From Oscillospiraceae bacterium (GTDB lineage: Bacteria > Bacillota > Clostridia > Oscillospirales > CAG-272), in assembly GCA_015064385.1 (NCBI GenBank), contig SVSI01000005.1, forward strand, positions 1-64,000: a stretch of DNA of 64,000 nucleotides, written 5' to 3'. Positions 1 through 64,000 of the stretch are shown piece by piece (position 1 is the stretch's first letter; every line of letters starts with the position of its first letter). The notes below the pieces were generated by a model. It searched no databases. It was not told where the DNA came from and was given only the letters and a program-made list of their open reading frames with translations. The position numbers and the translations under genes were made by a program.

Positions 1-335
1 AGTGGGATTCTGAACCTATCGCGGACGTCGCTCGTCACTCCCGTTCATTCTCTTTTCCGTCCGCTTTTGTAAAATTGCCTATGGCAATTTCACGGGGTTC
101 TTCATCGCGGGCGCTTTAGATAAAAACAAAAAAGAGCCGTGCGGCTCTTTTTGGTTTTTACGGAAGGAGTGGGATTCTGAACCTATCGCGGACGTCGCTC
201 GTCACTCCCGTTCATTCTCTTTTCCGTCCGCTTTTGTAAAATTGCCTATGGCAATTTCACGGGGTTCTTCATCGCGGGCGCTTTAGATAAAAACCAAAAA
301 AGAGCCGTGTGGCTCTTTTTGGTTTTTACGGAAGG
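1..335. repeat. Two tandem ~167/168-bp repeat units (1..167 and 168..335), each carrying a degenerate tRNA-Ser 3' end plus a terminator hairpin
   Basis: agtgggattctgaacctatcgcggacg...aaaaagagccgtgcggctctttttggtttttacggaagg occurs twice with very few differences and abuts the intact tRNA-Ser 3' end. Confidence 0.9.
288..328 (-). terminator. Rho-independent terminator downstream of tRNA-Ser
   Basis: aaaaagagccgtgtggctcttttt hairpin with A/T tracts; copy at 121..160. Confidence 0.8.
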
Positions 336-414
336 AGTGGGATTCGAACCCACGTGGGCGTGAACCCAAACGGTTTTCAAGACCGCCTCGTTATGACCAC
401 TTCGATATCCTTCC
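330..414 (-). tRNA. tRNA-Ser(UGA), no encoded CCA
   Basis: Reverse complement GGAAGGATATCGAAGTGGTCATAACGAGGCGGTCTTGAAAACCGTTTGGGTTCACGCCCACGTGGGTTCGAATCCCACTCCTTCC; anticodon loop CTTGAAA, long variable arm, paired acceptor. Confidence 0.93.
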
Positions 415-466
415 ATATTAAGTTGTGATTTGTTGTTTTTTTATTGGGTGCGAACACCTCGCGGCT
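389..466. repeat. 78-bp direct repeat copy A (5' part of tRNA-Ser plus upstream flank)
   Basis: cgttatgaccacttcgatatccttccatattaagttgtgatttgttg...cacctcgcggct identical to 587..664. Confidence 0.95.
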
Positions 467-586
467 CCGTGCCCTTCCGAAAATCACGCAGAAATGTTCA
501 ACAAGCACAGCTTGTTTCCATTTGCTGCTATTTTCGTTAACTGCTCGAAAAAACAACACACCGTGTTGTTTTTATCTTCGCAGACC

Positions 587-664
587 CGTTATGACCACTT
601 CGATATCCTTCCATATTAAGTTGTGATTTGTTGTTTTTTTATTGGGTGCGAACACCTCGCGGCT
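587..664. repeat. 78-bp direct repeat copy B: isolated 5' fragment of tRNA-Ser plus upstream flank
   Basis: Identical to 389..466; followed in the minus direction by terminator-like hairpin 548..576 (aaaaaacaacacaccgtgttgttttt). Confidence 0.95.
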
Positions 665-823
665 ACGTTTGCAACGCTAATATAATATCACAGCGCGATC
701 TCAATGTCAAGAGTCCGTGCGACTTTTTTGCTTATAAAAAGCCCTAAAAATTTCCGAAATTTATTGAAATTCGGTTATCAAGGTGCTATAATAGGGTTAC
801 ATATAATGTTTTTGGAGAAAAAT

Positions 824-1732
824 ATGCTTGACGTAACTCTCGTCGGAACGGGCGGTGCCCTTCCCTTAAAGGACAGATTTCTGTCCTCCTGCATAATGAA
901 ATACAACGGAAACTGCTTTCTTTTTGACTGCGGAGAGGGTACGCAGATCTCTCTGCGCCGTCAGAAGATCGCCCTCAGCCGTATAAACACGATCTGCATA
1001 ACGCACTGCCACGCAGACCACGTCAGCGGCCTCCCCGGACTGCTGCTCTCAATGGGCAACGATATGCGCACCGAAAAGGTCACCCTTATCGGACCTGCCG
1101 GATTTGCGCGCGTTTTGCACAGTTTGCTTATTATCGCACGCGAGCTTCCTTTTGAGACAGAGGTCATCGAGTTAAAGCAACGCACAGAGAGCTTGGAGAT
1201 AGACGGCTGCCGTCTTACTGCATTCCGCGTTGAGCACGCAGTCCCTTGCTACGGATACACTCTTGAGATCGACCGCGTCGGTAAATTCTCTCCCGAAAAG
1301 GCCGAGAAGAACGGCGTCCCAATGCGCGTTTGGGGACTTTTACAGAAAGAGGAGACCGTTGAATTCGAAGGAAAGATCTATACGCGCGATATGGCGTTTG
1401 ACGAGGCGCGCAAAGGAATAAAGACGCTGTTTTGCACCGATACGCGTCCGTTAAAGATCATATCCGAGATGGCAAAGGGTGCAGATCTTATGATATACGA
1501 AGGAATGTTCGCCGAGGACGCCAAGGTCTGCCGCGCAGAGGAAACGAAGCATTCCACCTTCACCGAGGCGGCTCGTCTTGCAAAGGAGGCGTCCCCAAGC
1601 GAGCTCTGGCTGACGCACTTTAGTCCTTCCCTCCCCGACCCGCAAAATTATATATCGGTAGCTACCGATATCTTCCCGAACACCGTCTGCGGAAAGGACG
1701 GCCTTCACAAGGAACTGAATTTTATAGACTGA
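824..1732 (+). CDS. rnz: Ribonuclease Z / MBL-fold tRNA 3' endonuclease-like
   Basis: LFDCGEGTQ, ITHCHADHVSGLPGLL, EHAVPCYGY, HSTFTEAA, LTHFSPS motifs; ATG 824 preceded by ggag; ORF 704..1732 trimmed. Confidence 0.85.
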   Translation: MLDVTLVGTGGALPLKDRFLSSCIMKYNGNCFLFDCGEGTQISLRRQKIALSRINTICITHCHADHVSGLPGLLLSMGNDMRTEKVTLIGPAGFARVLHSLLIIARELPFETEVIELKQRTESLEIDGCRLTAFRVEHAVPCYGYTLEIDRVGKFSPEKAEKNGVPMRVWGLLQKEETVEFEGKIYTRDMAFDEARKGIKTLFCTDTRPLKIISEMAKGADLMIYEGMFAEDAKVCRAEETKHSTFTEAARLAKEASPSELWLTHFSPSLPDPQNYISVATDIFPNTVCGKDGLHKELNFID

Positions 1733-1774
1733 TCACAGCACGCGATCAAATAATTACCGAAAGGAAAATATTAT

Positions 1775-2923
1775 ATGAAAAAAGTCTTATCCATCATTCT
1801 TGCACTCGTTTTCTGTCTCACGCTCTTTGCATGTGTCAAGCCCGAGGACGAAAACACGCCCGAGTCGCCGGCAGATGATAACAAGCCTGAACCTCCCACG
1901 ATCATTCACAAGGTATATAATCTTTCCTCCGAGCGTGACGTTGCAAACATTAAAATTAACGGAAGAAGTAAGCTCGGCACCGACGGCATCCACTGTGACA
2001 GCTCGGTTTCGGGAATCGAATTCAATGCGTACGTCGAAGGCGATCTCACGCTCACCTTAAACGTTTCGCAGAGCACGAATCTCAATGAGAATATCAAAAA
2101 CGAGTGCTACTTCACCCTTTATATCGACGGAGTACGCTCGGAAACGAGATTAAAGGCGGATGCAGGCGACAACACCCTGACTCTCGCGAGCTTCGAAACG
2201 GGTGCAGTGCATAACGTAAAACTCGTCAAGCAGACGGGCGCTCACGGAGCACTTTGCACGCTGAAAAGTATGGAATTTACCGGATATTTTGCAGAAAAGC
2301 CCGCTGACAAGGAGCTTCTGGTCGAATTTGTCGGAGACAGCATAACAGTCGGATACGGAAACCTCTGCACCGGAGCAGATCCCCAGAGAGGTCATCCGAT
2401 AATGCAGGACGGTACAAAGAGCTTTGCATACCTTACCGCCGAAAAGCTCGGCGCCGACATATCCTCGATGTGCGTAAGCGGAATGGGAGTCGCAAAGGGT
2501 CACAGACAGTTTACCGCAGACGAATTTTTTGATGCAACGTCCTTCTACCGCGATCCGAGTGAAAAGTACACCGCAACGAGAAAAGCGGACGTAGTGGTCA
2601 TCAACCTCGGAACTAATGACCAGAGCAAGCAAGCCGATATGGTAGAGCTTGTAAACAAGGTTATTTCTCTCGTGAAACTCGTTCGCCAAAAGCACGGGAA
2701 TAACGTTCCCATCGTTTGGGTTCACGGAATGATGGGTAACGGACGTTGGGAAGATATATCGTTTGCGCTTGAAAAGCAGCTCGGCGGAACGGAGAAAAAC
2801 ATCTATTCTCTCGCACTTCCCCAAAACAGCGAGGGCGGCGGCGGACACCCCGGTCTCACTGCTCACGAAGGTGCGTCGGTTGCGCTTTCCGAGTTTATAA
2901 AAAACACGGTACTCGGCAAATAA
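1775..2923 (+). CDS. SGNH/GDSL hydrolase lipoprotein, CE2-like esterase
   Basis: Lipobox LTLFAC; VEFVGDSITVGYG and NLGTNDQS SGNH blocks; N-terminal beta-sandwich-like region. Confidence 0.85.
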   Translation: MKKVLSIILALVFCLTLFACVKPEDENTPESPADDNKPEPPTIIHKVYNLSSERDVANIKINGRSKLGTDGIHCDSSVSGIEFNAYVEGDLTLTLNVSQSTNLNENIKNECYFTLYIDGVRSETRLKADAGDNTLTLASFETGAVHNVKLVKQTGAHGALCTLKSMEFTGYFAEKPADKELLVEFVGDSITVGYGNLCTGADPQRGHPIMQDGTKSFAYLTAEKLGADISSMCVSGMGVAKGHRQFTADEFFDATSFYRDPSEKYTATRKADVVVINLGTNDQSKQADMVELVNKVISLVKLVRQKHGNNVPIVWVHGMMGNGRWEDISFALEKQLGGTEKNIYSLALPQNSEGGGGHPGLTAHEGASVALSEFIKNTVLGK

Positions 2924-2928
2924 GAGTA

Positions 2929-2966
2929 TAAAGCTTCTGCCTGAAAGGGCGGAAGCTTTTGTTTTT
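2929..2966 (+). terminator. Rho-independent terminator after the SGNH hydrolase
   Basis: aaagcttctgcctgaaagggcggaagctttt plus T-rich tail. Confidence 0.75.
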
Positions 2967-3059
2967 GCACGTCTTTTTGGAGACAAAAATAAAAAATATC
3001 TGTAAAAGCCCTTGATTTTTTCAAAATGATATGTTATAATAGCACGCGTACCAAGACAT

Positions 3060-3132
3060 AGGGGTGTAGTTCAGTTGGTAGAACGGCGGTCTCCAAAACC
3101 GCATGTCGCGGGTTCAAGTCCTTCCGCCCCTG
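3060..3132 (+). tRNA. tRNA-Trp(CCA), no encoded CCA end
   Basis: aggggtgtagttcagttggtagaacggcggtctccaaaaccgcatgtcgcgggttcaagtccttccgcccctg; anticodon loop CTCCAAA. Confidence 0.93.
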
Positions 3133-3133
3133 T

Positions 3134-3170
3134 AAAAATAAAAGACCATCGCAGTATGCGATGGTTTTTT
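3134..3170 (+). terminator. Terminator of tRNA-Trp
   Basis: aaaaataaaagaccatcgcagtatgcgatggtttttt; near-identical copy at 4757..4792. Confidence 0.85.
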
Positions 3171-3273
3171 GTTTTTATCTTCGGTTATCGAGGAAGGACT
3201 TGAAGCGGCGCGGTAGTGAATGACAGTCCGGGGGACTGTCAGAGCCGCGACGGGACCGAGCCCGCAGGCGAGA

Positions 3274-3464
3274 ACAAGTCCTTCCGCCCCTGTAAAACAA
3301 AAATCCGATGCATCGCATCGGTTTTTTGTTTTATTTGTGTGTTTTGCAACGCAGAACCCCGTAAAATCGCCTCGGCGATTTTACAGCAGCGTGCGGTAAA
3401 TGAGATAAGCGGTTGCCCCTGCGCGACGCACGCGTTGGGTTCGTAAGTCCTTCCGCCCCTGCCA
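3274..3464 (+). repeat. Two further copies of the tRNA-Trp 3' end (aagtccttccgcccctg), the first followed by a terminator hairpin
   Basis: aacaagtccttccgcccctgtaaaac + ccgatgcatcgcatcggttttttg; then ggttcgtaagtccttccgcccctgcc near 3445. Confidence 0.9.
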
Positions 3465-3674
3465 AGTCTTTAGGTCGATTTAGATCCAACCGAGAAAAAA
3501 CGAGAAAAGCGGAGATTTCGAAAGATTTCTCTGCTTTTTTGACCCTAACTTTTTTCGAATTTCCATAGATCCATTTTCGATTTTTCGTCGAGTCGAAGGA
3601 TTCGAACCGGCGAAACAGTTGAAAAATTCATACGGTTGTGATATAATATACAAAAATGTTATTGGAGAGACAAT

Positions 3675-4589
3675 ATGAAAAACAATGCACGCGATTTAAT
3701 ATATCTCGATACCCGAAGATATATGTCATTGGATAACTTGCGAGTTTTCTATTGGGCAATCATAATAATTCCGATTATCATGGTAACATGGGGAATTGCC
3801 GCTATCAATACCGTTGGCGTTAATCTGAGATCATTATTTCCACTTATTTCTATTGGAATTTGGAGTTTGTTCTATTGGTTATTCGTATTGATAATTCAAA
3901 GCCCAAAAGTCAAGAAAACATTTGAATTAAGATTTCTTGTAAACGGTATTTCCGGCTTTCTAACCTCTTTTCTATTTTGGATTCTCTATGCCTCTCTTAG
4001 TCTATTAGACAATAATCCTATCATTGGATTTGATTTTTCACTTTGGATATTATTCCTTTATTTGCTTTTCTCTGTTTTTTATATCGTATTAGTTGTATTA
4101 GGCGTACATAAAGGTGTTTTTAAAAAAATAAAAGAAAATAGTCAAACTCCCAAAGCACTTGCAATTTCAGCTTTCTTTTCCGCTATTCTTCCAAGCGCAG
4201 GTGTTATGGGTATGTACACTTCTAAAATGCTTAGAGCACATGCAAGTGATGCCGTACAGGATATTCTCGGCACCGTTGCGCTTGTTTTGGTGATATTTGC
4301 CCCCATATTAGCACATATCAACTTCGTGCAATATTACTATTGTAAAAAGTATAAAATCTTGTGCGATGAATATGGTGATACAACTTCTCCTTATCTTGAA
4401 CGCAAAATAAAAAAGAAAAAAGTAAAAAATGAATCGCGCGACATCAACGGTTCAGCTACCGTGATAACAAAGAAAAAAATCCCTTTGATAGTCAAAATAT
4501 TAATTGGAATAGTGACTGTTCCAATTGCATTCTTTGTTGTTGTTTTTCTGGTGTTTTTTATAAAAGGATTTATAAACGGAATTTCTTAA
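3675..4589 (+). CDS. Hypothetical multi-pass membrane protein, AT-rich
   Basis: Several hydrophobic segments; RBS ggagag; visibly lower GC than neighbours. Confidence 0.7.
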   Translation: MKNNARDLIYLDTRRYMSLDNLRVFYWAIIIIPIIMVTWGIAAINTVGVNLRSLFPLISIGIWSLFYWLFVLIIQSPKVKKTFELRFLVNGISGFLTSFLFWILYASLSLLDNNPIIGFDFSLWILFLYLLFSVFYIVLVVLGVHKGVFKKIKENSQTPKALAISAFFSAILPSAGVMGMYTSKMLRAHASDAVQDILGTVALVLVIFAPILAHINFVQYYYCKKYKILCDEYGDTTSPYLERKIKKKKVKNESRDINGSATVITKKKIPLIVKILIGIVTVPIAFFVVVFLVFFIKGFINGIS

Positions 4590-4756
4590 AGCATTTAAAA
4601 TACATAGCTTCGTTTGCAAGCATGGAGCAAAAGCCCGACAGACCTCGGACAACTTTTTGCTCCCATCATCGCCAAGGGATAAGTCTATCCTCGGACTAAA
4701 AACCACGGATCGATTTCGAAAAACTTGCGGTATGGATCGATTTTGAAAGGGTATGC

Positions 4757-4795
4757 AAAAATAAAAGACCATCGCAGTAAGCGATGGTTTTTCTC
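4757..4795 (+). terminator. Second copy of the tRNA-Trp terminator
   Basis: aaaaataaaagaccatcgcagtaagcgatggttttt. Confidence 0.8.
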
Positions 4796-4938
4796 ATTTT
4801 CTCGACATTCCAAAAAACAATCGGTAATATTTGCAATATCCCCTTGCAAGAATGCAAAAATAATGCTATAATATAAAAGTATGGTCAGATAATAGATCAA
4901 AACACCCACAAAAACTTGCATTTTTGGAGGATTTCCTT

Positions 4939-6303
4939 ATGAAATACGACGTAATCATAATCGGCGCCGGTCCGGGCGGAATTTTTGCGGCGTACGAGCT
5001 TATGCAGCTTGCGCCCAATATGAAGGTTGCCGTATTTGAAGCAGGTCACGCGCTGGACAAGCGCCACTGCCCTATCGACGGCGATAAGATCAAGACCTGC
5101 ATCGGCTGTAAAAGCTGCTCGATAATGAGCGGATTCGGCGGCGCGGGCGCGTTTTCGGACGGTAAATATAACATAACCAACGATTTCGGCGGTACTCTTT
5201 ACGAATATATCGGCAAAAAGCGCGCGCTTGACCTTATGCACTACGTTGACGCCATCAACTTAAAGTACGGCGGCGAGGGTACGAAGCTCTATACGACCGC
5301 AGGAAGCAGATTCAAAACGCTCTGCATACAGAACGATCTTCACCTGCTTGACGCATCGGTGCGTCATCTCGGCACGGATATAAACTATATCGTTCTTGAG
5401 AACCTTTATAACGATCTCAAAACCAAGGTTGATTTCTATTTCGATACTCCCGTACAGTCACTTCTCGCTGAGGACGGCGGATATTCGGTCGTATGCGAGA
5501 ATGGCACTTATACCTGCGAAAAATGTATCGTATCGGTTGGAAGAATCGGAAGCAAGTGGATGGAAAAGGTCTGCCGCGAGCTCGATATTCCCACGAGATC
5601 AAACCGAGTTGACATCGGAGTACGCGTTGAGCTGCCCGCAAACGTCTTCGCACATCTTACCGACGAGCTGTACGAGAGCAAGATCGTTTACCGCACCGAA
5701 AAGTATGGAGATAAGGTGCGCACCTTCTGTATGAACCCCAAAGGCGCGGTAGTCAACGAAAACACGAACGGAATTATAACGGTCAACGGTCACAGCTACG
5801 AAAATCCCGAGATGCAGACCGAAAACACGAATTTTGCCCTGCTCGTCGCAAAGCATTTTTCCGAGCCCTTCAAGGACTCTAACGGTTACGGCGAATCTAT
5901 CGCAAAGCTGAGCAATATGCTCGGCGGCGGTGTTATCGTACAGCGCTTCGGAGACCTTATCCGCGGACGCCGTTCCACGCCGAGCAGAATAGAGGAGGCG
6001 TTTATTACGCCTACGCTCCAGGCAACCCCCGGAGACCTGAGTCTCGTTCTGCCCAAGCGCATACTTGACGGCATAATCGAGATGATCTACGCGCTTGACA
6101 AGGTCGCTCCCGGAACGGCAAACGACGATACTCTTCTCTACGGCGTAGAGGTCAAGTTCTACAATATGGAGGTCGAGGTAAGCGACAAGCTCGAGTCCCG
6201 TCACAAAGGACTCTATATCATAGGCGACGGAAGCGGTATCACGCATTCGCTCTCGCACGCATCTGCGAGCGGAGTACACGTTGCAAGAGATATTGTAAAA
6301 TAA
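4939..6303 (+). CDS. NAD(P)/FAD-dependent oxidoreductase
   Basis: MKYDVIIIGAGPGGIFAAYEL Rossmann motif; GLYIIGDGSGITHSLSHASASGVHVA C-terminal FAD motif; RBS ggagg. Confidence 0.85.
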   Translation: MKYDVIIIGAGPGGIFAAYELMQLAPNMKVAVFEAGHALDKRHCPIDGDKIKTCIGCKSCSIMSGFGGAGAFSDGKYNITNDFGGTLYEYIGKKRALDLMHYVDAINLKYGGEGTKLYTTAGSRFKTLCIQNDLHLLDASVRHLGTDINYIVLENLYNDLKTKVDFYFDTPVQSLLAEDGGYSVVCENGTYTCEKCIVSVGRIGSKWMEKVCRELDIPTRSNRVDIGVRVELPANVFAHLTDELYESKIVYRTEKYGDKVRTFCMNPKGAVVNENTNGIITVNGHSYENPEMQTENTNFALLVAKHFSEPFKDSNGYGESIAKLSNMLGGGVIVQRFGDLIRGRRSTPSRIEEAFITPTLQATPGDLSLVLPKRILDGIIEMIYALDKVAPGTANDDTLLYGVEVKFYNMEVEVSDKLESRHKGLYIIGDGSGITHSLSHASASGVHVARDIVK

Positions 6304-6354
6304 ACTCAAAGCGTAATATGAAAAGCCAAGTCGAAGTGACTTGGCTTTTATGTA

Positions 6355-6650
6355 TGGAAAGATCTGTGCGAACACACAAAGACGCGTGTACTGTTCTTTT
6401 CGTTCATTTCTGTGCCGACAGAAATGAACCAAAGAGCGGCTGTTAGGGCGGGGACACCCCGCCCTTCAGGAAACACCCACCCTCTAATTAAACGTTGAAA
6501 GCGCGCGTGCGGCGTTGCGCGCTTTCAAAGCGCCTCAAAAAGATTCGGCGCGACAGTATCTCGCGGCGCATAAGGAAAGTGCGCCGCGGTTAATTTCTGC
6601 GAATATTATCTGTTTTCGCTTTTCTGCGCACATTATAAAAAACGATTTGA
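6355..6650. repeat. Long structured intergenic repeat, copy E1
   Basis: gttcatttctgtgccgacagaaatgaac palindrome, gggcggggacaccccgccc hairpin, ttcaggaaacacccaccc, ttgaaagcgcgcg...gcgcgctttcaaagcgcctcaaaaagattcggcgcg; shared with E2, E4, E5 and E6. Confidence 0.85.
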
Positions 6651-6711
6651 GTTTTACGTTGAATAAACACAAAAAGCCAAGTCTAAGCGACTTGGCTTTT
6701 ACCTTTATTTT

Positions 6712-7299
6712 TCATTTCTTGCGGACAAGCATCTTGCCTATATCGATCTTCGGTATGCTGAAGTCGAAAATGAAGAAAAATCCGACGACAAAGGGCAGAG
6801 CGTGATATATCACACGCAAGATATCGCAGGGGATCAAGGGGCTTATAACGTAGAAAAACGGGAATATGATCGCCGAGCTCGTAACCGGAAGTCCACGATA
6901 CGATTTTGCACAGCCACTCTCGGTGGTCTGGCGTTTGGTTTCAAGAACGTTAAAAAACGCAAGTCGGATCACCGCACAGAGCGAATAGAAAATAAGTCCC
7001 GCAATTCCGAGAGCGGTATTAACTCCGCTGAAATAGAGTATGATGGCGGGAGTGACTCCAAAGCAGATCACGTCACACAAGGAATCGAGCTGGATTCCGA
7101 AATTCTTTTCGTCTGCCGTCCTGTTCTTTTTCGTTCGCGCAACGACTCCGTCAAACATATCGCATACGCCCGAAATGACGAGGCACAGTATTGCAAGGCC
7201 GCCTCTTCCCTCGTGGGCAAACTTTATGCCGAAAAGTCCCGAAACGAGACTTAAATAGGTCAAAACGACGGTATAGTTATAAAAACCTATGAATTTCAC
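6712..7299 (-). CDS. pssA: CDP-diacylglycerol--serine O-phosphatidyltransferase
   Basis: CDP-alcohol phosphatidyltransferase motif DMFDGVVARTKKNRTADEKNFGIQLDSLCD. Confidence 0.85.
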   Translation of the reverse strand: MKFIGFYNYTVVLTYLSLVSGLFGIKFAHEGRGGLAILCLVISGVCDMFDGVVARTKKNRTADEKNFGIQLDSLCDVICFGVTPAIILYFSGVNTALGIAGLIFYSLCAVIRLAFFNVLETKRQTTESGCAKSYRGLPVTSSAIIFPFFYVISPLIPCDILRVIYHALPFVVGFFFIFDFSIPKIDIGKMLVRKK

Positions 7300-7390
7300 T
7301 TAAACTTCCCTTTCATTTTTGATCCGAAAGATCACTTCCGTATTTTTATTATACGCCCCCAAAAAGCTATTGTCAAGTGCCGTTTTTAAC

Positions 7391-8302
7391 TTATTTTACT
7401 CTTTCAAGATCCGATTTTTTAACCGCGGCAACCACCGTTCCTTTATAGCTTATCACAACCCTGTCTCCGCTGATCTGTTTCACGGTGTGAACGCGGTCGT
7501 AAACGAAGGAGGCGAGTCCCGAGCCGTCGTAGGTGCGCGCACCGCGGCGAAGCTTGACGCGCTCTCCCACGCGAAGGACGTCTTCGACGTCAAGCGGCGT
7601 ATATTCTATATCATAAGCGAGAAGAGCGTCCTCAAATCCCGCCGCTTTCGCCGAAAAAAGCATTTTTTCGGCGACTTCGCGTGCATCGGAAAAACCGAGG
7701 ATCACCGCGTATTTCGTTTCCGTACGCTCACTTATTATCGCCGCCACGCGCGCCCGCAGCGTGTCCATACTCTCGCCGAATTTTTTCATCCAATGCTCGG
7801 GATCGCTGTGATTTGAACCGTATCCGCGCTCGTGTGCCTCGTTATGACCGACGATATTTTCGGTATCTATCGAAAACTCCTCACACAGCTTTGCGCAGTA
7901 TTCTTCGGCAAGAGAAAACGCCGCCTTGTAGTAGCTCTCGTTTTCAAGAGCGTCCTCGCAAATTTCTATTTGTATATAAGCGGGATCGTAGTTATAGCTC
8001 CCCTTACTGCCCTTTCCTACGCCCCAGGCGCAGATGTCGAGCGGGAGTATCTCTGCAACTCTGACGTTTTTCTCCTTATCGTAACCGATAAATGCGTGAA
8101 CGCATACCTTTTTGCCGCTCGGAGTCGGGTTATTCCAATGATTATTTCGGGTATTTATTCCCACCTCATCCGGAGCATCAACGTACCTTTTAAGGTTTGG
8201 GTTGTTTGCGCCCGTTGAGTGAATGACTATTCCCTGCGGGATCATTTTTTCTCCTGCAATATAGCACAGATTTTTCACCGCGTGCGCTTTTATAATTTCC
8301 AT
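7391..8302 (-). CDS. N-acetylmuramoyl-L-alanine amidase (Amidase_2-like)
   Basis: GIVIHSTGANNPN, GHNEAHERGYGSNHSDPEHW. Confidence 0.8.
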   Translation of the reverse strand: MEIIKAHAVKNLCYIAGEKMIPQGIVIHSTGANNPNLKRYVDAPDEVGINTRNNHWNNPTPSGKKVCVHAFIGYDKEKNVRVAEILPLDICAWGVGKGSKGSYNYDPAYIQIEICEDALENESYYKAAFSLAEEYCAKLCEEFSIDTENIVGHNEAHERGYGSNHSDPEHWMKKFGESMDTLRARVAAIISERTETKYAVILGFSDAREVAEKMLFSAKAAGFEDALLAYDIEYTPLDVEDVLRVGERVKLRRGARTYDGSGLASFVYDRVHTVKQISGDRVVISYKGTVVAAVKKSDLERVK

Positions 8303-8417
8303 ATATCCTCCATTTGCCTTCTTTTAATTATCTTTACCCTCCCAAATTCAGTATAGTAAAAAATAAGTTGTTTGACAGTGGCAAATGGTATTTTTTAATC
8401 GCAATTCGGAGAATCTA

Positions 8418-8446
8418 TTGACAATCCTTGCCACCGATGTTATAAT
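8418..8446 (+). promoter_or_regulatory. Consensus SigA-type promoter
   Basis: TTGACA - 17 nt - TATAAT upstream of 8478. Confidence 0.8.
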
Positions 8447-8477
8447 TTACAAAAGTTTATCTTGGAGGATCACAAAA

Positions 8478-9218
8478 ATGAAAATAACCTTTCTCGGTAC
8501 TGCGCACGGCGTTCCTCTTGAGGACAGATTCTGCTCCTGCACTATGATAGAATCGGGAAATTCGATATATTTTATAGATGCTGGCGCGCCGGTCATTGAT
8601 CTTATGCTCCGTTATAAAAAGGACGTAAACGATCTCCGCGCGGTCTTTACCACGCATTCGCACGGCGACCACACCGCCGGACTTTTGCATCTTATAGACC
8701 TTATCAGCTGGTACTATAAGGAAAGCTCCGCTGATATTTATCTCTCAAACAGCGCACAGCTTCCCGCCTACACCGCTCTTTTGAAAGCACAAAACGGAGA
8801 GCTTTTTGAGTTTCCCGACAGACTTCGTTTTCATCTGACCGATCCAAGCACTCCGTACGAGGACGAGAATATTTCTCTTGAATATTTCAGAAACTGCCAT
8901 ATGCCAAATTCCTACTCGATACTCGTGACGGAAAAATCAAGCGGAAAAACCGCGCTTTTTTCGGGAGATATGTCGATAAAGCTTGCAAAGGGCGATTTCC
9001 CTTCGCTTCTTTCCGAAAAAGAGGTGGATATGTTCGTGTGTGAAATGGCTCATTTTGGCATCCACGAGCTTTCTCCGTATCTTGAAACTTGCAAAGCCAA
9101 AGCCGTATATTTCAATCACGTTTTCCCGCTCTCGAAATACGATGACATTGAGTCGCTGAAAGGAAAATATCCTTTCTCGGTACACACGCCGAGCGACGGC
9201 GACGCCATAGAGCTCTAA
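8478..9218 (+). CDS. MBL-fold metallo-hydrolase
   Basis: FLGTAHGVPLEDR, TTHSHGDHTAGL; RBS ggagg; start trimmed. Confidence 0.8.
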   Translation: MKITFLGTAHGVPLEDRFCSCTMIESGNSIYFIDAGAPVIDLMLRYKKDVNDLRAVFTTHSHGDHTAGLLHLIDLISWYYKESSADIYLSNSAQLPAYTALLKAQNGELFEFPDRLRFHLTDPSTPYEDENISLEYFRNCHMPNSYSILVTEKSSGKTALFSGDMSIKLAKGDFPSLLSEKEVDMFVCEMAHFGIHELSPYLETCKAKAVYFNHVFPLSKYDDIESLKGKYPFSVHTPSDGDAIEL

Positions 9219-9226
9219 GTAACAAA

Positions 9227-9261
9227 ACAGACACACCAAAACGGTGTGTCTGTTGTTTTTT
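9227..9261. terminator. Bidirectional terminator between convergent genes
   Basis: acagacacaccaaaacggtgtgtctgttgttttt. Confidence 0.8.
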
Positions 9262-9276
9262 ATAAGGATTTTTATA

Positions 9277-12057
9277 TCACTCCGCAAACACAAGCGAAAA
9301 GTCCTTTTCCCCGCCGTAGATGCCTGCTTTGCCGGCGTTTGCGCGGACGAGTATGGTTATCTCAAGCTCGCCGTCGCCGCAGGTGTCAAAATAGATCTTG
9401 CGTGAGCAGGGCCACGGATTTGCGTTTCCGTTATAATCAACAAGATGCTTATCGGCAAGACGTCCGTTCACCCACACCTCGTATTCGATATAGCAAAACT
9501 GCTCTATATTAAGGTATGCCCTCTTGTTTTGTCCCTTGACCGACGGCACTTTTGCCGTATAACGGTAGAATTTCCATCCCTTTTCAAAGTCTTGGAAGCT
9601 ACGCGTGGACATCTGCCACGAAACGTAATCGTTCATATCGGTATCGGCAATTACCATGTTCGGATCGGGCTTTTCTTCAAAGGTCTTTAGCGAAACCGTT
9701 ATCTGATCTATACTTCTGTTTGCGCTGTCCTTGACGTAGATATCCTGCGGGACGTCCACTATCTCAAACTCAACCGTCGCACTGTCACAACCCTCGCAGG
9801 TGACCTTTACGGCAGCGCTCTTCGCTCTGTCCTTGACCTGCACTATTGCCTGACATCTGCCCGCAAACAGCAGACGCTCGCACGCCTTGTCCGCCTCGTG
9901 GCTGTTCGGGTCTCCGTTTCCGACTCCGATTATCTCGCAGTCACCGATCGCCTCGAATTTTACGAGGTCGGTTGCGTTATGGACGACGCTTCCCGCACGG
10001 TCGGTGAGATATACGTCGATAGCCGCCGCATCACGTCCGCTGTTATCTAGAACGGTCTTGTGAGCCGTAGCGATAACTCTCTCGCTTTTTGCGGGAGTTC
10101 TGATGGTATCCTCGCAAACGATCTCTCCGTCTCTGTACCCAACGGCATTAAGCACGCCGGGAACGAACTCAACGTCCCAGTAGCACTGCTCCCAAAGCTT
10201 GGACTCGCGTCTGCCGAGCGACTCGCCGTTTACAAAAAGCTCGACCTCGTCGGCGTTCGTGACCGTCATAATTTTTACCGTCTCGCCCTCTTTGTGGTTC
10301 CAGTGATGGAGTATCTTCATCATCGGCTCGTCGTTAAAGCAAGCACGCATAACGTGTGCTGACGCTTTGGGGAATCCACAGAGATCGAAAATTCCGAAAA
10401 GAGAAACGACCGTCGGATATTTGAAGGGTGTTGGCTCGCCTCTGTAATCAAAGCCGGTCCAGATAAACATTCCCGCGATCCACTCGCGCTCGGAGACGAC
10501 CTTCCACGCCTCTTGCATCGAGCAACCCCACGGCACGGCGTAGCTGTCAAAGTCCTCGATCAGATTATTTTCAAGATCTCGCCTGTGCTCGCCTCTGATC
10601 GCAAGTGCAGAGAGATTTTCCGCGCCCGTTGTGGGAATGTTCGGAAATTCCGCGCGGATCTTATCCACCTGACGGTAGTTGTAGTTTACGCCAAAGACCT
10701 CCATCTCGTACGGAGCACCGTCTCCCGTAAAGAAGGAAGCGTGCATAGCACCCGTAACGGGACGCGTGGAATCAAGCTTCTTTACGATACTCTTAAGGCG
10801 CGCGTAGATCTTTCTTCCCTCCTCGGTTCCCTGGAGGAACTCCTCATTGTATATCGACCACATAATAACGCTCGGATGGTTGCGGTCGCGTTTTACCATC
10901 GTGCAGATGTTTTTGACAGTTTCGTCGTTTGCTTCAAATCGGCGGTTTTCGTCCATTACGAGAACGCCGTATTTGTCGCAGGCGTCAAGTATCTCTCTTG
11001 CAGGAGTGTTATGCGCACATCTGTACGCGTTCACGCCCGACTCCTTGAGTATTTTTATCCTCATATCGTGAATAGAATCGGGAAGCGCAACTCCCACGCC
11101 CGCGTGGTCCTGATGACAGCATACGCCTTTGAGGAAAAGATGTCTGCCGTTCAAGAAAAATCCTTTTTCATTGTCGAAATAAAAGGTTCTGAAGCCGAAT
11201 GTCGTGCTGTCCTCGTCGATAGTTTCACCGTCCTTTACGATGCTGACGATCGCCTTGTAAAGAGTTGGATCGTCAACGTCCCAAAGCGTGGGGGCTTCCA
11301 CCGAAAGAGAGAGCTTTGCGCTCTTTTTCTCATAAAAGTCGAGCGAAAAAGGAGTTTCTGCCTCGGCAACGGCGTTGCCGTTTTTATCAAGCAGCGCTAC
11401 CCTTACCGTAAACTCGCCGCTTTCGGTATATGCGCTGTTTTCAACCTCCACCTCGGCGTTTACCGTCCAGCTTCCATCGTCGTTTTTGATCGGGTTTATC
11501 CAGAGTCCGTTGTGTGCAATGTGGAGCATATCCTTGGCGTACAGGCGGACGTGTCTGTAAATGCCCGTTCCCTCGTACCACCAACCCTCGCACGATTTTC
11601 CGTCAACCTTGACAGCGAGCGTGTTGGCATAATTTCCAAAATGAACTCTCGGGGTTATATCTATTACCGTTTCGCTGTACGCACTCGTTGAGCGTCCTGC
11701 GAGCGATCCGTTGAAATATATTTCTCCAAAGACCGAAATGCCCTCGAAAACGAGAGTAAAATGCTTATCTTTATATTCTTCGGGAATTTCAAAGGTCTTT
11801 CTGTACCACACGTTTTCACGGATCTTCGAGCCGTGAACCGCCGTTGTGGTTTCGTCGAACCCGACCTCCACTCTGCGGTCGTGCGGAAGATCGACTACTC
11901 GCCAGTCGTCATCGTCAAAACGAAGTCCGCCTTCGCCCATAGTGAGTCCTGCCTTTACTCCCTGATAGGTTTCAGTGTGCGACTTACCGCCGGCGGAAAC
12001 ATTCTCTTCGTCAACCTTGAATTTCCAGTTTTTCTCGATGTTAAATGAGGTTCTCAT
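9277..12057 (-). CDS. Glycoside hydrolase family 2 protein (beta-galactosidase-like)
   Basis: WYRKTFEIPEEY, GWWYEGTGIYRHV, NHPSVIMWSIYNEE, TGAEN; paralog of 12217..15006. Confidence 0.9.
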   Translation of the reverse strand: MRTSFNIEKNWKFKVDEENVSAGGKSHTETYQGVKAGLTMGEGGLRFDDDDWRVVDLPHDRRVEVGFDETTTAVHGSKIRENVWYRKTFEIPEEYKDKHFTLVFEGISVFGEIYFNGSLAGRSTSAYSETVIDITPRVHFGNYANTLAVKVDGKSCEGWWYEGTGIYRHVRLYAKDMLHIAHNGLWINPIKNDDGSWTVNAEVEVENSAYTESGEFTVRVALLDKNGNAVAEAETPFSLDFYEKKSAKLSLSVEAPTLWDVDDPTLYKAIVSIVKDGETIDEDSTTFGFRTFYFDNEKGFFLNGRHLFLKGVCCHQDHAGVGVALPDSIHDMRIKILKESGVNAYRCAHNTPAREILDACDKYGVLVMDENRRFEANDETVKNICTMVKRDRNHPSVIMWSIYNEEFLQGTEEGRKIYARLKSIVKKLDSTRPVTGAMHASFFTGDGAPYEMEVFGVNYNYRQVDKIRAEFPNIPTTGAENLSALAIRGEHRRDLENNLIEDFDSYAVPWGCSMQEAWKVVSEREWIAGMFIWTGFDYRGEPTPFKYPTVVSLFGIFDLCGFPKASAHVMRACFNDEPMMKILHHWNHKEGETVKIMTVTNADEVELFVNGESLGRRESKLWEQCYWDVEFVPGVLNAVGYRDGEIVCEDTIRTPAKSERVIATAHKTVLDNSGRDAAAIDVYLTDRAGSVVHNATDLVKFEAIGDCEIIGVGNGDPNSHEADKACERLLFAGRCQAIVQVKDRAKSAAVKVTCEGCDSATVEFEIVDVPQDIYVKDSANRSIDQITVSLKTFEEKPDPNMVIADTDMNDYVSWQMSTRSFQDFEKGWKFYRYTAKVPSVKGQNKRAYLNIEQFCYIEYEVWVNGRLADKHLVDYNGNANPWPCSRKIYFDTCGDGELEITILVRANAGKAGIYGGEKDFSLVFAE

Positions 12058-12155
12058 AGTGCAAATCCTTTCGAATAGGTGCTTTTTTTGATTATAACAC
12101 GGTCACGTAGAAATGTCAATATAAACCGGTAACCAATCCGTGTTTTGTAATATCA

Positions 12156-12197
12156 AAAAGCAGACACCCGACGCAAATCGCTTGAGTGTCTGCTTTT
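12156..12197. terminator. Terminator downstream of the second GH2 gene
   Basis: aaaagcagacacccgacgcaaatcgcttgagtgtctgctttt. Confidence 0.65.
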
Positions 12198-12216
12198 AGC
12201 TGTGTTCGTTAAATTT

Positions 12217-15006
12217 TCAATCCTCAAAGCCGAGCGAAAATTTGTGCTCGCCTCCGCGGATACCGGCTTGCCCCGCATTTGCGCGAACCAAGAGAGTTAT
12301 TTCAAGTACGTCATCACCGCAGGTATCAAAGAGCATTCTGCGCCAAACCGGTGCAGGATTTCCGTCCGAATTATGTTCGACCGTATGTCGGTCAGCGAGC
12401 CGACCGTTTACCCAAAGCTCATACTCAATATAAACAAACGCCTCGACAAAAACGAAAGCGCTCTTGTTTTGCCCTTTGATATTCGGAATTTTTGCCTTAT
12501 AGCGGTACAATTTCCAACCGTCGTCAAAGTCCTGATAAGTGCGAATGCCCATATCCCACACGACAAAGTTGTTCATATCGGTATCGGCGAGTGTCATATT
12601 TGGATCCGGCTTTTCGGCAAATGTGTCGTTAGAAACGATTATCTCGTTAATATTTCTTGATCCATCGCTTTCAGATAGATAAATATCCTGCTCAACCGGC
12701 ACGATATTAAGTTCTACCGTCGCACTTTCATATTCCCGACAGGCAACCCTGACAGCTGCGCTTTTTGCTCTGTCGTTCACTTGCACTATTGCCTGACATC
12801 TGCCCGCAAACAGCAGTCGCTCACACGCTTTATCTGCCTCGTGGCTGTTCGGATTTCCGTTTCCGACCCCGATTATCTTACAGTCCCCAAGCGCTTCGAA
12901 GCTGATGAGTCCTTCGGCGTTTTGAACCGCATTACCCTCATCATCGGTAACACTCACGTCGATGGCCACGGCGTCGTGTCCACTGTTATCAACAACAATC
13001 TTATGAGGTGTTGCAATAATTTTAGTGGCTTTTCCGGGCGTTCTAAGCGTATCCTCACATACCGCCTTGCCGTCTTTATAACCAACGGCGGAAAGCTCGC
13101 CGGGAACGAACTCAATATCCCAAATGCATTGTGCCCAGAGCTTAGATTCCCTTCTGCCGAGCGACTCGCCATTCAAGAACAACTCGACCTCGTCGGCGTT
13201 TGTGACCGTCATAATTTTTACCGCTTCGCCGTTCTTGTGATTCCAGTGGTGAAGAAGCTTCATCATCGGCAGGTCTCTCTTAAAGCCCGCCATTGCGACG
13301 TAAGCGGACGCCTTGGGGTAGCCGCAAAGGTCGAAAAGTCCGAAAAGCGACGAAACCGTCGGATATTTGAAGGGCGTCGGCTCGCCTCGATAGTCAAATC
13401 CCGTCCAAGCGAAAAATCCCGTGATCCACGGACGAGTGTAGTTTACCTTGAACTGCTCCTGTAAGGTACAGCCCCACGGGCAACCGTAGCTATCAAAATC
13501 TTCGATAAGATTGTTGGCCATATCCCTTGTCTGTTGACCTCTTATCGCAACCGCCGAGGTGTTTTCGCTTCCTATTACCGGCGTGTTTGGATAAGCCGCG
13601 TGTATTCTGTCAAGACTCGGATAATTATAGTTGATACCGATAACGTCCATCTCGTGAGTTGATCCGACTCCGGTATAATAGCTCTTGTTCGATGCCCCGG
13701 TTATCGGGCGTGTGGAATCAAGCTTTTTGACGGCACTCTTCATTTTTGCAAATATAGCGCCCGACTCCTCGGTTCCCTGTATTCCCTCTTCATTATAGAG
13801 CGACCACATAATTACACTCGGGTGATTTCTGTCGCGCTTTACCATCGTACGCAGGTTTGTAAGAGTTTCCTCGTTTGCCTCAAAATGACGGTTTTCGTCC
13901 ATTACCAAAAGTCCGTACTTGTCGCAAGCATCGAGAATTTCTTTTGCGTGCATGTTATGTGCACACCTGTATGCGTTTACACCCGCATCCTTTAATATCT
14001 TTATTCGCATTTCCTGAATCGAGTCCGGAACTGCAACTCCCACACCTGCGTGATCCTGATGACAGCAAACACCGTTTATAAAAACAGACCTGCCGTTAAG
14101 GAAAAAGCCATTATCTCTATCGAAAAAGATCGTTCTGAAGCCAAAATTTGCGCTATCCTCATCAAGGAGCTCCCCGTCACGGTAAATTCGGGCGACGGCT
14201 TTATAAAGAATCGGACTGTCAACGTCCCAAAGCTCGGGGGCATCTACCATCATCTTAAGCTTGATCGATCCTTTTTCGTCACCGCTTAGTAACGAAACTT
14301 TATCCGCTATCGCAACACTCTTCCCGCACTTGTCAAAAAGCTCTACACTTACGGTAAAATCTCCGCTTTCGGTATATGCGCTGTTTTCGACCTCAACCTC
14401 GGTATTCACCGTCCAGCTTCCATCGTCGTTTTTGATCGGGTTTATCCAAAGTCCGTTATGCGCGATATGCAGCATCTCCTTGACGTACAGGCGGACGTGT
14501 CTGTAAATACCCGTTCCCTCGTACCACCAGCCCTCGCACGATTTTCCGTCAATCTCGACCGAGATCGTGTTAAAGTTTTTTCCGAAGCGCATTCGTGGAG
14601 TTACATCAATAGCAGTTTCGCTGTACGCACTCGTCGAACGTCCTGCAAGAGAACCGTTAAAATATATATTTGCAAAAACGGAAATCCCTTCGAAAACAAA
14701 GGTGAAATGCTTGCCTTTATACTCTTCGGGCATGTCGAAGGTTTTTCTATACCACACGTTTTCGCGCACCTTGGAGCCATGCACTGCCGCCGTGTTTTCG
14801 TCAAATCCCACCTCAACTCTGCGGTCGTGCGGAAGGTCGAGAATTTGCCAGTCATCATCGTTACAATAAAATCCCGCCGCTCCCGGTACTCGTCCCGCCT
14901 GGTTTGCGCCGTATATATCCGAATGGCTGACACCGACGGTCTTTTCTGCGGTTTCGTCGTCAACCTTGAATTTCCAGTCTTTTTCTGCATTAAATATGGT
15001 TCTCAT
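12217..15006 (-). CDS. Glycoside hydrolase family 2 protein (beta-galactosidase-like)
   Basis: Same architecture as the downstream paralog; start set at MRTIFNAEKDWKFKVDDE. Confidence 0.9.
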   Translation of the reverse strand: MRTIFNAEKDWKFKVDDETAEKTVGVSHSDIYGANQAGRVPGAAGFYCNDDDWQILDLPHDRRVEVGFDENTAAVHGSKVRENVWYRKTFDMPEEYKGKHFTFVFEGISVFANIYFNGSLAGRSTSAYSETAIDVTPRMRFGKNFNTISVEIDGKSCEGWWYEGTGIYRHVRLYVKEMLHIAHNGLWINPIKNDDGSWTVNTEVEVENSAYTESGDFTVSVELFDKCGKSVAIADKVSLLSGDEKGSIKLKMMVDAPELWDVDSPILYKAVARIYRDGELLDEDSANFGFRTIFFDRDNGFFLNGRSVFINGVCCHQDHAGVGVAVPDSIQEMRIKILKDAGVNAYRCAHNMHAKEILDACDKYGLLVMDENRHFEANEETLTNLRTMVKRDRNHPSVIMWSLYNEEGIQGTEESGAIFAKMKSAVKKLDSTRPITGASNKSYYTGVGSTHEMDVIGINYNYPSLDRIHAAYPNTPVIGSENTSAVAIRGQQTRDMANNLIEDFDSYGCPWGCTLQEQFKVNYTRPWITGFFAWTGFDYRGEPTPFKYPTVSSLFGLFDLCGYPKASAYVAMAGFKRDLPMMKLLHHWNHKNGEAVKIMTVTNADEVELFLNGESLGRRESKLWAQCIWDIEFVPGELSAVGYKDGKAVCEDTLRTPGKATKIIATPHKIVVDNSGHDAVAIDVSVTDDEGNAVQNAEGLISFEALGDCKIIGVGNGNPNSHEADKACERLLFAGRCQAIVQVNDRAKSAAVRVACREYESATVELNIVPVEQDIYLSESDGSRNINEIIVSNDTFAEKPDPNMTLADTDMNNFVVWDMGIRTYQDFDDGWKLYRYKAKIPNIKGQNKSAFVFVEAFVYIEYELWVNGRLADRHTVEHNSDGNPAPVWRRMLFDTCGDDVLEITLLVRANAGQAGIRGGEHKFSLGFED

Positions 15007-15253
15007 AGGAGTTACCCTTTCTATCGCATACTTTTGAGACAAGTATATCACTCGGTCAAACGAATGTCAATAGAACGTACGGCTTTGTAACCACTTTTTT
15101 GTTTCGATTTCGTCAAGTGTTTCGATTTGTTAATTTTGTCTCACACACGTTTGAACAACTCTTGTACAAGAGTTTCCTGCCTATTGATTTTTTCACCGAT
15201 GTATGCTATAATTTATCCGTATAAGTATAATAGGTGATTTTGGAGGTAAATTT

Positions 15254-16243
15254 ATGAATGACCGCACTCCCCTCATCTCGGTCATAGTACCCGTTTACAA
15301 GGTAGAAGAGTACCTTGAAAAATGTCTTGACAGCATTCTGGTACAAACCTATAAAAATCTTGAAATAATCATTGTTGACGACGGCTCGCCCGACAACTGC
15401 GGAAAGATCTGCGACGCTTACGCCGAAAAGGACGCTCGCATTAAAGTCATCCACAAGGAAAACGGGGGACTATCAGATGCTCGAAACGCAGGGCTTGATG
15501 TTGCCACGGGCAAATACGTGGGATTTGTTGACAGCGACGACACTATAGTGCCCACTATGTATGAAGAACTTTTAAAAAAGATGCTCGAAACGGAAAGTGA
15601 TCTTATCTCGTGTGCATTCACAAGAGTTTATTCGACAAACGACGTTTCCGAGCCCGATACCGAAATTCAATCCCTTTCCTTTGACAGCGAGGGCGCACTT
15701 CGTGCAATGCTTCACCGAAATCCGTTTGGTGCCCACTCATGGTGTAAGCTTTATCGTATGGATCTTATCGATTCTCTTCGCTTTGATACCGCAATTCGCA
15801 ACTCAGAAGATATTCCTTTCGTCGCGGAGTATATTTTAAGATGCAAAAAAGTCACTTTCTTTGAACGACATCTTTACAACTATCTACAAAGACGAGGTTC
15901 GATACTTAATTCGAATTTTACAGACCGTCATATGACAATTTACGATGCACACAAAAAAGTTATCGACATTGCAAAGTCCGCCAACCTTTCGGACAAAACT
16001 CTCGCCTCAGCTCAAGCGGCGACCATTATGTCCTGTATACGAATGGCATATGAGCTCGTGCCGCAAAAGGACGCGGCAAGAAAATTCATTCCCACGATAA
16101 AGAAAAATCTGCGCAGACACATTTCAAGAAGCAGTCTCGCTCAGCTTCACCGCTCAAGACAAGTACAGGCGGTGCTGCTTTCGATAAGCTTTTTGCTTTT
16201 CAAAGCGTTTTTTAAGCTTTCAAAAGCAAAAATAACCAAATAA
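15254..16243 (+). CDS. Glycosyltransferase family 2
   Basis: PLISVIVPVYKVEEYLEKCLDSILVQTYKNLEIIIVDDGSPDNCG, FVDSDD. Confidence 0.92.
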   Translation: MNDRTPLISVIVPVYKVEEYLEKCLDSILVQTYKNLEIIIVDDGSPDNCGKICDAYAEKDARIKVIHKENGGLSDARNAGLDVATGKYVGFVDSDDTIVPTMYEELLKKMLETESDLISCAFTRVYSTNDVSEPDTEIQSLSFDSEGALRAMLHRNPFGAHSWCKLYRMDLIDSLRFDTAIRNSEDIPFVAEYILRCKKVTFFERHLYNYLQRRGSILNSNFTDRHMTIYDAHKKVIDIAKSANLSDKTLASAQAATIMSCIRMAYELVPQKDAARKFIPTIKKNLRRHISRSSLAQLHRSRQVQAVLLSISFLLFKAFFKLSKAKITK

Positions 16244-16252
16244 GGAGTTTTT

Positions 16253-17254
16253 ATGGAAAGCTTAAAGCCGCTTATTTCGGTAATAGTCCCCGTTTACGGG
16301 GTTGAAAAATATCTCGGCACGTGCATAGAGAGCATTCTCGCACAGACGCACGAAAATATCGAGCTTATCCTCGTTGACGACGGATCGCCCGACGACTGCG
16401 AAAAGATCTGTGACGCCTACGCCGAAAAGGACGCTCGCGTAAAGGTCATCCACAAGGAGAACGGCGGCGTTTCCTCGGCTCGAAATGCAGGACTTGCCGC
16501 TGTTTCGGGAGAATACGTCGGATTCGTTGACAGCGACGACACTATAAGCCCCACTATGTACGAGGAGCTTTATACCGAGCTCGTAAACACAAATTCGGAC
16601 GTTTCGGTATGTAAGCTGCGCCGCGTTCGCACAAAGAAGCAATGCATAGCTCCCCCGAGCAGCGATAATATCGTCCGCGTGGAATACACACGCGAGGAGA
16701 TCATTGCCGAAATGATAATGGTGCGCACCTTCTCGGGCTCGCTCTGCAACAAGCTCTTTAAGGCAGAGCTTGTCAAAGATATACGTCTTGACGAAAAGAT
16801 CTACGCAGCAGAGGATCTTCTTTTTGCAGTTGAAGCGATACTTAAGGCGAAAAAGGCGTGCTATTTTTCAAGGGAGCTGTACAACTATTTCACGCGTGAC
16901 GGAAGCGCAACTCAGATCTCATTCAGCGAAAAGCACATCACCTCGCACGACGTTTGTCTGAAGATAATCGAGCTGCTCGAAAAAGAAGGAATTGCGGACA
17001 AAATGAAAAAATACACCGACGCTTCTATCGTCGTATGCAACGTGATCCTTCTGCGCCGACTTTCGGGCGATAAGGCGCTCCAGAAAAAGTACGCATCTAC
17101 CTTCAAAAAGAATCTTATGCCCCATCTTAACAGACAAAGCTTCAAGGAACTTACGAGATCGATAAAAACCAACGTAATACCCCTTGCAATAAGCACTCAT
17201 CTGTATTATTTTTCGCTTAACGTCTTAAAAAAGCTTAAATCACTGATAAAATAA
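16253..17254 (+). CDS. Glycosyltransferase family 2
   Basis: PLISVIVPVYGVEKYLGTCIESILAQTHENIELILVDDGSPDDC. Confidence 0.92.
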   Translation: MESLKPLISVIVPVYGVEKYLGTCIESILAQTHENIELILVDDGSPDDCEKICDAYAEKDARVKVIHKENGGVSSARNAGLAAVSGEYVGFVDSDDTISPTMYEELYTELVNTNSDVSVCKLRRVRTKKQCIAPPSSDNIVRVEYTREEIIAEMIMVRTFSGSLCNKLFKAELVKDIRLDEKIYAAEDLLFAVEAILKAKKACYFSRELYNYFTRDGSATQISFSEKHITSHDVCLKIIELLEKEGIADKMKKYTDASIVVCNVILLRRLSGDKALQKKYASTFKKNLMPHLNRQSFKELTRSIKTNVIPLAISTHLYYFSLNVLKKLKSLIK

Positions 17255-17280
17255 GTGCCGAAAGCGCTTAAGGAGAAAAT

Positions 17281-18264
17281 ATGAAGAAAACGGATACTAA
17301 AATAGATTTCGTTGTTACCTGGGTAGATGGAAACGATCCCGTTTGGCAAGCGGACAAGGCAAAGTATTCTGACGCAGGTGCCGATTCGGGCGCCTCAAGA
17401 TACCGCGACTGGGATCAGCTCAAATACTGGTTCCGCTCGATCGAGCAGAACGCCCCTTGGGTAAACAAGATACATTTCGTCACCTACGGGCATCTTCCCG
17501 AGTGGCTGGATACCTCAAATCCCAAACTAAATATAGTAAATCATAAGGATTTTATTCCCGAGGAGTTTCTGCCCGTATTCAACTCTACTGCAATAGAAGT
17601 CCATCTCCACAGAATAAAAGGACTTTCCGAGCAGTTCGTCTATTTTAACGATGACACGTATCTTATGAAGCCGTGCAAGGAGACCGATTTCTTCGTCAAG
17701 GGACTTCCCGTTGACGAGGCGATATTCGATCCACCCCTTCCCCACGAAAACAGTTGTTACTGTCATCATCTTTACAACGACTACTCGGTATATACGCAGT
17801 ACCTTTCATCAAAGACCTTTCTCAAAAACATCTTTAAGTATATAAACTTCAAGTTCGGCGCTCACAATCTTATACAGATCCTCGCGCGAAACAAGTATAT
17901 CCGCCCTCTGCATCACGCAAAATCCTTCCTCAAGAGCTCCTTTGAGACTATTTGGAAGAATAACGAGCGTTATATGCTCCGTACCGCGCGCTCGCGCTTC
18001 AGAAAAGAGCTGAACAATTCCCCGCAGGTGTTCCGCGGATATCAGATAATCACCGGAAAATTCTATCCTAAGCACAAGAGAAAATACGCTCTTGTTATGG
18101 ACTCTCGCAACGCCGAAGCCGCAGCAAGAGCCATCGACGCGAAAAAGTATAAATATCTCTGCCTGAGCGACAACACTGCCGAGGAGGATTTCATCTCGGC
18201 AAAGAAAATAATAAACGCGTCTTTTGAGCGCATATTCCCTCAAAAGAGCTCTTTTGAGAAATAA
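17281..18264 (+). CDS. Stealth-family capsular polysaccharide phosphotransferase
   Basis: CR1-like KIDFVVTWVDGNDPVWQ; CR2-like RDWDQLKYWFRSIEQNAPWVNKIHFVTYGHLPEWL...FVYFNDDTY. Confidence 0.9.
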   Translation: MKKTDTKIDFVVTWVDGNDPVWQADKAKYSDAGADSGASRYRDWDQLKYWFRSIEQNAPWVNKIHFVTYGHLPEWLDTSNPKLNIVNHKDFIPEEFLPVFNSTAIEVHLHRIKGLSEQFVYFNDDTYLMKPCKETDFFVKGLPVDEAIFDPPLPHENSCYCHHLYNDYSVYTQYLSSKTFLKNIFKYINFKFGAHNLIQILARNKYIRPLHHAKSFLKSSFETIWKNNERYMLRTARSRFRKELNNSPQVFRGYQIITGKFYPKHKRKYALVMDSRNAEAAARAIDAKKYKYLCLSDNTAEEDFISAKKIINASFERIFPQKSSFEK

Positions 18265-18281
18265 ACAAGGAGGATGCTCGA

Positions 18282-19259
18282 ATGTCCGACAAAAAAATAG
18301 ATTTCGTCGTCACGTGGGTTGACGGCAACGATCCCGTTTGGCAGGCGGATAAGGCGGCGCACCTCGGAGACGGCGGCGACGCTCATATCAAACGCTTTCG
18401 TGACTGGGATCAGCTTAAATACTGGTTCCGCTCGATCGAACAAAACGCCCCTTGGGTAAACAAGATACATTTCGTTACCTACGGACACCTCCCCGAGTGG
18501 CTGGACACCTCAAATCCCAAACTAAATGTAGTAAATCACAAGGACTTTATTCCCGAGGAGTTTCTGCCCGTATTTAATTCTACGGCAATAGAGGTACATC
18601 TCCACAGAATAAAAGGTCTTTCCGAACAGTTCGTTTATTTCAACGACGACACCTATATCACAAAGCCGTGCAAGGAGACCGATTTCTTCGTCAAGGGACT
18701 GCCGGTTGACGAGGCGTACCTCGTTCCCGCGATCCCGCATCAGCAGGTGCTTTACTGTTATCACCTTTATAACGACTATTCGATATATGCGCCTTATTTT
18801 TCAACGAAAACTACCGCAAAAAACATCTTTAAGTACGTAAATTTCAAATTCGGATTTTACAATCTCATACAGATCCTCGCGCGAAACAGATACGTTCGTC
18901 CGATGCACCACGCAAAGGCGTTTCTGAAGAGCACGTTCGAGACTATATGGAAGGATCACGAGCAGTCTATGCTCCGTACCTCCCGCGCGCGTTTCCGCGG
19001 ACGTCTCGAAAATTCCCCCCAGGCGTTCAGAGGTTATCAGATAATCACCGGAAAATTCTATCCGAAAAATCTGACCAAAAAGGCGACCGTCGTTGATTCC
19101 CGTCTCGTGGATGAAGTAAAAAAAGCGATAGAATCGGGAAAATACAAGTATATCTGTCTTAGCGACAACACTCCCGAGGATCAGTTCGAGTCGGCAAAGA
19201 CGGCAATAAACGCTTCGTTTGAAAAGATATATCCAAACAAGAGCTCCTTTGAAAAGTAA
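18282..19259 (+). CDS. Stealth-family capsular polysaccharide phosphotransferase (paralog)
   Basis: Same CR1/CR2 motifs; long near-identical tracts to the preceding gene. Confidence 0.9.
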   Translation: MSDKKIDFVVTWVDGNDPVWQADKAAHLGDGGDAHIKRFRDWDQLKYWFRSIEQNAPWVNKIHFVTYGHLPEWLDTSNPKLNVVNHKDFIPEEFLPVFNSTAIEVHLHRIKGLSEQFVYFNDDTYITKPCKETDFFVKGLPVDEAYLVPAIPHQQVLYCYHLYNDYSIYAPYFSTKTTAKNIFKYVNFKFGFYNLIQILARNRYVRPMHHAKAFLKSTFETIWKDHEQSMLRTSRARFRGRLENSPQAFRGYQIITGKFYPKNLTKKATVVDSRLVDEVKKAIESGKYKYICLSDNTPEDQFESAKTAINASFEKIYPNKSSFEK

Positions 19260-19292
19260 GCTCAAATTTTCCGAAATAAAAGGATACCCGTT

Positions 19293-20438
19293 ATGAAAAT
19301 AGGCATAACCACACATTATTATAAAAGCTTGAACTACGGCGGTAATCTGCAGGCGTATGCGCTGTGTAAGGTCCTTAAGGATATGGGACACGAGTGCGAG
19401 CAGATGTGCTACACCGACTCGGGCACCGAGCAAGACGGCACGACGAAAACGTCGGGCGCAGGAAAGCTCCGCCGCTATATTTCGCTCATAAAGCCGTGGC
19501 TCTATATGCAAAAAAGCAAGCGCCTTGCGAAAAAATACGACATCGTAAAAAGACGCCGCGTTGCATTTGCTAATTTCAACGAGAATATGATCCCGCACAG
19601 TGCGGAAATTTACACTCCCAACACTCTGAATAAAGCAAACGAGATATACGACGCTTTTATAACCGGAAGCGATCAGATCTGGAATCTGCGCGGAAAGAAC
19701 GATTTTTATTTTCTCAAATTTGCAAACGGAAGACCGAAGATCTCTTATGCCGCAAGCATAGCAAAAGAGGATCTTTCGCCCGAACAGAAGCTCTTTTTCA
19801 ATGATGCACTCTCGGATTTCAAGACGGTATCCGTAAGAGAATCGTCTGCCGTGTCTCTGCTTAAGGATACTCACAAAAATATCGTACAAACGCTCGATCC
19901 CACCCTTCTCCTGAGCCGCGAGGAATGGGACGAGGTAGCGGAAGAGATAAAGCCCTTCGAAAAGTACGTTTTCTGCTACTTTTTGGGAGTAAACAAGAAA
20001 AGCTATAAGCTCGCCCGCAAATTCGCATCAAAGCACGGACTCAAGCTCGTTAATATCCCGATAGCAGGTGGACGACTTCGTCTTGACGATACGAAATACG
20101 GAGACGCGCGTCTGTTTGACACCTCTCCCGAGCAGTTTATATCGCTCATCAAGAACGCGGAGTACGTCTTTACCGACAGTTTCCACGCAGTAGTTTTCGC
20201 GAACATCTATCAAAAACAGTATTTCGTATTCAACAGAAATCCCGAGGGCGCAATGAGCTCGCGCATAACCGATATAACCACGCTGTTTGATCAAAACGAA
20301 AGATTCTGCGCGGGAAAAGAGCGCGAAAACATCAATTACATTGAATCACTTTCACCTATTGACTACTCAAAGCCGTCGCCGCGCTTTGAGAAAATGAAAG
20401 CTTTTTCGATGGAATTCCTTAAAAGCAGTCTCTCTTGA
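19293..20438 (+). CDS. Polysaccharide pyruvyl transferase family protein
   Basis: ITTHYYKSLNYGGNLQAYAL, FITGSDQIWN, VFTDSFHAVVFANIY. Confidence 0.85.
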   Translation: MKIGITTHYYKSLNYGGNLQAYALCKVLKDMGHECEQMCYTDSGTEQDGTTKTSGAGKLRRYISLIKPWLYMQKSKRLAKKYDIVKRRRVAFANFNENMIPHSAEIYTPNTLNKANEIYDAFITGSDQIWNLRGKNDFYFLKFANGRPKISYAASIAKEDLSPEQKLFFNDALSDFKTVSVRESSAVSLLKDTHKNIVQTLDPTLLLSREEWDEVAEEIKPFEKYVFCYFLGVNKKSYKLARKFASKHGLKLVNIPIAGGRLRLDDTKYGDARLFDTSPEQFISLIKNAEYVFTDSFHAVVFANIYQKQYFVFNRNPEGAMSSRITDITTLFDQNERFCAGKERENINYIESLSPIDYSKPSPRFEKMKAFSMEFLKSSLS

Positions 20439-20446
20439 CGGCGAAC

Positions 20447-20475
20447 AAAAAACTCCGACGGTTGTCGGAGTTTTC
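20447..20475. terminator. Bidirectional terminator
   Basis: aaaactccgacggttgtcggagtttt. Confidence 0.8.
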
Positions 20476-20476
20476 T

Positions 20477-21394
20477 TTATTTTATCTTGTTTATATCGTA
20501 CGGTGTGGTCTGGTAAACGAAGTAGTTGAGCCAGTTGGTGTAAAGCAGATTTGCGTGGCTTCTCCAGGTCGAGATCGGTTTTTTGTTCGGATCGTCGTCG
20601 GGATAATAGTTATAGGGGATCGCCGTGCCGAGCCCTGCCGCCACGTCACGCTTATATTCTTTATCAAGCGTATCGGGATCGTACTCGGAGTGTCCGGTAA
20701 CGAACACTTGTCTTCCCTTTTTGGTGGCGGCAACGTAAACTCCCGCCTTTTCGGAGGACGCGAGTATCTTCAGCGCACTCTCTTTTTCTATATCCTCTCG
20801 CGCGACCGTCGTGTAGCGGCTGTGCGGCGCGTAGAAAACGTCGTCAAATCCGCGCATAAGTATCGACTTTTTGCGATCGACCGTGTGCTCAAACACACCG
20901 AAGAGCTTTTTGTCGAGCTTTTGCTTTTTTATTCCATAGTGATAGTAAAGCGCCGCCTGTGCGCCCCAGCAGATGTGGAATGTGCTCGTGACGTTCGTTT
21001 TGCTCCATTCCATTATCTCGCAAAGCTCGTCCCAGTATTCGACCTCCTCAAATTCGAGAAGCTCGACGGGGGCACCGGTAATTATCATTCCGTCGTATTT
21101 TTGATCCTTCACCTGATCAAAGGTCTTGTAAAAAGTCAGAAGATGGTCGTACGACGTGTTTTTGGACACGTGCGTGCTCGTGTGGATAAATTCAAGCTCT
21201 ACCTGAAGGGGTGTGTTTCCGAGAATACGCGCAAGCTGTGTCTCGGTGACTATCTTGGTCGGCATAAGATTCAAAATGAGGATCTTAAGCGGACGGATAT
21301 CCTGCGTTATCGCTCTCGTTTCGGTTATAGCGAATATGTTTTCGCTCAGCAGAGTCGCCGTTGCGGGCAACTCGTTCGGTATCTTAATAGGCAT
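20477..21394 (-). CDS. metA: Homoserine O-acyltransferase
   Basis: [11 protein letters not shown]...[46 protein letters not shown]. Confidence 0.92.
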
Positions 21395-21405
21395 TTTTCT
21401 TTTTT

Positions 21406-21623
21406 GGAAAACTTTTGAAAAAAGTTTTCCATACCTTTCAAAAACTTTCTGCGAGACAACTTTTTGAAAAAAGTTGTCTCGCTCTCTTTCAAAAACTTTT
21501 CCTGAAAACCTTTTTGTAAAAAGGTTTTCAGACTTTCCAAAAACTTTACTTAAACTTATGTCGTCATGTTTTTTTATTAAAGTTTTTGAAGTTCCAAGAA
21601 ACTTTTTTCAAAAAGTTTCTTGG
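21406..21623. repeat. Hairpin array 1 (four hairpins) between metY and metA
   Basis: Hairpins at 21406..21430, 21451..21482, 21502..21531, 21594..21623 with different but self-complementary stems and ctttcaaaaacttt spacers. Confidence 0.9.
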
Positions 21624-21626
21624 TTT

Positions 21627-22913
21627 TTATATCTGTGCGAGCGCCTGCTCGATATCCTCGATAATATCCTCGACGTTCTCGATACCAACCGAGAAGCGTA
21701 CGAGCTCGGGGCCGATGCCTGCCGCTACGAGCTGATCGTCGGTAAGCTGACGGTGAGTCGTGCTTGCGGGGTGAAGCACGGACGTACGCGCGTCCGCAAC
21801 GTGAACGACGATCGCCGCAAGCTTCAGAGCATTCATAAACTTCATAGCCGCCTCGCGTCCACCCTCGATTCCGAAGGAAATAACGCCCGAAGCACCCTTG
21901 GGAAGATATTTTTCAGCCATTGCGTACTGCGAGTCGCCCTCAAGCTTCGGATAGCTTACCCATGTTACCTTATCGTGTCCCTTAAGGTATTTTGCTACCG
22001 CAAGAGCGTTCTCCGAATGGCGCTCGATTCTGAGTGCGAGAGACTCAAGTCCGAGGTTGATAATGAACGCCGAAAGGGGTGACGGAGTAGTTCCAAGGTC
22101 GCGCATAAGCTGGCAGCACGCCTTGGTGATATACGCCGACTTTCCGAAGGACGCGGTGTAAACGACTCCGTGATATGACTCGTCCGGCTCGGTAAGCTCG
22201 GGATATTTGCCCGCCGCTTCCCAGTCGAAGTTTCCGCTGTCAACTATAACTCCGCCAACTGTCGATGCGTGTCCGTCCATATATTTGGTCGTCGAATGTA
22301 TAACTATATCCGCGCCGAATTCGATCGGACGGCAGAGTACGGGAGTTGCAAAGGTATTATCCACGATAAGCGGCATATTATGCTTATGTGCAAGGTGCGC
22401 GTATCTCTCGATATCGAGAACGGTAAGCGCAGGATTTGCTATCGTCTCACCGAAGATAAGGCGGGTATTTTCGTCGATCAGCTTTTCTATCTCCTCGTCG
22501 GACATATCGGGAGTGACGAATCTCGTCTCAATTCCCATACGCTTCATAGTAACCGCGAAAAGATTGGTCGTTCCGCCGTAAATGGACGAGAGCGAGATTA
22601 TGTTCTGTCCCGCAGAGGTGATATTGAACACCGAAATTAAGCTCGCCGCCTGTCCGGACGAGGTAAGCATAGCACCTACGCCACCCTCAAGAGAGGCGAT
22701 CTTCGAAGCGACCGCAGAAAGCGTAGGATTCGATATTCTCGAATACATATCGCCGGGCGCCTTGAGGTCAAAAAGATCTCCGAGGTGCTCTGCGCTGTCG
22801 TACTTATAGGTCGTGCTCTGGTATATGGGGAGAACTCTCGGCTCGGAATTTTTCGGCGAGTAACCCTCCTGTATGCACTTTGTTTCTATTCTGTATTTTT
22901 TATTCTCACTCAT
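21627..22913 (-). CDS. metY: O-acetylhomoserine aminocarboxypropyltransferase / cysteine synthase
   Basis: IYQSTTYKYDSAEHLGDLF, PLIVDNTFATPVLCRPIEFGADIVIHSTTKYMDGH; start trimmed to MSENKKY. Confidence 0.88.
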   Translation of the reverse strand: MSENKKYRIETKCIQEGYSPKNSEPRVLPIYQSTTYKYDSAEHLGDLFDLKAPGDMYSRISNPTLSAVASKIASLEGGVGAMLTSSGQAASLISVFNITSAGQNIISLSSIYGGTTNLFAVTMKRMGIETRFVTPDMSDEEIEKLIDENTRLIFGETIANPALTVLDIERYAHLAHKHNMPLIVDNTFATPVLCRPIEFGADIVIHSTTKYMDGHASTVGGVIVDSGNFDWEAAGKYPELTEPDESYHGVVYTASFGKSAYITKACCQLMRDLGTTPSPLSAFIINLGLESLALRIERHSENALAVAKYLKGHDKVTWVSYPKLEGDSQYAMAEKYLPKGASGVISFGIEGGREAAMKFMNALKLAAIVVHVADARTSVLHPASTTHRQLTDDQLVAAGIGPELVRFSVGIENVEDIIEDIEQALAQI

Positions 22914-22953
22914 TTCAGAAATTCCTTTCTCCGATCTGATTTTTTCACAAGTT

Positions 22954-24420
22954 TCACATCTTTTTTGCGGTTTTCTTATTGGATACCGCAAGGAAGATTA
23001 TTCCCACGATCGCCGATACTGCAAGAACCGCCGCGAGTGCCGTCACGATGATTACCGTAGTTTTTGAAAGCTGAAGCTTCTTTGGCGGCACGGGTGCAGG
23101 AGCGGGAGCGTTGCCCGTTTCTCCGCCGTCATCTGCGGGCGGAATATCGCTCGGATATATAAAGCCGGGGAGCTCGCCGTCTCTGTATGGAGGGAGCTTG
23201 ACGATCCTGAAAAAGTACTCGGTCTTATGACCGCTCTCCGCAACGCAGGAAAGAGTCAGCTCCGCACTGCCGCTTGCAAGCGAAACGGTTGTCGGCTCGC
23301 TGAAGCTTTCCGCCTTTTCACTGCTCGGCAGACACGAGATCTCTATTTCATCAAGAGAATTTTCAACGTAAAGTATGTACTGCGTTCTCGCGGGATCAAA
23401 TGCGGGCGAGAGCACGCCGCCGCTGAAAATTATCTCTTTAAGGGTAGAATTATTGTCCTCTTTGTAGTTTGGATTTTCCTCTTTCGTTACGGTAAGAATA
23501 TATTCCGAAACGTTGCCTTTTTCGGCAGTTACGGTTATTTTGACCGTATTTACACCGACTCTCAAAATGTGTTCCTCTACCGAAACGGTAGCAAACTCGT
23601 TCGCCGTCTCATATATCGGCTCAAGCTTTGACATCGAATTTCCTACGGTAAGCGAGTATTCCTTCACGCTCGGATCAAAGGTCGGAGAAAGCTCCGATCC
23701 ATCTACCGACAAAGACGCAAGCGTTGAATCGTCCGACAGAGCGACCGTTTCGTAAATGGCGGTATAGACCGTATCCTGCATCACGGTCTCCGTCACCTCG
23801 GGAGTCCAGCCGGTAAAGATATACTTGTTCTCGCCGTCCGAGGGCTTCGTGGGATCTTCGGGTAAGGTAACTTTTTCGTCTATAAAATATTTCTGCTCGG
23901 AAATTACCGTTTCTCCGTCCCCGTCAACGAATTTGACGCTGTATTTTTCCTTTATCTCAACAAGAGCGCTGTCATCTGCAAAAGTGACCTTGCCGCCCGC
24001 AGACGTGTTCGCCTCAACGTGCGCTATTTTGATCTCGGTGGTCGTTTCGGTCTCGGAAACGGCTGTAAAGTTCAGCTTTACGAGCTCTCCCGACGCACTC
24101 GAGTTATCAGCGGTGGATACGCTCCATCTCAAAATATACGGAGAGGACATTGTGGGAGAAGGGGTAGAGAGCCCTTCAAGAAGCGCAAGGTCCTCTATCG
24201 AATCGAGGCGAAGTGCGCTCTCGTCATACTCGATCTTGAAGCGAAGAGATATTATTCCGGGGTTGTCCTTAAGAGATATCACAAGCGAAAAGGATCCTCC
24301 CTTTTCAACGCGCGTGTCGGAGATCTCGTACGCGGGCGCGGGAGTGCTTGATGTTACGGTAAACACTGCCGTAAAAAGCATCGCGAGTGTGAGTAGAGTT
24401 ATTATTAAGCGTTTTTTCAT
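22954..24420 (-). CDS. Secreted membrane-anchored protein with cohesin-like, InlB-like and cadherin-like beta-sandwich domains
   Basis: Signal peptide; VEKGGSFSLVISLKDNPGIISLRFKIEYDESAL; repeated LSPxFDPxxxxYxLxV; C-terminal TM helix and basic tail. Confidence 0.75.
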   Translation of the reverse strand: MKKRLIITLLTLAMLFTAVFTVTSSTPAPAYEISDTRVEKGGSFSLVISLKDNPGIISLRFKIEYDESALRLDSIEDLALLEGLSTPSPTMSSPYILRWSVSTADNSSASGELVKLNFTAVSETETTTEIKIAHVEANTSAGGKVTFADDSALVEIKEKYSVKFVDGDGETVISEQKYFIDEKVTLPEDPTKPSDGENKYIFTGWTPEVTETVMQDTVYTAIYETVALSDDSTLASLSVDGSELSPTFDPSVKEYSLTVGNSMSKLEPIYETANEFATVSVEEHILRVGVNTVKITVTAEKGNVSEYILTVTKEENPNYKEDNNSTLKEIIFSGGVLSPAFDPARTQYILYVENSLDEIEISCLPSSEKAESFSEPTTVSLASGSAELTLSCVAESGHKTEYFFRIVKLPPYRDGELPGFIYPSDIPPADDGGETGNAPAPAPVPPKKLQLSKTTVIIVTALAAVLAVSAIVGIIFLAVSNKKTAKKM

Positions 24421-24576
24421 GAAATACCGCCCTTTCGATCAAATAAAGGTCAATAGGCGAAAACATACCTATACATTATGTAATTTTACCACACATCTTC
24501 CGACTTGTCAATTATTAAGTTAAATATATTAAGTAAATTTTATTGCTAAATTCTTCCCCTCTAACGCTGTGAATTG

Positions 24577-24605
24577 TTGACAAGCGAAAAAAATTGTGAT
24601 ATACT
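24577..24605 (+). promoter_or_regulatory. SigA-type promoter upstream of cysS
   Basis: TTGACA - 17 nt - TATACT. Confidence 0.75.
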
Positions 24606-24668
24606 CCTTAAAAGAGGTAAATTTTACGCGTTTTACGGCAATTATGCCGTTTATGAAAGGTTATAGAT

Positions 24669-26093
24669 ATGAAACTTTACAACAGTCTTACAAGAAGCCG
24701 TGACGAGTTCGTACCAAACGAGCCGGGCAAGGTCAAAATGTACACCTGCGGACCTACCGTGTATCACTACGCGCACATAGGAAATCTCCGCACTTATATT
24801 ATGGAGGACGTTCTCGATAAATATTTCCGTTACAGCGGATACGACGTCACCAGAGTTATGAATATTACCGACGTCGGACACCTCTCCTCTGACGGAGACA
24901 CGGGCGAGGACAAAATGCTCAAGGGCGCAAAAAGAGAAAACAAGACCGTCCTTGAGATAGCAAAATTCTACACCGACGCGTTTTTCAACGACTGCGAAAA
25001 GCTGAAGATAAAGACTCCCGAGGTGGTTGCGCCCGCAACGACCTGCATCGACGATTTTATCTCGGTCATTTCCGCCCTTATTGAAAAGGGCTACGCTTAC
25101 GAGGCGGGCGGAAACATCTATTTTGACACCTCGAAGCTGAGCAACTACTACGTTTTCAACGATTTTTCCGAAGAAGACCTGGAGGTGGGCGTCCGTGAGG
25201 GTGTTGAAGAGGACTCCTACAAGAAAAACAAGACCGACTTCGTTCTTTGGTTCACCCGTTCCAAATTCGAAGACCAGGAGCTTAAATGGGATTCCCCCTG
25301 GGGAGTCGGATACCCCGGCTGGCATATCGAGTGCTCGTGCATTTCAATGAAGCACCTCGGAGAAACGCTTGACGTTCACTGTGGCGGTATTGACAACGCA
25401 TTTCCGCACCATACGAACGAGATCGCACAAAGCGAAGCGTATCTCGGTCATAAATGGTGCAACTATTGGTTCCACGTCCGCCATCTTAACACAAGCAGCG
25501 GAAAGATGAGTAAATCCAAGGGTGAATTTCTGACCGTTTCCCTTCTGGAGGAAAAGGGCTACGATCCCCTCGTTTACAGATATTTCTGTCTCCAGTCGCA
25601 CTACCGCAAATCGCTCGTTTTCTCCTGGGAAAACCTTGACAACGCAGCGGCGGCTTACAACAAGCTCGTCAAACGCATTGCATCCGTAAAGGACGAGGGC
25701 GAGATCAACGCAGACGATTTTGCAAAATACAAAAAGGCGTTCACCGACGCGCTTGACAACGATCTTAACACCTCTCTTGCGGTCACCGCTCTTTACGACG
25801 TAATAAAGGCGGATATTTCGGGCAAAACAAAGCTCGCTCTTATTGAAGATTTCGACAAGGTGCTCTCTATCGGTCTTATCGACGCAGCCAAAAAGCTCTC
25901 CGTTGACAGCACGGGAGCCGAGGCGGCTTCAAACGATCCCGAGGCGGCGCGTATCGAGGCACTCCTTAACGAGCGTGCCGAAGCAAAAAAGGCAAAGAAC
26001 TACTCTCGCGCAGACGAGATCCGCGCACAGCTCCTTTCCGAAGGAATCGTTATAACCGACACCCCACAGGGCGCAAAGTGGGAAAGAAAATAA
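24669..26093 (+). CDS. cysS: Cysteinyl-tRNA synthetase
   Basis: MYTCGPTVYHYAHIGNLRTY, WHIECSCIS, GKMSKSKGE. Confidence 0.97.
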   Translation: MKLYNSLTRSRDEFVPNEPGKVKMYTCGPTVYHYAHIGNLRTYIMEDVLDKYFRYSGYDVTRVMNITDVGHLSSDGDTGEDKMLKGAKRENKTVLEIAKFYTDAFFNDCEKLKIKTPEVVAPATTCIDDFISVISALIEKGYAYEAGGNIYFDTSKLSNYYVFNDFSEEDLEVGVREGVEEDSYKKNKTDFVLWFTRSKFEDQELKWDSPWGVGYPGWHIECSCISMKHLGETLDVHCGGIDNAFPHHTNEIAQSEAYLGHKWCNYWFHVRHLNTSSGKMSKSKGEFLTVSLLEEKGYDPLVYRYFCLQSHYRKSLVFSWENLDNAAAAYNKLVKRIASVKDEGEINADDFAKYKKAFTDALDNDLNTSLAVTALYDVIKADISGKTKLALIEDFDKVLSIGLIDAAKKLSVDSTGAEAASNDPEAARIEALLNERAEAKKAKNYSRADEIRAQLLSEGIVITDTPQGAKWERK

Positions 26094-26103
26094 AACAAAA
26101 TTT

Positions 26104-26136
26104 AAGAGCTCGGCTGCTTGCCGAGCTCTTTCTTTT
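26104..26136. terminator. Bidirectional terminator
   Basis: agagctcggctgcttgccgagctctttctttttt. Confidence 0.8.
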
Positions 26137-27906
26137 TTATTTTATGTCCATAGGAGAATAGATCGTTATTTTTGCAAATGCAACGTATCTTTCTCCGTAC
26201 CTGTCAACTGTGTTTGCATAGTATAGTGTTTTTCCGTCGTCACCAACCCAAAGCCCCGCACTGTATCCTACTCTGTCCTGATCTTTGGATATCGGAGTGC
26301 CCGCAAGCGGATCTTCTATCGTTTCCCAAGTTTCGCCGTAGTCAAAGCTAATGAAGATAACTCCCTTGTTCGAGCTTCTCTTGGACGTAACGATAAGAAC
26401 GCCCTTCTCGCCGCCAATGTCAAGCCACGCACACGAGGGCGAGCCGGCTGTGATGTATTTACCGCTCTCGGGAATGATCGTCCCCCGGTCGCTCGGATCT
26501 CCCCAATCGGCAAGATTTGTTGTTTTTTTGTAGAAAATGCGGAAATCCGTCCAACTGCTGTTTTTATCTCCCTCCTGCTCGTAAACCATGAAATACTCGC
26601 CGTTACCCATCTTGGTAATAACGGGCATTCCGGGGCGGAAAGCAAAAGAGTTTACTGCTACTACCTCTATCGGCTCGACTGTGCTTGCACCCGCGGTAGA
26701 TGCAACCATTCCGTCCTTACCTTCCCAGTTTACACCGTCCTTCGAACGCTTGTAAACAACCTTCTGGTCGTGTCCCGGATCAGAGTCGTCCGAATAGAAA
26801 CAGTAAAGGTAGCCGTCCTCCTCACAGTAGGTCATAAAGGGCTCCCAAACGCCCTCTTTTATACCCTTTGCTTCGTCAATTATAACGTATTCCTCCCAGC
26901 TTACGCCGCAGTCAAAGCTTCTCCATACTGCGAGAATTGATTTGCCGAGCATACCGTCCGACTTATCGTTATAATCAACCGAGCAGTACGAATAAAGCAG
27001 TGTGCCCGCGGGCATATCGCCCACCTTAGTAGGAAGTTCGTAAATGTGTGCCATAGTACCGATTCTCGGAAGCTTGTCGTGAAGTGTCTCCTTCGGGCGA
27101 GCAAGTGCCTTCCACGTCTTGCCCTTGTCGGAGCTCATCATAACGCAACCGTAGGTCGGATTGTTTTCGGTAAGATCATACACAAGTGTTGCCGCGGTAG
27201 CAATCAGTTTGCCGTTATCTGCGGGATTTGGCTGATATTTAAGTTCTGTAATCGACGGATACGACGCGTTTTGCACAATAAATTCATTTCCGTCCGCCGT
27301 GGTGTATTTAACATTCGGCTGAGTTATGAGAGTTGTGCTGTCAACGTGAAATGCCGTGCCGTTAGATGCGAGTATCAGCGAGCTTTCGTCATAAAGACCT
27401 AACTGCTGATTGCCGCACGAAATATCTATCACGCCCTGAGCGGACGAGGGATAGACATAGCTTTCGATAAACACCCAAATTGCCCGTGCGGTCGAAAGAT
27501 CGTCAGTTCCCGTAATAACTATTTTGTTTTCGGATACTCTAACAGCGAATGAGTTTTGGTCTTTGTTCTGCTTTTTAAGGTAGGAAACAGTCGAGCTTGA
27601 TTCACTGCGATTTGTTTCCCCTACAAGTATTTCCTTTTCGAGTGCCTCTGTACCGTCATTTACAACGGGAAGATCGATTCCGAGCTTGTTCGAAATAGTG
27701 CTTTTGAGTGTAGAAAGTGCCGCCTTGGTGTTTGCCTCGGCACCCTCCTCTACAACGAGAGTAAAGCCGTCGAGCGAATACTCGTTTGCATTCGGAATAT
27801 CCTCAGCCGGGGTTAACTGCTCACTGTCCTTGCACGAAGCAAGCGTGGTAATTACAAGTGCTCCGAGCAAAGAAAGTGCCAAAATTTTTGTAAAAATTTT
27901 TTTCAT
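26137..27906 (-). CDS. BNR/Asp-box sialidase-like beta-propeller lipoprotein (paralog 1)
   Basis: Lipobox TTLASC; SSDKGKTW, SFDCGVSWEEY, SKDGVNWEG, SFDYGETWE. Confidence 0.8.
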   Translation of the reverse strand: MKKIFTKILALSLLGALVITTLASCKDSEQLTPAEDIPNANEYSLDGFTLVVEEGAEANTKAALSTLKSTISNKLGIDLPVVNDGTEALEKEILVGETNRSESSSTVSYLKKQNKDQNSFAVRVSENKIVITGTDDLSTARAIWVFIESYVYPSSAQGVIDISCGNQQLGLYDESSLILASNGTAFHVDSTTLITQPNVKYTTADGNEFIVQNASYPSITELKYQPNPADNGKLIATAATLVYDLTENNPTYGCVMMSSDKGKTWKALARPKETLHDKLPRIGTMAHIYELPTKVGDMPAGTLLYSYCSVDYNDKSDGMLGKSILAVWRSFDCGVSWEEYVIIDEAKGIKEGVWEPFMTYCEEDGYLYCFYSDDSDPGHDQKVVYKRSKDGVNWEGKDGMVASTAGASTVEPIEVVAVNSFAFRPGMPVITKMGNGEYFMVYEQEGDKNSSWTDFRIFYKKTTNLADWGDPSDRGTIIPESGKYITAGSPSCAWLDIGGEKGVLIVTSKRSSNKGVIFISFDYGETWETIEDPLAGTPISKDQDRVGYSAGLWVGDDGKTLYYANTVDRYGERYVAFAKITIYSPMDIK

Positions 27907-27913
27907 TGTTTAT

Positions 27914-29704
27914 TTATTTATCCTTGCCGTCGTAGCTCTTGGGTCCGTAAATGGTCAGGCGAGCAAATCCCATAACTCGAGTTTCGGTCGGATTTCTCGC
28001 ATCGTTTATTGAGTTGAGATAGTAAACAGTCTTTCCGTCTGTGCTAAGCCAGAACGCGGGGCTGTATCCAACTCTGTCGTTGCCCGAGCCATTGGTGATT
28101 ATCGGCTGTCCAACGAGCGGGTTGTCTATTTTTTCCCACGTTTCACCGTAGTCGAAGCTTACGAGCATATATCCTTTGTTCGAGCCCTGCTTTGCGGTAA
28201 CTATGAGGGTTCCGCATTCGCCGCCGACGTCAAGCCAAACGCACGCAGGAGAGGAAGAAAGAACCTCGCCCGTCTTTGCCTTGATAAGCGTTCCGATATC
28301 GCTTACATCTCCCCAATCGGAGAGGTCTCTCGTCTTTTTATAGTATATGGGGCATCCCGTCCAATCGCCAAACTGCTCGTAAACGAGGAAATATTCGCCG
28401 TTACCCATCTTGGTGATTACGGGCATTCCGGGGCGGTATTTGAACTTATCTATCGCAACTACGTCAACCGGCTCAACGTCCTTGCCGGTTCCCGTGCCGA
28501 TCTTGCCGCCTTCGCCTTCCCAATTTACGCCATCCTTCGAGCGCTTATAGGAGATCTTCTGGTCATGGTCGGGGTCGGAGTCGTCAGAGTAGAAGCAGTA
28601 GAGATAACCGTCCTCCTCGGAGTAGATCATAAAGGGCTCCCATATACCCTGTTTTATACCTCTTGCTTCGTCTATAATTACGTATTCTTCCCAATTCAAG
28701 CCGCAATCATAACTGCGCCATACCGCAAGAATAGACTGACCGTTACCTCCGTCGGGGTGGTCGTAATTTACAGCGTTATAAGAATAAAGAAGAGTTCCTG
28801 CAGGCATATCTCCGATCTGTACGGGCAGCTCGTAAATATGCGCCATCGAGCCGACACTGCTGAGTTTGGGGAACTTAGTCTCCCAAGGGCGGCTGAGCAT
28901 TTCCCACGTCTTTCCTCTGTCCGAGCTCATCATGACCGTTCCGCCGCCCGGTTCGGTTGCCATATTAATATAGTCAACGTTCAGAGACATCGTCGCAATA
29001 AGCTTGCCGTTGTTTTTCGGATCGCTCTGATAACGAAGTTCGGTTACCGAGGGGTAGGATGCAGAATTAAGAATTACCTTATTGCCGTGTTTATCTTCCA
29101 TCACACTGAAGCCCTGGCTGTACATCTGCTTTGCGATGTCAACGTGTATTTCCACTCCGCTCGAGGTGGTTATAATATTTTTCCGGTCGTAAGGAGCCAC
29201 GATCTGCTGACCTGCCGCAATGTTCAGCGAGCTTCCGCTTGAGGATGCCTTAACGTAGGTATTTATAAACTCGTAGATTGCACGCTCGGTAGCGTTATCG
29301 TCGGTTCCGACGATAACTATCTTGTCGTTTCCTATACGGATAGCGTACGAGTTTTCTTCATAAGTCTTTTTGAGATATGCAAGAGTTGATTCGGACTCGG
29401 GACGGTTCGTCTCGCCCACGAGTATCTCTTTTGCGCCCGCTTCGGTATCAACGTCGAGAGAAACCGTAGCATCAAGACCAATTATATCCTTGATAGCGCG
29501 CTTGATATCTGCCGTAGCTTGTGCCACGTTCGAGTCGCTCGCGGCATCGCGAACGATCTTGAATCCGGTAAGATCGTACATGTTGGGATCGGGTTCCTGT
29601 ACCGGTTCTTCGGGGGTTTTGTCCTTGCAGGAAATTGCAAGGGTTGCCACGGTCGCCATAACGAGTATGAACGACAGCACTCTTGAAAATTTCTTGTTTT
29701 TCAT
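27914..29704 (-). CDS. BNR/Asp-box sialidase-like beta-propeller lipoprotein (paralog 2)
   Basis: Lipobox LAISC; same repeats. Confidence 0.8.
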   Translation of the reverse strand: MKNKKFSRVLSFILVMATVATLAISCKDKTPEEPVQEPDPNMYDLTGFKIVRDAASDSNVAQATADIKRAIKDIIGLDATVSLDVDTEAGAKEILVGETNRPESESTLAYLKKTYEENSYAIRIGNDKIVIVGTDDNATERAIYEFINTYVKASSSGSSLNIAAGQQIVAPYDRKNIITTSSGVEIHVDIAKQMYSQGFSVMEDKHGNKVILNSASYPSVTELRYQSDPKNNGKLIATMSLNVDYINMATEPGGGTVMMSSDRGKTWEMLSRPWETKFPKLSSVGSMAHIYELPVQIGDMPAGTLLYSYNAVNYDHPDGGNGQSILAVWRSYDCGLNWEEYVIIDEARGIKQGIWEPFMIYSEEDGYLYCFYSDDSDPDHDQKISYKRSKDGVNWEGEGGKIGTGTGKDVEPVDVVAIDKFKYRPGMPVITKMGNGEYFLVYEQFGDWTGCPIYYKKTRDLSDWGDVSDIGTLIKAKTGEVLSSSPACVWLDVGGECGTLIVTAKQGSNKGYMLVSFDYGETWEKIDNPLVGQPIITNGSGNDRVGYSPAFWLSTDGKTVYYLNSINDARNPTETRVMGFARLTIYGPKSYDGKDK

Positions 29705-29752
29705 GGTTTTCCTTTCTCCGAGGGGCCTTTGCCCTTCATCTCCCGTTATTTA

Positions 29753-31450
29753 TTATTCGTAAACGTACATTTTAGCGAATGCGATAAGCTGTCTTTCCTT
29801 AGGAGCCGACGGATCGTTTACAGAGTTTACGTAATAAAGAGTCTTTTTATCGTTTGCAACGAACATAAATCCACTGTATCCCACGCGGTCGCCCTCGTTT
29901 TTTATAGGTTTACTGGTATGCGGATCATCTATCTTTTCCCACGTTTTTCCGTAGTCAAAGCTTGCCATCATATATCCGTTGTTCGAGCCGCCCTTTGCTG
30001 CAACGAGCAGGAGTCCGTTCTCTCCGCCTGCATCAAGCCACGCGCACGAGGGAGCAGACCACATTCCGATAAGTGTTCCCATATTATCGGGATCTCCCCA
30101 GTCAGCGAGGTTTTTGGTGGTTCTGTATCTTATAACGCAATCGCCGTTTTCGTCTATATATTCATAAGACATAAAATATTCGCCGTTGCCCATTTTGGTA
30201 ATTACGGGCATTCCGGGGCGGTGTTCCTTGTTTGCGGTCGCAATTACGTCAACGGGTTCAACGTTTTTACCTGTAAGCGTACCTATCTCGCCGTTTTTTC
30301 CCTCCCAGTTCACGCCGTCCTTGGAGCGCTTATAAACTATTTTCTGATCGTGCTTGGGATCAGAGTCGTCAGAGTAGAAGCAGTAGAGATAACCGTCCTC
30401 CTCGCTGTAGATCATAAAGGGCTCCCAAACGCCCTCTCCAAGCGCGCCCGCCTCGTCTATCATAGCGCTTTCCTGCCAGGTCTCTCCGGCATCAACGCTG
30501 ATCCACGTAGCAATTACGGAATATTTTTTGATATCCCAATCAACTATATTATGCGAGTAGATAAGCGTGCCCGCAGGGAGATCTCCCAGCTTTGCAGGAA
30601 GCTCGTAAATATTTGCCATAGATCCGGAGGGAATTCCGGGAAAAGTTTTTTGATTAGGACGAGCAACTATCTTCCACGATGCACCGTCGTCATCACTAAC
30701 GATAACACACGCCATGGTAGAGGAATCGCCAAACATCGGAGATGCGGCGGAAATTGCAACGAGTCGCCCGTTCTTTGCGGGATCACTCTGATACTGAAGC
30801 TTTGTAATACCGGGGTAAGATCCGCCCGAGGGAACAAATTCTTCTCCGTTCACGTTATACCGCTTTTGACTGTAGAGTATCGACTCGGTCTCGACCTGTA
30901 TCTCGGTTCCGTTTTTGGTAGTAATGATACTGTCGGTATCGTAGATGCGATACATTTCTTTTCCTGCAGAAAGACCAAGCTTTCCTTCGGAAGAGGCATT
31001 GACGTAGTACTTTATAAACGCCTCCGCCGCCTTTACGCTCGACGCATCGTCGGTACCCGTAATAACTATCTTATCACTTGCAATTCGGATAGCCCACGAA
31101 TTTTTTTCGTTTTTCTTCTTTATCTGACTTACGGTAGCTTTCGACTCCGTTCTGTCGGTCTCGCCGATAAGGATCTCCTTGCTTCCCGCCTCTTTGTTCG
31201 AATCAACAACAATGGGAAGCTCGAGCCCCAACTTGCTCTTGATCGCATCTTTTACGTCTGAAACCGCACTTGAAAAGCCGATCGATCCGACCTCCGCGCG
31301 AACTATCGTAAAGTCGGTGAGATCGTACGCGGTCTCCTCGGGCTCTTGCCCGCCGTTCTGATCTGCAGTGTCATCCTTGCAGGCAACCATAAAGGACGCC
31401 GCCGTAACGAGCGCCAAAACAAGCGCTGTAAGTTTGGTAAAAATTCTCAT
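29753..31450 (-). CDS. BNR/Asp-box sialidase-like beta-propeller lipoprotein (paralog 3)
   Basis: Lipobox FMVAC; same repeats. Confidence 0.8.
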   Translation of the reverse strand: MRIFTKLTALVLALVTAASFMVACKDDTADQNGGQEPEETAYDLTDFTIVRAEVGSIGFSSAVSDVKDAIKSKLGLELPIVVDSNKEAGSKEILIGETDRTESKATVSQIKKKNEKNSWAIRIASDKIVITGTDDASSVKAAEAFIKYYVNASSEGKLGLSAGKEMYRIYDTDSIITTKNGTEIQVETESILYSQKRYNVNGEEFVPSGGSYPGITKLQYQSDPAKNGRLVAISAASPMFGDSSTMACVIVSDDDGASWKIVARPNQKTFPGIPSGSMANIYELPAKLGDLPAGTLIYSHNIVDWDIKKYSVIATWISVDAGETWQESAMIDEAGALGEGVWEPFMIYSEEDGYLYCFYSDDSDPKHDQKIVYKRSKDGVNWEGKNGEIGTLTGKNVEPVDVIATANKEHRPGMPVITKMGNGEYFMSYEYIDENGDCVIRYRTTKNLADWGDPDNMGTLIGMWSAPSCAWLDAGGENGLLLVAAKGGSNNGYMMASFDYGKTWEKIDDPHTSKPIKNEGDRVGYSGFMFVANDKKTLYYVNSVNDPSAPKERQLIAFAKMYVYE

Positions 31451-31466
31451 TTCTTTTCTCCGTTCG

Positions 31467-32732
31467 TTATTTTATTGAGAGCTTGGCAAACGCTATCATC
31501 TGCGCGCCCTCCGGATCGTTTTCCGAATTGGTCGAATTGACGTAATAAATATACTTTTTGTCCTCGCTCAGCCAGAGTCCTGCGCTGTATCCGAGACGGT
31601 TGCCGACCTTGTCGGTGACCTTCGAGCCGAGCGGGTCTTCCACGCTCTCCCACGTTTCGCCGTAGTCAAAGCTGAGCAGGATTCGGTTTTGATTCGACGC
31701 CGACTTTGCCGTAACTATTATAGTACCGCAGTCGCCGCCGTGAGGAGTCCATATACAGCAGGGCGCAGAATACATTTCTCTGCCCTCGGCGTCCTTTATT
31801 ATCGTTCCGCAGTCATTCGCCTCGCCCCAGTCTGCAAGGTCTCTCGACTTTCTGTAACGGATCGGGCAACCCGAGCCGGGCCCGGGCGCTCTTGCAAAAT
31901 GCTCGTAAACCATAAAGTACTCACCGCTACCAAGCTTGGTAACAACGGGCATTCCCGGGCGGCACTCAACAAAGTCCATAGCGATCATATCGACCGGCTC
32001 AACGTCCTTGCCGGTTCCCGTGCCGATCTTACCGTTCTCGCCCTCCCAGTTTATTCCGTCTTTCGTGCGCTTATAGGAGATCTTTTGGTCGTGGTCGGGA
32101 TCAGAGTCGTCCGAATATATGCAGTAAAGATAGCCGTCCTCCTCGCAGTAGGTCATAAAGGGCTCCCAAATGCCCTCGAGTATTCCTCCCGCCTCGTCAA
32201 TAACGACGTATTCTTCCCAAGTGTATCCGCAGTCAAAGCTGCGCCATACCGCAAGAATGGAGTGCCCGCTCTTCCTGTCCTCTCTGTTTCCGTAATTTAC
32301 GGAGTTGTACGAGTAAAGCAGAGTTCCCGCAGGCATATCGCCAATCTTGACGGGCAGCTCGTAAATATGCGCCATCGAGCCAACCGATCTAAGCTCGGGG
32401 AAAAGAACCTCCTTGGGACGTGCGATGCACTCCCACGTTCTTCCCTCGTCCTCGCTCATCATAACGCAGGCGACCGTGGAAGAGTCTCCTTCAACCGCGC
32501 TTGCCGACAGCGTCGTTATAAGCTTGCCGTTGTTTTTTGCATCGCTTTGATAACATAGCTCTGTAATGGCGGGATAGCTCGCATGGTTTGCCACAAAGGG
32601 CTCGCCCTTGTTTACGAAATATCTGTTTTTCGGATCAAGAACGACACTTCTGTATTCAACGGTGAGTTCTGCACCGTTTTTGGTCTTGATCTTCTTTCCT
32701 TCGTTTGCGCCGAAGCGATACTTTTCTTCCAT
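31467..32732 (-). CDS. BNR/Asp-box sialidase-like beta-propeller protein without signal peptide (paralog 4)
   Basis: Propeller region aligned by eye to paralogs 1-3; starts MEEKYRFGANEGKK, no leader or N-terminal domain. Confidence 0.8.
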   Translation of the reverse strand: MEEKYRFGANEGKKIKTKNGAELTVEYRSVVLDPKNRYFVNKGEPFVANHASYPAITELCYQSDAKNNGKLITTLSASAVEGDSSTVACVMMSEDEGRTWECIARPKEVLFPELRSVGSMAHIYELPVKIGDMPAGTLLYSYNSVNYGNREDRKSGHSILAVWRSFDCGYTWEEYVVIDEAGGILEGIWEPFMTYCEEDGYLYCIYSDDSDPDHDQKISYKRTKDGINWEGENGKIGTGTGKDVEPVDMIAMDFVECRPGMPVVTKLGSGEYFMVYEHFARAPGPGSGCPIRYRKSRDLADWGEANDCGTIIKDAEGREMYSAPCCIWTPHGGDCGTIIVTAKSASNQNRILLSFDYGETWESVEDPLGSKVTDKVGNRLGYSAGLWLSEDKKYIYYVNSTNSENDPEGAQMIAFAKLSIK

Positions 32733-32805
32733 TTTTCGTGTCTCCTTTGCTCTTCAAAAATCGACAGACGGTTCTACGGTATATACTAATATCCATACTT
32801 CTAAA

Positions 32806-32834
32806 ATTATATCATATAGAGGATAGGTTTTCAA
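32806..32834 (-). promoter_or_regulatory. SigA-like promoter for the sialidase-like cluster
   Basis: Reverse complement TTGAAA - 17 nt - TATAAT. Confidence 0.65.
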
Positions 32835-32908
32835 TTAAGCATTTTCACAAAAAAACATCTCTTTTTTTGTGACATTTAACCAAGTATCATTGGGCGCACA
32901 AATTTTGT

Positions 32909-32937
32909 TTGACATCCTGAAAAAGATGTGTTATAAT
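32909..32937 (+). promoter_or_regulatory. SigA-type promoter for the cytidylate kinase-like gene
   Basis: TTGACA - 17 nt - TATAAT. Confidence 0.8.
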
Positions 32938-32971
32938 CTTCTTGCAGTAATCGAAAGGATCGGTGACCTTT

Positions 32972-33613
32972 ATGAAATATAACGTAATAACCATCAGCCG
33001 CGAATTCGGAAGCGGCGGAAGAACGGTCGGACGTCTCGTTGCGGAAAAGCTCGGTATTCCCTTTTACGACAGAGAGCTTGTAAATAAAGTTGCACTCGAG
33101 ACCGGCTTTGCGACCGAATATATCGAGGACGCGGGTGAATACGCACCCGTAAAAAGCAAGCTTGCATTTCTTTTGTCCTTCGGACACACCTCACACGTTA
33201 ACGGTCACTCCGCAAGCGGACACATTCCTCCCGCGGAATATATATGGGCTACCCAGAGCAGAGTTATAAAAAATCTCGCCGAGCAAGGCCCCTGCGTTAT
33301 CGTCGGAAGATGCGCGGACTATATTCTCAAAGACCGAAAGGACGCTCTTCACGTCTTTATCCACGCACCGAAAGAAGCACGCGCGGAGAGAATAGTACGA
33401 CTTTACGGCGAGACCGACTGCGATCCCATGAAGCGCCTTGACGAAAAGGACAAAAAGCGCCGTATCCATTACGACTATTTCACCTCAAGACCTTGGGGGC
33501 TTTCCCAGAACTACACTCTGTCCCTTGACAGCGAGATAGTCGGAGTTGAAAAATGTGCCGATATTATCGTGGATCTTGTGAAGAACAACGCCGCAGACGG
33601 AATAGTTGATTAA
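32972..33613 (+). CDS. Cytidylate kinase-like family protein
   Basis: NVITISREFGSGGRTVGRLVAEKLGIPFYDRELV. Confidence 0.85.
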   Translation: MKYNVITISREFGSGGRTVGRLVAEKLGIPFYDRELVNKVALETGFATEYIEDAGEYAPVKSKLAFLLSFGHTSHVNGHSASGHIPPAEYIWATQSRVIKNLAEQGPCVIVGRCADYILKDRKDALHVFIHAPKEARAERIVRLYGETDCDPMKRLDEKDKKRRIHYDYFTSRPWGLSQNYTLSLDSEIVGVEKCADIIVDLVKNNAADGIVD

Positions 33614-33623
33614 ATAAAAACAC

Positions 33624-33652
33624 GACCGCAGACGATGTCTGCGGTCTTTTTG
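33624..33652. terminator. Bidirectional terminator
   Basis: gaccgcagacgatgtctgcggtcttttt. Confidence 0.8.
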
Positions 33653-33658
33653 TTTCGT

Positions 33659-34201
33659 TTAGTTTTCGGGGGCGATACAGCCGTATCCGCCGTCCTTTCT
33701 TATATAAACTACGTTTACCTCCTCGGTAACGTCGTTTTTGAAAACGAAGAACTGATGGTCGAGAAGAAGCATCTGAAGTATCGCTTCTTCTATTGACATC
33801 GGCTTAAGGTTGAAATACTTCATTCTGACCTCAAAGTCGCCGATCGTTTCGTCAACGTCCTCGTTTTCACTCGGAACGTACGCATCGGAGCCCTTGACGA
33901 AAACACCCTCGCGAAGCTTCTTTTCAAGACGCGTTTTATTCTTTCTTATCTGTCTCTCGATAGAATAAATAACGTCGTCGAGCGCGTTCTGGTAGGTCTT
34001 GTCGGACTTTTCGCTGCGGTAGATAACGCCGCCGCTTACTATCGTAAGCTCAAGCGTTTCAAGGTTGTGCGCGCTCTTTATCGAGACGTTTGCCTCCGCA
34101 CCATCCTTAAAAAACTTGTCGAACTTTGCGAGCTTCTTTTCGATTATCTCGTAAAGCCCTCTCGGCACCTCGGTCTTTTTTCCGACGATAGTAAATTTCA
34201 T
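33659..34201 (-). CDS. hpf: Ribosome hibernation-promoting factor, long form
   Basis: MKFTIVGKKTEVPRGLYEIIEKKLAKFDKFF...; C-terminal MSIEEAILQMLLLDHQFFVFKN. Confidence 0.9.
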   Translation of the reverse strand: MKFTIVGKKTEVPRGLYEIIEKKLAKFDKFFKDGAEANVSIKSAHNLETLELTIVSGGVIYRSEKSDKTYQNALDDVIYSIERQIRKNKTRLEKKLREGVFVKGSDAYVPSENEDVDETIGDFEVRMKYFNLKPMSIEEAILQMLLLDHQFFVFKNDVTEEVNVVYIRKDGGYGCIAPEN

Positions 34202-34342
34202 ATTGTGACCACCTTTGCTATATATTACAAGAGATGTGCATATACGTCCTCTTGCACCTTCAGTATAGCACATATTTTGTTACTTGTCAACAGCTTTTAT
34301 TCGTTTTTGACGATATTTTTGGGCATTTTGACAAAAACCGAC

Positions 34343-34687
34343 TTAATTCTCCGTTACCATGATCACCGTACATTTCTTGCCCTTTTTCTCGCAGAGCCGT
34401 ATGACCGAAAGCGTGCCCTTCGATGCTCCGTCCCAAAAAGCTATGACCTCGTCGGAATAATCGACTATCCTCTCGTTTCTTACGACCGGCGCCGCTCTTG
34501 AATATTTCTCATATTCGGGCAAAAATTCGGTAAGCGTTATTTTATGTGCCGCTGCATACCGTGCCGCACAAGAATCCACGCCCTTTGCACCGCCCGAAAC
34601 TATTTCGCACACGCCATCGGGCAAATATTTTCCTATATCTTTTACCGTAATATTTCTCGATCCAACGATTGCAATTCGCATAAACAT
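34343..34687 (-). CDS. SLOG/DUF2493-like nucleotide-binding protein
   Basis: MRIAIVGSRNI...IVSGGAKGVDSCAARYAAAH...DEVIAFWDGASKGT. Confidence 0.75.
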   Translation of the reverse strand: MFMRIAIVGSRNITVKDIGKYLPDGVCEIVSGGAKGVDSCAARYAAAHKITLTEFLPEYEKYSRAAPVVRNERIVDYSDEVIAFWDGASKGTLSVIRLCEKKGKKCTVIMVTEN

Positions 34688-34819
34688 ATCTCCTTATATA
34701 CAATAATAGTACTTGTGATTATATCATTAAAGATTATCACAACAATTATACTATTAATTGTTAGAATTGTCAAGAACGTATATATCTATTAAAATATATG
34801 CAAAGGAGAGGTGATACTT

Positions 34820-35026
34820 GTGGTAAAATTAACACTCGACAGTTATTTGCAGAAGATTGGCATTACACGGTATGAGGTCTCAAAAAGGAGCGGCATCATA
34901 TACCCGACAATAGACGCTTATTACAAAAACAAGGTCGTAAGATACGACAGCTATATTCTTGACAAAATTTGCACCGCTCTCGACTGCGACATTTCAGACA
35001 TCGTCTCCTTTGAGAAAGATAAATAA
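34820..35026 (+). CDS. XRE-type HTH transcriptional regulator (short)
   Basis: LDSYLQKIGITRYEVSKRSGIIYPTIDAYYKNK...ICTALDCDISDIV; GTG start after ggagaggtgat. Confidence 0.75.
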   Translation: MVKLTLDSYLQKIGITRYEVSKRSGIIYPTIDAYYKNKVVRYDSYILDKICTALDCDISDIVSFEKDK

Positions 35027-35146
35027 GATCTTATATGAAAAATCCACCCGCAAGGGTGGTTTTTTATTTGGATTTTCGATAATTTTTGATAATCGCAAAC
35101 ATTATCCGCAATAGCATATTAAGGCGCCCTTTTTGCGCCGCGCGTT

Positions 35147-35431
35147 CACACACAGATCCTTCGATCAACGTGCACAGCATTGAAGCATTTCTTTGCCGAA
35201 AGAAACGCTTCGCAAAGAACGCCGAAAGGGAGAGAAGGATCTCTCCCTTTGGAAACCCACTCTCTAAATTAAACGTTGAAAGCGCGCGTGGGCGCTTGCG
35301 CGCTTTCAAAGCGCCTCAAAAAGATTCGGCGCAGGTGTACATCGCGGCGCAAGAGGAAAATGCGCCGCGGTCTGTTCCTACGAATTAAACACAAATTCGC
35401 CTGAATGTAGTTTTAATAGTCCGCGAATTCC
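35147..35431. repeat. Long structured intergenic repeat, copy E2 (285 bp, inverted relative to E4b)
   Basis: Nearly identical to the reverse complement of 56353..56636. Confidence 0.92.
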
Positions 35432-35444
35432 ACTCATAGTAGCT

Positions 35445-35690
35445 ATCAAAGGCGCCTATCCGCGCCGCGCCTATCCATAACGATAAGGCACAGATAATTA
35501 TATCTCTGTTGTTTCGCGTTGTGGCGCGGGGGAGGGTTGGATTTTAAGGAAGGGAGGGGCGATTTCGCCGCTTCCACTCCCTTCCTTAATTGCTCTTTGC
35601 GAGACTTTCTGTCAACACAGAAAGTCGGAAAATAATTAACAAGCGTGTTTTTGTGTATTCGCACACACGGATCCTTCGTGCCGACAATAA
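35445..35690. repeat. Adjacent mosaic repeat segment E3
   Basis: aaaggcgcctatccgcgccgcgcc; ttaaggaagggag...ctcccttccttaa stem; gactttctgtcaacacagaaagtc; gtattcgcacacac module. Confidence 0.65.
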
Positions 35691-35691
35691 A

Positions 35692-35723
35692 ATCCCACAG
35701 CCCAAAAAATCAAGCTGTGGGAT
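35692..35723. terminator. Terminator downstream of GH3
   Basis: atcccacagcccaaaaaatcaagctgtgggat. Confidence 0.7.
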
Positions 35724-35739
35724 CTCGTTTTTATCCGTT

Positions 35740-37911
35740 TTATTCAAGCGTAAATTTCTTAGTGAGGATAAGGTTATCCGCGTATCCCGCAGAGACCTCA
35801 AAGTCGCCCGGCTCGGAAATAAACTCGCACCTAAAATTGTAGAAGCGAAGCATCTCTTCGGTGATCGTGAAATCAACCGTCACCGTCTCTCCTGCGCCGA
35901 TATCAACCTTCTTAAAAGCGATAAGCGACTGAACGGGGCGCACCGCAGAGGCACAAAGATCGCGCATATAGAGCTGAACGACCTCTTTGCCCGCTCGATC
36001 ACCGTTATTTTTAACGGTTACGCGTACGTTTATTTCGGAATCCGCAGACATTCTGTCGGTATCAAGCTCAAGTGATTCGTATGAAAAATCCGAATAGGAA
36101 AGTCCGTGACCGAAGGGATAAAGCGCCTTGTTTCCGCATCCGATATAGCTGGAGGCGTAGGGCTGATGGACGTTCTCGGGTCTTGCCTTCGGGCGTCCGG
36201 TTGACGGGTGGTTATAATATATCGGACACTGTCCGACCGATTTCGGGAAGCTCATAGTTACCTTGCCCGACGGGTTTGCCTCGCCGAAGAGCAGTCTCGC
36301 CGCCGCGTTTCCGCCCTCGCTGCCCGGGAAGAACATATCGAGTATCGCAGGCGCGATCTCGTCAAGCTCGGTGAGTACGAGAGGACGGCCGTTAAAGAGG
36401 ACCGCTGCCGCGTTTTTGTTTACCGCAAGCACCTCTCTTGCAAGTGCCATCTGCTCGCCCGGCAGACCAAGATCTGCGCGGCTGTTGCCTTCTCCGCTGT
36501 AATTCTGCGGCTCGCCAAGGCAGAGGATAACCGCGTCAGCATTCCTTGCCGCCTCTACCGCCTCTGCAAATCCGTCTTTGTCACATACGTTCCATTCCGC
36601 AGAACATCCCGCAGCTACCGTTATTTTTGCATCGGGCAGGAGATTTTTCACGCCCTCGGCAACGCTTACGCACTCCTTGTCAAGTCCGTTGCAAGCCCAG
36701 AATCCCTTTATTGCATTTGAGTCGGCAAACGGTCCGATAATTGCTATATTCTTTATATCCTTTGAAAAAGGAAGCGTTCCGTTGTTTTTGAGCAGAACGG
36801 CGCACTCCTCTGCCGCACGCAGAGCAATAGCTCTGTGCTCGGGGCAAAGACAAAGCGCTTCTTCTTTTTCGGTAGAGCCGCCGTGGTAAGGATCCTCGAA
36901 AAGACCGAGCTCGCGCTTAAGCTCAAGCACCTTGAGCACCGCCTCGTCTATCTTCTTTTCGCTGACCTTTCCCTCCTCTACGAGTTGACAAAGGGAGGAG
37001 CAGTATCCCGCAGACATCATATCTATATCACAGCCGTTTTCAAACGCCATAAGAGCGGCGTCCTTTGCGTTTTGGGCAATTCCGTGCTTCAGCAGCTCGC
37101 CGATGGCGTTATAGTCGCTGATTATTATGCCGTCAAAGCCCCACTCGCCCTTGAGAACGTCCTGAATAAGCCACTTGTTTGCTATCGAAGGCACTCCGTT
37201 GAGCGAGTTGAACGAGGGCATTACCATATTTGCTCCCGCGTCCAGACACGCTTTGTAAGCGGGAAAATAACATTCTCTGAGCAAACGCTCGGACAACTCG
37301 ACCGTGTTGTAGTCACGTCCCGCCTCCGCGCCGCCGTACGCCGCGAAATGCTTTACACAGGTTGCGATGTTTTCGGGATCGGAAATATCGTCACCCTGGA
37401 ACGCCTCTACCTGCGCCGCGCCCATTACCGAGTTGACGAGCGGATCCTCACCGCAGGTCTCCATAACTCTTCCCCAGCGTGCATCGCGTACGTAATCGAC
37501 CATAGGAGTAAAGGTGACGTGTATGCCGCCTGCGCTTGCTTCCTTTGCCGCCATTCTGGTGCAGTCCTTGACCAGCTCGGGATCAAAGGATGCGCCGAGC
37601 GCGAGCGGGATCGGGAAGATAGTTCTGTATCCGTGGATAACGTCCATCATAAAAAGAAGCGGTATTCCGAGACGGTCTTTTTCCATGTGTCCGTCCTGCA
37701 GCGCCTTGACCTCGGCAAAGCTATGAAAATTAAGCGTACTTCCTATTTTGGCGAGCATAGAGTCGCTGACTCCGAGCTGCTCCTTGGGTCCGGTTATATC
37801 CGCAGTAGTCTCGCCTATAAACATTGAGTTTAGCTGTATGAGCTGTCCAACCTTTTCTTCAAGCGTCATCTGTGAAAGAAGCTTGTTGATATCAAAATTC
37901 GATTTAGCCAT
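35740..37911 (-). CDS. Beta-glucosidase, glycoside hydrolase family 3
   Basis: LSQMTLEEKVGQL, LLFMMDVIHGYRTIFPIPLALGASFDP, GIIISDYNAIGEL, PFGHGLSYSDFSY. Confidence 0.95.
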   Translation of the reverse strand: MAKSNFDINKLLSQMTLEEKVGQLIQLNSMFIGETTADITGPKEQLGVSDSMLAKIGSTLNFHSFAEVKALQDGHMEKDRLGIPLLFMMDVIHGYRTIFPIPLALGASFDPELVKDCTRMAAKEASAGGIHVTFTPMVDYVRDARWGRVMETCGEDPLVNSVMGAAQVEAFQGDDISDPENIATCVKHFAAYGGAEAGRDYNTVELSERLLRECYFPAYKACLDAGANMVMPSFNSLNGVPSIANKWLIQDVLKGEWGFDGIIISDYNAIGELLKHGIAQNAKDAALMAFENGCDIDMMSAGYCSSLCQLVEEGKVSEKKIDEAVLKVLELKRELGLFEDPYHGGSTEKEEALCLCPEHRAIALRAAEECAVLLKNNGTLPFSKDIKNIAIIGPFADSNAIKGFWACNGLDKECVSVAEGVKNLLPDAKITVAAGCSAEWNVCDKDGFAEAVEAARNADAVILCLGEPQNYSGEGNSRADLGLPGEQMALAREVLAVNKNAAAVLFNGRPLVLTELDEIAPAILDMFFPGSEGGNAAARLLFGEANPSGKVTMSFPKSVGQCPIYYNHPSTGRPKARPENVHQPYASSYIGCGNKALYPFGHGLSYSDFSYESLELDTDRMSADSEINVRVTVKNNGDRAGKEVVQLYMRDLCASAVRPVQSLIAFKKVDIGAGETVTVDFTITEEMLRFYNFRCEFISEPGDFEVSAGYADNLILTKKFTLE

Positions 37912-37928
37912 TTTTTCCTCCGTACGTC

Positions 37929-38507
37929 TTAAAAAGATATTTCGTCAAGCGTTTCGCCAAAGGCGGGCAGGAAGTTTTCCATAAAATATTCCGCCTCCGG
38001 GCAATTCATTTCGGTGAGCGAGCGGCGGGTGGATTCCTCCGCGTTTGCAAATTCACGGTTTCCGCCCTTTATTTCTTCCATACACTTTATAAGCGCGCAT
38101 ATTTTGTCCGCCGCCTTGACCATTCTCTTTTCTTCGGCACTTGCGCCCGACAAAATATCGCCGTAAATACCGTGAAAATCTTTAGGAAGCTTTTCGAGAA
38201 GCATCTTCTCCGCGCTTGCTTCTATCTGCTTGTAGCTTTTACGCATCTCCTCCGAATAATATTTTACGGGGGTCGGCAGATCGCCCGTGATTATCTCCGC
38301 CGCATCGTGATAAAGAGCAAGCAGAGCAATTCTTTCTTCGTTATACTTTTTTCCGTAATACTTGTTACCGATCACCGCAAGCGCGTGCGCTATAAACGCG
38401 GTCTCGGCGCTGTGTTCAACGAGGTTTTCCTCGATGGTGTTGCGCATAAGTCCCCAGCGCTTTATGTATTTTTGTCTGAACAGCAACGCAAAAAACGTAC
38501 TTCCCAT
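37929..38507 (-). CDS. HD-domain phosphohydrolase, YfbR-like 5'-nucleotidase
   Basis: RNTIEENLVEHSAETAFIAHAL, ALYHDAAEIITGDLPTPVKY. Confidence 0.85.
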   Translation of the reverse strand: MGSTFFALLFRQKYIKRWGLMRNTIEENLVEHSAETAFIAHALAVIGNKYYGKKYNEERIALLALYHDAAEIITGDLPTPVKYYSEEMRKSYKQIEASAEKMLLEKLPKDFHGIYGDILSGASAEEKRMVKAADKICALIKCMEEIKGGNREFANAEESTRRSLTEMNCPEAEYFMENFLPAFGETLDEISF

Positions 38508-38690
38508 ATTTTTATATCCTTTACGACTTTATTTTCTTACAGTATAACACACGCCCGAGCTCGTGTCAATAAGCGTTTTCCGTTCTTTTTCCAATAAATA
38601 TCAGGTGAAATGTTGACAAATCGTCCCCAAACGGTTAAAATGTAATCGTAAAAGCATACGGCTTTATTAAAGAAAGGACTAAACGAAGGT

Positions 38691-39716
38691 ATGAAAAGAG
38701 AAAATCTTGACAAGGTGCTCAAAAACACAGATCAGAATTCCGACTGGACCGATTCTTATCTTAAGATGACCGTCGATCAGCGCGGACTTGCCGGCGAGCC
38801 CCTTTACAGCGTTAAGCTTTCGGATATAGTAAAAGACTTCAACCTTGAGGTGCTCAATATGCCCGAGGACGAGGATGTTAAGGTCGTCTGCCGAGACGTA
38901 AACCGTCCCGGTCTTCCGCTTGCGGGATTTTTCGACCATTTTGAGGCGCAGAGAATACAGATAATCGGTAAGGTCGAGCATCTGTATCTTAAGAGCTTAA
39001 GCGAGGAAGCGCGCAACGATCAGATACGCAATTTTATGTCAAAAAAACCGGTGGCTCTGATCTTTTCCACATCTCTGGACGCGTTCGAAAACACTCTCAC
39101 CTACGCAAAGCAGTTCGGCGTTCCCGTACTCCGCACCGACCGTCCGACGTCCGAATTTATGTCGGCGCTTATCGCGTATCTTCACACCTGCCTCGCGCCG
39201 AGAATAACCCGCCACGGAGTTCTCGTCGAGATCTACGGAGAGGGCGTTCTTATCCTCGGAGACAGCGGTATCGGAAAGAGCGAGACCGCTATTGAAATAG
39301 TCAAGAGAGGACACCGTCTTATCGCCGACGACGCAGTGGAAATAAAGAAGGTCGCGGATTCCACGCTTATAGGAAGCGCACCCGAGATAATCCGCCACTA
39401 CATCGAGCTTCGCGGAATCGGAATAATCGACATCAGACGTCTTTTCGGTATGAGCTCGGTAAAGGTCGATCAGCAGATAGACCTCGTGGTCAGCTTTGAG
39501 ATGTGGGATCAGAACAAGGTTTACGACCGCTTCGGACTCGAGACCGAAACTATCGACATAATGGGCGTTACCATTCCGAAATACACGATCCCCGTAAGTC
39601 CCGGACGAAATCTCGCGGTAATTCTCGAGATCGCGGCAATGAATCAGCGTCAGAAGAAGATGGGATACAACACCGCCGAGGAGTTTAATCAAAAGCTGCT
39701 TGACAGTATGATGTAA
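38691..39716 (+). CDS. hprK: HPr kinase/phosphorylase
   Basis: GEGVLILGDSGIGKSETAIEIVKRGHRLIADDAV; ELRGIGIIDIRRLFG. Confidence 0.96.
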   Translation: MKRENLDKVLKNTDQNSDWTDSYLKMTVDQRGLAGEPLYSVKLSDIVKDFNLEVLNMPEDEDVKVVCRDVNRPGLPLAGFFDHFEAQRIQIIGKVEHLYLKSLSEEARNDQIRNFMSKKPVALIFSTSLDAFENTLTYAKQFGVPVLRTDRPTSEFMSALIAYLHTCLAPRITRHGVLVEIYGEGVLILGDSGIGKSETAIEIVKRGHRLIADDAVEIKKVADSTLIGSAPEIIRHYIELRGIGIIDIRRLFGMSSVKVDQQIDLVVSFEMWDQNKVYDRFGLETETIDIMGVTIPKYTIPVSPGRNLAVILEIAAMNQRQKKMGYNTAEEFNQKLLDSMM

Positions 39717-39871
39717 TAACACTACGATACAGATTTCTGCCGTTCCTAACGGAGAATTTGTCGGCACAAAGACTTCGTCAGACACATTACGGATTCAATC
39801 ATCATTGGAGAACGACCTTTGTTTTTGTTAGAAAAGATAAACTGATTATCTTACTTGCATATACAAAAGCA

Positions 39872-39902
39872 ACCCCGACAGGTTTCTGTCGGGGTGTTTT
39901 TT
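39872..39902. terminator. Bidirectional terminator
   Basis: accccgacaggtttctgtcggggtgtttttt. Confidence 0.8.
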
Positions 39903-40887
39903 ATAAACTGTTTTTAAGCTCCGAAAGGATATCTATCATATCCTCAAATTTCTCGCAGGCAAATATCCTTCCCCGCACTGACGCCGCACCGCGCACGTCG
40001 TGAATGTACGCCGCCACGTGTTTTTTTAGCTCGTGCACCGAGACGTTCTCTCCCTTGTCCGCCGCCATCAGCTCAGCGTGAGCGATAGCAACGTCTATTT
40101 TTTCGGAAATATCGGGAGCTTTGTATTCTTTTTGGGATAATCTCGCATTTATTTCAGCAAAGATAAACGGATTTCCAACCGCGCCCCGTGCTATCATAAG
40201 ACCGTCGCATTTAGTCTCGGACAGCATTTTTATCGCATCGTCGGCAGAAAAGATCCCGCCGTTTCCGATAACGGGGATCTTCAGCGCACTCTTGACGTTT
40301 GCGATTATCTCAAGGTCAACCGGAGGTGTATAAAATTCCTCTCTCGTGCGTCCGTGAACACAGACCGCGTCTGCGCCGCCCTCCTGCGCCGCAAGAGCAC
40401 ACTCAAGTGCATTTTTGGAGGACGCGTCCCAGCCCGCGCGAAGCTTTACCGTCAGCGGTTTTTCGGTCGCAGCGCGCGTTTTTTTGACTATATCGTATAT
40501 CAGCGACGGATTTTTCATAAGTGCGCTTCCGTCTCCGCCCGTGACGATCTTCTTGACCGGACAGCCCATATTTATATCGATAATATCGGGCAGAGCGCAG
40601 CCGTCGTAATAGGCGTATTCGCCGGTGGATAGTAGGTGCGCCGCCTCTGCCATGATCTCCGGCTCGTGTCCGAATATCTGCGCAGCCACGGGAAGGTCCT
40701 CGCTTTCAATATAAGCAAGACGCGCCGTCTTTTTGTCCTTATAGTGCAGTGCCTTTGACGAGATCATCTCGGTGTAGGTAAGAGCTGCACCGTACCTTTT
40801 GCAAACGGATCTGAACGACCTGTCGGTCAGTCCTGCCATCGGCGCAAGAAAAAGATTTCCCTGTATTTCAAGATCTTTTATTTTCAT
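39901..40887 (-). CDS. dusB: tRNA-dihydrouridine synthase B-like
   Basis: LFLAPMAGLTDRSFRSVCKRYGA, INMGCPVKKIVTGGDGSALM, VHGRTREEFY; start trimmed to MKIKDLEIQGN. Confidence 0.92.
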   Translation of the reverse strand: MKIKDLEIQGNLFLAPMAGLTDRSFRSVCKRYGAALTYTEMISSKALHYKDKKTARLAYIESEDLPVAAQIFGHEPEIMAEAAHLLSTGEYAYYDGCALPDIIDINMGCPVKKIVTGGDGSALMKNPSLIYDIVKKTRAATEKPLTVKLRAGWDASSKNALECALAAQEGGADAVCVHGRTREEFYTPPVDLEIIANVKSALKIPVIGNGGIFSADDAIKMLSETKCDGLMIARGAVGNPFIFAEINARLSQKEYKAPDISEKIDVAIAHAELMAADKGENVSVHELKKHVAAYIHDVRGAASVRGRIFACEKFEDMIDILSELKNSL

Positions 40888-40892
40888 AATTT

Positions 40893-41077
40893 TTGGGAAA
40901 ACTTTTTGAAAAAAGTTTTCCCAAGCCCTTTCAAAAACTTTGCTTAAAGAACTTTTTTGTGAAAAGTCCCGGTTGATTTGCTTGCGAATCAATTTGAACC
41001 CTCAAAAACTTTTGTCAAAACCCTTATTCAGTAAAGTTTTTGGAGTTCCAAGAACCTTTTTTCAAAAAGGTTCTTGG
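40893..41077. repeat. Hairpin array 2 between a PLP aminotransferase and dusB
   Basis: Hairpins ttgggaaaactttttgaaaaaagttttcccaa (40893..40924) and ccaagaaccttttttcaaaaaggttcttgg (41048..41077), spacer ctttcaaaaacttt. Confidence 0.9.
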
Positions 41078-42265
41078 TTACATCATCTCGCGTACGATTT
41101 CCGCAAGAATTTTAATTCCTCTTACTATCTGCTCCTCGGTGGGAGTTGAATAGGTTATGCGGAAGCAGTGTGAGATCTCGCTCTCTGCCGGAGAGAACGC
41201 AGTTCCCGGAACGACTGCGACCTTTTTCTCAAGCGCCCTCTTAACGAACACCTGAAGATCAATGCTTTCGGGAAGGGTGAGCCACACGAAAAGTCCGCCC
41301 TCGGGACGGGTAAATTTCACGCAGTCGGGCATATTTTTCTCAAGCTCGCCGAGCATAAGCTCGCACTTTCTGCGGTAAAGCTCGCTGACTCCCGCAATGT
41401 GCTCGTCAAGTCCGTATTTCTCGGTAAATTCGGCACAAAGCATCTGGAAAAATTGGTTAGTATGTACGTCCTCTACCTGCTTTGCAACGACGATCTTCTG
41501 GAATACCGCCTCGGGCGCACAAAGGAATCCTACGCGCATTCCCGCCGAAAGGATCTTCGAGAACGAGCCGCAGTAGATAACGATGCCCGCGTCGTCAAAG
41601 CTCTTTATCGTGGGGATCTCTTCTCCCGCAAAGCGAAGCTCTCCGTACGGATTGTCCTCAATAATAAGAAGTCCGCTCTCGCGGCATATTTTGTAAACCG
41701 CGCGACGCTTTTCGAGCGACATCGTGGTTCCTGCGGGATTGTGGAAGGTGGGGATAAGATAAAGGAGCTTCGCCTTGGGATTGTCCTTTATCGCTTCTTT
41801 GAGCTTTTCGATATTTATACCGTCCTCTTCCATTTCAACGCCGACCGTCTTTGCACCGTTTGAACGAAACGCGTTGAGCGCTCCGATAAAGGAGGGATCC
41901 TCCGTGAGAACTACGTCCCCCTCGTTGCACATTACCTTGCAGGTGAGCTCGAGTCCCTGCTGACCGCCCGATACGATCATAACTCCGCTCTCCTCGCGCT
42001 TTATGTTAAAGCGCTTTTCAAGACGGTCGGTGACCTGCTCGCGGAGCTTCGGATAACCCTCGGTTATTCCGTACTGAAGCGCCTTTGAGGAATCTTTTGC
42101 AAAGATCTCGGCGGCGAGAACTGCGAGTTTTTCGGACGGAAACGATTCCGCCGCGGGATTTCCTGCCGCAAAAGCTATTATCTCGGGGTCGGTGAGACTC
42201 TTGAAGATCTCTCTTATCGCCGACGGTTTCATATTTACGAGCTTTTCGGATATATTATATTGCAT
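41078..42265 (-). CDS. PLP-dependent aminotransferase (aminoadipate-type, class I/II)
   Basis: IAFAAGNPAAESFP, PTFHNPAGTTMSLEKR, YCGSFSKILSAGMRVGF. Confidence 0.88.
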   Translation of the reverse strand: MQYNISEKLVNMKPSAIREIFKSLTDPEIIAFAAGNPAAESFPSEKLAVLAAEIFAKDSSKALQYGITEGYPKLREQVTDRLEKRFNIKREESGVMIVSGGQQGLELTCKVMCNEGDVVLTEDPSFIGALNAFRSNGAKTVGVEMEEDGINIEKLKEAIKDNPKAKLLYLIPTFHNPAGTTMSLEKRRAVYKICRESGLLIIEDNPYGELRFAGEEIPTIKSFDDAGIVIYCGSFSKILSAGMRVGFLCAPEAVFQKIVVAKQVEDVHTNQFFQMLCAEFTEKYGLDEHIAGVSELYRRKCELMLGELEKNMPDCVKFTRPEGGLFVWLTLPESIDLQVFVKRALEKKVAVVPGTAFSPAESEISHCFRITYSTPTEEQIVRGIKILAEIVREMM

Positions 42266-42438
42266 AGCGTATTTTCCTTTCAAAATGCGTTTTTACTTAT
42301 TTCACCCTGATATTTTAACACAATATATACCTTTTTGCAATACGAAATTTATAAATTTGCCGTATTTCGTCTTGAAAAAAGCGAATTTGTGTGATAATAT
42401 TATAATACGCGTAAATTATGGAAGAAAGGAGTGCCTCT

Positions 42439-43179
42439 ATGTACGACAACAACAATATGGAGCTTGATTACTATCCCGAAGAGGAAAAGAAAAAGCCCTC
42501 GCTCGTCGGAAGCATATTGAAATATACCGTCACCGCGTTTATCGTGCTCGTGTTTGCACTCGTTTTTTTCAGAATAGCCATAGCAAACGACACAAAGCTT
42601 GCAAAGAGCTTTATATGGACTCCCGAAAGCGTTGCGGCTTATAACGAAAAGGGTTCTCTCACCGTTATATCGCAGGAGCTCTCCGGATACACCCTGCGCG
42701 ACGAGAACGGTACGGTCATCGAGAGCGTCAGCTACGACGAGCTCTCGGAGGACGGTCTCTTCAAAACGGGCAATTTTATGTACGTTAAAGAAACTAAAGA
42801 GCTTCTTGTCACCGTGCGCTACAACGATACGTGCGAGGAGGAATTCTGCAAGGCGTATTCGCTTGATCCGAACGCGGGCGAGATCTTCGTTTTTGAGCTG
42901 ACTGACGGAGAGAAGACATACGGCGAATACTCCTTCGTAACGGACGAACGCTTCGTTTATCACTATAAGCGTCTGATATTCAAAAACGTTGATCTGGACA
43001 GCGCGGGAAAGCTCGTCCTTATCGGATACAGCGTCGGAAATCCCGACAGAGAAAAGCCGGCAGTCAAAATGACCGTTTACGACTCCAATATCGAGACAGA
43101 GGCGGTAAAGCTCGACAAATATCTGCCCGCAGAGACAACCGGCGACCTTGATACGCCTCCATACGTCAAATTCGACTGA
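42439..43179 (+). CDS. Hypothetical single-pass membrane protein
   Basis: N-terminal TM ILKYTVTAFIVLVFALVFF; RBS aaaggag before ATG 42439. Confidence 0.7.
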   Translation: MYDNNNMELDYYPEEEKKKPSLVGSILKYTVTAFIVLVFALVFFRIAIANDTKLAKSFIWTPESVAAYNEKGSLTVISQELSGYTLRDENGTVIESVSYDELSEDGLFKTGNFMYVKETKELLVTVRYNDTCEEEFCKAYSLDPNAGEIFVFELTDGEKTYGEYSFVTDERFVYHYKRLIFKNVDLDSAGKLVLIGYSVGNPDREKPAVKMTVYDSNIETEAVKLDKYLPAETTGDLDTPPYVKFD

Positions 43180-43206
43180 AAAATATTATAAAAGGATCTT
43201 TACGAT

Positions 43207-43857
43207 ATGATACTCTCACCCAAAGAAACGGTAATAGCATACAGATGTCCGCACTGCGGATCGGGAATAATGAGCGTCGTCGGCGCATTCGCGCTTTCGG
43301 GCGACCTCATCAAATTAAAGTGCTCTTGCGGACACAGCGAGCTTCAGATCTCGCGCACGTCCGACAAACGGCTTCGCCTGACAGTTCCCTGTCTCGTATG
43401 CCCCAAGCCGCACGTTTATACGATAGGACAGAACACTTTTTTCTCGCGAGACGGAGTTTTTACCCTCTCGTGTACGGTAAGCGGTCTCCCGCTCTGTTTT
43501 ATCGGAACCAAGGATGGCGTTTCAAAGGCACTTGACGAGGCAACCGAGGAGCTCAACGCTCTTTTGGAGGATGCGGGACTCGACACTCTTGACGACATAA
43601 AAGAGCACAACGACTCTGCCGATCCGTTTGATGCAAGCATAGACGACATCATAAGATACACAATCTGCGAGCTTGAGGACGAGGGCAAGGTAAAGTGCAA
43701 ATGTCCCACGACTGCGGTTGCGGATTACCAGTTTGAAATAATCGAGGATACCCTCCGCGTTTTCTGCGAAAAGTGCGGCGCATCGGTAACCATCCCGATG
43801 TCAGACACCGCAATGGCACACGATTTTCTTATGTCCGATCACCTCGAGCTGACCTAA
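43207..43857 (+). CDS. Hypothetical protein with Cys-pair zinc-ribbon-like motifs
   Basis: YRCPHCG, KCSCGH, CLVCPKPH, FCEKCGA. Confidence 0.65.
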   Translation: MILSPKETVIAYRCPHCGSGIMSVVGAFALSGDLIKLKCSCGHSELQISRTSDKRLRLTVPCLVCPKPHVYTIGQNTFFSRDGVFTLSCTVSGLPLCFIGTKDGVSKALDEATEELNALLEDAGLDTLDDIKEHNDSADPFDASIDDIIRYTICELEDEGKVKCKCPTTAVADYQFEIIEDTLRVFCEKCGASVTIPMSDTAMAHDFLMSDHLELT

Positions 43858-43975
43858 AAAAGCGTAACACTTTAGAGACCTCCTCATAGTATGGTATAGG
43901 GAAGGATATACAAAACTCCGACGTCCCCTTGGGACGATTAAAATCCCGAATTCCAAAAAATAGGAGGACTTTAAT

Positions 43976-44140
43976 ATGAACTGCCTTTGCAATCTTTTTG
44001 AAGATTCGACCACTTGGCTCATCATCATTGCCGCTATTCTTCTCTTCAATAGCTGCAACGGATGCGGATGCAACAACACCGGTTGCGGCTGCGGCAACAA
44101 CGGCTGCGGCAACAACGGTTGCGGCTGCGGATGCAACTGA
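43976..44140 (+). CDS. 54-aa cysteine-rich small membrane peptide, absent from the supplied ORF track
   Basis: ATG with aggagg at 43962; MNCLCNLFEDSTTWLIIIAAILLFNSCNGCGCNNTGCGCGNNGCGNNGCGCGCN*; followed by a terminator. Confidence 0.85.
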   Translation: MNCLCNLFEDSTTWLIIIAAILLFNSCNGCGCNNTGCGCGNNGCGNNGCGCGCN

Positions 44141-44183
44141 GTAAAAGTTAAAGCGCACAGCGGAAGTACAAAACAACGGACAG

Positions 44184-44219
44184 GACCGAAGACGAGACGT
44201 CTTCGGTCTTTGCTTTTTT
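44184..44219 (+). terminator. Rho-independent terminator after the Cys-rich peptide
   Basis: gaccgaagacgagacgtcttcggtctttgctttttt. Confidence 0.85.
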
Positions 44220-44367
44220 GCGGCATTTTTTGTTAAAAATATCAAAAAATTACACCTCGTTTTTTACATATACTACTTTTTATTTTGCATATTGTATAAA
44301 AAAAGGAGCGCTTTTTAGTGCAATTTACTTAAATTTTGTTTTTTGCCCCGAAATTAGCGCTGTTTTA

Positions 44368-44395
44368 TTGACTTTTCGCGCGAAAATGTTATAAT
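44368..44395 (+). promoter_or_regulatory. SigA-like promoter
   Basis: TTGACT - 16 nt - TATAAT. Confidence 0.65.
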
Positions 44396-44499
44396 ATAAT
44401 TACATATAAGAAATAGTAACTCTGCGTTTGAGGGCTTAATAAAGCGCAGCGATACTACGCAAACTATATGAAAATAATTCACTTGTGGAGGAATTCAAA

Positions 44500-46449
44500 A
44501 TGAAAAAGAGAATCGTAAGCATTATGCTCGTTCTTACCTTCGTGCTCCTTGCGCTCCCTATGAGCGTTTCGGCAGGCGAAGCTCACACGGGCTCGGCTAC
44601 GTACACGAGCAAATTTGCTGACTGGAGTGCCAAACTCGGTGGCATTTCGGCTATCAACGGCGGCGTGCTCCAGATCAACGCCTGGGATGAAAATTTGCCC
44701 ACCGCAAACAAGACAAACCCTAAGCATGCAAGACTTGCCATGTGGAACGGCGAGCTGGCAGAGGGCCGCTTCAGCGTAACCCTTGATACCGCAGGTATTC
44801 TTGCAGGACGCGGCGACGGAAACCCCGGAGCCAACGACACCGGAATCATCTTCGGCGGCAAGGGTATCAAGGCATACTCGGGCACCGGAAACATGAACAT
44901 CATCGAGAACAACTCGCAGTTCTATTTCCTTTACTTCGCAAAAAATAACATCAGTCTTGCTTTGGCGAACAAAGACAACTACGTTGATGCGGACAACGAT
45001 CCCAGCACTCCCGACACCCAAAAGGCGTGGATGGGTACCCAAAAGAACAGCGCAGGTCAAAACCTCAACGTTGACCTTAACGCAAAGTATAAATCTGCAT
45101 GGGATGCTGCCAAGGCGGCAGGAAAGGTTGAACTTACCGTTGCCTTCTCTACTGCAGGTGCATTCAGACTGTGGATCAACGGAACTCACATCAAGGAGCT
45201 GGACGCAGACAATCTTACTCCCTTTGGAACCGAGCTCGGCGTTCGTGCGGGCATGGGCTGGCACGTTCCTACCAAGATCCACGATTTCAAGGTTTACGGC
45301 GGACTTACCATCAAGACCGTTAGCGGAAAAGTAAACTATGATCCTATGACCTACACCTGGTCGGGAAGCCATACCAAGCACTACGACGGCAGCATTGCGG
45401 TTGCATACGCAACTAACCGCGTAGTTAAGAACGGCAAGATCGTAGTTATAGCTCAGCAGGTACCCGACGTTGCTCACACCGGCAACGCAAAGGACTGCGC
45501 CGCATATCTCGCAGGCGAGACCTGTACCGATAGCGCACACTACAAAAACAACTACTATATTGGTCCGATATTTAACGTAGAGAGCGACTCGACCTACTAT
45601 TTCCTTGCTATGAAGGATACGCAGGTAACCAAAAGCAGCGCACTCGGCCCGGGTGCAGTCAGCATTCAGACCAGAGTTTCCTCTATGGTAAACGGAAAGT
45701 GGACGGGAGACGCTACCGGCATCGGCTGGAAAGCAGTCAAGTACACGATCAACGCTCCCTACACTCCCGCAGATCCGATAACCTGGAACTCCACTACCGG
45801 CAAGATCACCTATCCTTCCGGATCGAGCAGCAATTTCTCACAAACCAACTATCAGGTTGCAGAGTGGACCAACTCTACTCCTCTGAGCGGCGGATACTAC
45901 GGATTCCGTACCGACGTTTATGACGACGCATACAAGACCTTTATGAATTCTATGGACGGCAAGTGGCCCTCGACCAGCGCTAACAGAAACGCGAACGAGG
46001 GTGCATGGGTTCAGTACTACGTTGTCAACGACCAGAAGGAAGCTATCGACCTTTCCCTCAGCACCGGAAATCTCGACCTTACAAACGTTGAAAAGAACAA
46101 GGAGTACTCGGTAACCGTATCTACCTTCCCCGCAGGATCGGTCGTTAACTCCGGCGATACCGTAGAGCTCGTTGGTAACGGCATTAAGACCGTTTCGACT
46201 AAAGACAACGGCAACGGAACCTACACCGTTAAGTTCAGAGCAACCAAGGACGGCGCAGTAGATATCGCAGCACAGGTTGACAACCACATTTTCGGAACGC
46301 TTACCTCTAACGCGGCAAGTGCAACCGTAGTTGACACCGGCATTACCGCACCTACCGGAGATGCAACCTTCCTTATCGGCGCAGGCGCAGCTCTTATGGC
46401 AATTCTCGGAACCGCTATCATTATCGGCAAAAAGAGAACGGTTGCTTAA
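44500..46449 (+). CDS. Secreted surface protein with C-terminal sorting-like tail
   Basis: Signal peptide MKKRIVSIMLVLTFVLLALPMSVSA; C-terminal TGDATFLIGAGAALMAILGTAIIIGKKRTVA. Confidence 0.75.
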   Translation: MKKRIVSIMLVLTFVLLALPMSVSAGEAHTGSATYTSKFADWSAKLGGISAINGGVLQINAWDENLPTANKTNPKHARLAMWNGELAEGRFSVTLDTAGILAGRGDGNPGANDTGIIFGGKGIKAYSGTGNMNIIENNSQFYFLYFAKNNISLALANKDNYVDADNDPSTPDTQKAWMGTQKNSAGQNLNVDLNAKYKSAWDAAKAAGKVELTVAFSTAGAFRLWINGTHIKELDADNLTPFGTELGVRAGMGWHVPTKIHDFKVYGGLTIKTVSGKVNYDPMTYTWSGSHTKHYDGSIAVAYATNRVVKNGKIVVIAQQVPDVAHTGNAKDCAAYLAGETCTDSAHYKNNYYIGPIFNVESDSTYYFLAMKDTQVTKSSALGPGAVSIQTRVSSMVNGKWTGDATGIGWKAVKYTINAPYTPADPITWNSTTGKITYPSGSSSNFSQTNYQVAEWTNSTPLSGGYYGFRTDVYDDAYKTFMNSMDGKWPSTSANRNANEGAWVQYYVVNDQKEAIDLSLSTGNLDLTNVEKNKEYSVTVSTFPAGSVVNSGDTVELVGNGIKTVSTKDNGNGTYTVKFRATKDGAVDIAAQVDNHIFGTLTSNAASATVVDTGITAPTGDATFLIGAGAALMAILGTAIIIGKKRTVA

Positions 46450-46464
46450 TTGACAACTTAAAGT

Positions 46465-46494
46465 AAAAAACGGCGGATCTTCCGCCGTTTTTTT
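46465..46494 (+). terminator. Rho-independent terminator
   Basis: aaaaacggcggatcttccgccgttttttt. Confidence 0.8.
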
Positions 46495-46572
46495 GTTTTT
46501 TCGCATCGGACCTTCTTGACAAAATCTACCCCGCCTGCTAAAATATTCATATATCATTTACGAGGTACTTTT

Positions 46573-47031
46573 ATGATAGCAGTGATTCAAAGAGTTGATC
46601 GCGCAAGCGTTTTGGTAGATAATAATACGGTCGGAGAGTGCGAAAAAGGTCTTGCCATACTCCTTGGCGTTGCCGACGGCGACGGCAAGCAGGACGCAGA
46701 CGCTCTCGCGGCAAAGATCGCAAAGCTCCGCATATTTTCGGACGAAAACGGGAAAATGAATCTTTCTGTAACCGACGTTGACGGATCCGCGCTCGTTATA
46801 TCACAGTTCACTCTCCTTGCAAATTACGCAAAAGGAACCCGTCCCGACTATTTCGGAGCCGCCGCTCCCGACGAGGCAAACGCGCTTTACGAATATTTTT
46901 GCCGGATCCTTGGTGGTCTTATCGGCAAAGAGGTCGGCAAGGGCGTTTTCGGAGCAGATATGCTCTGCACTTTCGTCAACAACGGACCGGTCACCATAGT
47001 TATGGACAGCAAGGTACTTCTCAAAAAATAA
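46573..47031 (+). CDS. dtd: D-aminoacyl-tRNA deacylase
   Basis: MIAVIQRVDRASVLVDN, LVISQFTLLANYAKGTRPDY, FGADMLCTFVNNGPVTI. Confidence 0.93.
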   Translation: MIAVIQRVDRASVLVDNNTVGECEKGLAILLGVADGDGKQDADALAAKIAKLRIFSDENGKMNLSVTDVDGSALVISQFTLLANYAKGTRPDYFGAAAPDEANALYEYFCRILGGLIGKEVGKGVFGADMLCTFVNNGPVTIVMDSKVLLKK

Positions 47032-47165
47032 TGCTTATTTGTAAATTTACAAACAAAAGGTCGTTTTGCTACTTGCAAAGCGCCTTTTTTTATGATAATA
47101 TAATAATGAATAAGTATCAGTATATGCTACATCTAATTTTACATAAATCCACCGCCAAAGGAAAT

Positions 47166-50100
47166 ATGCGTATGGACAGCACAAAAACCAAGAAAATCAA
47201 AAAATCTCGAATATGGGGCGCAGTGGCACTTCTCTGCCTCGTTGCGACCGTTCTCGGAATCGTTTCGATAGCAATTTCTATGTTCTCGTCTCCCGAGCTT
47301 TCAAAAGCGGGAGAGTTTGACAGTATTTATATCGACGGCGTAACCCTTATTGAATATCACGGAGCAAAGTACTCGATCGACACAAACGGAAACGTATGGG
47401 AAGAACGGGACGAAACCGTCCGTCTCGTCTGCGCGGGTATCGGAGCAAAGCTCCTTGCCGTTTACAACGACAGAGTTTTCGTTCTCACCGAAAAGGACGG
47501 CGTGTCCGCAGTTTCAAAGCTCTCACACGAAAGCGGAAAGCTCTCCGACACGGTTTCGCTCGGAATCGCTCCGGTCACCGCCTTTTCTATGGCAGATGCG
47601 GGCATCTACTATATGAGCGGCGGCACAGTATCGCTTGCAAATAAAGATTCAAACAGCCGCGTTCTTGATCTTGGCTCGCTCGTTTACGACTGTGAAGACG
47701 ACGGCGACGGTCACGATTGCGAGGAAGAGGTGTCTCCCTCGAGTGCTTCAAGCTTTAGTATATACGACGAAAACTCGATCATTCTCTACGTTGAAAATCC
47801 TAATTATATCGACGAAACCGAGGTAGATGACGAGGAGATCATCGGAGAAAACCCAAAGCACATAACGTTCCTTTACGACTTTTCAAACGAAAGCGTATCC
47901 CGTTTCCAAGAAAACACGGAGGATTCCTCGGTAAACACCCTTTCGACCTCGGATACGATAACGGTCAACGGAGTAACCGTTCCCTTCGCCGAATATCCCG
48001 CAGGAACCTCGTATTTTACCAAGAACGGAAGGGCGTGTTCTTGCCACAACAGAAACAAATGTCTCGATAACGCCGCACCCTGTAACTGTCTCAGATACGT
48101 CAAGATAAACGGAAAAACCGTTGACCTCCTTTCCACACAGTGTATGGGATTTGCAAGATACTGCCAGCTCAGAATCTTCGGATATATGGACAAGTCCAGT
48201 GCCACTAAATTCACAAACGCACTCGGCGGTACGTGGGCTGCCGGAGATTTCTCCGCAAGCGATATTCAAAGAGTTTTTCTTGAATACGGCGAGGGTGGAC
48301 ATATAAGAATGAACGGACACTCCCTCTTCGTAATCTCGGTCAACGCTACCGGATTTACTACATACGAGTGTAACACCAGCAACAAGGACTGCAAGGTCTA
48401 TACGAGAAACTGGACGTGGGCGACCTTCTATAACTCAGCCAAGAAAAACGGCATAAATTACTACAAGATGCCCAAATCCTATAAAAACTCGGTGGGCGGT
48501 GTATCCTACCCCACGGGAGAATATCTTATCGAGGCAGACGGCGGTCTCCGTCTCAGAGAAAAGGCCACCACAAGCTCCTCTATTCTCGTGACTATTCCCA
48601 ACGGAACCCTCGTAACTATAAGCGAGACCGTCAAGATCGAAGGCGCAACCGTCAACGCTTGGTGGGGAAAGACCACGTACGGCGGAAAGACGGGTTGGAT
48701 CAGTCTTGACTATGCAACTCTTCAGTCCAAGATAATCGGAATAAATATCGTGACGCTGCCGAACCGTGTAACCTTCAGCGAGGGAGAGGCGTTCTCTTAC
48801 GACGGACTTCAGATAGCGCTCGATTATGCAAACGGAACGTCGTCAAGCGCGCTTTCCTCGGGATTCTCGGTAAGCGTTCCGAATATGGCAAAAGCGGGCG
48901 AATATACCGTAAAGGTCACATACTCAAGCTTCAGCGCAACGTACGAGATAACCGTAAAGAGTGCTGCTATAATGCCTACTGCGATAACCTTTGACCGTCC
49001 CACGATAACGGTAATGACGGGAGGAGAATTCATTCCCTCGTTCGGAATAGACTATAACGTTCTCCCCAAGGAAGCCAACGACAAAACGGTAGAGTGGTCG
49101 GTGGTAAGCGGAAGTCATCTCGTCTCGGTCGATAAAACCACCGGCGTTGTTACCGCAGTAAAAGCGAGCAGCGGCTTCGTTGAAGGATATGCGACCATAA
49201 GAGCCACCTCGCTCGCAGAAAACGCAAAGGGAGAGCGAGTAAACGTTTACGGCGACTATATAGTTGAGGTAATAAAAGCGACGAGCAACGGCGAATGGAG
49301 CCAGAGCGCATCCAACATTCCCGACGGCGTATCGATCAGTGATTATATAATCGAGTACTGTGCAACCGAGAGTGACTTTGCAAAAGGAAACTGGAAGCCA
49401 TATACCGAAAGCTCGTCCGAAACCGCGTATAAATACCGTTTCAAAAACGCGTATAAGCTTACGTGGTATTACGATCTCGGCAGTGCAGACGGCACGATCG
49501 AGCTTCCGTCAAGCTTCGGATTTCCCTCCTCCGTAATGATCGGAGATCAGGTATATATTTCCAAGCTTAAGGCGGTAACACAGACCAACAAGATCTTTGC
49601 AGGTTGGTTCACCTCGGCAGAGGCGGCAAGAGATCTTGACGTTTCAAAGGCGTATAAGGGTGCGGAAATAATCGAAGATACAGAGTTTTTTGCGGGATGG
49701 ATAGATCTTTCCGCAGAGGAATTTCTCGTAACCGCGGCGGACGAGGATCCGGCTCACGCGTCAGGATCGCGATTTATGGCGTTCGGAGTTTTCGGCTCGG
49801 ACGTTAACGTCAGTGACACAAACGGAGGTCTCCGTTTCTACGGACATATCAGCACACCCCTCAAAAAGGTGCTTTCGTCTATAAGCTCCTCTGGCGTTGA
49901 ATACGGGATGGTCGTACAGATAGCCGCCAACACGTCGGAAGAGCTGCGAAGCTCCACCGGTGCGGGCTACGTTCAGGACGGCCACTCGATAGTTGTTGAT
50001 GCAGACCTCAACTTTGGAACGTATAAATTCGACGAGGGCAACGAATACACCGTATTCACCACTCTCGTTACCAACATTCCTCTTGAAAATGCCAAGACCG

Positions 50101-50330
50101 AGATAGCGGCAAGAGCGTTTATCGTTTACAGAGACGCTAACGGAATCCGTCGCGCCTTCTATTTCACGAACACTGCAGAGAATACAGAACGTCTCTCGCT
50201 CGTTGCTATGGGAGTAAAGACCTCTATGTACGAGCAGGCAGAACGCCTTTTTAGCACGGTAAGCGACGAAGAAAAAGATTGGCTCAAGGAAAACGTACTC
50301 GGACACGGATATAAGCCGAAGGAAGATTAA
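47166..50330 (+). CDS. Large membrane-anchored surface protein with candidate Cys/His peptidase-like region, SH3-like and Ig-like domains
   Basis: N-terminal TM; QCMGFARYCQ...GGHIRMNGHSLFVIS; GGLRLREKATTSSSILVTIPNGTLV SH3-like; Ig-like repeats; trimmed from ORF 46899. Confidence 0.7.
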   Translation: MRMDSTKTKKIKKSRIWGAVALLCLVATVLGIVSIAISMFSSPELSKAGEFDSIYIDGVTLIEYHGAKYSIDTNGNVWEERDETVRLVCAGIGAKLLAVYNDRVFVLTEKDGVSAVSKLSHESGKLSDTVSLGIAPVTAFSMADAGIYYMSGGTVSLANKDSNSRVLDLGSLVYDCEDDGDGHDCEEEVSPSSASSFSIYDENSIILYVENPNYIDETEVDDEEIIGENPKHITFLYDFSNESVSRFQENTEDSSVNTLSTSDTITVNGVTVPFAEYPAGTSYFTKNGRACSCHNRNKCLDNAAPCNCLRYVKINGKTVDLLSTQCMGFARYCQLRIFGYMDKSSATKFTNALGGTWAAGDFSASDIQRVFLEYGEGGHIRMNGHSLFVISVNATGFTTYECNTSNKDCKVYTRNWTWATFYNSAKKNGINYYKMPKSYKNSVGGVSYPTGEYLIEADGGLRLREKATTSSSILVTIPNGTLVTISETVKIEGATVNAWWGKTTYGGKTGWISLDYATLQSKIIGINIVTLPNRVTFSEGEAFSYDGLQIALDYANGTSSSALSSGFSVSVPNMAKAGEYTVKVTYSSFSATYEITVKSAAIMPTAITFDRPTITVMTGGEFIPSFGIDYNVLPKEANDKTVEWSVVSGSHLVSVDKTTGVVTAVKASSGFVEGYATIRATSLAENAKGERVNVYGDYIVEVIKATSNGEWSQSASNIPDGVSISDYIIEYCATESDFAKGNWKPYTESSSETAYKYRFKNAYKLTWYYDLGSADGTIELPSSFGFPSSVMIGDQVYISKLKAVTQTNKIFAGWFTSAEAARDLDVSKAYKGAEIIEDTEFFAGWIDLSAEEFLVTAADEDPAHASGSRFMAFGVFGSDVNVSDTNGGLRFYGHISTPLKKVLSSISSSGVEYGMVVQIAANTSEELRSSTGAGYVQDGHSIVVDADLNFGTYKFDEGNEYTVFTTLVTNIPLENAKTEIAARAFIVYRDANGIRRAFYFTNTAENTERLSLVAMGVKTSMYEQAERLFSTVSDEEKDWLKENVLGHGYKPKED

Positions 50331-50336
50331 AAAGCA

Positions 50337-50366
50337 AAAGACCGATGCGCTCGCATCGGTCTTTTT
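50337..50366. terminator. Bidirectional terminator
   Basis: aaagaccgatgcgctcgcatcggtcttttt. Confidence 0.85.
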
Positions 50367-50371
50367 TATTT

Positions 50372-51280
50372 TCAGTCCTCGGTGGGACCGTTTATAACGA
50401 GTATATCGTCTCCGCCCTTTTCGTCTTTTACGAACTCGGCGTAGTCAACTCTGACTTTTCTCGGCTTGAACTGTTCGGGCGAAAAGTGGCTGTGGTATGC
50501 ACATACCCACTTATTTTCTCCGATCATTGCAAAGCTGTGGTGTCCGACTCCGACTACCGTCTCGGTGCGGCTGAGTATCGGGTTGCCCGCAAACTTTTCA
50601 AAAGGTCCGAGAGGACTCTTTGAAACTGCGTATCCGATAGCGTAGTACGGGCTTCTGGTGTGGTTGGACGAATAAGTCAGATAGTAAAGTCCGTTATGCT
50701 TTATAACGAAAGGTCCTTCTGCAACGCGGCAGTCGTAGGTCTCCCACTGCTGATCTCCCGCAACGACGAGAAGCTGCTCGCTCTCGAGATCGAGATCCAT
50801 AAGATCGTCGGTCATCTTCGCCGCATAGATCTTGTTTCCTCCGCCGAGACGGACGTAGTAAAGATAGGTCGTGCCGTCATCGTCAACGAGAAAATGTCCG
50901 TCTATTGCGCGGTCCTCGATAAGCCATCTCTTCTCTTGCTGCTTGAACGGGCCGAGCGGAGAGTCTGAAACCGCAATACCGAGATGCTCCTCTGCGGTAT
51001 ATACCATATAAAATTTCCCGTCGCGAACGGTCATCTCGGGCGCCCAGAAGCATTTGTCTCCCTTGACGTCCTCACAGTGAAGCGCGTATCCCTTGCATTC
51101 CCAATTTTCAAGATCCTCGGAAACGTAAACCTTGTAGCCGTCCGTCGCCGTGTCTGTAAGACTGTTCAAGGGCGCGTCCGGTGTTTGAGTGGTGGGATAG
51201 ATATAATATTTTCCTTCCCAGTAAAGTATATACGGGTCTGCGCCTAAAAAGAGCGGGTTTTTCAATGTTTTGTCCTCCAA
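50372..51280 (-). CDS. Glycoside hydrolase family 43 protein
   Basis: NPLFLGADPYILYWEGKYYIYPTT, KCFWAPEMTVRDGKFYMVYT, EGPFVIKHNGLYYLTYS. Confidence 0.88.
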   Translation of the reverse strand: MEDKTLKNPLFLGADPYILYWEGKYYIYPTTQTPDAPLNSLTDTATDGYKVYVSEDLENWECKGYALHCEDVKGDKCFWAPEMTVRDGKFYMVYTAEEHLGIAVSDSPLGPFKQQEKRWLIEDRAIDGHFLVDDDGTTYLYYVRLGGGNKIYAAKMTDDLMDLDLESEQLLVVAGDQQWETYDCRVAEGPFVIKHNGLYYLTYSSNHTRSPYYAIGYAVSKSPLGPFEKFAGNPILSRTETVVGVGHHSFAMIGENKWVCAYHSHFSPEQFKPRKVRVDYAEFVKDEKGGDDILVINGPTED

Positions 51281-51351
51281 GCCGTGATCTATACGCCTAT
51301 TTTATCAGTTATCTCGCAAAATGTCAAGCAGACAGCCGTCTTTTTGAACTA

Positions 51352-51385
51352 AAAACAGCCCGCTTTTTCCGAGCGGGCTGTTTTT
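51352..51385. terminator. Bidirectional terminator
   Basis: aaaaacagcccgctttttccgagcgggctgttttt. Confidence 0.8.
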
Positions 51386-51387
51386 AG

Positions 51388-51546
51388 TTAGTCTTCCTTA
51401 TTAAAATCTTCCTTGCCTACTCCGCAAAGAGGGCAAACGAAATCCTCGGGGAGATCCTCAAATTTGGTGCCGGGCTCGATACCGTTTTCGGGATCGCCAA
51501 GTGCCTCATCATACTCCCATCCGCAAACGCTGCATACGTATTTCAT
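51388..51546 (-). CDS. Rubredoxin (52 aa), absent from the supplied ORF track
   Basis: Reverse strand translates [52 protein letters not shown]; two CxxCG knuckles. Confidence 0.96.
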
Positions 51547-51573
51547 GTCTTTTTCCTCCGAATTATTTTATTT

Positions 51574-52722
51574 TCAGCAAAGCTCGTCAGCGAGAGCTTT
51601 GATCTGTTCAATGTTTTCCTTACTGAGCGCCGACGTTATCTTGACGGAATTTTCCGCATAGGATATATCCTTGCAGGACTCGAGCATATCGCGCATCTTC
51701 TTTGCGGCGACGGGCGCCCAGCTTCCGTTTTCGATAAGTGCGACCTTTCTGTTTTTATATCCTCTTTCAACGAGATCGGATATAAACTCGCGCATAAACG
51801 GGAAAACGTCTCCATTATAGGTCGTCGTTGCAAGAACGATCTTTCCGTAACGGAATGCATCCTCTACCGCCTCTGCCATATCGCATCTTGCAAGATCGTT
51901 TACCGTGACCTTGACACCTTTTTCCAAAAGCGCTTTGGCAAGAAGATCTACCGCCTTCTTGGTGTTGCCGTAAACCGAGGTGTAGGCAATAACCACGCCC
52001 TCGCTCTCTACTCCGTAGCTCGACCAGGTATCGTAAAGACCGATATAATATCCGAGATCCTCGGAAAGAACGGGACCGTGAAGCGGGCAGATGATCTTTA
52101 TATCGAGCGCCGACGCCTTTTTAAGAAGCGCCTGCACCTGCGCGCCGTATTTTCCGACTATGCCGAAATAGTAGCGTCTTGCCTCGCACGCCCAGTCCTC
52201 GTCGGCATCAAGCGCGCCGAATTTACCGAAGCCGTCGGCAGAAAAGAGGATCTTGTCGGTCTTGTCGTAAGTAACTATGACCTCGGGCCAGTGTACCATA
52301 GGCGCACCTATAAAGGTGAGCTCGTGCGCACCGAGCACAAGAGTATCACCCTCTGCAACGACTACCCGTCTGTCGGAAAAGTCCTCTCCGAAAAAGTTTT
52401 TCATCATCGTAAATGCGCGTGCGGACGAAACTATCTTCGCATTCGGATACGCATTTGCAAAGGTGGTTATATTGGACGAATGGTCGGGCTCCATGTGCTG
52501 TACTATAAGATAATCGGGAGCTTTGTCTCCGATCTCTTTTCTGATATTTTCAAGCCACTGCTCCCCAAAGCCCTCGCTCACGCTGTCCATAACGGCGATC
52601 TTCTCATCTACTATAATATATGAGTTATACGCCATTCCGTTGGGAACGTCGTACTGACCTTCAAAAAGGTCTATCTCTCGGTCGTTCACTCCAACGTATC
52701 TTACGTCACTTGTTATATTCAT
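51574..52722 (-). CDS. FprA-family A-type flavodiiron protein
   Basis: MAYNSYIIVDEKIAVMDSV, VQHMEPDHSSN, GVVIAYTSVYGNTKKA flavodoxin motif. Confidence 0.92.
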   Translation of the reverse strand: MNITSDVRYVGVNDREIDLFEGQYDVPNGMAYNSYIIVDEKIAVMDSVSEGFGEQWLENIRKEIGDKAPDYLIVQHMEPDHSSNITTFANAYPNAKIVSSARAFTMMKNFFGEDFSDRRVVVAEGDTLVLGAHELTFIGAPMVHWPEVIVTYDKTDKILFSADGFGKFGALDADEDWACEARRYYFGIVGKYGAQVQALLKKASALDIKIICPLHGPVLSEDLGYYIGLYDTWSSYGVESEGVVIAYTSVYGNTKKAVDLLAKALLEKGVKVTVNDLARCDMAEAVEDAFRYGKIVLATTTYNGDVFPFMREFISDLVERGYKNRKVALIENGSWAPVAAKKMRDMLESCKDISYAENSVKITSALSKENIEQIKALADELC

Positions 52723-52927
52723 ACTTTTTTCTCCGTTTTACTTATTTATGTAGATATTTTAGCATATCGTGGGCAAATATTCAAGTATAAAATAAAAAAA
52801 CACCCCGTCCAAATCAAAGAATGTAAAATTTTCCATCTGTTTACAAATTTATCAAACAATATAAAAGATAAATACATAACACATTGGTATAATTTAGGTA
52901 CATTATTGTAAAAGAGGTTACTGTAAA

Positions 52928-55900
52928 TTGCTTGAACTTACAAACATTGTAAAAAACTATTACATCGGCGATCTCAAGACTGAAGCGCTGAAGGGTGTTT
53001 CTCTTTCCTTCAGAAAGAGCGAGTTCGTGTCCATTCTCGGACCTTCGGGCTGCGGAAAGACTACCCTTCTTAACATCATCGGCGGTCTTGACAGATACAC
53101 GAGCGGAGATCTCGTTATAAACGGAGTCTCTACCAAAAACTACAAGGACGGCGACTGGGACGCATACCGCAATCACTCGATCGGCTTCGTTTTCCAGAAC
53201 TACAATCTTATTCCCCATCAGAGTGTCCTTTCAAACGTTGAGCTTGCTCTCACCCTTTCGGGAGTTCCGAGACAGGAGCGCAAAAGAAGAGCAAAGGAAG
53301 CTCTTGAGATGGTCGGTCTCGGCGATCAGCTGAACAAAAAGCCGAGTCAGATGTCGGGCGGTCAGATGCAGAGAGTTGCTATTGCAAGAGCGCTCGTCAA
53401 CGACCCCGATATTCTCCTTGCAGACGAACCCACCGGTGCGCTTGACAGCGTAACGAGCGTTCAGGTTATGGATATACTTAAAAAAGTAGCCGAAAAGCGC
53501 CTCGTTATAATGGTAACGCACAACCCCGAGCTTGCCGAGCAGTATTCAACGAGAATAGTCAAGCTGCGCGACGGACTTATAGTAAGCGACAGCGCGCCCT
53601 TTGATCCTTCTCTTCCCTATAATCAGGAAAAGCCGGCGGAGAAGCCGAAGGAGATTGTAAAAAAAGGAGACAAGAAAAAGAAGGAAAAGAAACCTTCAAT
53701 GTCTTTCTGGACGGCGCTCTCCCTCTCCTTTAACAACCTTATGACAAAACGTGCAAGAACGGTTCTCACCTCATTTGCGGGAAGCATAGGAATTATCGGA
53801 ATCGCACTCATCCTTGCCGTTTCGCAGGGTATAAACGCGTTTATAGCACAGGTGCAGGAGGATACGCTTTCCACATATCCCCTTTCTATACAGAAAGAAA
53901 CGCAAAATATGGCGGCTATGCTCTCGGCAATGACGAGCGTTTCGGACACTACCGACTACAAAAACTCGGGCAAGATCCACGTTGACGACTCGCTCGGAAC
54001 TATGATGCACGCAATGGCATCAACGGTAGATAACAACCTCGAAGCGTTCAAGGCGTATCTTGATAAGAATTACGACGATATAAAGGATCACGTCAGTGAC
54101 GTTCAGTACACCTATGACTACGATATGCACGTTTTCAACGCAGACGGCACGGTCGAGGTCGGAATGGAAAGCATGCTAAACAGTATGGGCGACGCATTTT
54201 CAGGTCTTTCCGAAATGGCGTCCATGGCAGGCGGAATGGACGTTTTCTCGGAAATGATCAACAATCAGGCCCTGCTTGATCAGCAGTACGACGTTATTGC
54301 GGGAAGCTGGCCCACGCAGGCAAACGAGGTCGTTCTCGTTGTAAACTCGAATAACTCGATAAGCAAAATGACTCTCTATATGCTCGGCGTTCTTCCTCAC
54401 GACGACCTCGAGGATATAATGAATGCGCTTATGTCCAACGGAGAGTACGATTCCACGCCTATGGAGCCGTACGATTTCGATTATTTCCTTAATATGAGAT
54501 TTAAGCTCCTTCTGTCGTCTGATTTCTATGCGATAGATGAAAAAACCACTCCTTACGACTACGAAGATGGCAAATTCCCCGTTTGGAGAGATCTTCGTAA
54601 CCTTCCCGGATACAACCAGGCGGAATTCGTCAAGGATCGCGGAACCGAGCTTAAGATCTCGGGTATAATCCGTCCCAAGGAAGGCGCGGCGGCAACCTCG
54701 ATCTCCGGCGCTGTCGGATACACGAAGGCGCTTACCGATTACGTACTCGCAGAGACCGGAAAGAGCGCGATAATCGCACAGCAGAAGGCAACTCCCACGT
54801 TCAACGTTCTCACCGGACTTCCTTTCGATAGAACCCACTACAAGCCCGAAAATATAAACGAGCTCATTGATAAGATAGACGGCGCAACTATGGAGCAGTT
54901 CTACGCCATTATGACCGAAAAGATCAAGACCGAGGACGAGTTTAAGGATCAGCTTCAGGTAACGCCCGAGAATTTTGCAGGTATGTTTATGCTCCTGCCC
55001 GCAGAAAATCAGGCACAGATACTGACAGAGCTGATCGGCGCGGCAGCCCAAAACGATCCATACGGAACGACAGCGCTTTTCACAACGCTTAGCGCGATGA
55101 CCGACAATAAGATACAGATCTCTCCTGAAAATTTCGTTATGCTTCTTCCCTCACTTAACCAGTCGATAGTCTATGTTTCCATCGCAGGTCTTACGCCAAG
55201 CGAACAGATGCCCTACCCCGTCAGCGGCCTTACCGCTCTTGCGGGCGAAGAGGTTATGTCGGTGATCCGTAAGGAGCTCCAAAGCACCATTTTAGAGCTT
55301 GAGGTCAACGAAGAGATTTTCGTAAGCATTCTCGGAACTCTTACCGAGCAGGACGAAAACTTCATTATGATCGAGGAGATGCTTTACAATATGGCGCCCC
55401 AGATCGACGCGACCTACGAGAGCGTACTCGACGAGCTTGACGCCATTGAGGCGGCAAAGCCGATGTCGATAAACTTCTACGCAAAGGATTTTGAATCCAA
55501 GGAAGCCATTGAAAAGTTTATTTCGGATTATAACGATTCGGTAAGCGATGCCGACAAACTCGAATACACGGACGTCGTCGGAATAATGATGTCCTCCGTG
55601 ACCACGATAATCAACGCGATCACCTACGTTCTTATCGCGTTCGTTGCGATCTCGCTCGTAGTTTCCTCGATAATGATAGGCGTCATAACACTCATTTCGG
55701 TACAGGAAAGAACGAAGGAGATCGGAATTCTCCGTGCGATCGGTGCGTCCAAGCGAAACGTATCAAGTATGTTCAACGCAGAGACTATGATAGTCGGCTT
55801 TGCATCGGGACTTATCGGTGTACTTTCCACCGTTATCCTCTGTCTGCCGATAAACCTCATTCTGCGCTACTTCACGGGACTTGACAATCTGAAAGCGTTC

Positions 55901-56023
55901 CTGCCCTGGGAGGCGGCGATCGTGCTCGTCATAATAAGCGTAGTCCTCACGCTCTTTGCGGGAATAATTCCCTCAAGAAGTGCGGCGAAGAAGGACCCCG
56001 TTGTTGCACTCAGAACCGAATAA
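52928..56023 (+). CDS. Fused ABC transporter ATP-binding protein/permease, MacB/FtsX-like
   Basis: Walker A GPSGCGKTT, MSGGQMQRVAIARAL, LADEPTGALD; C-terminal FtsX-like TM region RTKEIGILRAIGASKRNV; TTG start. Confidence 0.93.
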   Translation: MLELTNIVKNYYIGDLKTEALKGVSLSFRKSEFVSILGPSGCGKTTLLNIIGGLDRYTSGDLVINGVSTKNYKDGDWDAYRNHSIGFVFQNYNLIPHQSVLSNVELALTLSGVPRQERKRRAKEALEMVGLGDQLNKKPSQMSGGQMQRVAIARALVNDPDILLADEPTGALDSVTSVQVMDILKKVAEKRLVIMVTHNPELAEQYSTRIVKLRDGLIVSDSAPFDPSLPYNQEKPAEKPKEIVKKGDKKKKEKKPSMSFWTALSLSFNNLMTKRARTVLTSFAGSIGIIGIALILAVSQGINAFIAQVQEDTLSTYPLSIQKETQNMAAMLSAMTSVSDTTDYKNSGKIHVDDSLGTMMHAMASTVDNNLEAFKAYLDKNYDDIKDHVSDVQYTYDYDMHVFNADGTVEVGMESMLNSMGDAFSGLSEMASMAGGMDVFSEMINNQALLDQQYDVIAGSWPTQANEVVLVVNSNNSISKMTLYMLGVLPHDDLEDIMNALMSNGEYDSTPMEPYDFDYFLNMRFKLLLSSDFYAIDEKTTPYDYEDGKFPVWRDLRNLPGYNQAEFVKDRGTELKISGIIRPKEGAAATSISGAVGYTKALTDYVLAETGKSAIIAQQKATPTFNVLTGLPFDRTHYKPENINELIDKIDGATMEQFYAIMTEKIKTEDEFKDQLQVTPENFAGMFMLLPAENQAQILTELIGAAAQNDPYGTTALFTTLSAMTDNKIQISPENFVMLLPSLNQSIVYVSIAGLTPSEQMPYPVSGLTALAGEEVMSVIRKELQSTILELEVNEEIFVSILGTLTEQDENFIMIEEMLYNMAPQIDATYESVLDELDAIEAAKPMSINFYAKDFESKEAIEKFISDYNDSVSDADKLEYTDVVGIMMSSVTTIINAITYVLIAFVAISLVVSSIMIGVITLISVQERTKEIGILRAIGASKRNVSSMFNAETMIVGFASGLIGVLSTVILCLPINLILRYFTGLDNLKAFLPWEAAIVLVIISVVLTLFAGIIPSRSAAKKDPVVALRTE

Positions 56024-56028
56024 AAGAT

Positions 56029-56062
56029 AAAACCGTCAGATTTTTCTGACGGTTTTGTTTTG
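56029..56062 (+). terminator. Terminator after ABC transporter (copy 1)
   Basis: aaaaccgtcagatttttctgacggttttgtttt. Confidence 0.85.
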
Positions 56063-56066
56063 TGTG

Positions 56067-56350
56067 AAAAGAGCAAAAAGCGTTTCTTTCGGCAAAGAAA
56101 TGCTTCAATGTTGTGTACGGTGACCGTGCGAAATACACGAAAACGCGCTTGTGAGATGGGACGTTCATTTCTGTACCGACAGAAACGAACCAAAGAACGG
56201 CTGTTAGGGAGGGAGAACCCTCCCTTCAGGAAACACCCACCCCTATGGCAAAGGCGCTCCCAACGCGTGTCGCGCTTTGCCCGCCGCGAAAACACGCGGC
56301 GTGTCATTACTCGCGGCGCAAAAAAGGGCGCCTTTGTTAGCTCCCACGGG
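56067..56350. repeat. Long structured intergenic repeat, copy E4a
   Basis: gttcatttctgtaccgacagaaacgaac, gggagggagaaccctccc, ttcaggaaacacccacccc, IR-bounded ggcaaaggcgctccc...gggcgcctttg (56247..56337). Confidence 0.88.
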
Positions 56351-56352
56351 TG

Positions 56353-56636
56353 AAATTCGCGGACTATTAAAACTACATTCAGGCGAATTTGTGTTTCGTT
56401 CGTAGGAACAGACCGCGGCGCATTTTCCTCTTGCGCCGCGAAAGACCCCCGCGCCGAATCTTTTTGAGGCGCTTTGAAAGCGCGCAAGCTCCCACGCGCG
56501 CTTTCAACGTTTAATTTAGAGAGTGGGTTTCCAAAGGGAGAGATCCTTCTCTCCCTTTCGGCGTTCTTTGCGAAGCGTTTCTTTCGGCAAAGAAATGCTT
56601 CAATGCCGTGCACGTTGACCGAAGGATCTGTGTGTG
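56353..56636. repeat. Long structured intergenic repeat, copy E4b (inverted copy of E2)
   Basis: Reverse complement nearly identical to 35147..35431. Confidence 0.92.
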
Positions 56637-56886
56637 CGAACACACAAAACGTGTTTGTTAATTACTTTCTGGCATTAAAATTACTTACTTGATTCTCACG
56701 GTAACGGCAGGATTGCCACTCTTAATATTGCCACTCTACAGTTTACTCTGTAAACACGCACACCAAACCAAAGTCTTCAAATTTCGATTGTTATAATAAT
56801 ATTTTATCTCAATTTGAGATAAATCCGCACATCACCAAAAAAACATGATAAAATATCTATAATAACACTCAAAAGGAGAATTTATT

Positions 56887-57165
56887 ATGAAAAAAATCGT
56901 TGACGATCTTTGGTATGGAAACGTTGATCCAAGCGTTTCCTGCCGTGAAATGACAGAAGAAACAAGGTCACTGATGGATTGCATCGCAAGACATCACGAC
57001 GATCTTCAAGCAACGTTTACAGACGATCAAAAAAAGCTTTTTGAAAAATTCGATGATTGCTGCGTTGAAATGGCAGGAATAAACGAGAGAAAAATATTTT
57101 CTTTTGCTTTTCGCCTCGGCGCCAAACTCGCTATTGAAATTATGGAAACAGAACTTTATACATAA
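56887..57165 (+). CDS. DUF6809-like hypothetical protein
   Basis: MKKIVDDLWYGNVDPSV...; family name recalled, not searched. Confidence 0.55.
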   Translation: MKKIVDDLWYGNVDPSVSCREMTEETRSLMDCIARHHDDLQATFTDDQKKLFEKFDDCCVEMAGINERKIFSFAFRLGAKLAIEIMETELYT

Positions 57166-57169
57166 AATA

Positions 57170-57200
57170 AACCGTCAGAAAAATCTGACGGTTTTGTTTT
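57170..57200. terminator. Terminator copy 2, same stem as 56031..56054
   Basis: aaccgtcagaaaaatctgacggttttgtttt. Confidence 0.85.
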
Positions 57201-58371
57201 ATCTTTTTGAAAGAAGCATATCCACGAACTGTCTTGCCGCACGCGCGGAACGTCCGCCTCTGCCGAGTGCAAATCTCTCCGCCTCCTCGTCAAGCTCTCC
57301 CTTCTTCATATCAATTCCCGCGTCCTTTGCACAACGGTGAACGATGTCAAGATAGGTCTTCTTGTCGGGACGGTTGAAGGTGACGTGAAGTCCGAAGCGC
57401 TCGGAAAGAGATACCATCTCCTGCATCGTATCGTTTCGGTGAATATCGTCCCCCTCGCGATCGGAAAACTTTTCCTTTATTATATGTCTGCGGTTGCTAG
57501 TTGCATATATGACCACGTTTTGCGATTTCGCAGAGACCGATCCCTCGAGCACCGCCTTGAGCGCACTGTAATTGTCGTCGTCCTTCTGGAAGGAAAGATC
57601 GTCGATAAACAGTATGAATTTCAGCGGATTTTCGCTGAGCTCGTCAAGAAGTCCCGCAATACTGCCAAGCTGATCCTTGCGAACCTCGATAATTCGAAGT
57701 CCTGACGTGAAAAGCTCGTTCACTATCGCTTTGACGGTCGAGGACTTTCCCGTTCCCGCGTCACCCGTGAGAAGCACGTTTGCCGCCGGCTTGCCGTCAA
57801 GAAGGGCCTTAGTGTTACCTAAAATTATATTCTGCTCTCTTTCATAATCAACGAGAGAGGAAAGGCGTATATCGTCCGGACTGTGAACGGGAACGACCTT
57901 GTTTTCTCTGTCAAGATAGAACATTCTGTACTTTGCGTAAATTCCGTATCCGTGTTTTCCAACGCTCGCCGCTCTTTTGGAAAATTCAGATGCAAGATCG
58001 ACCTTTTCAGACGCAAATTTCGGAAGAAATTTAGGATCTTCAAGTCCCTCGCAAAGACACTCGGGGGTGAGATCGCAAAGCGCCTGAAGCGTTTCTATCT
58101 CGCATTTCGTTGCACTCTCCACGTGAGGCGGGATCTCTCTTTTTCCTCCGATAAGCTTGAAATATACAGTTTCGCTTTCAAGACAAAGCTCTTTTACGTA
58201 CGCGCTGAGGTATCCCCCGTTCGCGCGGTAGAGCGCAGTTACAAAAGATGCATAGCTCGACTCACTCTTTTCTTTCAGATGCTTTTTCAGAGCGCTTATC
58301 AAAGCGTCGTCAAGAAGATCTCTGAAAACGGCGAGAGAGTCAAGTCGTGTTTCGAGTTCTTTTAGTTTCAT
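57199..58371 (-). CDS. DUF815-type AAA ATPase
   Basis: NVLLTGDAGTGKSSTVKAIVNEL, FILFIDDLSFQKDD, VVIYATSNRRHIIKE. Confidence 0.88.
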   Translation of the reverse strand: MKLKELETRLDSLAVFRDLLDDALISALKKHLKEKSESSYASFVTALYRANGGYLSAYVKELCLESETVYFKLIGGKREIPPHVESATKCEIETLQALCDLTPECLCEGLEDPKFLPKFASEKVDLASEFSKRAASVGKHGYGIYAKYRMFYLDRENKVVPVHSPDDIRLSSLVDYEREQNIILGNTKALLDGKPAANVLLTGDAGTGKSSTVKAIVNELFTSGLRIIEVRKDQLGSIAGLLDELSENPLKFILFIDDLSFQKDDDNYSALKAVLEGSVSAKSQNVVIYATSNRRHIIKEKFSDREGDDIHRNDTMQEMVSLSERFGLHVTFNRPDKKTYLDIVHRCAKDAGIDMKKGELDEEAERFALGRGGRSARAARQFVDMLLSKR

Positions 58372-58378
58372 AGTGATC

Positions 58379-60028
58379 TCAGTCAAGGACAGCTCCGTAC
58401 GCACCGCCCGAAACGAGCTTTGCATAGCGCTTGAGATATCCCGTAAGTTCCTTTGTTTTAGGTGTGAAGTTCTTCATTCTTTCGGCGATTACCTTGTCGT
58501 CAACGAGAAGCTCGATCTTGTTTTCGGGGATATTTATGCTGATCTCGTCTCCGTCCTCGATAATGCCTATAATTCCGCCGCTTGCCGCCTCGGGCGTGAT
58601 GTGTCCAACGCACGCACCTCTGGTCGCTCCGCTGAAGCGTCCGTCGGTTATGAGCGCAACGCTCTCGCCGAGTCCCATTCCCATAATAGCGGAGGTGGGG
58701 CTGAGCATCTCTCTCATTCCGGGGCCGCCTTTCGGTCCCTCGTATCTGATAACGACGACGTCGCCTGCCTTGATCTTGCCCGCATCTATTGCCGCCTGCG
58801 CGTCCTCCTCGCAGTCAAAAACTCTTGCGGGACCCTTGTGGACGAGCATCTTTTCGGATACCGCCGAGCGCTTTACAACACTTCCCTCGGGTGCAAGATT
58901 GCCTTTGAGCACGGCGATTCCGCCTGTTGCGCTGTACGGCTCGTCAATAGGACGAATTACTGAAGCATCTCTGTTTTTACAGTCCTTAATACTCTCGCCG
59001 AGAGTTTTTCCGAGCACGTTTATGCAGTCCGTGTGAAGGAGTCCCTTTTTGGAAAGCTCGTTCATTACGGCATATACACCGCCCGCCTCGTCAAGATCCT
59101 CCATATAGGTCGGTCCCGCGGGTGCGAGGTGACAGAGATTCGGCGTCTTTGCGCTTATTTCATTAGCAATATCAAGGTTTATGTCAATTCCGCATTCACG
59201 CGCTATTGCCGGTAAATGGAGCATACTGTTAGTTGAGCAGCCGAGCGCCATATCAACGGTGAGGGCGTTCATAAACGCCTTTTCGGTCATTATATCAAGC
59301 GGTCTGATATTGTTTTTGAGTGCGTGCATTACTGCCATTCCCGCGTGCTTTGCAAGCTCTATTCTCGAGGAATAGACGGCGGGGATCGTTCCGTTTCCGC
59401 GAAGCCCCATTCCAAGCGCCTCGGTAAGGCAGTTCATCGAGTTTGCAGTGTACATTCCCGAGCACGATCCGCAGGTAGGACAGGTCTTGCATTCGAATTC
59501 GCAAAGCTTGTCGTCGTCTATCTTGCCTGCGTTGTACTGTCCGACCGCCTCGAACATACTCGAAAGACTCGTTTTCTTTCCGCCCACGCGTCCCGCAAGC
59601 ATCGGGCCGCCACTGACGAAAACGGTCGGAATATTGAGACGTGCCGCCGCCATAAGAAGACCGGGCACGTTTTTGTCACAGTTGGGGACCATAACGAGCG
59701 CGTCAAAGCCGTGTGCCTTGACCATCGCCTCGGTAGAGTCGGCGATCAGCTCGCGGGTGACGAGCGAATATTTCATTCCCTCGTGTCCCATAGCAATGCC
59801 GTCGCAAACGGCTATCGCAGGGAAAACTATCGGTGTGCCGCCCGCCATTGCAACGCCCGCCTTGACCGCGTCAACTATCTTGTCAAGATTCATGTGACCG
59901 GGTACGATCTCGTTGTACGAGCTGACTATACCGATCATCGGTCTGTCCATCTCTTCGGCGGTAAGACCGAGCGCGTGATAAAGAGATCTGTGCGGCGCAT
60001 TCGCCGTTCCTTTTACGATATTTTCCAT
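58379..60028 (-). CDS. ilvD: Dihydroxy-acid dehydratase
   Basis: [60 protein letters not shown]. Confidence 0.96.
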
Positions 60029-60041
60029 ATTATTTTCCTCA

Positions 60042-60142
60042 GAAAACCTTTTTGTAAAAAGGTTTTCCGAACCTTTCAAAAACTTTCTTGAAAACCCTTT
60101 TTGGAAAAAGGGTTTTCAAACTTTCCCAAAAACTTTACTTAA
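60042..60142. repeat. Hairpin array 3 upstream of ilvD
   Basis: gaaaacctttttgtaaaaaggttttc (60042..60067), ttgaaaaccctttttggaaaaagggttttcaa (60088..60119), ctttcaaaaacttt spacer. Confidence 0.9.
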
Positions 60143-60164
60143 AGGGAAAGCTGTATTTTGTCTG

Positions 60165-60425
60165 TGTGTTCTTGCGCCACACCCCTATCCGCAAGCAAAG
60201 GCGCCTTTCTGCGCCGCGCCGAAATAGTGAGCGCAAAACGCGACACGTGTTCGGAGCGTTTTGCTGGGGTGGGGGCTTCCAAGGGGCGGGAGCACCCGCC
60301 CTAGTTGGCTGTTCTTTGGTTCGTTTCTGTCAGCACAGAAATGAACGAAAAGAAAAAGACAATAGCGTCTATTGTGTGTTCGCACGAGTGTGCCGCCCGT
60401 CCGCATCGCCACGTTTTAATATAGG
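60165..60425. repeat. Long structured intergenic repeat, copy E5
   Basis: gcaaaggcgcctttctgcgccgcgcc, gggcgggagcacccgccc hairpin, gttcgtttctgtcagcacagaaatgaac palindrome, gtgtgttcgcac. Confidence 0.82.
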
Positions 60426-60465
60426 GGGACGCATAATCAATGCCTCCCCCTTATTATGCCGTGTT

Positions 60466-61500
<1,035 letters not shown>

Positions 61501-61519
61501 TTATATTTTAGATTTGTTT

Positions 61520-62035
61520 TCAAAATTCCTCGCGGATGGTTTTGCTTCCGCGCTCAAGCGATACGATTCCCGTGCGGCAGATCTCAAGGATCTTGTAGTC
61601 GCGCATGATCTCGATAAAACCGTTTATGCGGCGGCTGTCGCCCGTTACCTGTATCATTACCGCCTCCTTGGTGTAGTCCACGATCTTTGCATCGTACGCA
61701 TCTGCGGCGGATCGTATCTCCTCTCTCGTTTCGGGAGAGTTTTCCATTTTTATGAGCAAAAGCTCACAGCTGACTGCGTTTTCCGCGTCAAGCTCCTTTA
61801 TCGAGCAGACCTCGGGGAGCTTATAAAGCTGTTCTACGAGTTGCTTTTTGATTGCCGAGTCTCCGTCGAAGAGCACGGTTATTCTCGAATAGTCGGGTGA
61901 CTCCGTCTCACTAACCGTGAGCGCGTCAATGTTGAAGCGGCGGCGACGGAACATACTCGTCACCTTATTAAGAACACCGAACTTATTCTGTACGAGAACG
62001 GCTACTGTGTATTTGTTCACCTTTTTATTCACCAA
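61520..62035 (-). CDS. ilvN: Acetolactate synthase small subunit
   Basis: YTVAVLVQNKFGVLNKVTSMFRRRRFNIDALTVSETE. Confidence 0.95.
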   Translation of the reverse strand: MVNKKVNKYTVAVLVQNKFGVLNKVTSMFRRRRFNIDALTVSETESPDYSRITVLFDGDSAIKKQLVEQLYKLPEVCSIKELDAENAVSCELLLIKMENSPETREEIRSAADAYDAKIVDYTKEAVMIQVTGDSRRINGFIEIMRDYKILEICRTGIVSLERGSKTIREEF

Positions 62036-63692
62036 CCTTCGTTATTATGTCGTCCATAGAGCCGCCGGGCGGAAGCATCGGGAGAACGAACTCGTCCGCT
62101 TCTATCTTGCAGTCTATAAGATAAGGTCCGTTTTCGCTGAACGCGCGACTAAGCGCATCGCCGAGCGCCTCTATACTGTCAACTCTCTCGCCCTTTGCGC
62201 CGAATGCTTCGGCAAGACGGACGAAATCGGTCTTTCTGTCAAGAGTCGTATTGGAATAGTGCTTATCAAAGAAAAGCGTCTGCCATTGGCGAACCATTCC
62301 GAGAACGCCGTTGTTCATAAGCAGTATAACGACGGGAACCTTATAGGAAACGGCAGTAGCAAGCTCGTTAAGGCACATACCGAAGCTTCCGTCTCCCGTG
62401 ACGAGCACCGCGTGCTCCATTGTCGCCATCTGCGCGCCGATCGCCGCGCCGAGTCCGAATCCCATCGTTCCGAGTCCGCCGCTTGAGATAAAGCGTCTGC
62501 TCTTTTTGAAATTCAGATTTTGCGCCGCCCACATCTGATGCTGTCCGACGTCGGTGGCAACCGGAGTATTTTCTCCGAGATACTTGTTCAGCGCGTGTAT
62601 TGCCGCTCTCGGTGTAAGTCCGTCTCTGTTATCGAGATGCTTGTCCTCTTCACGGCGAAGCCCCGCGATTTTCTTCTGCCAGGTCGGTCTTTTGACCTCT
62701 TTTATAAACGGGATAAGCTTTTGAAGGGTAAGCTTTACGTCTGCTCTGAGCCCTATTTCGGTATTTACGTTTTTGGAAAGCTCTGAGCCGTCTATGTCTA
62801 TATGGACTATCTTTGCTTTGGGTGCAAATTTAAGACGGTTGCCCGTAACTCTGTCGTTAAAGCGCGTTCCGAGAGATATTATGCAGTCCGCGCTATGCAT
62901 AGCCATTGTGGACGCGTAGTGTCCGTGCATTCCCTGCATACCGAGAAATCTCGGATGATCGGTAGGAATACCCGAAATGCCCATCATTGAGCATCCGATC
63001 GGTGCATCTATACGCTCAGCAAGGGCGAGCATCTCGTCCTGCGCGCCGCTCGATATAACTCCGCCGCCGAAATAAATGAACGGTCTTTGCGCCGAGTTTA
63101 TACACTCTGCCGCCTGAGCGATCCTTATTTCCTTCGCCGCGTGCTTTTCCTCGGGCAATGCGGGACTCTCTGCCGTATATTCGCACTTTGCTATCTGTAC
63201 GTCCTTGGGTACGTCTATCAGAACGGGGCCGGGACGTCCCGACTGCGCGATCACGAACGCCTCTCTTATCGTATCCGCGAGCTCCTCTACCGAGCCGACG
63301 CAGTAGTTTTGCTTGGTTATGGGAAGGGTAACTCCCGTGATATCTATCTCCTGAAAGCTGTCCGTTCCTATCTGGGACGAGAAAACGTTACCCGTAATAG
63401 CTATCATGGGCACCGAATCGAGATGTGCGGTAGCAATTCCGGTGACGAGATTTGTCGCTCCGGGGCCGGAGGTAGCAATAACGACGCCCGGTCTGCCCGT
63501 GGCTCTCGCATATCCGTCTGCCGCGTGCGCGGCACCCTGCTCGTGAGCGGTAAGCACGTGGTTTATTTCGCCCGAATATTTATAAAGTGAATCGTAAACG
63601 TGTATTATCTGTCCGCCCGGATATCCGAAAACGGTATCACAGCCCTGTTCTATAAGAGTGCGGACGATTATATCTGCTCCCGAGAGTAACAT
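62025..63692 (-). CDS. ilvB: Acetolactate synthase large subunit
   Basis: CDTVFGYPGGQIIHVYD, HEQGAAHAADGYARATGRPGV, GDGSFGMCLNELATAV; overlaps ilvN. Confidence 0.96.
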   Translation of the reverse strand: MLLSGADIIVRTLIEQGCDTVFGYPGGQIIHVYDSLYKYSGEINHVLTAHEQGAAHAADGYARATGRPGVVIATSGPGATNLVTGIATAHLDSVPMIAITGNVFSSQIGTDSFQEIDITGVTLPITKQNYCVGSVEELADTIREAFVIAQSGRPGPVLIDVPKDVQIAKCEYTAESPALPEEKHAAKEIRIAQAAECINSAQRPFIYFGGGVISSGAQDEMLALAERIDAPIGCSMMGISGIPTDHPRFLGMQGMHGHYASTMAMHSADCIISLGTRFNDRVTGNRLKFAPKAKIVHIDIDGSELSKNVNTEIGLRADVKLTLQKLIPFIKEVKRPTWQKKIAGLRREEDKHLDNRDGLTPRAAIHALNKYLGENTPVATDVGQHQMWAAQNLNFKKSRRFISSGGLGTMGFGLGAAIGAQMATMEHAVLVTGDGSFGMCLNELATAVSYKVPVVILLMNNGVLGMVRQWQTLFFDKHYSNTTLDRKTDFVRLAEAFGAKGERVDSIEALGDALSRAFSENGPYLIDCKIEADEFVLPMLPPGGSMDDIITKVGE

Positions 63693-63743
63693 TTCCGTGT
63701 TCCTTTCTAAAATCTGAAAATACAAAACCCTATGTAATAAATA

Positions 63744-63772
63744 ATTATAACATTATAAGTACGCGATGTCAA
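63744..63772 (-). promoter_or_regulatory. Consensus SigA-type promoter of the ilv genes
   Basis: Reverse complement TTGACA - 17 nt (TCGCGTACTTATAATGT) - TATAAT. Confidence 0.85.
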
Positions 63773-63839
63773 GCATTTTTTGAGAGCAATATAAAAAGTG
63801 CGTAGAATAAATTAAGCGAAAAAAACGTTGTACAGTATT

Positions 63840-64000
63840 TTGATAATTACAGATATTATCCGCATCAGTAGCAAAGGCGCTCCTTTTCAGCGCCGCGCCG
63901 TACAGAGCCGCCGCGTTCTCCCGCGGCAGGCAAAGCGCGACGCGCGTTGGGAGCGCCTTTGCCAAAAGGGGTGGGTGTTTCCTGAAGGGCGGGGTGTCCC
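63840..64000. repeat. Long structured intergenic repeat, copy E6 (truncated by window end)
   Basis: IR-bounded gcaaaggcgctcc...gggagcgcctttgcc (63871..63963), then ggggtgggtgtttcctgaagggcggggtgtccc = reverse complement of E1/E4a module. Confidence 0.88.

What the first reader, a model, noticed from the sequence alone, without database searches (positions are those of the whole stretch)
21395..21626. Hairpin array 1: four hairpins with variable but compensatory stems between metY and metA
The intergenic gap is filled by ggaaaactttt/aaaagttttcc, gcgagacaacttttt/aaaagttgtctcgc, ctgaaaaccttttt/aaaaaggttttcag and ccaagaaactttttt/aaaaagtttcttgg. They are linked by ctttc(c)aaaaacttt motifs. Stems differ between copies yet always pair, which is direct evidence that pairing is maintained. 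The array runs from the metY stop to within ~12 nt of the metA ATG, where no strong Shine-Dalgarno is visible.
Basis: partly seen in the sequence, partly recalled or inferred. Interest (0 to 1): 0.7.

Follow-up and report, generated by a model that had tools for sequence, protein, structure and literature searches.

The report
Dispersed hairpin repeats encoding DNA triplexes
The hairpins between two methionine genes are copies of a short repeat scattered through this genome and unrelated bacteria; the DNA in front of each hairpin changes in step with its stem exactly as a third strand of a triple helix would, which is rare natural evidence that evolution maintains three-stranded DNA.

Summary
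The four hairpins are real, and their stem changes are compensatory. The metY/metA interpretation is not supported: the same gap holds no array in two sister species, and other family genomes with metY next to metA have short hairpin-free gaps. The array is three forward units plus one inverted unit of a dispersed ~50-nt repeat (274 copies found in 1.8 Mb sampled from four genomes of the genus).

It covaries with its own stem, position by position, in mirror orientation with one skipped base. The code is C:G→G, A:T→A or T, G:C→G, and T-run→A-run. This is the alternate-strand DNA triplex code. It holds for 84-91% of positions, against 55-72% with shuffled linkers, and replicates separately in Acidocella, Aminicenantes, Acidobacteriota and other Clostridia. 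Watson-Crick pairing of the linker with the stem fits only 20%.

Best reading: a patchy, mobile-like family of potential intrastrand triplex repeats. It resembles E. coli boxC/PIT elements, but with a mixed-motif architecture and direct three-way covariation that I did not find described. Triplex formation itself is inferred, and no mobilising enzyme was found.

The parts
21579..21624 (+). Unit 1 (T-type, inverted relative to the others, next to the metY stop): linker TAAAG-TTTTT-GAAGTT, hairpin CCAAGAAAC-TTTTTTCAAAAA-GTTTCTTGG
   Evidence: 6 of 6 linker positions before the turn fit the triplex code
21501..21550 (-). Unit 2 (R-type): AGTAAAG-TTTTT-GGAAAG linker, hairpin CTGAAAACC-TTTTTACAAAAA-GGTTTTCAG
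   Evidence: 7 of 7 positions fit
21450..21499 (-). Unit 3 (R-type): AAAG-TTTTT-GAAAGAG linker, hairpin GCGAGACAAC-TTTTTTCAAAAA-GTTGTCTCGC
   Evidence: one misfit (A over C:G) before the turn
21404..21448 (-). Unit 4 (R-type, ends 11 nt before the metA ATG): AAAG-TTTTT-GAAAGG linker, hairpin GGAAAAC-TTTTTTCAAAA-GTTTTCC
   Evidence: 7 of 7 positions fit
21551..21578 (.). AT-rich spacer between the facing linkers of units 1 and 2; facing pairs elsewhere have a spacer mode of 29-39 bp
40893..40941 (-). Second array, R-type unit of a facing pair (GAAAGGG linker, TTGGGAAAAC stem)
41033..41078 (+). Second array, T-type unit of the facing pair (GGAGTT linker, CCAAGAACC stem)
60088..60136 (-). Third array, unit with GGGAAAG linker and TTGAAAACCC stem (8 of 8 positions fit)
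60039..60086 (-). Third array, unit with GAAAGG linker and CGGAAAACC stem (poor fit, possibly decaying)
21627..22991 (-). metY (O-acetylhomoserine aminocarboxypropyltransferase), upstream neighbour of the array
   Evidence: TIGR01326, 594 bits against cutoff 495
20477..21394 (-). metA (homoserine O-acetyltransferase), downstream neighbour of the array
   Evidence: NF047918, 504 bits against cutoff 460

Best explanation
Each hairpin with the purine linker in front of it is one copy of a dispersed, mobile-like DNA repeat whose sequence is maintained so that a single DNA strand can fold into an intrastrand triple helix. The two arms form the Watson-Crick stem. The linker (T5-Gm-An-Gp) folds back along the stem as third strand. 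It reads purines of the 3' arm near the apex (T.A:T and G.G:C, parallel), crosses over with one skipped base, and then reads purines of the 5' arm (A or T over A:T, G over G:C, antiparallel). Shown: the repeat family, the compensatory stems, the three-way covariation with this code, the patchy spread across phyla and the empty sites in sister species. Inferred: that the triplex forms in cells, when the repeat is single-stranded (replication, recombination or transposition), and that folding into it is what lets copies persist or be mobilised. Its position before metA is incidental.
For: Unsupervised mutual information between linker and 5'-arm positions peaks only on the mirror diagonal with a one-base shift (0.40-0.67 bits). 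Code match is 811/967 = 0.839 against 0.598 permuted among equal lengths (maximum 0.650) and 0.722 within equal length and C-run (maximum 0.752). Watson-Crick code gives 0.199, mirror identity 0.674, pyrimidine motif 0.200; no skip 0.592, two skips 0.499. With near-identical copies merged and the turn excluded it is 292/338 = 0.864 against 0.544. Linker T-run length tracks apex A-run length (rho 0.57, p 1e-16). Between nearest copies, when a stem change demands a new linker base the linker changed in 11 of 18 cases, against 25 of 482 when the stem did not change (Fisher p 1e-9). An independent set gives 606/664 = 0.913 against 0.609. It also holds within Acidocella, Aminicenantes, Acidobacteriota and other Clostridia taken separately. 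Spread: 65 pattern copies in this genome and none in 147 others of the class; 3-143 in 12 scattered genomes, reversed-pattern control 0; empty metA site in two sister species.
Against: No structure was measured. The related E. coli PIT/boxC motif folds as an isolated oligonucleotide, but in vivo footprints did not show it (PMC4666352). No mobilising enzyme was found. Permutations do not fully remove shared ancestry: merging copies within edit distance 2 leaves 19 clusters and weaker support (z = 3.7). About 10-16% of positions break the code.
Confidence: 0.7

Rival explanations
1. Ends of a miniature mobile element recognised by a protein (REP/RAYT-like or MITE-like). The linker-stem match reflects protein contacts and no triple helix ever forms.
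For: Dispersed, intergenic, patchy between species and phyla, inverted pairs with a fixed spacer mode; REP-like palindromes are mobilised in this way (established knowledge).
Against: No Y1/RAYT transposase in G000 or in G084, G090 and G094, which carry 85, 32 and 104 copies; no transposase recurs beside units. A protein contact does not predict a code in which C:G and G:C both demand G, while A:T allows A or T but T:A demands T.
Confidence: 0.15
2. Host RNA element: structured leader or attenuator of metA, or a general RNA-stability hairpin; the stems matter as RNA.
For: Stems are compensatory and fold strongly as RNA. Hairpin sides lie close to gene starts or ends.
Against: Absent at the same locus in sister species; hundreds of copies beside unrelated genes; no Rfam match. 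Linker covariation follows a purine-motif code that is reported not to form in RNA (cited in PMC4666352).
Confidence: 0.1
3. Clusters of intrinsic transcription terminators.
For: Three terminator-like matches in the region against 0.9 expected. Arrays are depleted between divergent genes (10 of 126 against 150 of 992).
Against: No U-tract follows the stem on the coding strand; the T-run precedes the stem; in the best match the T tail is antisense to metY. Linker-stem covariation is unexplained. E. coli PIT elements had no terminator activity (PMC4666352).
Confidence: 0.05

Closest known systems
Potential intrastrand triplex (PIT) elements / boxC / TMECO repeats of E. coli (Hoyne and Maher 2000 and 2002; Holder et al. 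2015, PMC4666352)
   Same: Short dispersed intergenic repeats able to fold one DNA strand into hairpin plus third strand; two subtypes; some in inverted pairs; no link to gene function; patchy between close relatives.
   Different: TMECO is a nearly invariant G/C-rich single-class purine-motif triplex with the third strand at the 3' end. Here the third strand is at the 5' end, switches between the two purine strands (class IV-like near the apex, class I-like further out), and stems vary greatly with matching third strands.
REP/BIME elements with RAYT transposases
   Same: Intergenic palindromes, singly or in inverted pairs, at operon gaps.
   Different: No Y1/RAYT gene in several genomes rich in copies; third-strand code absent from REP definitions.
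MITEs and other bacterial interspersed repeats (ERIC, RUP, BOX)
   Same: Small, non-coding, many copies, presence/absence between species.
   Different: No target-site duplication or parent transposon identified; conservation lies in structure and code, not in sequence.
Alternate-strand triplexes studied with synthetic oligonucleotides (e.g. Washbrook and Fox 1994, cited in PMC3660596)
   Same: Third strand recognises purines on one strand, then on the other.
   Different: Those are designed intermolecular complexes; here a natural repeat family encodes the pattern.

Membership tests
PIT / intrastrand triplex motif (general kind) | One strand holds a hairpin plus a third segment obeying Hoogsteen or reverse-Hoogsteen rules | tested here: met
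   84-91% of positions fit the code against 55-72% permuted
PIT / intrastrand triplex motif (general kind) | Isolated strand forms a triplex in vitro | not testable with these tools
   needs CD, UV melting, NMR or footprinting
E. coli boxC / TMECO family | Sequence pattern CCCTCNCCCN3-6GGGNGAGGGN3GGGNGAGGG, third strand at 3' end | tested here: not met
   Units have a T5-purine linker 5' of an A/T-apex hairpin; pattern taken from PMC4666352
REP elements mobilised by RAYT | A Y1_Tnp (RAYT) gene in genomes with many copies | tested here: not met
   None in G000, G084, G090, G094; present in some other copy-rich genomes
Intrinsic terminators | G/C-rich stem followed directly by a U-tract on the transcribed strand | tested here: not met
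Known Rfam RNA family | Covariance-model match above gathering score | tested here: not met
   Only tRNAs found
MITE | Terminal inverted repeats with target-site duplication and a parent transposon | tested here: inconclusive
   Inverted pairs with 29-39 bp spacer mode and empty sites, but no duplication resolved and no parent transposon found

The most novel reading that the evidence does not exclude
A horizontally spread, phylum-spanning family of mobile DNA repeats is selected for its ability to fold a single strand into an alternate-strand triple helix, so that its copies record a natural base-triad code by three-way covariation.
Probability: 0.55. Interest if true: 0.9.

Novelty: new variant of a known kind. 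Interest (0 to 1): 0.78.

Why it matters
Whether DNA triplexes matter in living cells has been open for decades, because known natural candidates are nearly invariant and give no evolutionary test. This family has dozens to hundreds of different copies in each of several genomes, so the base-triad rules can be read from covariation as base pairs are read from RNA alignments. It shows which triads are kept (G over C:G, A or T over A:T, G over G:C, T over T:A), where the third strand crosses and that one base is skipped. It also gives many natural variants for direct biophysical tests, and points to an unidentified process that spreads the repeat between phyla.

Tried and rejected
RAYT/IS200-type mobilisation: no Y1_Tnp in the window's genome or in three other copy-rich genomes. 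A gene recurrently associated with units: only ordinary housekeeping genes cluster beside them. Rfam families: none. Alternative pairing of the linker with the 5' arm as an antiterminator: Watson-Crick code fits 20%. Parallel-stranded duplex of linker with 3' arm: fails to predict G over C:G and T over A:T (reasoned from the tables). Facing linkers pairing with each other as the constraint: facing units often have different linkers. The first reversed-pattern control was discarded because that motif is nearly its own reverse. A general hairpin control discriminates only moderately, because A-rich terminators also fit by chance (perfect fit 40% of unit hairpins against 11% of others). Target-site duplications could not be resolved, as the gaps are too diverged. 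Literature: no paper on this repeat found in full-text searches.

Full report
OBSERVATION. The four hairpins are present as described and fold far better than shuffled sequence (DNA z -10.1, RNA z -7.9). metY (TIGR01326) and metA (NF047918) are confirmed and lie on the minus strand. Reading in their direction, the order is: metY stop; an inverted unit (21624-21579); a 28-bp AT-rich spacer; three forward units (21550-21404); 11 nt; metA ATG. There is no strong Shine-Dalgarno, whereas the sister species have AAAGAAAGGA at that place.

THE UNIT. The hairpins belong to a repeat of about 50 nt: TTTTHAGTAAAG-TTTTT-[purine linker]-[short turn]-[5' arm]-TTTTT-NC-AAAAA-[3' arm]. The window holds two further arrays, at 40893-41078 and 60039-60136. 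In 1.8 Mb sampled from four genomes of the genus there are 274 units, in 153 clusters. Nearly all are intergenic (2 of 128 in called genes). They occur singly, in tandem, or as facing pairs with a spacer mode of 29-39 bp. The hairpin side usually abuts a gene. Units with purine-only linkers favour gene starts; units with T-containing linkers (GAAGTT, GGGATT, GAGATT) favour gene ends and are often followed by a G/C hairpin.

STEM COVARIATION. Taking every linker without selecting on pairing, the arms pair at 7.06 of 9 positions with their own partner, 5.31 swapped, at most 5.62 in 1000 shuffles.

LINKER-STEM COVARIATION, the main finding. A mutual-information matrix between linker positions (counted from the T-run) and 5'-arm positions (counted from the apex) peaks at (2,2), (3,3), (4,5), (5,6), (6,7) and (7,8), with 0.40-0.67 bits. 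Some near-diagonal cells reach about 0.2-0.3 and the rest are close to zero. The linker is therefore aligned antiparallel to the 5' arm with exactly one arm base skipped. With an alignment rule that uses only the arm, linker bases (A/C/G/T) over each stem pair are: A:T 329/7/17/92; G:C 18/2/224/4; C:G 10/26/93/26; T:A 5/30/11/73. The C:G and T:A misfits come mostly from the turn: excluding it, C:G in the C-run gives G in 82 of 98. The fit is 0.839 (0.907 without the turn) against 0.56-0.72 for permuted linkers. Watson-Crick, pyrimidine-motif and simple mirror codes fit 0.20, 0.20 and 0.67. Zero or two skipped bases fit 0.59 and 0.50. The linker T-run also tracks the A-run of the apex: T4 with A4 in 14 of 18, T5 with A5 in 139 of 157, T6 with A6 in 5 of 9. 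Comparing nearest copies, a stem change that demands a new linker base came with it in 11 of 18 cases; with the stem unchanged the linker changed in 25 of 482 (Fisher p 1e-9). In the metY-metA array, units 1, 2 and 4 fit at every tested position before the turn and unit 3 has one misfit.

WHY TRIPLEX. The rule is: T over T:A and G over C:G where the purine lies in the 3' arm, parallel to the linker; A or T over A:T and G over G:C where the purine lies in the 5' arm, antiparallel to the linker. These are the accepted triads of the two DNA triplex motifs, joined by a switch of purine strand. Alternate-strand recognition is known from synthetic work (PMC3660596 and its references). The purine motif is reported not to form in RNA (cited in PMC4666352), which argues for DNA as the acting molecule. 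A parallel duplex of linker and 3' arm would predict C over C:G and never T over A:T. No mutational process known to me makes mirror-coded copies of this kind. All this is inference from sequence; no structure was measured.

DISTRIBUTION AND TURNOVER. AAGTTTTTGN{9,21}CTTTTTNCAAAAAG occurs 65 times in this genome and not at all in 147 others drawn across its class. Twelve of these genomes have 3 to 143 copies each and none for the reversed control. The triplex code holds in this independent set (606/664 = 0.913 against 0.609 permuted, maximum 0.663), and separately within Aminicenantes, Acidobacteriota, Acidocella and two Clostridia. In Acidocella many copies form a palindromic element of roughly 150 bp just after stop codons: two units with a G/C hairpin between them. 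Within the genus, the metY-metA site is empty in G002 and G003; other sites are occupied in several species but often by units of different type. This is the behaviour of a mobile or rapidly exchanged repeat, not of a conserved metA regulator.

MECHANISM. Most likely the repeat is spread by an unidentified activity, and copies are kept only if one strand can fold into the three-stranded hairpin, for example as a single-stranded intermediate of replication, recombination or transposition. Shown: repeat family, stem and linker covariation, patchy spread, empty sites. Inferred: triplex formation in cells and its link to spread. Not found: the enzyme. No RAYT-type transposase exists in G000 or in three other copy-rich genomes, and no gene recurs beside units.

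RELATION TO KNOWN SYSTEMS. The nearest kind is the PIT/boxC/TMECO class (PMC4666352): intergenic, patchy, two subtypes, some inverted pairs, no promoter or terminator activity. It works like that class in being a potential intrastrand triplex. It is not a member of the boxC family: sequence, third-strand side and single-class architecture all differ. What I did not find described is the alternate-strand architecture in a natural repeat and the direct three-way covariation.

LIMITS. Several genomes are drafts or metagenome assemblies. About 37% of the window's genome was read directly. Permutation tests do not fully remove shared ancestry; merging copies within edit distance 2 leaves 19 clusters with z = 3.7. 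The paper library is open-access only.

Noticed in passing
window 6366-6604, 35147-35469, 56060-56636, 60233-60451, 63869-64000: A second repeat family of roughly 130-570 bp, rich in G/C hairpins and inverted repeats (GAAGCRTTTCTTT..AAAGAAAYGCTTC, TTGAAAGCGCGC..GCGCGCTTTCAA), 78-94% identical between copies. Similar sequence lies inside the spacer of facing triplex-repeat pairs in sister genomes, like a cargo.
   Followed up: partly
L309-L357 (Acidocella facilis, G084): Elements of roughly 150 bp directly after stop codons: outward linkers, two A/T-apex hairpins and a central G/C hairpin bracketed by AAACGTT/AACGTTT, a cloverleaf-like palindrome.
   Followed up: partly
L040, L046, L048, L049, L127, L162, L185, L189 and others: T-type units are commonly followed by a G/C hairpin (GGGGTTNNGGGGCAGAGCCCC or GCCGCCGGAGGC) in Clostridia, Aminicenantes and Halodesulfovibrio alike, suggesting a shared larger element.
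   Followed up: no
G001 and G002 contig ends (e.g. G002:C72, G001:C51): Several contigs of the sister assemblies end inside or within a few tens of bases of units, so copy numbers there are probably underestimated.
   Followed up: no
window 20477-21394: metA of this species lacks the AAAGGA-type Shine-Dalgarno seen in its sister species; the array insertion seems to have removed or replaced it.
   Followed up: partly
window 9277-12057 and 12217-15051; 15254-19259; 26137-32732: Tandem families of paralogous long genes (66-78% DNA identity by self-comparison), not studied.
   Followed up: no
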